A stretch of DNA of 29,949 nucleotides from a virus, in IMG/VR virus record IMGVR_UViG_3300027861_000143, positions 1 through 29,949 of that record; one strand, 5' to 3'. Below the pieces are notes generated by a model, which worked only from the letters and a program-made list of their open reading frames with translations, made no database searches and was not told the DNA's origin. Below are positions 1 through 29,949 of the stretch, piece after piece. The translations under genes were made by a program, and so were the position numbers. How positions within the stretch are numbered: position 1 is the stretch's first letter; every line of letters begins with the position of its first letter.

Positions 1-1
1 A

Positions 2-313
2 TATGACAATAAACACGGGCATAGCGATGAAAAAATGACTGCTGATGAAAAGCACATATCTAAACTAGCTGGAGACTTAAAGTATGATGAAAAAAAGCAT
101 GGATCACCTGCTAAGCATGATACCTTTAATGACCCTCACAAGCATATAGCTGGTGGTACGTATAGAAAAGCAGATGATAAAGAACCAAAAAATAGTTTAT
201 CACCAGTTAAAAACGCTGTGAAAACAGGGGAGAATAAATGGACATCGCACGCTGATTTAGCTAAAATGCCTTCAAAAGATATGTACAATCGTCATATGGC
301 AGGACATAAATAA
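2..313 (+). CDS. K/H-rich small protein, 5'-truncated by the window edge
   Basis: The frame is open from base 2, so the gene probably begins upstream of the window. If it starts inside, the first ATG is at 35 (92 aa). The product is extremely hydrophilic and rich in Lys, His and Asp, with no hydrophobic segment. It carries short SP-x-K motifs (GSPAKH and LSPVKN) and ends in MAGHK. The next small gene has a related SPIKH motif and ends in PAHK, so the two are probably related in kind. Function is unknown. Position beside virion-type genes suggests a small capsid-associated or DNA-binding basic protein, but that is inference. The reading frame is real-looking because its codon usage (AGA, TTA, GCT) matches the neighbours and it is followed at once by another small gene. 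Confidence 0.6.
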   Translation, partial: YDNKHGHSDEKMTADEKHISKLAGDLKYDEKKHGSPAKHDTFNDPHKHIAGGTYRKADDKEPKNSLSPVKNAVKTGENKWTSHADLAKMPSKDMYNRHMAGHK

Positions 314-338
314 AATAAAAACTCATAAATAACTAATT

Positions 339-494
339 ATGGAATCAATCAAACAAGAAAAAAGCAACCTAATGAGTGATAACCCTGTTGCTAAAGATGC
401 TAGCGGAGGAAGAGATAAATCATTTATGTCTCAGCACTGCTGTTCAACATCAAGATTATCACCTATCAAACATTGTGGACCTGCTCATAAATAA
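339..494 (+). CDS. 51-aa microprotein with SPIKHCGPAHK tail
   Basis: This short gene begins MESIKQEKSNLMSDNP and ends SPIKHCGPAHK. It fills most of the gap between the K/H-rich protein and the 145-aa protein. It has a CC pair and one further Cys near the C-terminus, plus two His residues, so metal binding is possible. An internal ATG at 372 gives a shorter alternative start. The SP-x-K-H motif echoes GSPAKH in the gene just upstream. I do not recognise a characterised family. The evidence for coding is the intact frame, typical codon choice and motif sharing with its neighbour. Confidence 0.5.
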   Translation: MESIKQEKSNLMSDNPVAKDASGGRDKSFMSQHCCSTSRLSPIKHCGPAHK

Positions 495-522
495 CAGTAG
501 GGAACTGTAAAACCCAAGTCAA

Positions 523-557
523 ACAAAAACAATAACAAAAACAAAAACAAAAACAAA
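523..557 (+). repeat. 6-nt periodic ACAAAA leader before the 145-aa gene
   Basis: C residues occur at 524, 530, 536, 542, 548 and 554, exactly six bases apart in an otherwise nearly pure A tract (one T at 533). The array runs directly into the ATG at 558. It is a simple tandem repeat of ACAAAA forming an unstructured, purine-rich 5' leader. In Bacteroidota, translation initiation depends on A-rich unstructured leaders rather than a Shine-Dalgarno sequence, so this may act as a strong translation enhancer. Copy number could vary by slippage. The repeat is seen directly; its role is inference. Confidence 0.75.
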
Positions 558-995
558 ATGGCAAAATTTATTAAATTTAAAATTAACAATGCTACTGCTC
601 CTGGAGCTGGTGGTAATTGGGGTGGAAGAGACGTCTTAATAGGCGTTGATGACATTGAAAACGTATCTGATGCAGTATCAGGAGGAGGAGCTTACTCTGT
701 AGTCGTTACATTAAAAAGCTTTGTAGGATTATCTGACGCTGCAATTGCTAACGCAACAATCGGAGGAAGAATACTTACTTTAACTGTATCTACTTCTATA
801 AGCGCTGCTGTTAACCCAACTCCGGTTACTGTAGATGCTAACATGCCTTCTCAGTCTATTGTTAGAGCTATGACAGCTAACCCAGGTGGTATTGCTGCTT
901 CTGCTCAACTAGGATTAGATGGTGGTGGAGTAAGAGCTACTGACGATCAAATGTATTGGTCAGGCGCTGTATTCAGCTCTGTTAACGATATATAA
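558..995 (+). CDS. Probable small virion structural protein (145 aa)
   Basis: The protein starts MAKFIKFKINNATAPGAGG and is rich in Gly, Ala, Val, Ser and Thr with alternating beta-strand-like segments. It has no Cys, no signal peptide and no membrane segment. The pattern KFIKFKI followed by VLIGVDDIENV is typical of small beta-rich phage head or decoration proteins, but I cannot name a family. It starts directly after the ACAAAA repeat leader, which would suit a highly translated structural gene. The structural role is inference from composition and leader. Other possibilities are a capsid decoration or minor head protein. Confidence 0.65.
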   Translation: MAKFIKFKINNATAPGAGGNWGGRDVLIGVDDIENVSDAVSGGGAYSVVVTLKSFVGLSDAAIANATIGGRILTLTVSTSISAAVNPTPVTVDANMPSQSIVRAMTANPGGIAASAQLGLDGGGVRATDDQMYWSGAVFSSVNDI

Positions 996-1003
996 ACTAA
1001 CTT

Positions 1004-1159
1004 ATGAGATCTAGAGGTTTAGGTGACGACATAGAGAAGTTTACAAAAGCTTCTGGTATCAAAAAATTAGTTGATAATGTATCAAAAGGTTTAAACATTC
1101 CCTGCGGCTGCTCAGGTCGTAGGGATGCTTTAAACAAAGTATTTCCTTATAAAAAATAA
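1004..1159 (+). CDS. 51-aa conserved CGC-motif microprotein
   Basis: This is a short gene starting MRSRGLGDDIEKFTKASG and ending with a Cys-Gly-Cys motif at residues 34-36, then paired arginines, LNKVFPY and two lysines. It appears to belong to a recurrent family of tiny proteins in marine phages and flavophages that share the RGLGD N-terminus, a GIKK segment, the CGC pair and a terminal FPY. I recall the pattern but know of no assigned function. The stop lies one base before the ATG of the mini-metallopeptidase, so the two are probably co-translated. The CGC pair could be a redox or metal site. It sits next to the holin, so a lysis-related role is possible but unproven. Confidence 0.65.
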   Translation: MRSRGLGDDIEKFTKASGIKKLVDNVSKGLNIPCGCSGRRDALNKVFPYKK

Positions 1160-1160
1160 T

Positions 1161-1475
1161 ATGGCTTTTAAATTAAACAATCCACCTTACGTAATAGATA
1201 ATACTCCTGTATACAATGTAGATATGGAAGAAGGTGTTTTAGGTAAAGCTAATAATAACGGTACTATAATTATAAATAAAGATTTAGACCCAAATCAAAT
1301 AGACGATGTTGTTGCTCATGAAAAAATACACATAGAGCAAATGAAACGTGGTGATTTAGATTACGACGACGAAAACGTTTATTGGAAAGGAAAGAAATAT
1401 TCCAGATCTGATATGGAAGAAGGTGCTAAGGACCTTCCGTGGGAAGCAGAAGCTTACAAAAGATCAAACACATGA
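1161..1475 (+). CDS. Minimal HExxH metallopeptidase-like protein (104 aa)
   Basis: Residues 53-57 read HEKIH, a zincin HExxH zinc-binding motif, preceded by VVA as expected for the active-site helix. About 40 residues downstream, PWEAEAYK (E95 and E97) offers the third glutamate ligand of a gluzincin-type site. The whole protein is only 104 aa with no signal peptide, so it is a minimal peptidase core or a degenerate relative. Its 3' end overlaps the holin start by four bases (ATGA). It could be an endolysin accessory cleaving cell-wall peptides or a virion maturation protease. The motif is seen in the sequence; activity and substrate are inference. Confidence 0.65.
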   Translation: MAFKLNNPPYVIDNTPVYNVDMEEGVLGKANNNGTIIINKDLDPNQIDDVVAHEKIHIEQMKRGDLDYDDENVYWKGKKYSRSDMEEGAKDLPWEAEAYKRSNT

Positions 1476-1870
1476 AAAAAATTTGGGAATGGTTAAGTGG
1501 TAATGTCATCAAAGATGTTGGTGATGTTATTGATAAACTAACAACTACAGACGAAGAAAAACTTCAGATTAAAAAAGAAATTCAAGTTATAGTTGAAAAA
1601 GCTGCAGCTAATGCAGAAGACCAAATAACAAAACGCTGGGAATCGGACATGACATCTGATTCGTGGCTTAGTAAAAACACGCGTCCTATGGCGCTTATAT
1701 TTTTATCATTTATGGCTATAGCTTTTATATGGGTTGATAGTCATCATGAAATATCCTTTACTGTAGAACAAGAGTGGATAGAATTATTAAAACAACTATT
1801 AACAACCGTGTATGTGGCCTATTTTGGCTCACGTGGTTTTGAAAAATATAAATCAATAAGTAATAAATAA
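1472..1870 (+). CDS. Holin, 3TM (GTA-holin-like) type
   Basis: This 132-aa protein has a charged amphipathic N-terminal half, then RWESDMTSDSWLSKNTRP and a hydrophobic helix (MALIFLSFMAIAFIWV). A second hydrophobic segment (LLKQLLTTVYVAYFGSRGF) follows. The RWE-D-SDSWLSKN-RP signature is characteristic of the 3TM holin family named after gene transfer agent release, in which the membrane protein permeabilises the host inner membrane at lysis. I chose the ATG at 1472, which overlaps the upstream stop as ATGA. An in-frame ATG at 1439 would add 11 residues lying inside the upstream gene and not part of the family. No lysozyme gene is visible nearby. Confidence 0.85.
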   Translation: MKKIWEWLSGNVIKDVGDVIDKLTTTDEEKLQIKKEIQVIVEKAAANAEDQITKRWESDMTSDSWLSKNTRPMALIFLSFMAIAFIWVDSHHEISFTVEQEWIELLKQLLTTVYVAYFGSRGFEKYKSISNK

Positions 1871-1875
1871 AAAAA

Positions 1876-2430
1876 ATGGGATATTTTAGTAGAGCAATAA
1901 GTATAACAAAAAGTGATACAATAAATTCTTTACCAGCGTGGGAGTTTATGAATCAAACAGGTACGCTAGGAACTTTTCTAGCTGGATCCTTAGTATACGT
2001 TGGTGGGGGAGGTGATGTAAATGTAATAGTAGCTGGTACATTAGGTCCGCAAAACACAGTCGTAGACTTTCAAGCTATTACAGCTGGTGGAACTGGATAC
2101 ACGGGAGCTACCGGCGTTGCAACAACTGGAGGATCAGGAACTGGTTTAACAGTAAACACAACAGATACAAACAATGTAATTACCGCTGCAGTAGTAAACG
2201 CAGCAGGTAGTGGATACAAAATTGGAGACGTAATAACAATAAGCGGTGGAAACGCAGACGCAAAATTAACTATTGCTGATGTAAAAAGTTTATTACCTAC
2301 GGTTGATCAAGGTGTTGAATTCTCTGGATTACAACCAGGTGACACAATGCCAGTATATGTTGATTACGTTTTAAGTACAGACACAAGCGCTACTTTATTG
2401 GTGGCAGGAAGAGAGTCATCATTAGGGTAA
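1876..2430 (+). CDS. Head-fibre or decoration-like virion protein with inserted beta module
   Basis: This 184-aa protein has an N-terminal part (MGYFSRAISITKSDTIN) and a C-terminal part (GVEFSGLQPGDTMPVYVDYV and SATLLVAG) that together resemble a small phage spike or decoration fold. Between about residues 68 and 135 sits a Gly/Thr-rich segment containing GGTGYTGATG and AGSGYKIGDVITISGG. This GGxGY...GD pattern is a recurring beta-rich module in phage structural proteins and looks like an insertion into the core fold. It has no Cys and no membrane segment. A surface-exposed, host- or glycan-contacting role is plausible inference. Confidence 0.65.
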   Translation: MGYFSRAISITKSDTINSLPAWEFMNQTGTLGTFLAGSLVYVGGGGDVNVIVAGTLGPQNTVVDFQAITAGGTGYTGATGVATTGGSGTGLTVNTTDTNNVITAAVVNAAGSGYKIGDVITISGGNADAKLTIADVKSLLPTVDQGVEFSGLQPGDTMPVYVDYVLSTDTSATLLVAGRESSLG

Positions 2431-2438
2431 ATAACTAA

Positions 2439-2456
2439 TATATAGGTGACTATATA
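2439..2456 (+). other. AT-rich hairpin with a GNRA-type loop
   Basis: The 62-base gap between 2430 and 2493 contains a perfect 7-bp inverted repeat (TATATAG and CTATATA) enclosing GTGA. In RNA this loop is a GNRA tetraloop closed by a G-C pair. No U-tract follows, so it is not a standard terminator. It may stabilise or process the mRNA. Stem and loop are seen; function is unknown. Confidence 0.4.
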
Positions 2457-2492
2457 AATAAGTAAATATTAATAATCAAATAAAATTAAATT

Positions 2493-2756
2493 ATGAGTAA
2501 AGTAAAAGAAATGGTAAAAGCAATGATTACTGAAGAGCAATTAAAAACTGTTCAAGAGCAACAAGCTAAATTAACCGAAGGTTTAAGAACCTTAGGTGTA
2601 CTAGATGTTCAAAAACAAAACATTCACGGTCAAATAGCAGAATTGTCTAAAGAAATTGAAGCTACTAAAAAAGAACTAGAAGATGAATACGGTCAAGTTA
2701 ATATTGACTTAAAAGACGGTTCTTATACTGAGATCGAAAAAGAAGATGACAAATAA
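2493..2756 (+). CDS. Small coiled-coil protein (87 aa)
   Basis: The product is almost entirely helical and charged (Glu, Lys, Gln). A heptad-like stretch from about residue 12 to 70 includes EEQLKTVQEQQAKL and IAELSKEIEATKKELEDE, and it ends in a short YGQVNIDLKDGSY tail. The pattern of a coiled coil followed by YG-VNI-L-DG recurs in marine phages as far as I recall, but no function is known to me. It overlaps the next gene by 11 bases, indicating translational coupling. It could be an oligomerisation or chaperone-like factor for the neighbouring head genes. Confidence 0.65.
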   Translation: MSKVKEMVKAMITEEQLKTVQEQQAKLTEGLRTLGVLDVQKQNIHGQIAELSKEIEATKKELEDEYGQVNIDLKDGSYTEIEKEDDK

Positions 2757-2973
2757 TATTAGAAAGATTAGTATTGGGTCAGACTATAAAAACGACGCTA
2801 TGCATTATTCTGTAGGCCAACAAGTATATGGTGGTCACGAGATATCGCATATACTTTTTGATGACTCAGATAACTCTTATAATATACACATTAAAAAAAA
2901 CAACGAGGTATTGCCGTGGAAGAAGTTTAATTCTAACATGGCTATATCTGTTGAGTATGATTTAGAATACTAA
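2746..2973 (+). CDS. Conserved small phage protein (75 aa), function unknown
   Basis: The protein begins MTNNIRKISIGSDYKNDAMH and continues with VGQQVYGGHEISHI, then a terminal VEYDLEY. This IRKISIG-DYK-AMHY arrangement followed by a GQ-V-GG segment looks like a conserved small family that I associate with marine phage genomes without a known role. Its start lies inside the upstream coiled-coil gene (11-base overlap). Its stop shares one base with the next start (TAATG), so translation is coupled on both sides. Being next to the co-chaperonin-like gene and the packaging genes suggests a head-assembly link, which is inference only. Confidence 0.6.
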   Translation: MTNNIRKISIGSDYKNDAMHYSVGQQVYGGHEISHILFDDSDNSYNIHIKKNNEVLPWKKFNSNMAISVEYDLEY

Positions 2974-3578
2974 TGAACAGCCTTTATGATTTCATTGTTG
3001 AACCTCTAGGAGATAAGTACAGCAATACGGTTAAAGTGGGTGACAAAGAATTAGTTGTTAATACTAAAATAGAAAACTTTAAGTTTGTAAATAGATTAGC
3101 TAAGGTTGTAAAAACACCATTAGCTTTTAATTTAAATATAAAAATTGGAGACATAGTAGTTGTACATCAAAACGTTTTTAGAGTGTTTTATGATATGAGA
3201 GGCGAAAAGAAAAAGAGTAGATCTTTTTTTAAAGACGACCTGTATTTTTGTGCTATAGATCAAGTATATTTATATAAAAACGAAAATGGTTGGAACACCG
3301 TAGGTGATAGATGTTTTATAAAACCTATAAAAAGTAATCAGTCTCTAACGGTTGATAAAGAGCGTGGTCTTGTTGGTATACTTAGATATGGCAATAGCTC
3401 CTTAAATGACCTAGAAATAAACCCAGGTGACCTAGTTGGTTATACACCCAAAGGTGAGTGGGAGTTTTTAGTAGAAAAAGAAAGACTTTATTGTATGAAA
3501 TCTAATGATATTGTAATTAAGTATGAATATAAAGGAGACGAAGAAGAATATAATCCAAGCTGGGCACATAGCGGTTGA
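2973..3578 (+). CDS. Tandem GroES-like (Cpn10) phage co-chaperonin
   Basis: This 201-aa protein appears to contain two GroES-like beta-barrels. The first spans about residues 5-101: YDFIVEPLGDKY at the start, IKIGDIVVVHQ at 56-66 and DDLYFCAIDQVYLY at 88-101. The second spans about 110-187: GDRCFIKPI at the start, GILRYG, INPGDLVGYTP at 149-159 and ERLYCMKSNDIVIKYEYK near the end. In each half the order matches Cpn10: an N-terminal strand with K/E-P-L/I, a GD-V turn, and a late DI-A/V strand. Phage co-chaperonins such as T4 gp31 help host GroEL fold the capsid protein, which would fit a gene just upstream of the head genes. The homology is by eye. The gene starts in a TAATG overlap. Confidence 0.6.
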   Translation: MNSLYDFIVEPLGDKYSNTVKVGDKELVVNTKIENFKFVNRLAKVVKTPLAFNLNIKIGDIVVVHQNVFRVFYDMRGEKKKSRSFFKDDLYFCAIDQVYLYKNENGWNTVGDRCFIKPIKSNQSLTVDKERGLVGILRYGNSSLNDLEINPGDLVGYTPKGEWEFLVEKERLYCMKSNDIVIKYEYKGDEEEYNPSWAHSG

Positions 3579-3798
3579 GGAATTAATAAAGGTCGCTAAA
3601 GAAGCTATTGTAGATTCTGATGATGACATATCTGCAGATAGACTTAAGAATGCTGCCGCAACAAAGAAGCTTGCTATATTTGATGCTTTTGAAATACTTA
3701 ATCGTATTGAAACAGAAGAAGACTTATTAAACGAAAAACCTAAAGAAGTAAAAGAAGAAAAGTCTTTTAAAGGTTTTGCAGAAGGTAGATCTAAGTAA
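3523..3798 (+). CDS. Small helical protein in the small-terminase position (91 aa)
   Basis: The product is a charged alpha-helical protein with the well-formed core ADRLKNAAATKKLAIFDAFE, followed by a Lys/Glu-rich tail ending GFAEGRSK. It starts 56 bases inside the co-chaperonin-like gene, an unusually long overlap. It ends in a TAATG overlap with the large terminase gene. Position, size and helical character suit a small terminase subunit (TerS) or a TerL partner, but no DNA-binding motif is obvious. The only Met upstream of the core is the first residue, so the start is forced unless a non-ATG codon is used. Confidence 0.6.
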   Translation: MNIKETKKNIIQAGHIAVEELIKVAKEAIVDSDDDISADRLKNAAATKKLAIFDAFEILNRIETEEDLLNEKPKEVKEEKSFKGFAEGRSK

Positions 3799-6008
3799 TG
3801 TACGAGCAAACTCTATATAAAGTATTAAAAGACCATGTTAAACCTAAAGTTCTTAACAGAATGAATAGGTACAAGAAATGGGAATATGGCTACAATAACG
3901 AGCATGATATTGTTGTTATTAGTAAGACAGGTGAGATAGGACAAATATATGAGATACAAAACTTAAAAATAGCTTTACCTAAAAAAGTTAATGTAGTTGA
4001 ATTTGAAAATGACAAGTGGACTTATTCTGAATACCCAAAAGAATTAAAAAAAATTAAATCTGTATTTGACTGGGAAGAATACCCGTTAGATTTTAAAGAA
4101 AAATGGTATGACTATATTGATGAAGAATTTACACGACGCGAAGAAGGCTTTTGGTTCATTAGCAAAGGCGTTCCTACTTACATTACTGGCACTTATTATA
4201 TGTACTTGCAGTGGAGTAAGATTGACGTCGGGCAACCAGACTTTAGGGAATCGAATAGATTATTCTACATATTTTGGGAGGCATGTAAATCAGATACCAG
4301 GTCATATGGAATGTGTTATCTTAAAAACCGTCGAAGCGGATTTTCATTTATGTCCTCAGCTGAATCGGTCAACCTTGCTACAATATCAACGGATTCACGG
4401 TTCGGCATATTGTCCAAATCTGGTGCCGATGCTAAAAAGATGTTCACAGATAAGGTCGTACCTATTTCCGTCAACTATCCCTTCTTTTTCAAGCCGATCC
4501 AGGACGGTATGGACAGGCCAAAGACCGAGCTCGCCTACAGAGTCCCTGCCTCAAAATTTACCCGTAGAAAGCTTGAAGCCAATGAAAAAATACAAGAAAT
4601 TACCGGTTTGGACACCACCATCGACTGGAAGAACACCGGTGACAACGCCTACGATGGGGAGAAGCTTAAACTCCTCGTCCACGATGAATCCGGGAAATGG
4701 GAAAAACCCAACAACATCCTCAACAACTGGCGTGTTACGAAAACCACCCTTAGATTAGGTAGTAGAGTAATTGGTAAGTGTATGATGGGATCAACATCAA
4801 ACGCTTTAGATAAAGGAGGTAGAAATTTTAAAAAGCTATACGATGATTCGGATGTTACAAAAAGAAACGCCAATGGACAGACTCGCTCAGGACTCTATTC
4901 TTTGTTCATACCTATGGAATGGAACTACGAAGGATACATTGATTCTTATGGCTTACCTGTATTCAATACACCAAAAAAAGACGTAGAAGATCCACACGGA
5001 ACAAAAATAAAACAAGGTGTAATAGAATATTGGAATAATGAAGTAGAGGGTTTAAAAGAAGATCAAGACGGATTAAATGAATTTTATAGACAGTTTCCAC
5101 GTACAACTAAGCACGCATTTAGAGACGAGTCTAAGCAATCTTTATTTAATCTAACTAAAATATATGAACAAATAGATTATAACGAAGATACTAAAAACTC
5201 TAAACAAGTAACTCAAGGAAGTTTTCAATGGGAAAACGGTCAAAAAGATACTAGAGTTATATTTGTACCAAACAAAAACGGAAGATTCTATGTTACATGG
5301 GTTCCTGATGTAGGTTTACAAAATAAAAGATATATAAGAAACGGAGTTAATTACCCAGGTAATGAACACTGTGGAGCGTTTGGTTGTGATCCATATGACA
5401 TATCAGGTACAGTTGATAAAAGAGGTTCTAATGGATCTTTACATGGTTTAACTAAATTCAGCATGGAGCAAGTTCCACCAAATCATTTTTTCTTAGAATA
5501 CATAGCTAGACCACAAACTGCTGAAATATTTTTTGAAGATGTACTTATGGCTTGTGTGTTTTACGGCATGCCAATACTAGCGGAAAACAACAAACCAAGA
5601 TTATTATATTATTTTAAAAGAAGAGGTTATAGAGGTTTTTCTATGAATAGACCTGATAGAAAAAGAAACAAATTATCTGTAACAGAAAGAGAAATAGGTG
5701 GAATACCTAACTCAAGTGAAGATATAAAACAAGCACATGCTTCTGCTATTGAAACATACATAGAAACGTTTGTAGGTTTAAAAGAAACAGGTTATGGTGA
5801 TGTTTATTTTCAAAGAACACTAGAAGACTGGTCGCAGTTTGACATAAACAATAGAACAACGCATGATGCTTCAATTAGTTCTGGCTTAGCTTTAATGGCT
5901 TGCAACAAGCACAGATACGCGCCATCTAATAAACTTGAATTAAAACCAGTTAATTTAGGTATAAAAAAATACGATAACAAAGGAACTACATCAAAAATTT
6001 TAAGTTAA
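3798..6008 (+). CDS. terL: Terminase large subunit (TerL)
   Basis: This 736-aa protein is the DNA-packaging ATPase and nuclease. The ATPase half shows a Walker-A-like NRRSGFSF at 177-184, a Walker B LKLLVHDE at 290-297 with catalytic D296-E297, and a coupling motif GSTSNA at 331-336. The nuclease half (RNase H fold) shows FGCDPYD with D531 and a late HDASISSG with D690, plus intervening acidic FFEDV and AENNK segments. The Walker A lacks the usual Lys (GFS instead of GKS/T), an oddity that may be a family trait. Start and stop both lie in one-base TAATG overlaps with the neighbours. Bases about 4225-4750 are markedly more GC-rich than the rest of the gene. Confidence 0.9.
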   Translation: MYEQTLYKVLKDHVKPKVLNRMNRYKKWEYGYNNEHDIVVISKTGEIGQIYEIQNLKIALPKKVNVVEFENDKWTYSEYPKELKKIKSVFDWEEYPLDFKEKWYDYIDEEFTRREEGFWFISKGVPTYITGTYYMYLQWSKIDVGQPDFRESNRLFYIFWEACKSDTRSYGMCYLKNRRSGFSFMSSAESVNLATISTDSRFGILSKSGADAKKMFTDKVVPISVNYPFFFKPIQDGMDRPKTELAYRVPASKFTRRKLEANEKIQEITGLDTTIDWKNTGDNAYDGEKLKLLVHDESGKWEKPNNILNNWRVTKTTLRLGSRVIGKCMMGSTSNALDKGGRNFKKLYDDSDVTKRNANGQTRSGLYSLFIPMEWNYEGYIDSYGLPVFNTPKKDVEDPHGTKIKQGVIEYWNNEVEGLKEDQDGLNEFYRQFPRTTKHAFRDESKQSLFNLTKIYEQIDYNEDTKNSKQVTQGSFQWENGQKDTRVIFVPNKNGRFYVTWVPDVGLQNKRYIRNGVNYPGNEHCGAFGCDPYDISGTVDKRGSNGSLHGLTKFSMEQVPPNHFFLEYIARPQTAEIFFEDVLMACVFYGMPILAENNKPRLLYYFKRRGYRGFSMNRPDRKRNKLSVTEREIGGIPNSSEDIKQAHASAIETYIETFVGLKETGYGDVYFQRTLEDWSQFDINNRTTHDASISSGLALMACNKHRYAPSNKLELKPVNLGIKKYDNKGTTSKILS
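4225..4750 (+). other. GC-rich mosaic patch inside terL
   Basis: I counted 144 G+C in the 300 bases from 4441 to 4740 (48%). The two lines from 5041 to 5160 gave 38 of 120 (32%). Codons also change: C-ending ACC, GCC, TCC, CTC and AAC codons dominate here, while flanking sequence uses TTA, AGA and T/A-ending codons. The reading frame continues intact and the patch covers the segment from just before Walker A to just after Walker B. The 3' edge near 4750 is sharp; the 5' edge is gradual between about 4220 and 4380. This looks like allelic replacement by homologous recombination from a higher-GC relative, or less likely an assembly chimera. Confidence 0.65.
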
Positions 6009-8389
6009 TGAATATATATACTAACACCAATAGTGCTTTCCCTAGTCAAGTAGTGAGTGATGCTGAAAAAGCTAGCGTAGAATACGGAAGTCAGGTGGCA
6101 ATGGCTATTGAATATGAGTGGTTTCGTCAAGGTAGAACTTCTGGTAACAGGTATTTAACTAATTGGAATCAATTTCACGAATTAAGATTATACGCTCGAG
6201 GTGAGCAGAGTATACAGAAATATAAAGATGAATTATCTATTAACGGTGATTTGTCTTATTTAAATTTAGACTGGAAGCCAGTTCCTATATTATCTAAGTT
6301 TGTAGATATAGTTGTAAACGGTATATCTAATAAGAGCTATGATATAAAAGCTTATGCTCAAGATCCAGAATCTATAAAGAAAAGAACTGAGTATGCCTCT
6401 AAGTTACAAGAGGATATGATAGCTAAAGAATTCTTAGAAGAATTAAAAGGAACTTTAGGTATTGATTTATATCAAAGCCCAAACCCAGATACTTTACCAG
6501 AAACTGATGAAGAACTAGAACTGCACATGCAGTTAAGTTATAAGCAGTCAATTGAAATAGCAGAAGAAGAAGCTATATCATCTGTGCTTGCTCAAAATAA
6601 ATATGATTTAACTAAGCGTAGAATAAACATGGACTTAACTGTTCTTGGTATTGGTGCTGCTAAAACAAACTTTAATACAGCAGAAGGTATTACTGTTGAT
6701 TACGTAGATCCAGCGTATATGGTTTATTCATACACTGAAGATCCTAACTTTGAAGATATATATTATGTAGGTGAAATAAAAGCTATAACTATACCAGAGC
6801 TTAAAAAAGAGTTTCCAGACATAACTGAAGAAGAATTAAAAAGAATACAAGCAACGCCTGGTAACAGATCTTATGTTACAGGATGGGGACAATACGACGA
6901 AAATACTGTTCAAGTATTATACTTTGATTACAAGACTTACTCTAATCAAGTATTTAAAATAAAAAACACAGATCAAGGTTTACAAAAAGCTTTAGAAAAA
7001 GATGACACGTTTAATCCTCCAGAAAATGATAGTTTTGAAAAAGTATCAAGATCTATAGAGGTATTATACAGTGGTGCTAAGGTTTTAGGTACTGACACTA
7101 TGTTAAAATGGGAACTAGCTAAGAATATGTCTAGACCTATGGCTGATACTACTAAGGTTAGAATGAACTATAATATCTGTGCACCTAGAATATATAAAGG
7201 TCGTATAGAATCTTTAGTTAGCAAATGTATAGGTTTTGCTGACATGATTCAGTTAACACATTTAAAGCTACAACAAGTTATGTCTAGAATAGTACCTGAT
7301 GGTGTTTATTTAGACATGGATGGTTTAGCTGAAGTTGACTTAGGTAATGGCACAAACTACAATCCTGCGGAAGCACTTAATATGTACTTCCAAACAGGTT
7401 CTATTGTAGGTAGATCACTTACACAAGACGGTGATATGAACTCCGGTAAAGTACCTATTCAAGAACTAAACAGTTCAAGTGGTCAAGGTAAGATACAAAG
7501 CTTAATACAAACTTATCAGTATTATTTACAAATGATACGTGACGTAACCGGACTTAACGAAGCTAGAGATGGTAGTACTCCAGATAAACAAACTTTAGTT
7601 GGCTTGCAAAAAATTGCAGCTAATGCTTCTAACGTAGCAACTAGACATATAAAACAAGCTAGTTTGTATCTTACGTTAATGACATCTGAAAATATAGCTT
7701 TAAAAATAGCTGATGCATTAGAATTTCCTTTAACAGCGGCATCGTTAAAAAACTCTATATCTAATTATAACGTAAATACATTGATGGAGGTTTCTAATTT
7801 AAACCTACATGACTTTGGTATTTTTCTAGAATTAGAACCAGATGAAGAAGAGCAGCAACAATTAGAGCAAAATATACAAGTTGCTTTACAGGGTGGTGGT
7901 ATAGACTTAGAAGATGCTATAGACTTGAGACAAATTAAAAATCTTAAGTTAGCAAATCAAATGCTTAAAGTTAAGCGTAAGTCTAAAGCTAAACAAGATC
8001 AAGAAAACCAACAAGCTAATATTAGAGCTCAAGCAGAGTCTCAAGCTGATGCTGCTGAAAAAATAGCTATGACTGAGGTTCAAAAACAAGAAGCTATATC
8101 AGGGTCTAAGGTTCAGTTTGAACAAGCTACAAATCAAATGGAAATACAACGCATGGAGTTAGCGTCTCAATTAAAACAACAAGAGATGCAAATGCAACAT
8201 CAATTTGATATGCAATTAAAGCAAGCAGACTTAGAAGCTATGAAAACTAAAGAAGCTGCTATAGAAGACCGCAAAGACAAGCGTATAAAAATGGAAGGTA
8301 CGCAACAAAGTAAGATGATTACACAAAGGCAAAACGAAATGTTGCCTATAGATTTTGAAGCACAAGGTGAAGAACAACCTATGGCTTAA
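6008..8389 (+). CDS. Portal protein
   Basis: This 793-aa protein follows TerL in the canonical order. It begins with an acidic, aromatic N-terminal region including YEWFRQGRTSGNRYLTNW and LNLDWKPVPILSKFVDIVVN, the wing and clip-type portion of large portals. The central part has a long helical region (AEEEAISSVLAQNKYDL, GIGAAKTNF) and a crown-like DPAYMVYSYTEDP segment. A late helix region with GLNEARDGSTP and ATRHIKQASLYLTLM matches portal stem helices. The last 130 residues form a Gln/Lys/Met-rich coiled coil (QMEIQRMELASQLKQQEMQM), like the barrel of P22-type portals. It forms the dodecameric DNA gate at the capsid vertex. It starts in a TAATG overlap with terL. Confidence 0.85.
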   Translation: MNIYTNTNSAFPSQVVSDAEKASVEYGSQVAMAIEYEWFRQGRTSGNRYLTNWNQFHELRLYARGEQSIQKYKDELSINGDLSYLNLDWKPVPILSKFVDIVVNGISNKSYDIKAYAQDPESIKKRTEYASKLQEDMIAKEFLEELKGTLGIDLYQSPNPDTLPETDEELELHMQLSYKQSIEIAEEEAISSVLAQNKYDLTKRRINMDLTVLGIGAAKTNFNTAEGITVDYVDPAYMVYSYTEDPNFEDIYYVGEIKAITIPELKKEFPDITEEELKRIQATPGNRSYVTGWGQYDENTVQVLYFDYKTYSNQVFKIKNTDQGLQKALEKDDTFNPPENDSFEKVSRSIEVLYSGAKVLGTDTMLKWELAKNMSRPMADTTKVRMNYNICAPRIYKGRIESLVSKCIGFADMIQLTHLKLQQVMSRIVPDGVYLDMDGLAEVDLGNGTNYNPAEALNMYFQTGSIVGRSLTQDGDMNSGKVPIQELNSSSGQGKIQSLIQTYQYYLQMIRDVTGLNEARDGSTPDKQTLVGLQKIAANASNVATRHIKQASLYLTLMTSENIALKIADALEFPLTAASLKNSISNYNVNTLMEVSNLNLHDFGIFLELEPDEEEQQQLEQNIQVALQGGGIDLEDAIDLRQIKNLKLANQMLKVKRKSKAKQDQENQQANIRAQAESQADAAEKIAMTEVQKQEAISGSKVQFEQATNQMEIQRMELASQLKQQEMQMQHQFDMQLKQADLEAMKTKEAAIEDRKDKRIKMEGTQQSKMITQRQNEMLPIDFEAQGEEQPMA

Positions 8390-8398
8390 ACTATTTAT

Positions 8399-8421
8399 TA
8401 TTTAATTTTATTATATTATGG
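8399..8421 (+). promoter_or_regulatory. 23-nt leader repeat, copy 1 (before scaffold gene)
   Basis: The 23 bases ending in ATGG at 8421 are identical to 11142-11164, directly before and including the start codon of the 272-aa gene. The sequence is pure A/T (TATTTAATTTTATTATATT) up to the ATG. In both places an AACTATTTA-like string also lies just upstream. Identity this long, placed identically at two starts, suggests a shared translation-initiation leader or phage promoter element. No Bacteroidota -33/-7 consensus is clear within it. Confidence 0.5.
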
Positions 8422-9602
8422 AAACAAAAACAAATGAACCTGTTAAACAGGAAGGTGAATTTAAATTAAAAAAGAAAACACCAAAAAAATTTACAAAAAC
8501 AAGTGATGAGCCTGTTAAAGTAAACATTAAAGAACCTTTGGTTGAATTAGAACCAGAAGTTAAAAAAGTAATAATACCTAAACAAAAAGAAGATGCCATT
8601 CAAATCGGAGAAACAGAGAAAGTATCTGTGGAAGAACCATCCGGAGATAGCGCAAAGGTGGGAGAACCTGTACAAGAGTCCAACGAGACTACTGAAGGGT
8701 TTTCTCCAATCAAAGAAGTAACAGAGCAGCAAGTACAAGAAGTAAAAGAAGCAATAAGAGATGAGAAGGTTTTAGGTAAACAATTACCTGAAAATATTGA
8801 AAAGCTTGTTTCGTTTATGGAAGAAACTGGTGGAACTATAGAAGATTACACTAGACTTAACGCTGATTATACTAACGTTGATGAAAACACTTTATTAAAA
8901 GAGTATTACAAAAAGACAAAACCTCATTTAGATGATGAGGAAATAGGTTTTATCATGGAAGATAACTTTGACTATGACACAGACCTTGACGAAGAACGAG
9001 ACGTCCGTAAAAAGAAACTCGCTAAAAAAGAAGAGATTGCAAAAGCCAAAAACTTTTTAGAAGAAACTAAGAAAAAATACTACGACGAGATCAAGTTGAA
9101 ATCGAACGTAACTCAGGATCAACAGAAAGCTATGGACTTTTTTAATCGATATAACAAGCAGCAACAAGTAGCTGAGCAACAACACGCGCAATTTAAAGAA
9201 AATACTAAAAAACATTTTAGCGATAATTTCGAAGGTTTCGATATTAAAGTCGGTGAAAAAAGTTATAAGTATAATATTCAAAATCGCGATAAAGTTGCAG
9301 AAAACCAATCAAACATTAATAATCTAGTTGGGAAGTTCCTAGACAAAGAAGGTAATGTCACAGATACGAAAGGTTATCACAAAGCTATGTACGCCGCTGA
9401 AAACGTAGATAAAATCGCAGCTCATTTTTATGAGCAAGGTAAAGTAGATGCTGTAAAGCAAGTTGTAAATAAATCAAAAAACTTAAGTGACTCTCAAGCG
9501 AGATCAACTCAAGGTGATGTGTTTGTCAATGGCATGAAAGTGAAAGCTATATCAGGTGCGGATTCTGCAAAATTAAAAATTAAAACAAAAAGGTTTAACT
9601 AA
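8418..9602 (+). CDS. Scaffolding-like protein between portal and capsid genes
   Basis: The 394-aa product is very charged (Lys, Glu, Asp, Gln) and lacks hydrophobic segments. It has a low-complexity first 90 residues (METKTNEPVKQEGEFKLKKK), long helical central regions (KKKLAKKEEIAKAKNFLEE, QQQVAEQQHAQFKENTKKHF) and a basic C-terminal tail (KLKIKTKRFN). A helical, soluble protein encoded between portal and major capsid protein is the standard signature of a capsid scaffold, whose basic C-terminus contacts the shell. The call rests on position and composition, since scaffolds diverge too fast for motif recognition. Stretches around 8610-8700 and 8985-9300 use more C- and G-ending codons than their surroundings. 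Confidence 0.7.
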   Translation: METKTNEPVKQEGEFKLKKKTPKKFTKTSDEPVKVNIKEPLVELEPEVKKVIIPKQKEDAIQIGETEKVSVEEPSGDSAKVGEPVQESNETTEGFSPIKEVTEQQVQEVKEAIRDEKVLGKQLPENIEKLVSFMEETGGTIEDYTRLNADYTNVDENTLLKEYYKKTKPHLDDEEIGFIMEDNFDYDTDLDEERDVRKKKLAKKEEIAKAKNFLEETKKKYYDEIKLKSNVTQDQQKAMDFFNRYNKQQQVAEQQHAQFKENTKKHFSDNFEGFDIKVGEKSYKYNIQNRDKVAENQSNINNLVGKFLDKEGNVTDTKGYHKAMYAAENVDKIAAHFYEQGKVDAVKQVVNKSKNLSDSQARSTQGDVFVNGMKVKAISGADSAKLKIKTKRFN

Positions 9603-9617
9603 AAAAATTAACAAATT

Positions 9618-11078
9618 ATGAGTTTATCTCCACAATTTGGTAGTATTGTACCTTCGCAAGCTCAACAAGCTTTAGCTTCAAATTACTTAGTATTTGATGG
9701 CGCTGCTGGCGGGAACTTCGCACAACAATATTTACCAGAAATTTACGAACAAGAAGTAGAGCGTTATGGAAACAGAACGTTATCTGGATTCTTAAGAATG
9801 GTTGGCGCTGAAATGCCAATGACAAGTGATCAAGTAATATGGTCAGAACAAAATAGATTACATGTAGCATACAATGGAATTACTGCAACTGCTGCAGGAG
9901 CTGTAGGTGTAAACCCAACAACTCTTACACTAACAGATGGTTCAACTAACGTTATGAGTGTAAACGATACTATAGTAGTTTTAGATCCAACATCTGGATT
10001 AGAAGCTAAATGTATTGTTCTTGCAACTAACGGTGCTGTAAATGGAAACGTAGTAGTACAGTGTTTCACGCCTGTAACTACACTTATTGCTCAAGGATTT
10101 TCTGCTGCTGCAGGAGCTTTGAAAATATTTGTATACGGTTCTGCTTATACTAAAGGAACAACTTTAGGTGCTGGAGCTGCTGGAACTAATTCAGCTGCAA
10201 GACAATCTATCACTCCTTCTTTCACACAGTTTTCTAACTCTCCACTTATTTTAAGAGACCAGTTCCAAATCAATGGATCTGATATGGCTCAAATTGGATG
10301 GGTAGAAGTTGCAACTGAAGACGGTGCTTCTGGTTTCTTATGGTACTTAAAAGCTGAGTCTGAAACAAGATTACGTTTTGAAGATTACCTAGAAATGAGT
10401 ATGGTAGAAAGTGAATTAAACGCTAGTGCTGCTGCTGGAGCTTACGGAAACGGAGCTTTACCAGGATCTGAAGGTTTATTTGCTGCTATTAGAAACAGAG
10501 GAAATGTAGAAGTAGGATTTACTGCTGCTGCTGGACTTGATGATTTTGATGCAATACTTAAAAACTTAGATACTCAAGGAGCTATTGAAGAGAATATGTT
10601 GTTTTTACAAAGACAAACTTCTCTTGATTTTGATGATATGCTAGCTAGCATTTCTGGCGGATTCGCTGGAGGAACTGCTTTTGGTTTATTTGAAAATTCA
10701 GAAGAAATGGCTTTAAATCTTGGGTTCTCAGGATTTAGAAGAGGATCTTATGATTTCTATAAAACTGATTGGAAATACTTAAACGACGCTTCTACTCGTG
10801 GCGCTATCGTTGGTGTTAATTCAATTGAGGGTGTATTAGTACCTGCTGGAACTTCTACTGTTTATGACCAAATTTTAGGTACAAACATTAGACGACCATT
10901 CTTACACGTGCGTTACAGAGCATCTCAAGGAGATGACAGACGTATGAAGTCTTGGTTAACTGGTTCTGCTGGTGGTGCTTTCACTTCAGATTTAGATGCG
11001 ATGCAAATCAATTTCTTATCTGAAAGATGTTTAGTAACTCAAGCTGCTAATAACTTCGTTTTATTCCAAGGATTATAA
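9618..11078 (+). CDS. Major capsid protein (HK97-fold expected)
   Basis: This 486-aa Ala/Gly-rich protein lies immediately downstream of the scaffold-like gene. The N-terminal arm includes YLPEIYEQEVERYGNRTLSG and a VIWSEQNRLH strand. A beta-rich middle (residues about 100-190) could be an insertion or E-loop domain. The C-terminal half has the long spine-like helix (ESETRLRFEDYLEMSMVESE), and the final part has FLSERCLV and ends NNFVLFQGL. Length and placement fit an HK97-fold capsid protein of a podovirus-like phage of Bacteroidota. The fold itself is inferred. The gene is followed by its own hairpin terminator, common for highly expressed capsid genes. Confidence 0.85.
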   Translation: MSLSPQFGSIVPSQAQQALASNYLVFDGAAGGNFAQQYLPEIYEQEVERYGNRTLSGFLRMVGAEMPMTSDQVIWSEQNRLHVAYNGITATAAGAVGVNPTTLTLTDGSTNVMSVNDTIVVLDPTSGLEAKCIVLATNGAVNGNVVVQCFTPVTTLIAQGFSAAAGALKIFVYGSAYTKGTTLGAGAAGTNSAARQSITPSFTQFSNSPLILRDQFQINGSDMAQIGWVEVATEDGASGFLWYLKAESETRLRFEDYLEMSMVESELNASAAAGAYGNGALPGSEGLFAAIRNRGNVEVGFTAAAGLDDFDAILKNLDTQGAIEENMLFLQRQTSLDFDDMLASISGGFAGGTAFGLFENSEEMALNLGFSGFRRGSYDFYKTDWKYLNDASTRGAIVGVNSIEGVLVPAGTSTVYDQILGTNIRRPFLHVRYRASQGDDRRMKSWLTGSAGGAFTSDLDAMQINFLSERCLVTQAANNFVLFQGL

Positions 11079-11098
11079 TAATCCAACAAATGTAATTC

Positions 11099-11125
11099 TT
11101 ACCCTCGTTATATCAACGGGGGTAA
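11099..11125 (+). terminator. Hairpin after the major capsid gene
   Basis: An 11-bp stem pairs TTACCCTCGTT (11099-11109) with AACGGGGGTAA (11115-11125), with one T-G wobble and a 5-base loop ATATC. A T-rich stretch follows (ATTATTACTTTTATA). It lies 20 bases after the capsid stop and before the 272-aa gene. It probably acts as an intrinsic or partial terminator, or protects the capsid mRNA 3' end. The U-tract is interrupted, so read-through is likely. Confidence 0.75.
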
Positions 11126-11141
11126 TTATTACTTTTATAAC

Positions 11142-11164
11142 TATTTAATTTTATTATATTATGG
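11142..11164 (+). promoter_or_regulatory. 23-nt leader repeat, copy 2 (before 272-aa gene)
   Basis: This is an exact copy of 8399-8421, again ending at the start codon plus one base (ATGG). Here it lies just after the capsid terminator hairpin, where a fresh promoter or a strong initiation leader would be needed. The match is seen directly; the role is inference. Confidence 0.5.
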
Positions 11165-11979
11165 CTAAACAAGCTAAAGCAGAAGCTGTTGAGGTTGCAC
11201 CTCAAGAGGTAGCGGTAAAAACTGCACCAAAAAAACCAGCTAAACCTAGTTGGGAAATAAGAGATAGAGTTTATTATCTTAGAAATAATAAAACTCCATT
11301 AACATTAACTATACCTGGAAAGCATACAAGAAAACATGCTTTACTATATTTTGATAAAGACTTAGGTAAACAAAGAGAGCTAAAATACGCGACAAACCAA
11401 GACTCTGTTTTTGTAGACGAACAAAAAGGAGAGTGCACAATGGGTCATATTATATTTAGCGACGGAAGTTTAAAAGTTCCAAAAGAAAAACAAAATTTAC
11501 AAAAACTTCTTTCTTTATACCACCCACTTAATGGTAGGATATATGAAGAGTTTAGCGCTGTAGATGAAGCAGAAGATGATCTTGATATTATACACTTAGA
11601 AATAGATGCTATGAATGCTGCAAGAACAATTGATATTGATCAAGCAGAAGCAATACTAAGAGTTGAAAAAGGATCAGCTGTAAATACAATGAGTTCTAAA
11701 GAATTAAAAAGAGACTTATTGTTGTTTGCTAAAAACAATCCTGCAACCTTTATATCTTTAGCAAAAGATGATAATGTTCAATTAAGAAACTTTGCTATTA
11801 AAGCTCAAGAAGCTGGTATTATAATTTTATCTCAAGATCAAAGAACATTTACTTGGGGATCAAATAATAGAAAATTAATGAACGTACCTTTTGATGAAAA
11901 CCCTTACTCAGCGTTTGCGGCTTTCTTAAAAACAGACGAAGGTGTAGAAATCTATAAATCTATAGATAAAAAACTATAA
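11161..11979 (+). CDS. Virion-associated protein of unknown function (272 aa)
   Basis: The first 30 residues are an Ala/Lys/Pro-rich flexible tail (VKTAPKKPAKPSWEIRDRVY). The body starts with a beta-rich part (YYLRNNKTPLTLTIPGKHTR, ALLYFDKDLGKQRELKY). A helical second half follows (IDIDQAEAILRVEKGSAVN, SKELKRDLLLFAKNNPATFI), ending in a compact FTWGSNNRKLMNVPFDENPY region. No enzyme motif or membrane segment is visible. It is framed by the capsid hairpin upstream and a strong terminator downstream, so it forms its own expression unit with the repeated leader. Position suggests a head-completion or head-to-tail adaptor role, which is inference. Confidence 0.7.
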   Translation: MAKQAKAEAVEVAPQEVAVKTAPKKPAKPSWEIRDRVYYLRNNKTPLTLTIPGKHTRKHALLYFDKDLGKQRELKYATNQDSVFVDEQKGECTMGHIIFSDGSLKVPKEKQNLQKLLSLYHPLNGRIYEEFSAVDEAEDDLDIIHLEIDAMNAARTIDIDQAEAILRVEKGSAVNTMSSKELKRDLLLFAKNNPATFISLAKDDNVQLRNFAIKAQEAGIIILSQDQRTFTWGSNNRKLMNVPFDENPYSAFAAFLKTDEGVEIYKSIDKKL

Positions 11980-11999
11980 AAACAAGTGATACTAATAAC

Positions 12000-12020
12000 A
12001 GGCGGTTTCGGCCGCCTTTT
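12000..12020 (+). terminator. Strong intrinsic terminator
   Basis: A GC-rich stem AGGCGG (12000-12005) pairs with CCGCCT (12012-12017) around the loop TTTCGG and is followed by a run of five T. An outer ATACTA (11990-11995) / TAGTAT inverted repeat could extend the structure, with the T-run inside it. It is the most GC-rich short element in an AT-rich region and sits 20 bases after the 272-aa gene stop. It separates the head genes from the connector and tail operon. Confidence 0.9.
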
Positions 12021-12041
12021 TAGTATATTAAAATAAAACAA

Positions 12042-12788
12042 ATGGTAAATATAAATACAGTATATACAACAGTCTTGTACATATTAAACAAAGAGCAAAG
12101 AGGTTATGTAACTCCAGCGGAGTTTAATAGCTTAGCTACTTTAGTACAAGAAGAAATATTTGATTCATATTTTCCTGACGGAAATCAATTGAACCGTCAA
12201 AACCAAAATAATACTCAGAACGATACAGAGTTTTTTAACATGTTTAAAGACACTGCTTATAAGACATATCCTTTTGAGAAAATTGCTCCTTTTGCTTATG
12301 ATAATACTGCTGGTGTTTTAGGTTGGCAACTTGCTATAGACGGAACAATATACAAGCTTGGAGAAATAATATCTACTTACAACACTACAAATCCTCAATA
12401 CGATTCAATTACTCAGTTAGCTAGTAACAGCGATTATAATAAAATAATAAGATCAAAGCTTACAGCTCCTACAGTTCAAAACCCTATATGTACAACTTCT
12501 TCAGGGCCAAATAGTACATTGCTTATAAAAGTTAGTCCACAGCCAAATAGTTTAAATATAAATTGTTTGTTTAAACCAGTGGCTCCAAACTGGAGTTTTA
12601 CTGTTGGAACACTAGGTCAATATCTTTATGACTCTACTAATTCTATTAACTTTGAATTAGATACATCTGAGCAAACTAACTTAATAATACAGATATTAAA
12701 ATACTGTGGAATAATAATAAACGATCCACAAATAATACAAACCGCATCTATTGAAGCTCAAGAAGCATCGGCTAATCAAAAATCTTAA
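12042..12788 (+). CDS. Probable connector or tail-assembly protein (248 aa)
   Basis: The protein begins MVNINTVYTTVLYILNKEQRG and continues with a helical TPAEFNSLATLVQEEIFDSY segment, then Asn/Gln-rich and beta-rich stretches. It ends in a helical EQTNLIIQILKYCGIIINDPQ segment and an Ala/Gln/Ser-rich tail. There is no enzymatic motif. It is the first gene of the tail operon, right after a terminator, with an A-rich leader (TAAAACAA before ATG). Only three bases separate its stop from the next start. Its position between capsid and gp4-like genes suggests a head-tail adaptor, by inference. Confidence 0.65.
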   Translation: MVNINTVYTTVLYILNKEQRGYVTPAEFNSLATLVQEEIFDSYFPDGNQLNRQNQNNTQNDTEFFNMFKDTAYKTYPFEKIAPFAYDNTAGVLGWQLAIDGTIYKLGEIISTYNTTNPQYDSITQLASNSDYNKIIRSKLTAPTVQNPICTTSSGPNSTLLIKVSPQPNSLNINCLFKPVAPNWSFTVGTLGQYLYDSTNSINFELDTSEQTNLIIQILKYCGIIINDPQIIQTASIEAQEASANQKS

Positions 12789-12791
12789 AAA

Positions 12792-14027
12792 ATGGCGTTA
12801 ATAACAGAAACTAATCAACAATATTATCAAGGCGCACAAGGCTTTAGAGGTACTGGTAATGCTCTTACTATTACAACAACTTTTGATACTGATTTAGTTT
12901 TTGGAAGTGTTGATGCGTGGGATCCTAACAATCAATACTACGCTTTAAATAATTTTAAAATATATACTAGTACTACAGGTATACCAGGTAGCTGGAGTGA
13001 ATATCTTTTGGCTTACACTGTTATCAACAATAAGATAACTTTTACTGCAAATCCAGCTAACAACTTGTTTATAGTTGTTCAACTCAAAGTATTAAGTGGT
13101 GGGCAATATGGTAACACACCTGCTGAGGAAGCTATTGGTGATGCGGTTGAAGAAAACTACGGAACATATCAGTATGTAAAGTTATCTGATATAATAGACA
13201 ACTACATGGTTGGTTACGTAGGTGATGGTAAAATAATACAAACAGCTAAAAAATCTGATATATTATTTTTTGCTAAAAGATCTTTACAGGAATTTAGTTA
13301 TGATACTTTAAAGAGTATTAAGTCACAAGAATTAACAATACCACCAAGCTTATCTTTAGTTATACCTCAAGATTACGTTAACTACGTAAACATATCATGG
13401 ATAGACAATCACGGTGTTAAAAGACCTTTATATCCTAATAACAACTTAACTACAAATCCTTATTCTAAATTATTACAAGATGAAAAAGGTATGCCTACTC
13501 AAGATAACTTTGGACAAAGTCTTGAAGGAACATCTTTAACTGTAGAAAGATGGAAAGAAACTAATGAAAATAGATTACTAAACGGAGAAGCTTTAGATCA
13601 ATTTGACAACCTAGCATACGGTATGTACGGTAATGATTTTGGTTCTGGACCCTGGGATTGGGGTAGACTATATGGTTTAGATCCTCAATACTCTCAAAGC
13701 AACGGTTGGTTTGGTATAAACGAAAGAGATGGCTTGTTTACTTTTTCAAGTAATTTAGTAGATAGATTAATAGTGATAGAATACATCTCAGACGGACTTG
13801 CTTATGATTTAGATACTAGAGTACCTAAGATGGCAGAAGAAGCAATGTATTTAAGCATATCATATAATCTACTAGCCAACAGAGCAAACACATCTGAAGG
13901 TATAATAGCAAGATTTAAGAAAGACAAAAGAGCAGCTTTAAGAAACGCTAAGATAAGACTATCTAACATAAAATTAACTGAAATAGTTCAAGTTATGAGA
14001 GGTAAATCTAAATGGTTAAAACACTAA
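12792..14027 (+). CDS. Head-to-tail joining or tail-tube-like protein (411 aa)
   Basis: This protein has a beta-rich N-terminal domain (residues about 1-105, including VFGSVDAWDPNNQYYALNNF), then a helical core at about 125-180 (KLSDIIDNYMVGYVGDGKII, SDILFFAKRSLQEFSYDTLK). That core looks like the helical adaptor fold of head-completion proteins such as P22 gp4 or tail tubular proteins. After a beta part (IPPSLSLVIPQDYVNYVNIS), the last 80 residues are helical (RVPKMAEEAMYLSISYNLLA) with a basic end MRGKSKWLKH. It probably binds under the portal and extends the DNA channel. The homology is by pattern only. Confidence 0.65.
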   Translation: MALITETNQQYYQGAQGFRGTGNALTITTTFDTDLVFGSVDAWDPNNQYYALNNFKIYTSTTGIPGSWSEYLLAYTVINNKITFTANPANNLFIVVQLKVLSGGQYGNTPAEEAIGDAVEENYGTYQYVKLSDIIDNYMVGYVGDGKIIQTAKKSDILFFAKRSLQEFSYDTLKSIKSQELTIPPSLSLVIPQDYVNYVNISWIDNHGVKRPLYPNNNLTTNPYSKLLQDEKGMPTQDNFGQSLEGTSLTVERWKETNENRLLNGEALDQFDNLAYGMYGNDFGSGPWDWGRLYGLDPQYSQSNGWFGINERDGLFTFSSNLVDRLIVIEYISDGLAYDLDTRVPKMAEEAMYLSISYNLLANRANTSEGIIARFKKDKRAALRNAKIRLSNIKLTEIVQVMRGKSKWLKH

Positions 14028-14033
14028 AATTTA

Positions 14034-17000
14034 ATGGCAAACGTTCAGAACTCTTTTATAAAGAGCAAATTAAATAAAGACCTTGACGCTAGGTTATTAC
14101 CTAATGGCGAATACAGAGATGCTAAAAACGTTCAAGTTAGTAGATCTGAAGGTGCTAACGTTGGTTCTTTAGAAAACGTATTAGGTAATAAAAAATTAAA
14201 AGACTTTAATGTTATAACAGGAAGTAGCAGTATGGTTTGTATAGGCAAACTTGTAAGTGACTCCACTAGCGAGGTTTATTTGTTTTTAACGTCATACACG
14301 GATCCAAACCCAAGTCAATTAGAATATACGCCAGGTAGCGAAAACTACATAGTAGTTTATAACCCTTCACTTCCAGATACAGAGTCTTTAAAAGTTTTAG
14401 TCAAAGGATCTTTTCTTAATTTTTCGACTACACATGAAATATATCACGCTAACTTATTAGAAGATTTACTATTCTGGACTGACAATAGAAACCAACCTAG
14501 AAAAATAAATGTAAGTCTTGCTAATCCTACTGGTTCAGCAAATCCAACATACTACGAAACAGAAGATCAAATAAGTGTAGCTAAATACAATCCTTATCAA
14601 CCAATACGACTTTGGCAGAAAAATTTAACATCTGCAGATCCTGTTCCTTATGAAACAACGATGAAAGATGTTAACAGTAAGACATTTCCTAATGGTGCAA
14701 CTGCTTTTACAGGAGGAACCTCAGGTGGTGGTGGTGGCGCATCAATAACTCTTGTTAGTTTAGTTGGTGAAGTTCCTGTTTCTACTAGTCCATATGGAGC
14801 AGCAACTGTTGGTTATATAGCACAACCCGGAGCAGCTATTACACCTATACAAGATTCAAGTAATCCACCTAATCCTGTTGTGGTTAACACTATTGAATAT
14901 GTCCCAGCTATAGCAGGTGGTTTTGAGTGGGAGGTTACTTTAAAAGATATAAATGGAGCAGCTTTTAACTGGCCAACTCTAGTAGCTGGAACAGAAGTTG
15001 TTTTTAATTATAACACTTATTACGATAAAGACTTTGCTGGAGATGAAAATTATTTAGAAGATAAGTTTGTAAGATTTAGTTATAGATTTAAATTTGAAGA
15101 TAATGAATATTCATTAATAGCTCCTTTCACTCAAGTTGCTTTTATACCTAAACAAGATGGGTATTTTATGTACGTAAGAGACGATGCTAAAAACTTTACA
15201 AGTAAAGATGACCAAGCTGATGCTTATAGAAGTACCATAGTTTCTTTTGTTGAAAACAAAGTAGATGCTATAAAATTAATAATACCTTTACCTTTTCCTA
15301 AAAGTACAATACAAGATAGTTTAAAAATAAAAGAACTAGATATAATATATAAAGAGTCTGATGCTTTAGCGCTTAAAGTTATCGAGACTATAGAAATAAC
15401 TGAATTAACATCAGGTGCAGATTCTAGTGTTTTTGAATATGATTATTTATCTAAAAAACCGTATAAAGTATTACCAAGCAGTGATACAACTAGGGTTTAT
15501 GATAAAATACCAGTAAGAGCTTTTGCTCAAGAGATTGCTAGCAATAGAGTTGTTTATGGTAATTTTCAAAACAAACACACGCCACCAACTACGCTAGACT
15601 ACAATGTAACAGTAAGTGCTAAGTCAGATTTTAATTTAAAAGATGGAACAGCAATATCTAGTTCACCAACCGGTAGCGTTGGTATAGGTACTACTATTAC
15701 AATTGGAACAACCACTGGCACTGTGCAAATAGGTAGCATTGTTACAAGTGTTACAAATGGTGTTACAATACCTAGTAACACTTCAGTAACTGGAGGCAAC
15801 TTGTCAACTACGATTACACTGGACAAAGCTGTTACTTTAGTTAATCTTACTAATTTAGTTTTTACAGCCGTAGGAACAGATACTCAAGCAGTAAGCAAAA
15901 TAGAATACCCTAATCACTCTGTAAAACAAAACAGGAATTACCAAGTAGGTGTTGTGCTATCTGATAGATATGGTAGATCTTCAACTGTTATATTGTCTAG
16001 AAGCAATAGTTTAATAGCTGATTCCGCTAGTGGTCTTACTTTTTCAGGAGATACTATATACGCGCCTTATTTGCCAGTTGGCTTAGAGCAATCATCTTGG
16101 CCAGGTAACTCTATTAAGGTTTTATTTAATTCAACTATAGGACCTAATGGTAAAAACGTATTAGATGGTTCTCCTGGTATATACAATGGATACCCAACAA
16201 GCGCTGACTACAATCCATTGGGTTGGTATTCATATAAAATTGTAGTTAAACAAACAGAGCAAGAATATTACAATGTATACTTGCCAGGTATCATGGCTGC
16301 TTATCCAGAAGATACATCTTTAGAAATAGGTATAACATCTCATGCTGTTTTAATAAACGATAATATAAACAAAGTTCCAAGAGACTTAACAGAAGTCGGA
16401 CCTGATCAAAAACAATTTAGAAGCTCTGTTCAGTTATTTGGTAGAGTAGAAAATACTTCAACTGAAGCTGGCTACTTGAGCAGCACTGGTAACGAACAAG
16501 TGTACGATAACGCCGGCGCTTTAACAAATCAATACTACCCAGGTAGAAGCTCTGACACTGTATCAACTATTTCAACTCTTAGAGACTTGTTTGATTATTC
16601 ACCAATCGATCCACCAAGACCAAACTACTTTCCGCAATTATATTTAGTTAACTCAAATCCTTTAGTAGCTAGGATAAGTACAGCTAAACAAATAGGTCAG
16701 ATAGCAACCACTAATTACAGTGTAGCTAGCGCTCAAATAAACGCAAATGCAAGTGGAACTGGGTTTGTCCTTAAGAATGTTATTGGAACACCTGCGCCTC
16801 AAATGATTGTTAGTGGAACAGGTATACCAGATGGTGTAACAGTAGTTGGCTACTCAGGGACTAGCTTGACGGTTAGTCAAACATTAACTTTAGACGAAGA
16901 TGATTTTATATACTTTGTTCCAGGTTTTTCAGCTCCTTTTTTAGGTGAACCTAAAGTTCCTGGATTACAGTATTTAGCTGTGTACGAAACAGAACCGGTT

Positions 17001-18275
17001 GAAAGCTTGTTAGATATATTTTGGGAATCAACCAGTGTAGGCGAAGTTGCAGATTTAAACAACTTAATATTAAACGCTACAGGTGGTGGCGCTGGACTAA
17101 GTGCTAACTTAAGTACTTCACTTTGGTCAGAAGCTTATGTTTTAAACAACAGAATATTTGATGCTAATTTTACTTTAGTTGACGCTTTTGGATCTGAACT
17201 ACTACCTGGAAATATAGTTTCTGTAACACTAGATAGTGTTTCGAATGGTAATGGCGTTAATGTTCAAACAGTTGAAGCTAGTCCATACTTTGAACTAGTA
17301 GGTAACGCACAAGACAATACAATACCTCTTGGGTTTTTTAATATAATACTAAAACAAGAATACATAGATGCTGTTTATTATAGTCAAAACTCTGGAGATC
17401 GTAATTTTACGTTTTTAATATCATGGGAAACGACAGATGGCTTGTCTCCTCCGACTAACACCACTGGTGGACCTCAAGTAGTAAACGCTGGTCCATCAAA
17501 CGTTAGACCTAATGACGCGTCGCCAGGTATAACAACCTCACCAAACAGCTTACAAGGTAGCACTATAATTAGTAACAGATACACGTCTTTAGTCGCAGTG
17601 GCTGATGCAGCTAATGGTTCTTCTAATGCGTTATTAAAAACTAGTGGTATAGCTTGGAGTTTAATAAGCGTAAGCAATCAAACTTCTCCAAATATAGACC
17701 TTGTTAGTCAAGGGTTATTTACTATGACTAACACTGTAGCTTCAGGCTTAAGAAGAGGAACACTAACTAACACTAGTGGAGGTAATATGCCTGCTAGTAT
17801 ATACAATATAACTATAGGTGTAGCTGATGCTGGTGGTCCATCACCTGTTGGAACTAACATATCTTTTATTCTTGACTTAAGAGTTGTGCCTTATTCTGTT
17901 GGATCTGGACTAGTTAATTGGTGTGAGGTAGTAGACGGTCAAGGTGATTGCGTATCTGGCGAAACTAGACAAAATAGATACGTAGCTATAGAGATACAAG
18001 GCGGATCTTTTGATGGTTTTTATGTATACGACATAGGTGAGCAAAGCTTTAGTAGTTGGGTTTCTAATTGCTTTGGAGGTAGTACTATTACTTTAAATTA
18101 TACTGGCAGACAAACTACTATTTCAGGATCACCTATAAATAGTTGTATACCTGCATTTGCAAACACGCTTGCTAGTGCTAAACAAATTTTAGACGCAAGA
18201 AACTATAACAGCAGTGCTGATTATTTAAACTTATTAGCTCAAGATACAACTGGTTTAACATTTGAGATAACATAG
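14034..18275 (+). CDS. Large tail protein, P22 gp10-like DNA-stabilisation type
   Basis: The N-terminus (NSFIKSKLNKDLDARLLPNG, then YRDAKNVQVSRSEGANVGSL) matches the signature of podovirus packaged-DNA stabilisation or tail-hub proteins. The following repeats such as ANLLEDLLFWTDNRNQPRKI suggest beta-propeller blades. At 1413 aa it is about three times the P22 gp10 length. Extra beta domains are inserted: a Gly linker plus domain near residues 222-325, and two GT-rich modules near 535-616 and 895-966. The C-terminal part carries a cadherin-like segment (ASIYNITIGVADAGGPSPVG) and a Cys-containing end domain. It likely closes the channel and exposes adhesive surfaces. Its stop shares one base with the GTG start of the next gene. 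Confidence 0.75.
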   Translation: MANVQNSFIKSKLNKDLDARLLPNGEYRDAKNVQVSRSEGANVGSLENVLGNKKLKDFNVITGSSSMVCIGKLVSDSTSEVYLFLTSYTDPNPSQLEYTPGSENYIVVYNPSLPDTESLKVLVKGSFLNFSTTHEIYHANLLEDLLFWTDNRNQPRKINVSLANPTGSANPTYYETEDQISVAKYNPYQPIRLWQKNLTSADPVPYETTMKDVNSKTFPNGATAFTGGTSGGGGGASITLVSLVGEVPVSTSPYGAATVGYIAQPGAAITPIQDSSNPPNPVVVNTIEYVPAIAGGFEWEVTLKDINGAAFNWPTLVAGTEVVFNYNTYYDKDFAGDENYLEDKFVRFSYRFKFEDNEYSLIAPFTQVAFIPKQDGYFMYVRDDAKNFTSKDDQADAYRSTIVSFVENKVDAIKLIIPLPFPKSTIQDSLKIKELDIIYKESDALALKVIETIEITELTSGADSSVFEYDYLSKKPYKVLPSSDTTRVYDKIPVRAFAQEIASNRVVYGNFQNKHTPPTTLDYNVTVSAKSDFNLKDGTAISSSPTGSVGIGTTITIGTTTGTVQIGSIVTSVTNGVTIPSNTSVTGGNLSTTITLDKAVTLVNLTNLVFTAVGTDTQAVSKIEYPNHSVKQNRNYQVGVVLSDRYGRSSTVILSRSNSLIADSASGLTFSGDTIYAPYLPVGLEQSSWPGNSIKVLFNSTIGPNGKNVLDGSPGIYNGYPTSADYNPLGWYSYKIVVKQTEQEYYNVYLPGIMAAYPEDTSLEIGITSHAVLINDNINKVPRDLTEVGPDQKQFRSSVQLFGRVENTSTEAGYLSSTGNEQVYDNAGALTNQYYPGRSSDTVSTISTLRDLFDYSPIDPPRPNYFPQLYLVNSNPLVARISTAKQIGQIATTNYSVASAQINANASGTGFVLKNVIGTPAPQMIVSGTGIPDGVTVVGYSGTSLTVSQTLTLDEDDFIYFVPGFSAPFLGEPKVPGLQYLAVYETEPVESLLDIFWESTSVGEVADLNNLILNATGGGAGLSANLSTSLWSEAYVLNNRIFDANFTLVDAFGSELLPGNIVSVTLDSVSNGNGVNVQTVEASPYFELVGNAQDNTIPLGFFNIILKQEYIDAVYYSQNSGDRNFTFLISWETTDGLSPPTNTTGGPQVVNAGPSNVRPNDASPGITTSPNSLQGSTIISNRYTSLVAVADAANGSSNALLKTSGIAWSLISVSNQTSPNIDLVSQGLFTMTNTVASGLRRGTLTNTSGGNMPASIYNITIGVADAGGPSPVGTNISFILDLRVVPYSVGSGLVNWCEVVDGQGDCVSGETRQNRYVAIEIQGGSFDGFYVYDIGEQSFSSWVSNCFGGSTITLNYTGRQTTISGSPINSCIPAFANTLASAKQILDARNYNSSADYLNLLAQDTTGLTFEIT
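15640..15880 (+). repeat. Inserted beta module, copy 1 (in the 1413-aa protein)
   Basis: Residues about 536-616 have the pattern VQIGSIVTSVTNGVTIPSNT, then V-GG-LSTTITLDKAV and a closing LVFTAVG strand. The same plan (G-V-G-GIP-T-VV, LT-SQ/NQ, hydrophobic closing strand) recurs in copies 2 and 3. Boundaries are approximate. Confidence 0.5.
16717..16930 (+). repeat. Inserted beta module, copy 2 (in the 1413-aa protein)
   Basis: Residues about 895-966 contain MIVSGTGIPDGVTVVGYSGT followed by LTVSQTLTLDEDDFIYFVPG. The SGTGIP-G-TVV...LTVSQ pattern is the clearest version of the module. It interrupts an otherwise continuous ARISTAKQIG...SAPFLGEPKVPGLQ region. Boundaries are approximate. Confidence 0.55.
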
Positions 18276-18694
18276 TGAAAGGTATTGATGATCCAGTTGC
18301 TGTAAAATCATTAAAAAAGTTATTAAAATTAGATTGGAGTCATTATAATTTATATTTAGTAGGTGGTTTAATACAAGGATGGGAAACAAAAGATATAGAC
18401 GTGGCTGTAACTGGACCAATAATAAATCATGATAAGTTTGTTGAGTTAATTACAGAAGCAAGCAAGATTTATTTAATAGATATATCTTATCAAAAAAAAA
18501 TACAAGTAAATCTAATAGGTGAAGCAGAGCACATGAAACCAGTAAGAATAGACGTAGGTAGACTAAGTAAACCTAATAAACAAGTTAATTCTTATTTTGA
18601 AAACGGACTATGGTTTAGGATACTTAGTTATCCTATGCTTAAACAAATAAAAAACAAAAGAGTATATACAAGCCAACCAGTGTTAATACACTAG
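18275..18694 (+). CDS. Nucleotidyltransferase-fold protein (139 aa) in the tail operon
   Basis: This small protein has the Pol-beta-type nucleotidyltransferase signature: LYLVGGLIQGWETKDIDVAV, with G30-G31, then the D40-I-D42 catalytic pair. A third acidic residue is D93 in VRIDVGR on a later strand. This is the full carboxylate triad expected for metal-dependent nucleotidyl transfer. At 139 aa it is a minimal catalytic domain without an obvious substrate domain. It uses a GTG start overlapping the upstream stop (TAGTG), so it is translationally coupled to the 1413-aa tail gene. Possible roles include nucleotidylation of a host protein or tRNA, or an antitoxin or anti-defence function. The fold is well supported; the target is unknown. 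Confidence 0.75.
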   Translation: MKGIDDPVAVKSLKKLLKLDWSHYNLYLVGGLIQGWETKDIDVAVTGPIINHDKFVELITEASKIYLIDISYQKKIQVNLIGEAEHMKPVRIDVGRLSKPNKQVNSYFENGLWFRILSYPMLKQIKNKRVYTSQPVLIH

Positions 18695-18735
18695 TATTGC
18701 TTGTAATTTACAGTAAAAATAAGTAATAATTAATC

Positions 18736-20487
18736 ATGGCAGGAGCGGTAATAGAAGTAAAATACTTTAACACTTTCGTTTTGAAAAAAACAGCTACACA
18801 AATAGAGGACACTATAGTGTGGAACGGGTCTTTTGGTATTCCAAAAGATAAGGGTGGTTACAATGTAGTTGACGCTGATGTTACTTCTGATACTAATTGG
18901 GCTATTGAAGAATCTAGAATAAGAGGTGGTTACAACAATACTAATGTAGATTACGGAGTTAGAGCTTATTTAGTAGAAGAAGATCCTGCTTCAACAATAA
19001 GATTTAATAGTTTGATATACTCAGGTATATTTAACTCTAGAACAGGTATAAATAATACTAACGTATTTTCTTCTGCCGATGATATTACAAAAAGCGCAGA
19101 TCCAGCTAACGCTAGTATACAAAAACTATATGCTGAAGATACTAACTTAATTGTATTTCAAGAATACAAAGTAAGTAGAGCTTTAATAGATAAAGACGCT
19201 ATATATTCTGCTGAAGGAAACGCTAGTGTAACTTCTAGTAACTTAACAATAGGTGTTATACAACCTTATGCTGGTAGGTTTGGTATAAGTAAAAACCCAG
19301 AAAGTTTTGCTACATATGGTTACAATAAGTATTTTTCTGATAAAAATAATAATGTTATAATGAAATTATCTAACTCAGGTTTAGAAGAAATTTCTAAATA
19401 TGGTATGATAGATTATTTTAGAGATGAACTAAATAACATAGACATCGGCATTGACGAAGGAAAAGTAAGAGGTGGTTATGATATACACAGTGACCAATAC
19501 GTGGTGTCTACTCAAAACAGTGATGGGTCAGGTTATAACACAGTTTCTTGGGATGAAACCGTAAAAGGTTGGACTAGTTTTTATGACTATAAACCAACTC
19601 AAATGTTTAGTTTAAGGAATAAGTTTTACTCAACAGGTAAAGATAATTTTTACGGAAGTCTAAAACCTGTTTGGGGAGTTAGATCATATGACAGTTTATA
19701 CGAGCATTACTCAACTGAAGTTAATAGGTCTTTTTTCTATGAAAGAAATTATCCTTCTACAGTCACTTTTATATTTAACCCTAGCCCTTCAACTAGCAAA
19801 AACTTTAAAACAATAAGTTACGAAGGTATGAACGGTTGGCAGTTAAATACTTTGATATCTGATAACACAGCTAAAGATTATAACGCTTTAATACCAGGTT
19901 GGGATATTTATAACGATACTGCTAATTCATCTCGTAGCTACGTTGGAGGCGAATACGTTATAGCAGACGCGAGCGCTAAAGCTGGAGCTGCATCAACAAA
20001 TACAACTGTAGTCTTAGCAAATGTTGTAGGTGTTATAGCTGTAGGAGCAAGCGTTACTGGTACAGGTGTCGCTGCTAACACAGTGGTTGTTAGTTTTGAT
20101 GCAATCACAAAAGTGCTAACAGTAAATCAAAATTTAGGCATTGCTTTGAATGCTGCTTTATCATTTTACTTAGTTGTTAATAGAGTTAATTATACTACTG
20201 CTTTTGGAAATGCAAACCCTCCTTTACCTAGGTTTCATGCTGGGTTTGATAGAAAAGAAAATAGATACGTTGCTAACTTAGTAAATAACAGCGAAGCAAG
20301 TCATGGAGAAATAATATGGGGTAATGAAATGACTGGTGTTAAAGGTTATTATGTTACGGGTATATTTTCAACTGACGGCGATTATTCAACAAATGTTAGC
20401 TATAATAATAATACAGCTACAGATCCAGGAGGTGAAAAACAGTTGTTTGCCGTTGGTTCTGATTATACAAAAAACAATGGTTACTAA
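18736..20487 (+). CDS. Large virion or tail protein (583 aa)
   Basis: It is a beta-rich protein with repeated RGGYN/RGGYD motifs (RIRGGYNNTNVDYG near residue 60, VRGGYDIHSDQYVVS near 245). It also has blade-like stretches such as GVRAYLVEEDP, GWTSFYDYKPTQMFSLRN and FYERNYPSTVTFIFNPSPST. The pattern suggests a beta-propeller, a continuation of the gp10-like architecture in a separate polypeptide. Near residues 410-485 a GT/Val-rich module (VGASVTGTGVAANTVVVSF, LTVNQNLGIALNAA) interrupts it. There is no enzyme motif. It follows the nucleotidyltransferase gene after a 41-base gap and uses an A/T-rich leader. It is probably a component of the tail tip or hub. Confidence 0.65.
   Translation: MAGAVIEVKYFNTFVLKKTATQIEDTIVWNGSFGIPKDKGGYNVVDADVTSDTNWAIEESRIRGGYNNTNVDYGVRAYLVEEDPASTIRFNSLIYSGIFNSRTGINNTNVFSSADDITKSADPANASIQKLYAEDTNLIVFQEYKVSRALIDKDAIYSAEGNASVTSSNLTIGVIQPYAGRFGISKNPESFATYGYNKYFSDKNNNVIMKLSNSGLEEISKYGMIDYFRDELNNIDIGIDEGKVRGGYDIHSDQYVVSTQNSDGSGYNTVSWDETVKGWTSFYDYKPTQMFSLRNKFYSTGKDNFYGSLKPVWGVRSYDSLYEHYSTEVNRSFFYERNYPSTVTFIFNPSPSTSKNFKTISYEGMNGWQLNTLISDNTAKDYNALIPGWDIYNDTANSSRSYVGGEYVIADASAKAGAASTNTTVVLANVVGVIAVGASVTGTGVAANTVVVSFDAITKVLTVNQNLGIALNAALSFYLVVNRVNYTTAFGNANPPLPRFHAGFDRKENRYVANLVNNSEASHGEIIWGNEMTGVKGYYVTGIFSTDGDYSTNVSYNNNTATDPGGEKQLFAVGSDYTKNNGY
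19963..20190 (+). repeat. Inserted beta module, copy 3 (in the 583-aa protein)
   Basis: Residues about 410-485 show VGASVTGTGVAANTVVVSF, then KVLTVNQNLGIALNAALSFY, the same plan as SGTGIP-GVTVVG/LTVSQ in the 1413-aa protein. Its codons (for example GTCGCTGCT, GACGCGAGC) differ slightly from the flanks. It sits between YVGGEYVIA and a NRVNYTTAFG continuation. Boundaries are approximate. Confidence 0.55.
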
Positions 20488-20505
20488 TAATAAAAAAATA
20501 AAATT

Positions 20506-21171
20506 ATGCCAATAGCAGGAATAATAGGTGGAGCAGCTTCTGTAGTCAGTGGCATCTTTGGAGCGGCTTCAGCTAGAAAAGAAGCTAGAAGAAAAGCTAG
20601 AAAAGCTAGAAAACTAGAAAGAAAACTAAATCAATTAGAAGCTAACAGACAAGAAATTATAAATCCTTACGAGGATTCAACTAGCTTAAGTAGCATGATG
20701 AGTAATCCTTTTGCTACACTATCTGTATCAACAGCTGCTACGGAAATTCAAATGGAACAAACTGATATAGCTTTAGCTAACACTTTGGATACTATAAGAC
20801 AAACTGGTGGTGGCGCTGGTGGAGCAACCGCTTTGGCTCAAGCTGCTTTACAAAGCAAAAAGAATATTGCAGCTGGTATAGAGCAACAAGAAAAAGCTAA
20901 TGATGACAAAAGAGTTGAAGGTGAAAAACAACTACAAAACCAATTAGTAAGTGAAGAACAAAGGATGCAAGGTTTAGATGCTGCTGGTAAATCATTTGTT
21001 TATAATGAAACAGAAAGAAGAGAACAACAACAACTTGATAGAGTTTCAAATCAAATAGCAGCATTAAGAGGTCAAGAGTCGCAGGCAAGAGCAGATGCAA
21101 CTGGAGCTATTACTGGAGCGCTTGGGTCTATAGCTGGTATAGCTGGAGCTGGAGGATTTGATAAACCGTAA
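20506..21171 (+). CDS. Internal virion or ejection protein, T7 gp14-like position (221 aa)
   Basis: The N-terminus is a Gly/Ala-rich hydrophobic segment (MPIAGIIGGAASVVSGIFG), followed by a strongly basic coiled helix (ARKEARRKARKARKLERKLN). The middle has a GGGAGGATALAQAAL segment and long Gln-rich helices (EKANDDKRVEGEKQLQNQLV, ETERREQQQLDRVSNQIAAL). It ends in another Gly/Ala hydrophobic tail (GAITGALGSIAGIAGAGGF). Amphipathic Ala/Gly-rich ends with a helical centre are typical of podovirus internal or pilot proteins that line the ejection channel. It is the first of three genes in the order small-medium-giant, resembling T7 gp14-gp15-gp16. The call is by composition and context. Confidence 0.65.
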   Translation: MPIAGIIGGAASVVSGIFGAASARKEARRKARKARKLERKLNQLEANRQEIINPYEDSTSLSSMMSNPFATLSVSTAATEIQMEQTDIALANTLDTIRQTGGGAGGATALAQAALQSKKNIAAGIEQQEKANDDKRVEGEKQLQNQLVSEEQRMQGLDAAGKSFVYNETERREQQQLDRVSNQIAALRGQESQARADATGAITGALGSIAGIAGAGGFDKP

Positions 21172-21176
21172 AAAAA

Positions 21177-22277
21177 ATGGAAAACAAAAACGCACATTAT
21201 AATCTTGTAATAAAACAAGTTAACGAAAGTAATTCAATGGCTTATGACGAAAGTTATGTAGCTAGTTCTACTGATAATAATTTTCGCATATTAGAAAAAG
21301 CTTATGCTGGTACAGCAACTGCTTATGCTAAGTTTAAAATGGCTGTAGACTCAAACAAGTGTCGTGAAACAGGTTGTGAGTACGAGATGAAACAGATGCA
21401 ACAACTTAAAGATTTTCCAAAACAATCACTAGAGTTTATAGAATTAGTTGTGGATCAATTATCTACAACTGATGAACCTTATTACGATGTTAATAATAAC
21501 TACGTATACATGGTAGCTAACTATATGATGAATGCTAAGCCTGGTTTTTCTAGAACAGAAGGATATAATATAGAGTTGTTTTTATTAGAAAATGGTTCTC
21601 AAGAATTAATATTTGATGGACCTTTGTTTGATAAAAAACTAGTTATAAATAGCTCTACGTTAACGGCGTTAGTAGATTCTGGAACAGATTTAATAGCTGA
21701 AACTCCAGATATAAACAAAGACATGCTAAGACTTTTAACTGAAGTAGGTGTATTTACACCAGACATGATTGGTGAAAATGAAGAACTTACACCTGGTGCT
21801 ACTATATCTGATGAGTTTGTTTTAAAAAACCCTGACGGATCTTATGATTACGAAATAATAGACGTAGGTATGGGCAAAGGTAGAAACATACTAAAGTTTG
21901 ACTTAGATAAAATAAAAAGAAAAGCTGATCCATTTATAAATGCAGAAGTAGCGGGTTTACTATCGCAAGAACAAGAAGCTGTAGCTGCTTGGAATATGTT
22001 TATAGCTAGAGGTACTAGCGTAGAAGAAGACGCACAAATGGAACAGAATGCTAACGCTGGTAGTTTAGCTTGGTCTTACGAAAAAGATTTACCTTTGATG
22101 CCTAAAAACAAAGAATTGTTTGAGTCAAAGTATAAAGATTATTTTATGAATAACTATTTGTCTCAGTTTACAACTAATAAGTTACCAACAGTAGAAGAAG
22201 ATGCAGCAGTATTTGATTTAGCGGAAGCAAAAAAAGCTAAAGCTCAAAAATTTATGGACGATAATAAATTAAATTAA
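21177..22277 (+). CDS. Probable internal virion protein (366 aa)
   Basis: This acidic, mostly helical protein starts MENKNAHYNLVIKQVNESNS, with a helical YAGTATAYAKFKMAVDSNKC region containing two Cys (KCRETGCEYE). It continues with KQSLEFIELVVDQLS, a mixed middle (YNIELFLLENGSQELIFDGP) and a helical C-terminal end (LAEAKKAKAQKFMDDNKLN). No enzymatic motif is seen. It lies between the gp14-like gene and the giant gene, whose ATG begins at the base after its stop. This corresponds to the middle gene of an ejectosome cassette (T7 gp15-like position), an inference from order only. Confidence 0.6.
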   Translation: MENKNAHYNLVIKQVNESNSMAYDESYVASSTDNNFRILEKAYAGTATAYAKFKMAVDSNKCRETGCEYEMKQMQQLKDFPKQSLEFIELVVDQLSTTDEPYYDVNNNYVYMVANYMMNAKPGFSRTEGYNIELFLLENGSQELIFDGPLFDKKLVINSSTLTALVDSGTDLIAETPDINKDMLRLLTEVGVFTPDMIGENEELTPGATISDEFVLKNPDGSYDYEIIDVGMGKGRNILKFDLDKIKRKADPFINAEVAGLLSQEQEAVAAWNMFIARGTSVEEDAQMEQNANAGSLAWSYEKDLPLMPKNKELFESKYKDYFMNNYLSQFTTNKLPTVEEDAAVFDLAEAKKAKAQKFMDDNKLN

Positions 22278-25200
22278 ATGACATTACTACAATACATAAC
22301 CTCTTTACAAGACGAAGGATTATCTCAAGAAGAAATCTTTGCTAAATCACAAGAGTGGAAAAAAAATAATCCTCAAGAAAAACCAATTGAAGAAAAAACT
22401 GATGAAGTTGAGGTAAAGACAGACGACTCCCAGACAAAGGATCCAAGCTTGGAGTCGAAAGACAGTACAGGATCCGAGTCGGAAGATGGGAATTCACAGC
22501 CTGCAAACAATAGCAAACTAACGCTAGAGCAACAAGCTAAATACGACAAAATAACCGCCGTTGCGAAACCAAACGAAGTCATAAATGATAAAGGTTATGA
22601 TTTTAAATACGACAATGATGGAGTGTATTACTATAAACCTGAAGGTTCTGAAGATGATAAATGGGAAACGTATGAAGATAAACAAGGTCCTTCTAATTTA
22701 TCTATAGCTTCTAAATTTGGTCACTCTAGTTTTGATACTAGCGATTACTATAAAACAAAAAAATTAATAAAAAAAGGTGAAGAACTTTATGTTGGTGTAG
22801 ATGGTCAACTTGAGGTTTCAGATAATAAACAATACACTTTAACAGCTGATCAATTAAAGTTAGAAAAAGAGTTTATAAAATCAACATCTTTAAATGACGA
22901 AGATGATTCTAAAATTTTAAAACAAACTAATGATTGGTTTGCTAAAACTACTGTTCCAGAATATAAAATAGAGTATGAAAGAAAAGGTTCTGGTAGTGAT
23001 GCCTATCAACAAAAATTAAAAACAAGGATTGGTGATAAACCTAACCCTGAATGGGTGGAGGCTCAAATAAAATCTAAAAAAGCTTGGGATAAATTAAGTA
23101 CAAAACCAAAAAATATTTCTGAGCAAGCTTGGATTGAGCAGAATATGAAAGACACATACTCATCTAACCTAACACAAAAGAAAAAAGAAGATAAAATAGA
23201 GAGCTGGATAGAAAATCAAGAAACTGGTTTTGATTGGAAAAAAGCGGCTATGATGTTTTCACCAGCAGGAGCTTCTATTAAAGTTAAAGATGTCTTTGAT
23301 AGAAGCGACAAGCAAAAAATTATTGAAGGAATACAAAAAGTAAGAAAGCTTAATTTAGATAATAAATCAAAAGACGCCACTAACTTTGCTGATGTTGCAA
23401 AAAATACTATAGATGGTTTAAGTACTCAAATTGAATTGTTATCTAAAGCTAAGTATCAAACGCCGGAAGAAGCAAAAAAAGGAAAAGCTTTAATAACTAA
23501 GTTACATAACAAAAGGAAAGATGTAATAAAGCTTTACGAAAAAAAAGTAGATAATCTTAACGAGATGCTACTTAAACCAGAGTACAAAGACATAAGCACA
23601 AGACTTGATTATTTAGAAAGAAATTTTAATACGGTAGCTATTTACAGTGAAAACGTAAAAGTAGGTATAGCCAGTGCTGGTGTAGCTTTAGCAGATCTTG
23701 CTCACATGGCTGCCAATGTGCCTAATGAAATTGGTATAAATGAGAATCCTTACGCTAGCAGAGCGCTTAGTATAATTTCTCCTATAAGCTCTTTAGCTTC
23801 AAAATTCGTAGCAACTCAACCATATAAAGAAACAAGAGAAAAAATGAAATCTCAAGTTTCTAACTACATAGATCAAACCATGCAGGGTATAGCTCACTCT
23901 CAGTCTTTAAGTGACTTAAAAGACGGTAATGATTGGGGTAGATATTTTAGTACTATGCTTGGTAGTCAAACACTTAATACTGCTATTATGTTTGGAACAG
24001 GTGGTATGGCTTTACCTATATTAACATCTCAAGCTATGGGAACTAAGTATGGTGAAATAGAAGCTGAGAATAAAGAAAGAGAAGAAGCTTACAACAAGTA
24101 TATAGCAGACGGAGGGGATCCAGATTCTGAAGATGCTCCACCTAGATCTTATACGCCTTTTCAAATGTACACAGCGGTAATGGGTAGTGGTCTTTTAGAG
24201 TATGGCTCTGAAAGAATATCTTTAGGTATAATAGGTAGGTCTAGATCTGCTTTTAAAGCTATGGGTCCTAGTGTAAAACAAGGGTTTTCTAGACAAATAT
24301 CTAGCTTAATGACAAGACAAGGTGCTACTAGAGCTGCAAAAACAGCTGGCTATTACACATTAGACGTAGGTAAAGAATCTTTTTCTGAAGGTGGAGTTGA
24401 GTTAGGTAATAATATATTTGATAGACACGTATTAGGTAAGGATGTCAATTATTTTGGTGGAGTTCCAGACTCTATGTTTAGTGGTGCAATCATGTCTGGA
24501 TTAGTATATAAAGCACCTTCTTTAGCCGCTAATATATCTTATATGGTTCAAGGACCAGACACTAACACTAGAATAGCTAACAACAGAGAAAAAATATTAC
24601 AACTACAAAATACTATAGCATCTAATCCTGAAATGTCAGACGCGAATAGAGCTAGACTAAATGATCAAGTAGTAGATTTAATTAAAAAGTCTAGTAATGA
24701 AATAAATAAAACATTAAATAGATTTAGCGTTATGGACAGGTCTGAAATAGATACTTTGTCCGACCTTGAGTTGCAGGTTAATAAAAAAAGAATAGCTATT
24801 GACGAAGTAAAAGCTGACGCTAATTTTAATGACAAAGATGCTGAAATATCTAGAATAAAAAACGAAATAATAGAACTTGAAATAGAAAAAAACAATGTTC
24901 TAGAACCTTACATACAAGCTGACACTAAGGAAAGTAAAAAAGGATTATCTTCAACTGAAACTGTTGAATTAACATCTAGGATGCAGGAAGGTGCTGACGT
25001 TGTTGCTGATCAATTAGGTAATGTAGGTATTGATAGATTTGATACAACAGAAGATATTATAGGTGCATTTGAAACTTTAAAAGCTGAGGGAATAAATCTA
25101 GAAATAGAAACAAACGAAGACGGTTCTATTAAAGATGCCAAAGATCAAGGTTATGGTATAATAGCAACCTTACCTGATGGCACTCAGCAAATAATTATAA

Positions 25201-28200
25201 ATAACGCTTCTAGTCAAGCTGATGGTACTATACCTGCTGACAACCACGAATTAGTGCATGCTTTTTCTAGTAAAATGGATCCTGCTAAGCTTGCTAAAAT
25301 GGGTATGGATTTAAAAAACAAATTAGATAACGATCCTTACGTAGAATTAGACGCTAATACTAAATCTTTATTACAAGAATATGAAGCTGATTTAAATAAT
25401 GGTAAGATAAGTGAGGCTACGTTTTACGAAGAAGTAATGGCTGTTACTAGTGATGCTTTAAATACAGGAAGTATTAAGATAAGCGATCCAGGTAAATTTG
25501 CTCAAACATGGAATTTCTTAGAAACTATAGGTTGGAAACAAAGCTTTAAAGACGGTGATCAAGTTATAGACTTTTTAAAAGACTTTAACAAAGACGTTTT
25601 AAGTGGCAAAGGTTTGTCACAGCAAACTTTAGATAAAGCTGAGGTTGACATGGGATTAGAAACTGAAGTAGACCTTGGAACTGTTAAGTCGTCTAAAGCT
25701 TCTCAAGCTAAAAACCAAAAGCTAGTAAGAGAAGCTAAACGTGGAGATCTTAAAGCTGTAGATGCTTTAATAAAAGATAACTCAGGTATTATATTACAAA
25801 AGCTAGGATTTAATAAAGACATTGGAGATGTAACCTCACAAGATATTTTAAATGTAGTTAAAGATCAAGCTATAGGTAAAGGTTTATTTAAAGGTAGACA
25901 AAAACCTTTGTTTGATAACTATAACCCTACTAAAGGAGAAGTTAGTACTTACCTAGGTGATATAGTTGGGAAACGTAAAGCTGAGATATTTAAAGCTGCT
26001 GGATTAGATGCTACTAAATTTGATACTGTAAGCACAGACGCTCCGCAAGCACAGCAAGTAGCTGATACTACCGAGCAAACTGAGTTTGATGAAGTGACTA
26101 ATGAAGAAAAAGGTAGAAAGAAAGTGTATCCTTCTAACATGCCTTCTATTTCTAAAAACATAAAACCAGAGTCAATAGCTTCTATAAACGAAGGTGCTAA
26201 AAGAGATATACTACTAAACGCTAGTAAAGGTATAGATGCTATAGTTTCTGGTATAAAATCAGAAGGAAAAATCACAGCAAAAATTTTAGGTAAAGATGTT
26301 GGTACTTTTTCTAAAGGTTGGCCAAAGTTTGTTAATGAGTTAGTCAATGATGGTTTAACTAAAGTTATTCCAGCTGCAGCTTTAAAAAGAAGGTTTGGCA
26401 ATGTTCTTGATATAAAGAAAACAGGTACTACTCCTACTAAAAGAGTAAACCCAGTAACAGGTAAAGTAACTACTTTTAACAAACCAGTATATGAAATACC
26501 TAAAGCAAATAATCAAAATTTAATAGATTATTTTACAGGTCAAGAAAAAAGAAGAACGTCGTTACTAGAAGTTCTAGGACAAGATTTAGTTGTTGAACAA
26601 CTTCAAGAGTTAAAAAACGACTCTGACTTTATGACAAAGCTAGATTCATTAACAGATGGTAAAGCATCTGAAATAATGGATAGTATTGATAGCAAGTTAG
26701 ATGCTAGAAACTTAGAAGATACTTCGCTTGATACTGTTAAGGCTAGCAAGAAAAAAATAAAAAATGCAGCTGACAATATAGATATTGACTCTAAAATAAA
26801 AGATCAATTTGTAGATAAAGTTGAAGCTATTTTAGAAAAAAACCCTGAAGTAACTCTTGAAGAGGCTATAGAGTTTGAAGCGGCTAGAATAGGTAAGAGT
26901 AGAGGTTTTGCTTACGAGAATGTTATAATAGATAAGCTTAAAAAATTAAAAATACCTGGCTTTAAAGTTTCTGGTTTAGCTGGAGGTAATGCGGTTGGAA
27001 TACCAGATTTTGCTTCTACAATATTTGATTCAAATTTTGACGTAGAAGTTAAATTAGAAAAAGCTCAATATAGTAGTGTTACTTTAAAGCATAGAAATGA
27101 ATTAACTACTTTTAGTAAAGACAAAGAATATAGTTTTGTTGATAGATTAACTAAAGATCTTATCAGTAAAGCAAAAAAACCTTTAGCAGAATACAGAAAA
27201 AAAGCTGGAGAATTAGGTGCTGACTTAGATCTTTATGACAAAACTGGTAAATTACCTTTAGATATATATACGCAGCTTCAGAAAGAAGGTTTCCAAAAAG
27301 CTATAACTCAAACTGCAAAATTTAATCAAGATATAATAAGTGAGCTTTATCAGAAAAAAATACCTCCTACTAATTATATTCAAATAAAAAACAAAGGTTT
27401 ATTTTCAATGGGTTCTAATCCTTTAAACCTACCTATACCGCAATTTAAAGCTGATGTAAATGTTACTTTAAGAGTTTCTAGAGGATCAAGAACAGATCTT
27501 AACGGAGTTGAAATGACGACAATGAACCTAAGAATATTACCTGACAACTTAACAAACTTAGGTGTTAGTGATTTTAGCTTAGACAATGTAAGTCAAATGG
27601 AGTCAATGATGAATACTCCTCAAGTTAAAATGTTAGAACTAAACGAACAAGCTAATGAAAATATAAACAACCCTATATTACCAGATGCAATAAAGTTTTC
27701 TAAGAAAAAAGGAAGTAATACAATTATTGAAGCTATGACTAATGCTGATAAAGCTTTAGAGCTAGCTAGAAAATTAAATCAACCGGTTAAAAAAATAAGA
27801 GTATTTGATTTTGACGACACTTTAGCTAAAACTAATAGTCAAGTATTAGTAACAACTATAGATGGTAAGACTAGAAAAATAAATGCTACTCAGTTTGCTT
27901 TAGAGTCTCAGCAATTAGAAGCTGAAGGAGCTGAGTTTGATTTTAGTGAATTTAGTCAAGTTATAGATGGTAAAAAAGGACCATTATTTGATTTAGCTAA
28001 AAAAATAGCAGATTCTCCTGGAAAAAGAGATATGTTTATATTAACAGCTAGACCTCAAAACGCTGCAAACGGCATTAAAACTTTTTTAGATGGTATTGGA
28101 TTAAACATACCTATAGAAAATATAACAGGATTACAAGATGGAGCTCCAGAAGCTAAAGCTAGATGGATGGTAGAAAAAGCTGCTGAAGGTTACAATGATT

Positions 28201-29949
28201 TTTACTTTGCAGATGATGCTTTAAAAAATGTAAGAGCAGTTAAAGATGTTTTAAGTACTGTTGATGTTAAATCTAAAGTTCAATTAGCTAAAGCTAGTAA
28301 GAAAAAAGTGTTTAATAAAGTCTTTAATGATATAATAGAGAATAGCACAGGTATAAAATCATACAAAGTATATTCACCTGCAAAAGCGCAAACAATCGGC
28401 GCTAGCAAAGGTAAATTTGATTTTCTTATACCAGCTTCAGCAGAAGATTTTACAGGGTTATTATATAAAACCTTAGGTAAAGGTAAGGTTGGTGATGCTC
28501 AAATGGCTTTTTACAAAACTAATTTACTTGATCCTTACAATAGAGCTGAAATAGCTGTGGTAAACGCTAAGATAGCAGCTGCAAATGACTTTAAGGCATT
28601 AAAGAATAATTTAAAAACTTTACCTAAAAGTTTATCTAAGTTAACTGGAGTAGGTAAATTTACTTTTTCACAAGCTTCTCGTGTAGCTGTATGGACAAGA
28701 CAAGGTATGACTGTACCAGGTTTATCTAAAACAGATCTTAAACAATTAAATGACTTTGTTGATAACAATGCTGAGTTAAATACTTTTGCAGATGAGCTTA
28801 TAAAAATACAAAAAGGAAAACCATATCCTGCACCTACAAAGACATGGGTTAGTGGAACTATAACAAGTGATATAACTACAGAAATAAACAAAGTCAATAG
28901 AAAAGAGTACATGCAGGAGTTTCAAGAAAATGCTGACATAATTTTTAGCGATGAAAACATGTCAAAACTTGAAGCTGCTTACGGACCTAAGTATGTTGAA
29001 GCTTTAAAAGATAATCTACGTAGAATGAAGTCAGGCTCTAATAGACCGATAGGAGGTTCTAGAGTTGTTAACGAAGTATTAGATTGGCTAAACAATTCAG
29101 TTGGTGCTGTCATGTTCTTAAACACTAGATCTGCAATACTACAAACTATATCTGCGGTTAACTTTGTTCAAGTCAGTGGACCTAATAATTTACTAGCAGC
29201 AGGTAAAGCTTTTGCTAATCAAAAACAATACTGGAAAGATTTCATGACATTAATGAATTCACCTTATTTAGTTGAAAGACGTAATGGTTTAAAAATAAAT
29301 GTTAGTGAATCTGAAATAGCAGATGCTGTGGCTGAATCTAAAAACAAACCAAAAGCTGCTTTAGCTTATTTATTAAGCAAAGGTTTTGTAATGACTAGGT
29401 TTGCAGATAGTTTTGCTATTGCTTCTGGAGGTTCTACTTTTTATAGAAACACTGTTGATGCTTTAGTTAAAAGCGGTATGGACCAAAAGTCGGCTGAGAA
29501 AAAAGCTTTTGATGATTTTAGAGCTTTAGCGGAAGAAAGTCAACAATCAAGTAATCCTAGTAGAATAAGCCAACAACAAGCTTCAGCAGCTGGTCGTGTT
29601 ATATTAGCGTTTGCTAATACACCGATGCAGTATGCTCGTATAATAAAAAAATCTAGTCAAGATCTTATAAACGGTAGAGGTGACTGGAAATCTAATGTAT
29701 CTAAAATAGCTTATTACGGCGCTATGCAAAACGTAGTGTTTAACGCTTTACAACAAGCTTTATTTGCTTTAGCTTTTAGTGACGATGAAGAAGAAAAAGA
29801 AAAACAAAAGAAAGATAAGACCGGTAGAATAGTAAACGGTATGGTTGATTCTTTAATAAAAGGAGCAGGTATACAAGGTCAAGCTGTTATTGCAATTAAA
29901 AACGCTATAATTAAAATAGCTGAAGAGGCTGATAAAAAATCACCAGAGT
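22278..29949 (+). CDS. Giant multi-enzyme polyvalent virion protein, 3' end outside the window
   Basis: The frame opens with ATG directly after the previous stop and stays open to the last base (at least 2557 codons), so the gene is partial. The N-terminus (MTLLQYITSLQDEGLSQEEI) leads into an acidic disordered linker, then helical and Gly-rich hydrophobic parts near residues 460-480 and 555-590. Domains in order: gluzincin-like peptidase (HELVH at 990-994, EEVMA at 1051-1055), an unassigned domain (about 1142-1486), a PD-(D/E)XK-like core (E1547, D1577, E1590, K1592), a HAD phosphatase (D1844, D1846, T1923, K1960, D1979) and a long C-terminal region (FANTPMQYARIIKK) with hydrophobic helices. 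It is probably packaged and ejected with DNA. No RNA polymerase signature was seen. Confidence 0.85.
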   Translation, partial: MTLLQYITSLQDEGLSQEEIFAKSQEWKKNNPQEKPIEEKTDEVEVKTDDSQTKDPSLESKDSTGSESEDGNSQPANNSKLTLEQQAKYDKITAVAKPNEVINDKGYDFKYDNDGVYYYKPEGSEDDKWETYEDKQGPSNLSIASKFGHSSFDTSDYYKTKKLIKKGEELYVGVDGQLEVSDNKQYTLTADQLKLEKEFIKSTSLNDEDDSKILKQTNDWFAKTTVPEYKIEYERKGSGSDAYQQKLKTRIGDKPNPEWVEAQIKSKKAWDKLSTKPKNISEQAWIEQNMKDTYSSNLTQKKKEDKIESWIENQETGFDWKKAAMMFSPAGASIKVKDVFDRSDKQKIIEGIQKVRKLNLDNKSKDATNFADVAKNTIDGLSTQIELLSKAKYQTPEEAKKGKALITKLHNKRKDVIKLYEKKVDNLNEMLLKPEYKDISTRLDYLERNFNTVAIYSENVKVGIASAGVALADLAHMAANVPNEIGINENPYASRALSIISPISSLASKFVATQPYKETREKMKSQVSNYIDQTMQGIAHSQSLSDLKDGNDWGRYFSTMLGSQTLNTAIMFGTGGMALPILTSQAMGTKYGEIEAENKEREEAYNKYIADGGDPDSEDAPPRSYTPFQMYTAVMGSGLLEYGSERISLGIIGRSRSAFKAMGPSVKQGFSRQISSLMTRQGATRAAKTAGYYTLDVGKESFSEGGVELGNNIFDRHVLGKDVNYFGGVPDSMFSGAIMSGLVYKAPSLAANISYMVQGPDTNTRIANNREKILQLQNTIASNPEMSDANRARLNDQVVDLIKKSSNEINKTLNRFSVMDRSEIDTLSDLELQVNKKRIAIDEVKADANFNDKDAEISRIKNEIIELEIEKNNVLEPYIQADTKESKKGLSSTETVELTSRMQEGADVVADQLGNVGIDRFDTTEDIIGAFETLKAEGINLEIETNEDGSIKDAKDQGYGIIATLPDGTQQIIINNASSQADGTIPADNHELVHAFSSKMDPAKLAKMGMDLKNKLDNDPYVELDANTKSLLQEYEADLNNGKISEATFYEEVMAVTSDALNTGSIKISDPGKFAQTWNFLETIGWKQSFKDGDQVIDFLKDFNKDVLSGKGLSQQTLDKAEVDMGLETEVDLGTVKSSKASQAKNQKLVREAKRGDLKAVDALIKDNSGIILQKLGFNKDIGDVTSQDILNVVKDQAIGKGLFKGRQKPLFDNYNPTKGEVSTYLGDIVGKRKAEIFKAAGLDATKFDTVSTDAPQAQQVADTTEQTEFDEVTNEEKGRKKVYPSNMPSISKNIKPESIASINEGAKRDILLNASKGIDAIVSGIKSEGKITAKILGKDVGTFSKGWPKFVNELVNDGLTKVIPAAALKRRFGNVLDIKKTGTTPTKRVNPVTGKVTTFNKPVYEIPKANNQNLIDYFTGQEKRRTSLLEVLGQDLVVEQLQELKNDSDFMTKLDSLTDGKASEIMDSIDSKLDARNLEDTSLDTVKASKKKIKNAADNIDIDSKIKDQFVDKVEAILEKNPEVTLEEAIEFEAARIGKSRGFAYENVIIDKLKKLKIPGFKVSGLAGGNAVGIPDFASTIFDSNFDVEVKLEKAQYSSVTLKHRNELTTFSKDKEYSFVDRLTKDLISKAKKPLAEYRKKAGELGADLDLYDKTGKLPLDIYTQLQKEGFQKAITQTAKFNQDIISELYQKKIPPTNYIQIKNKGLFSMGSNPLNLPIPQFKADVNVTLRVSRGSRTDLNGVEMTTMNLRILPDNLTNLGVSDFSLDNVSQMESMMNTPQVKMLELNEQANENINNPILPDAIKFSKKKGSNTIIEAMTNADKALELARKLNQPVKKIRVFDFDDTLAKTNSQVLVTTIDGKTRKINATQFALESQQLEAEGAEFDFSEFSQVIDGKKGPLFDLAKKIADSPGKRDMFILTARPQNAANGIKTFLDGIGLNIPIENITGLQDGAPEAKARWMVEKAAEGYNDFYFADDALKNVRAVKDVLSTVDVKSKVQLAKASKKKVFNKVFNDIIENSTGIKSYKVYSPAKAQTIGASKGKFDFLIPASAEDFTGLLYKTLGKGKVGDAQMAFYKTNLLDPYNRAEIAVVNAKIAAANDFKALKNNLKTLPKSLSKLTGVGKFTFSQASRVAVWTRQGMTVPGLSKTDLKQLNDFVDNNAELNTFADELIKIQKGKPYPAPTKTWVSGTITSDITTEINKVNRKEYMQEFQENADIIFSDENMSKLEAAYGPKYVEALKDNLRRMKSGSNRPIGGSRVVNEVLDWLNNSVGAVMFLNTRSAILQTISAVNFVQVSGPNNLLAAGKAFANQKQYWKDFMTLMNSPYLVERRNGLKINVSESEIADAVAESKNKPKAALAYLLSKGFVMTRFADSFAIASGGSTFYRNTVDALVKSGMDQKSAEKKAFDDFRALAEESQQSSNPSRISQQQASAAGRVILAFANTPMQYARIIKKSSQDLINGRGDWKSNVSKIAYYGAMQNVVFNALQQALFALAFSDDEEEKEKQKKDKTGRIVNGMVDSLIKGAGIQGQAVIAIKNAIIKIAEEADKKSPE
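24987..25500 (+). other. Gluzincin-like metallopeptidase domain in the giant protein
   Basis: At 25245-25259 the codons give HELVH (residues 990-994), preceded by the strand-like TQQIIINNASSQADG as in zincins, where an edge strand precedes the active helix. About 60 residues later, ATFYEEVMAVTSDAL (E1051-E1052) supplies the glutamate third ligand in the EExxAxxSD form typical of gluzincins in phage polyvalent proteins. Boundaries are approximate. Confidence 0.7.
25683..25700 (+). repeat. K-x-S-K boundary motif 1 (VKSSKA)
   Basis: Residues 1136-1141 read VKSSKA, immediately after the peptidase domain and before a charged linker (SQAKNQKLVREAKRGDLKAV). It is the first and most divergent of four related motifs. 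Confidence 0.45.
26736..26756 (+). repeat. K-x-S-K boundary motif 2 (VKASKKK)
   Basis: Residues 1487-1493 read VKASKKK, between the unassigned domain and the nuclease-like domain. They are flanked by an acidic low-complexity stretch (DARNLEDTSLD) and a Lys/Asn-rich start. Confidence 0.55.
26901..27090 (+). other. PD-(D/E)XK-like nuclease core in the giant protein
   Basis: The segment contains GFAYENVIIDKLKKL (helix with E1547), then AGGNAVGIPDFAST with D1577. Thirteen residues on comes FDVEVKLEKAQYSS, with E1590 and K1592. This is the order E...PD...ExK of the PD-(D/E)XK nuclease superfamily, and the spacing is normal. Restriction-type or Holliday-junction-type specificity cannot be inferred. 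Confidence 0.65.
27690..27710 (+). repeat. K-x-S-K boundary motif 3 (IKFSKKK)
   Basis: Residues 1805-1811 read IKFSKKK, between the nuclease part and the HAD domain. They follow NPILPDA and are followed by GSNTIIEAM. Confidence 0.55.
27795..28245 (+). other. HAD phosphatase domain in the giant protein
   Basis: All four HAD motifs are visible: VFDFDDTLAKT (motif I, D1844 nucleophile and D1846), MFILTARPQ (motif II, T1923), APEAKARWM (motif III, K1960) and YFADDALKN (motif IV, D1979-D1980). The cap between motifs I and II is about 75 residues. The motif set is complete, so an active phosphatase is likely; the substrate is unknown. Confidence 0.8.
28287..28307 (+). repeat. K-x-S-K boundary motif 4 (AKASKKK)
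   Basis: Residues 2004-2010 read AKASKKK, just after the HAD domain and before a new globular segment (FNKVFNDIIENSTGIKSY). It is identical to motif 2 except for its first residue. Confidence 0.55.

Follow-up and report, generated by a model that had tools for sequence, protein, structure and literature searches.

A giant gene in the virion module of a podovirus combines zincin, PD-(D/E)XK-type nuclease and HAD phosphatase signatures

The locus and its phage

The window analysed here, one viral contig in its full length of 29,949 bases (IMGVR_UViG_3300027861_000143), ends within a giant gene whose multi-domain product is best filed, judging from its sequence, as a phage polyvalent or ejection-type protein. 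The gene (22278..29948, + strand) starts with an ATG at 22278, immediately behind the stop of the preceding gene, and runs as a single open frame of 2557 codons up to the last base, its 3′ end missing, in agreement with the first-pass annotation of a frame of at least 2557 codons. Complete giants in related viral contigs (n = 29) measure ~2300-3600 aa; those from IMG/VR align from residue 1, and those of close relatives continue ~170 residues past the end of the window. Because complete relatives align from the first residue and run further, we estimate that ~170 C-terminal residues are missing from the window giant.

The TerL of this phage is 62% identical to that of an uncultured podovirus and 43% identical to those of the Flavobacterium elemo phages, and its MCP shares 40-47% identity with the same podovirus/elemo group and with a Maribacter phage. 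From TerL to the muzzle, all genes except a small ORF at 18275-18694 are homologous to and collinear with those of elemo (Elemovirus) and Cellulophaga phi38:1, a set that includes TerL, portal, MCP, tail genes and the muzzle. The muzzle (tail tip) protein is of the crassvirus type and is encoded on the + strand in a first part at 14034..18275 (PF25731, 2.9e-11; phrog_14478) and a second part at 18736..20487 (PF25729, 5.8e-8; phrog_14478). Because of the TerL and MCP identities, the crassvirus muzzle matches and the gene order shared with elemo and phi38:1, we place the phage, on sequence comparison, as a podovirus in the neighbourhood of Elemovirus, Pachyviridae and Pervagoviridae; its host is very likely a member of the Bacteroidota. 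The muzzle gene itself is split, its two ORFs matching successive parts of the relatives' single muzzle protein, and the 139-aa ORF between them looks nucleotidyltransferase-like by eye (GG...DID). Elsewhere in the window, a 104-aa ORF at 1161-1475 carries an HExxH of its own (HEKIH) and a weak Pfam match to the putative metallopeptidase DUF6782 (E 0.002).

Two genes separate the muzzle from the giant, and both had previously been described as of internal-virion type. The first (20506..21171, + strand) encodes a gp14-like protein of 221 aa with a hydrophobic, Gly-rich N-terminus; it matches virion or structural proteins of Gundel_1 (gp72, 4e-7) and phi38:1 (gp99, 2e-4), with a weak match to Pfam T7_gp14 (E 0.04). 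The second (21177..22277, + strand), of 366 aa, is gp15-like by position only, being syntenic with elemo gp19, phi38:1 gp100 and Gundel gp73, counterparts to which comparison gave no sequence match. By the same synteny the giant comes third in a gp14-gp15-gp16-like trio within the virion module and is the largest of the three: in the isolates, the corresponding places are taken by a small virion protein, one of middle size and, last, a giant annotated 'structural protein' (phi38:1 gp99-gp100-gp101; elemo gp20-gp19-gp18; Gundel_1 gp72-gp73-gp74), which bears out the T7 gp16-like position first proposed for the gene.

The isolate giants are also related to it in sequence. Residues 430-770, a Gly/Ala-rich helical region (23565..24587, + strand), are common to phi38:1 gp101, elemo gp18 and Gundel gp74; a profile of this region matches the phi38:1 giant at 1.4e-21 and the elemo giant at 8e-12, the elemo giant also matches the window's zincin profile (6e-7), and the Gundel giant matches the profile of the C-terminal region, Gundel sequences being part of the set from which these profiles were built. 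This homology to isolate proteins annotated as structural supports a probable virion role for the window giant. Results from Pfam, PHROGs and PDB included no match that would relate the giant to gp16 or vRNAP. The 'membrane-like segments' noted earlier did not hold up, as the highest 19-residue Kyte-Doolittle mean in the chain (460-481) is only 1.33, under the usual cut for a transmembrane helix.

Catalytic signatures along the chain

Scans of the whole giant against Pfam, NCBIfam and PHROG gave nothing decisive. Motif sets for three enzyme classes, which the first-pass annotation had read in this one frame, are present and stand above chance by their conservation in relatives, supporting a chain that probably joins a zincin, a domain with a PD-(D/E)XK signature and a HAD phosphatase. 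Several unrelated enzymatic domains in one chain, here recognized by conserved catalytic sets, and a location among late virion genes are both features that mark polyvalent proteins.

The putative zincin-type metallopeptidase domain occupies residues ~895-1110 (24960..25607, + strand), with its HELVH zinc motif at residues 990-994 (25245..25259, + strand). The zincin motif consists of HExxH and a downstream Glu in a second helix; its residues here, H990, E991, H994 and E1052, do not vary among 50 divergent relatives, and Iyer et al. (PMC5512222) give the same ligand set for polyvalent MPTases, with the Glu following HExxH in a later helix. In a model of the relative L002, the HExxH and Glu motifs fall in helices 67-77 and 126-143 of a domain with pLDDT ~70-87 and no confident PDB fold match. 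A PDB profile search with the zincin returned chance-level matches only, and Peptidase_M78 was weakly matched by two of the 50 relatives; we propose the zincin identity at the level of motifs. The site is kept in most of the family, with HExxH in 78/86 non-redundant giants. Because the remaining 8/86 are without it, and because the giant of L036 (1504-9582), which has a PD-(D/E)XK domain in its slot, reads SEELYH at this site, zinc catalysis would not be universal among giants.

The candidate PD-(D/E)XK-type nuclease domain follows at residues ~1497-1740 (26766..27497, + strand). E1547, D1577 and E1590-V-K1592 provide the helix Glu, the Asp and the (E/D)xK of this superfamily in the expected order and spacing, and they are invariant in an alignment of 42 members (the window and 41 homologues), all of which, the window domain included, match phrog_26930 (function not assigned). 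The best PDB profile match is a Holliday junction resolvase (7bgs), weak at E 0.21 but belonging to the expected superfamily and in register from the helix Glu through the ExK. An AlphaFold model of the region, which only three sequences covered, had a pLDDT <50, and we assign this domain, too, at motif level. Ankyrin-like PDB matches were rejected as low-complexity and outside the catalytic motifs. Profile comparison with the phi38:1 'Holliday junction resolvase' gp11 gave no match, and one scan of bacterial genomes yielded no relatives of the nuclease.

The case for the HAD phosphatase domain, at residues 1815-2010 (27720..28307, + strand), is strong. The four HAD elements on a Rossmann-like core (DxDxT, T/S, K and DD) appear as DFDDT at 1844-1848, LTAR at 1922-1925 (T1923), K1960 and ADD at 1978-1980, and 35 divergent sequences keep D1844, D1846, K1960, D1979 and D1980 without exception. 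The domain was modelled with pLDDT ~80-90, and class C acid phosphatases headed its PDB fold matches, with a probability of 1.00 and an E of 0.026 for a multi-domain query. Of the three folds whose absence would have told against the first-pass annotation, only the HAD was recovered with confidence by modelling. In addition, 21 of the 35 HAD members match phrog_415 'polynucleotide kinase' (best 6e-8), to which the window domain itself aligns over 167 residues (9e-4), and 10/35 give weak, sub-threshold matches to TIGR01664. Together with the class C acid phosphatase folds, these matches qualify the earlier assignment of a phosphatase for 'phosphorylated substrates': the HAD class stands, and the domain looks like a polynucleotide 3′-phosphatase or nucleotidase rather than a general phosphatase.

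Behind the HAD lies a conserved region that is all-helical in the model (residues 2010-2557; 28305..29948, + strand), occurs in essentially all giants and continues past the contig end. HAD and C-terminus form a constant core in ~100 related giants; a profile scan of viral contigs for this core matched at least 588 stretches, and 112 ORFs with parts of it were examined. A PDB profile search with HAD plus C-terminus gave chance matches only and no solved relative of the C-terminal region. Several family members depart from the common layout. The HAD is interrupted after motif I by an insert of ~150-200 residues in L023 (residues 2226-2423), L024 (2429-2621), L059, L062, L068, L070, L072 and L073, possibly a cap domain or an intein, and by a shorter one of ~30 residues in L010. 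L024 also has a second, separate copy of the HAD and C-terminal core on the opposite strand near its main giant gene (17138-20371, −). The giant gene is found in two consecutive ORFs in L019 (9224-17532), with the break after the HAD, and in L026 (2077-12178), with the break between zincin and HAD, through either a genuine split or a sequencing error.

Profile comparison found neither HAD nor nuclease in the searched isolate giants of phi38:1, elemo and Gundel, which keep the 430-770 region; some giants are without HExxH; and the large ejection proteins of N4 and T7 are channel parts (PMC12633501). Each of these points favours a giant whose main role is structural, as part of an ejection channel or scaffold, with its enzymes used only in assembly (as in zincin maturation) or surviving as relics. 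However, the HAD catalytic residues are invariant across the 35 divergent members, and those of the nuclease are invariant in both fused and free forms. As relics would not retain both sets, relic status is unlikely, and we consider a mainly structural giant an unlikely account overall.

An exchangeable slot ahead of a constant core

Within the ~270 residues that precede the HAD, an 'EH' dipeptide is found in 93/95 distinct giants among the matches listed, against an expectation of 0.08. The only exceptions, L036 and L086, are also the only ones of the 95 with a PD-(D/E)XK domain, and in the window, L119 and L120 the nuclease is likewise present and EH absent. The slot before the HAD is thus exchangeable and holds either an EH domain or a nuclease, strictly one or the other. 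In the EH family the E-H pair is invariant, usually within EEHxxPA; PDB and PHROG searches gave no match, and no relation to the nuclease was detectable. An HNH reading, prompted by the EH..P motif, was not supported, since neither PDB nor PHROG gave a match and a profile comparison with a single HNH protein gave none either.

The exchange can be followed at the DNA level in L002, a near-identical relative that carries the EH domain. The two contigs are 92-95% identical over 12781-26762, share no DNA homology from there to 27795, and then resume at 79% identity. This swap interval (26762..27795, + strand) reflects either a replacement of ~1 kb within the gene or a crossover through which the segment behind it was acquired as well. 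An assembly chimaera in the window contig would likewise leave the nearest relative without the nuclease and a sharp break in similarity on both sides, but four other contigs (L036/L117, L086/L118, L119 and L120) also carry this nuclease in the slot, within a single reading frame that includes the HAD. This recurrence largely refutes a chimaera, which we reject as very improbable.

The nuclease also occurs outside giants, as a standalone protein of 225-300 aa in ~60 viral contigs. An (L/I/M)xE site lies just ahead of the core in 26/31 distinct standalone N-termini, 10 of the 27 starts checked conform fully to M-x-x-[FY]-x-x-[FY]-[LIM]-x-E, and the same leader pattern opens 39/519 ORFs in the contigs with standalone nucleases versus 0/766 in those of the giants. 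The first ten residues of T4 IPIII direct proteins into the head, residues 4 and 7 serving targeting and residues 8 and 10 processing (PMC9026906), positions with which the leader pattern agrees. T4-like phages likely package the phrog_26930-type nuclease in the head, if these leaders act as they do in IPIII. In contigs L121-L182, which look T4-like, many ORFs begin with a capsid-targeting-like leader (for example L156:4472-5287 and L144:7739-8962), and a recurrent leader-bearing family (MKKFSxxLxEEKNTHMEHIED...) adjoins the nuclease; the leader-bearing ORFs may represent a set of packaged, injected proteins.

A proposed role after entry and its known counterparts

We favour, with a probability of roughly 0.6, an explanation in which the giant is an ejected innermost virion protein whose zincin, slot nuclease and HAD act after entry. 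As part of a podovirus with a crassvirus muzzle and Bacteroidota-type hosts, it would take the innermost place among the internal virion proteins, in the manner of gp16 or N4 vRNAP, and would be packaged in the head, threaded partly unfolded through tail and muzzle together with the two smaller ejection proteins, and refolded in the cell after entry. The zincin would then release or activate modules of the chain, or act on host targets; with the precedents in PMC5512222, self-processing seems as likely as cutting of host proteins. DNA cutting would fall to the slot nuclease, which in the window is a Holliday-resolvase-like PD-(D/E)XK domain, and the HAD would trim nucleotides or phosphate ends, whether left by this cutting or present beforehand. 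Among the elements of this explanation, the open frame, the conserved motifs, the homology of the HAD, the synteny of the virion genes and the swap are observed, and packaging, ejection, refolding, self-processing, catalysis and substrates are what we infer from them. Our confidence is greatest in the open frame, the conservation and the swap, strong for the HAD, and declines through the motif-level zincin and nuclease and the homology-based virion residence to ejection, catalysis and substrates.

In a less favoured alternative, the giant would also be packaged and ejected, but the target of its nuclease and HAD would be the entering phage DNA instead of that of the host, the two enzymes serving to process its ends, mend breaks made by defence systems, recombine it or circularise it. 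That the nuclease's closest solved relative is a Holliday junction resolvase, that the HAD resembles the polynucleotide-kinase 3′-phosphatase, an end-repair enzyme, and that one standalone nuclease (L035) sits among genes that by eye are uvsX-, helicase- and MazG-like would all suit such roles. Many other standalone copies, however, have a capsid-targeting-like leader and lie next to further leader-bearing genes, and the usual slot occupant is the different, uncharacterised EH domain, so we regard action on the phage's own DNA as doubtful. A bolder and less probable reading, which we put forward tentatively, concerns the family as a whole: giants widespread among Bacteroidota podoviruses would be delivered by the virion with a constant polynucleotide-kinase-type HAD behind a single interchangeable catalytic slot, for nucleic-acid cutting and end processing at the very start of infection, the slot normally holding the EH domain, possibly a new nuclease class, and sometimes instead a PD-(D/E)XK nuclease from a family packaged separately in the heads of T4-like phages.

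These results extend the polyvalent and ejection-protein theme to abundant marine Bacteroidota podoviruses, and suggest two unrelated packaging routes by which virions bring the same nuclease family into cells. The window and L002 amount to a natural experiment, in which two phages share 92-95% DNA identity along 14 kb and yet have a different domain at one place in a giant gene, and because occupancy is strictly one-or-other, slot function is testable. The uncharacterised EH domain, which almost every relative carries, invites further discovery.

The giant and its parts can be set against several known systems. N4 vRNAP is an ejected protein of 3500 residues with a zincin-like HExxH domain, a large helical C2 and two T7 gp14/gp15-like partners (PMC12633501); like it and T7 gp16-type proteins, the window giant is the largest of three internal virion genes, and it shares with N4 vRNAP a zincin-type HExxH domain and a large all-helical C-terminal region. 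Unlike N4 vRNAP, it carries a nuclease and a HAD, an RNA polymerase domain was not found, and our searches detected no sequence or fold similarity between the two. Behind the muzzle of crassvirus virions lie very large cargo proteins, thought to be ejected partly unfolded (PMC10172136), and the window phage has a crassvirus-type muzzle; the phi-crAss001 cargo proteins gp45-gp50 differ in that crassvirus giants are RNA-polymerase-associated, and no homology to the window giant was found. The standalone phrog_26930 nucleases of marine phages have the same E-D-ExK residues, whereas they are proteins of 225-300 aa, most with a capsid-targeting-like leader, and the window copy is embedded in a giant. 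Similarly, the HAD shares its motif set and fold with the polynucleotide kinase 3′-phosphatase (phrog_415, TIGR01664) and the class C acid phosphatase/nucleotidase e(P4), but is embedded in a giant virion-module protein in which a kinase domain was not found. A further likeness is to the phage polyvalent proteins of Iyer, Burroughs, Anand, de Souza and Aravind (2017, PMC5512222), very long chains of disparate, shuffled enzymatic domains that include a zincin MPTase and are encoded among virion genes; in that text HAD/haloacid or phosphatase domains are unmentioned and 'restriction endonuclease' appears in a reference title only. The window giant thus fits a kind already known, the phage polyvalent or large ejection protein, and differs from it in a fixed core of HAD and helical C-terminus and in one slot with alternative domains; this domain combination, with its constant HAD core and interchangeable slot, appears to be new.

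Follow-up and report, generated by a model that had tools for sequence, protein, structure and literature searches.

A recurrent K-x-S-K motif at the module junctions of a giant marine phage protein: a candidate processing site for an embedded zincin-like peptidase

Introduction

Why does the same short basic sequence recur between the enzyme domains of a giant phage protein, and is it read by anything? The protein is encoded by the last gene of a 29.9-kb virus-record fragment of an uncultured marine phage, and this whole stretch of 29,949 nucleotides is called the window below. Matches in the window include terminase, portal, capsid and crAss-type muzzle proteins (crAss_MUZ at 14034-18275), and the nearest terminases are those of flavobacterial podoviruses and of one uncultured spring phage. 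Downstream of these genes, a zincin, a nuclease and a HAD domain are all encoded in one ORF. The giant protein is at least 2557 aa long, and the giants of its relatives are mostly 2500-3600 aa. No family from Pfam or PHROGs could be assigned to it (no Pfam match in the window protein), and searching phage records by tblastn with its peptidase and HAD regions gave no match. Two smaller proteins were also recognized in the window. The 221-aa protein at 20506-21171 is weakly similar to the T7 gp14 internal virion protein and is likely an ejection protein, and the 201-aa protein at 2973-3578 matches PHROG 13932, a phage GroES-like co-chaperonin.

The original prediction had described four copies of a short motif at domain boundaries of the giant protein, and offered polyprotein-style processing or a linker left by domain shuffling as the reason. 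In Iyer et al. 2017 (PMC5512222), zincin processing is proposed for giants of the polyvalent protein type, and P1 DdrB is described as processed before packaging.

Domains of the giant protein and position of the motif

The predicted modules of the giant protein and the junction motifs are located in the window as follows.

22278..29948, + strand: giant multidomain protein, 2557 aa; last gene, ORF open at the window end
24924..24938, + strand: junction motif 0, TKESK (TKESKKG), aa 883-887, just before the peptidase
24951..25640, + strand: zincin-like peptidase, aa ~892-1121, AF2 pLDDT about 90
25245..25259, + strand: HELVH active site, aa 990-994 (HExxH motif)
25683..25697, + strand: junction motif 1, VKSSK, aa 1136-1140, after the peptidase
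26736..26750, + strand: junction motif 2, VKASK, aa 1487-1491, before the nuclease
26889..27581, + strand: PD-(D/E)XK-like nuclease, aa ~1538-1768, PDF...EVK, aligned to stand-alone P-SSM2_192
27690..27704, + strand: junction motif 3, IKFSK, aa 1805-1809, between nuclease and HAD
27783..28256, + strand: HAD phosphatase, aa ~1836-1993, best structural match T4 PNKP 3' phosphatase
28287..28301, + strand: junction motif 4, AKASK, aa 2004-2008, after HAD
28395..29948, + strand: conserved C-terminal region, common to nearly all relatives, without motif enrichment

In the peptidase, the candidate for the third zinc ligand is the Glu at aa 1052, which is invariant in 24 aligned relatives (E/H/E columns). 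The best matches of the peptidase model among solved structures were M34-type zincins (PPEP, lethal-factor group) at modest Z scores of 5-6.7; the structural matches came from one fold group, consistent with the active-site motif. In the viral library the best matches were the giants of Flavobacterium phage elemo and Gundel_1, together with proteins named 'large polyvalent protein associated domain'. A helical region forms the module between peptidase and nuclease. Stand-alone cyanophage proteins, among them the 225-aa P-SSM2_192, aligned with the nuclease region over its full length and were used to set its edges, the AF2 model having low confidence there. The region has a PD...EVK pattern, which is typical of PD-(D/E)XK nucleases. 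The HAD domain matched the T4 PNKP 3' phosphatase with Z 11.8 over 120 residues.

The pattern [VIA]K[SAF]SK occurs exactly four times in the 2557 aa, against a composition-based expectation of 0.09. All four copies (aa 1136, 1487, 1805 and 2004) lie exactly where they had been reported, and their placement relative to the domains held up with the AF2 models of zincin and HAD and with the cyanophage nuclease alignment. The count of four was incomplete, as a fifth K-x-S-K, TKESKKG at 883, had been overlooked. With it the giant has five K-x-S-K in total, every one of them at a junction, and the peptidase is bracketed by a copy on either side (883 and 1136). The stretch aligned to the stand-alone nucleases is separated by about 50 aa from the 1487 site ahead of it and by 37 aa from the 1805 site behind it; for the HAD domain the corresponding gaps are about 27 aa to 1805 and 11 aa to 2004. 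None of the copies thus falls within the peptidase, nuclease or HAD domain, and each of the five begins in a 10-residue block with pLDDT <50; 33% of the blocks in the AF2 model are of this kind. Occurrence inside predicted globular cores, which would have spoken against a boundary motif, was not seen in the model. LRVSR at 1731, inside the nuclease, is matched by a looser pattern, [VILMAT][KR]xS[KR], and was taken as a chance match.

Motif enrichment among related giants

The pattern [VIA]K[SAF]SK had been picked post hoc from the window sequence, so the fair test lies in the relatives. These were drawn from IMG/VR, and 46 related giants entered the motif test. The pattern [VILMA]K[FYAS]S[KR] gave 64 matches in 22 flank-independent clusters, whereas permuted orders of the same residue classes gave a mean of 5.7 clusters (sd 2.8). 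C-terminal of HExxH the motif was seen 67 times against 6.7 expected. Before HExxH (1 vs 1.7 expected) and in the C-terminal region (1 vs 2.0 expected) it was not enriched, and in the other ORFs of the same contigs (116,218 aa) there were 0 copies against 2.7 expected. The motif is therefore real and limited to the part of the protein from the peptidase onward, and it is selected in the giants rather than due to chance. The looser [VILMAT][KR]xS[KR] peaks 100-200 aa past HExxH, at the C-terminal edge of the peptidase (26 vs 2 expected). Enrichment of the motif at junctions is strong in homologues, which was the second check set by the original prediction. In its fuller form K-x-S-K consists of a hydrophobic residue or Ala/Thr, then K/R, any residue (often F/A/Y/S/E/Q), S and K/R. 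The motif is rare or absent in several divergent giants that do have HExxH.

Junctions as exchange points and as sites read in the protein

The ends of BLAST segments between giants fell within 10 aa of the sites 270 times, compared with 70±26 for random positions (post-HAD site left out). Homology of the window protein to three relatives ends at or near 1136, and in the giant L062 an additional cassette sits at the post-HAD junction, bordered by junction sequence on either side. By these breaks in homology, the junctions appear as points of module exchange.

The sequence of the post-HAD junction finds better matches elsewhere in its own giant than in other giants (z 1.40±0.18), while z stayed within about ±0.25 at control positions (n=14). 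The motif copies thus vary in concert within a protein. At within-protein site pairs 166/281 codons were identical, against 159.6 predicted from codon usage, and the Ser codon family was shared in 44/78 pairs, against 40.9 expected. At homologous sites the same Ser codon family was found in 328/328. Because the codons of within-protein pairs agree only as codon usage predicts, the likeness of the motifs is not that of copied DNA, and the codon comparison rules out a DNA-level repeat or gene conversion as the source. Copies that are alike as protein and unrelated in their codons point to selection at the protein level: the motif is conserved as protein, and something reads the junction sites as protein. 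Of the shuffling idea, the part that stood is that junctions are exchange points, as the BLAST ends indicate; a motif carried along as copied DNA did not survive the codon comparison.

Candidate readers of the junction motif

Our preferred reading is that the junction motif is recognized as a linear sequence and that the embedded zincin most likely cuts there to process the chain; we give this reading a probability of about 0.48. The giant would be a modular virion cargo polyprotein, akin to phage polyvalent proteins, with K-x-S-K as a selected recognition motif in the flexible linkers that join the enzyme modules. The embedded zincin, with a copy on each flank, would most likely cut each K-x-S-K, be it inside the head or once the protein has been ejected. 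The products would be the separate peptidase, helical region, nuclease and phosphatase, and the C-terminal structural region. Cleavage of the motif is what we infer, together with the zincin as cutter, the exact bond and the timing. Two features of a self-processing polyprotein are present, in that a protease lies inside the chain and a shared sequence stands at each junction, in accessible linkers and flanking the protease. Since there is one zincin per giant and it is flanked by motifs, it is the natural candidate. A broader proposal, which we hold with somewhat more doubt, is that a clade of marine tailed phages has a self-encoded code, in which one zincin would cut a fixed K-x-S-K at all module joints, tagged cassettes could be swapped and the tag would drift with the peptidase into lineage dialects.

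Weak covariation links the post-HAD motif to the peptidase, which lies some 1000 aa from it (partial r 0.15, p 0.01, corrected for adjacent and N-terminal domains), and the covariation of N-terminal residues 1-100 with this motif was similar in size to that of the peptidase. L091 (1477-9552) shares 61% identity with the window protein over the part that begins with the nuclease. Its zincin has Glu instead of the first zinc His (SEELYH), and its three junctions read RFAKEI, RFAKDI and RYAKDI in place of K-x-S-K. L099 (around 9001) has the same His to Glu change (EEVFH). Its giant gene is frame-broken and was read as separate frame pieces; its junctions RFAKEI, SFTEK and MFSET lack K-x-S-K at those read. 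The joint loss of the zinc His and of K-x-S-K in L091 and L099 counts as one evolutionary event. The rest of the zincin domain is kept in both, and may be a pseudo-peptidase or have an altered metal site. A strict concerted shift to R[FY]AK[DE]I in the L091 lineage was considered and dropped, as L099 does not keep it, which leaves the loss of K-x-S-K as the claim. In L026 the giant is divided over two overlapping ORFs (2077-6774 and 6737-12178), with the peptidase HExxH in the first and the enzyme modules and two motif-like sites in the second. With HExxH and sites on separate ORFs, cutting would need action in trans.

Processing by the internal metallopeptidase, as first suggested, is thus favoured, by indirect evidence, from position, within-protein concert, the weak covariation and the joint loss in one lineage. 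Against it stand the giants of the cultured relatives elemo and Gundel_1, which have a zincin motif but no K-x-S-K enrichment: the elemo giant carries HEIFH and 1 K-x-S-K match against 2.0 expected, and Gundel_1 gp074 carries HEFGH and 2 against 1.1. N4 vRNAP, which has a zincin domain and is reported in PMC5512222 to be packaged uncut, also counts against it.

The motif could also be bound and not cut, with a virion or ejection protein, or the C-terminal region, gripping the linkers for ordered packing and threading through portal and tail. Binding of a short linear motif would equally account for its enrichment, its place in linkers, its conservation as protein and its concerted variation within a protein. 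The best correlate of the motif variant is the adjacent C-terminal region (partial r 0.45, above the value for the peptidase), and the three L091 junctions are still alike despite the lost His and without an intact HExxH, so that something may still read them. Binding alone leaves unexplained why the motif begins with the peptidase and stands on either side of it, and the long N-terminal part, which would also need threading, has no copies; docking is a real rival and the main one, which we hold less likely than cutting by the zincin. Cutting by another protease, either one of the host or the 104-aa HExxH product of a gene of its own (window 1161-1475), seems improbable. A basic motif could suit a Lys/Arg-specific host protease. 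The 104-aa ORF has HEKIH and weak metallopeptidase similarity (DUF6782/M78), which makes it a possible separate protease, and it occurs in 16/26 relatives' records, including that of L091 with its altered internal peptidase. Yet the small ORF is also present in L016 and L028, which have few or no motif copies, it was not found in the incomplete contigs of the motif-rich L042 and L062, and the weak covariation favours the internal peptidase.

The remaining explanations give the motif no function. A linker carried along in cassette exchange would account for the gathering of homology breaks at the sites and for the extra L062 cassette between two junction sequences. Such a relic is strongly disfavoured by within-protein copies that have unrelated synonymous codons and use both Ser codon families, and neutral relics would not drift in concert; the chance we allow it is small. 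Linkers rich in K, S and A could in principle yield K-x-S-K by composition, and Lys makes up 10.9% of the giant, Ser 7.5%. The same residues in other orders show no enrichment, however, and the K-F-S-K/R form is 22-fold above expectation although linkers disfavour Phe. With the permuted-pattern, shuffle and other-protein controls, composition and chance are ruled out for practical purposes.

Comparison with known systems

The window giant resembles phage polyvalent proteins as described in PMC5512222 in being very large and multidomain, and in lying among virion genes with one zincin and nucleic-acid enzymes. Of the traits of this group, several enzyme domains encoded with virion genes were found, as well as HExxH with a downstream Glu. 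Curated LPD models gave one weak match, LPD14 in the relative L042, with an E value of 0.0044 and below the cut-off. The passages considered from that paper describe no cleavage sequence for polyvalent proteins, whereas the window giant has a recurrent junction motif. Zincin processing of polyvalent proteins had thus been put forward before, and the recurrent junction motif is the new element here. What the 2017 proposal of zincin self-processing in phage giants lacked was a known site, and the motif supplies a candidate for it. In the literature searched, which included few subscription papers, we found no earlier report of a cleavage motif or polyprotein in phage giants. A statistically firm short motif at mapped junctions makes the idea testable by single-residue changes and helps to delimit modules in unannotated giant phage proteins. 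If the zincin reading is true, several enzymes would be released from one chain, and tailed DNA phages would use a polyprotein logic of the RNA-virus style.

The giants of Elemovirus and of Gundelvirus/Pachyviridae, which are flavobacterial podoviruses, are similar to the window giant in a related terminase, N-terminal homology and a predicted zincin of similar fold, and differ in lacking K-x-S-K enrichment. The Gundel_1 giant is annotated as 'structural protein'. No convincing alternative came out of a simple search of the elemo, Gundel_1 and MW202828 giants for another repeated motif. L084 (MW202828) has a terminase 62% identical to that of the window, and its 3859-aa giant (741-12320), with two HExxH, has no detectable similarity to the window giant. 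A kept terminase with an unrelated giant suggests that giants are replaced while packaging genes stay.

In Crassvirales, the cargo of phi-crAss001 (gp45-gp50, PMC10172136) likewise consists of large proteins encoded after the muzzle gene; unlike the window giant, it includes RNA polymerase subunits. No motif enrichment was found in gp45, gp47 and gp50 of phi-crAss001, and the terms 'cleav' and 'proteoly' are absent from PMC10172136.

T4 polynucleotide kinase-phosphatase is similar in that the HAD domain matches its 3' phosphatase. It differs from the window protein, which is without a kinase insert and in which the phosphatase is one module of a giant. Some relatives add a P-loop kinase (AAA_33/zeta-toxin-like) inside HAD, just past the first HAD motif (window aa 1860|1864), namely L042 (4430-12175), L044 (4094-12172) and L062 (1916-12475). 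In these three the kinase within HAD makes a kinase-phosphatase that resembles PNKP with a different domain order.
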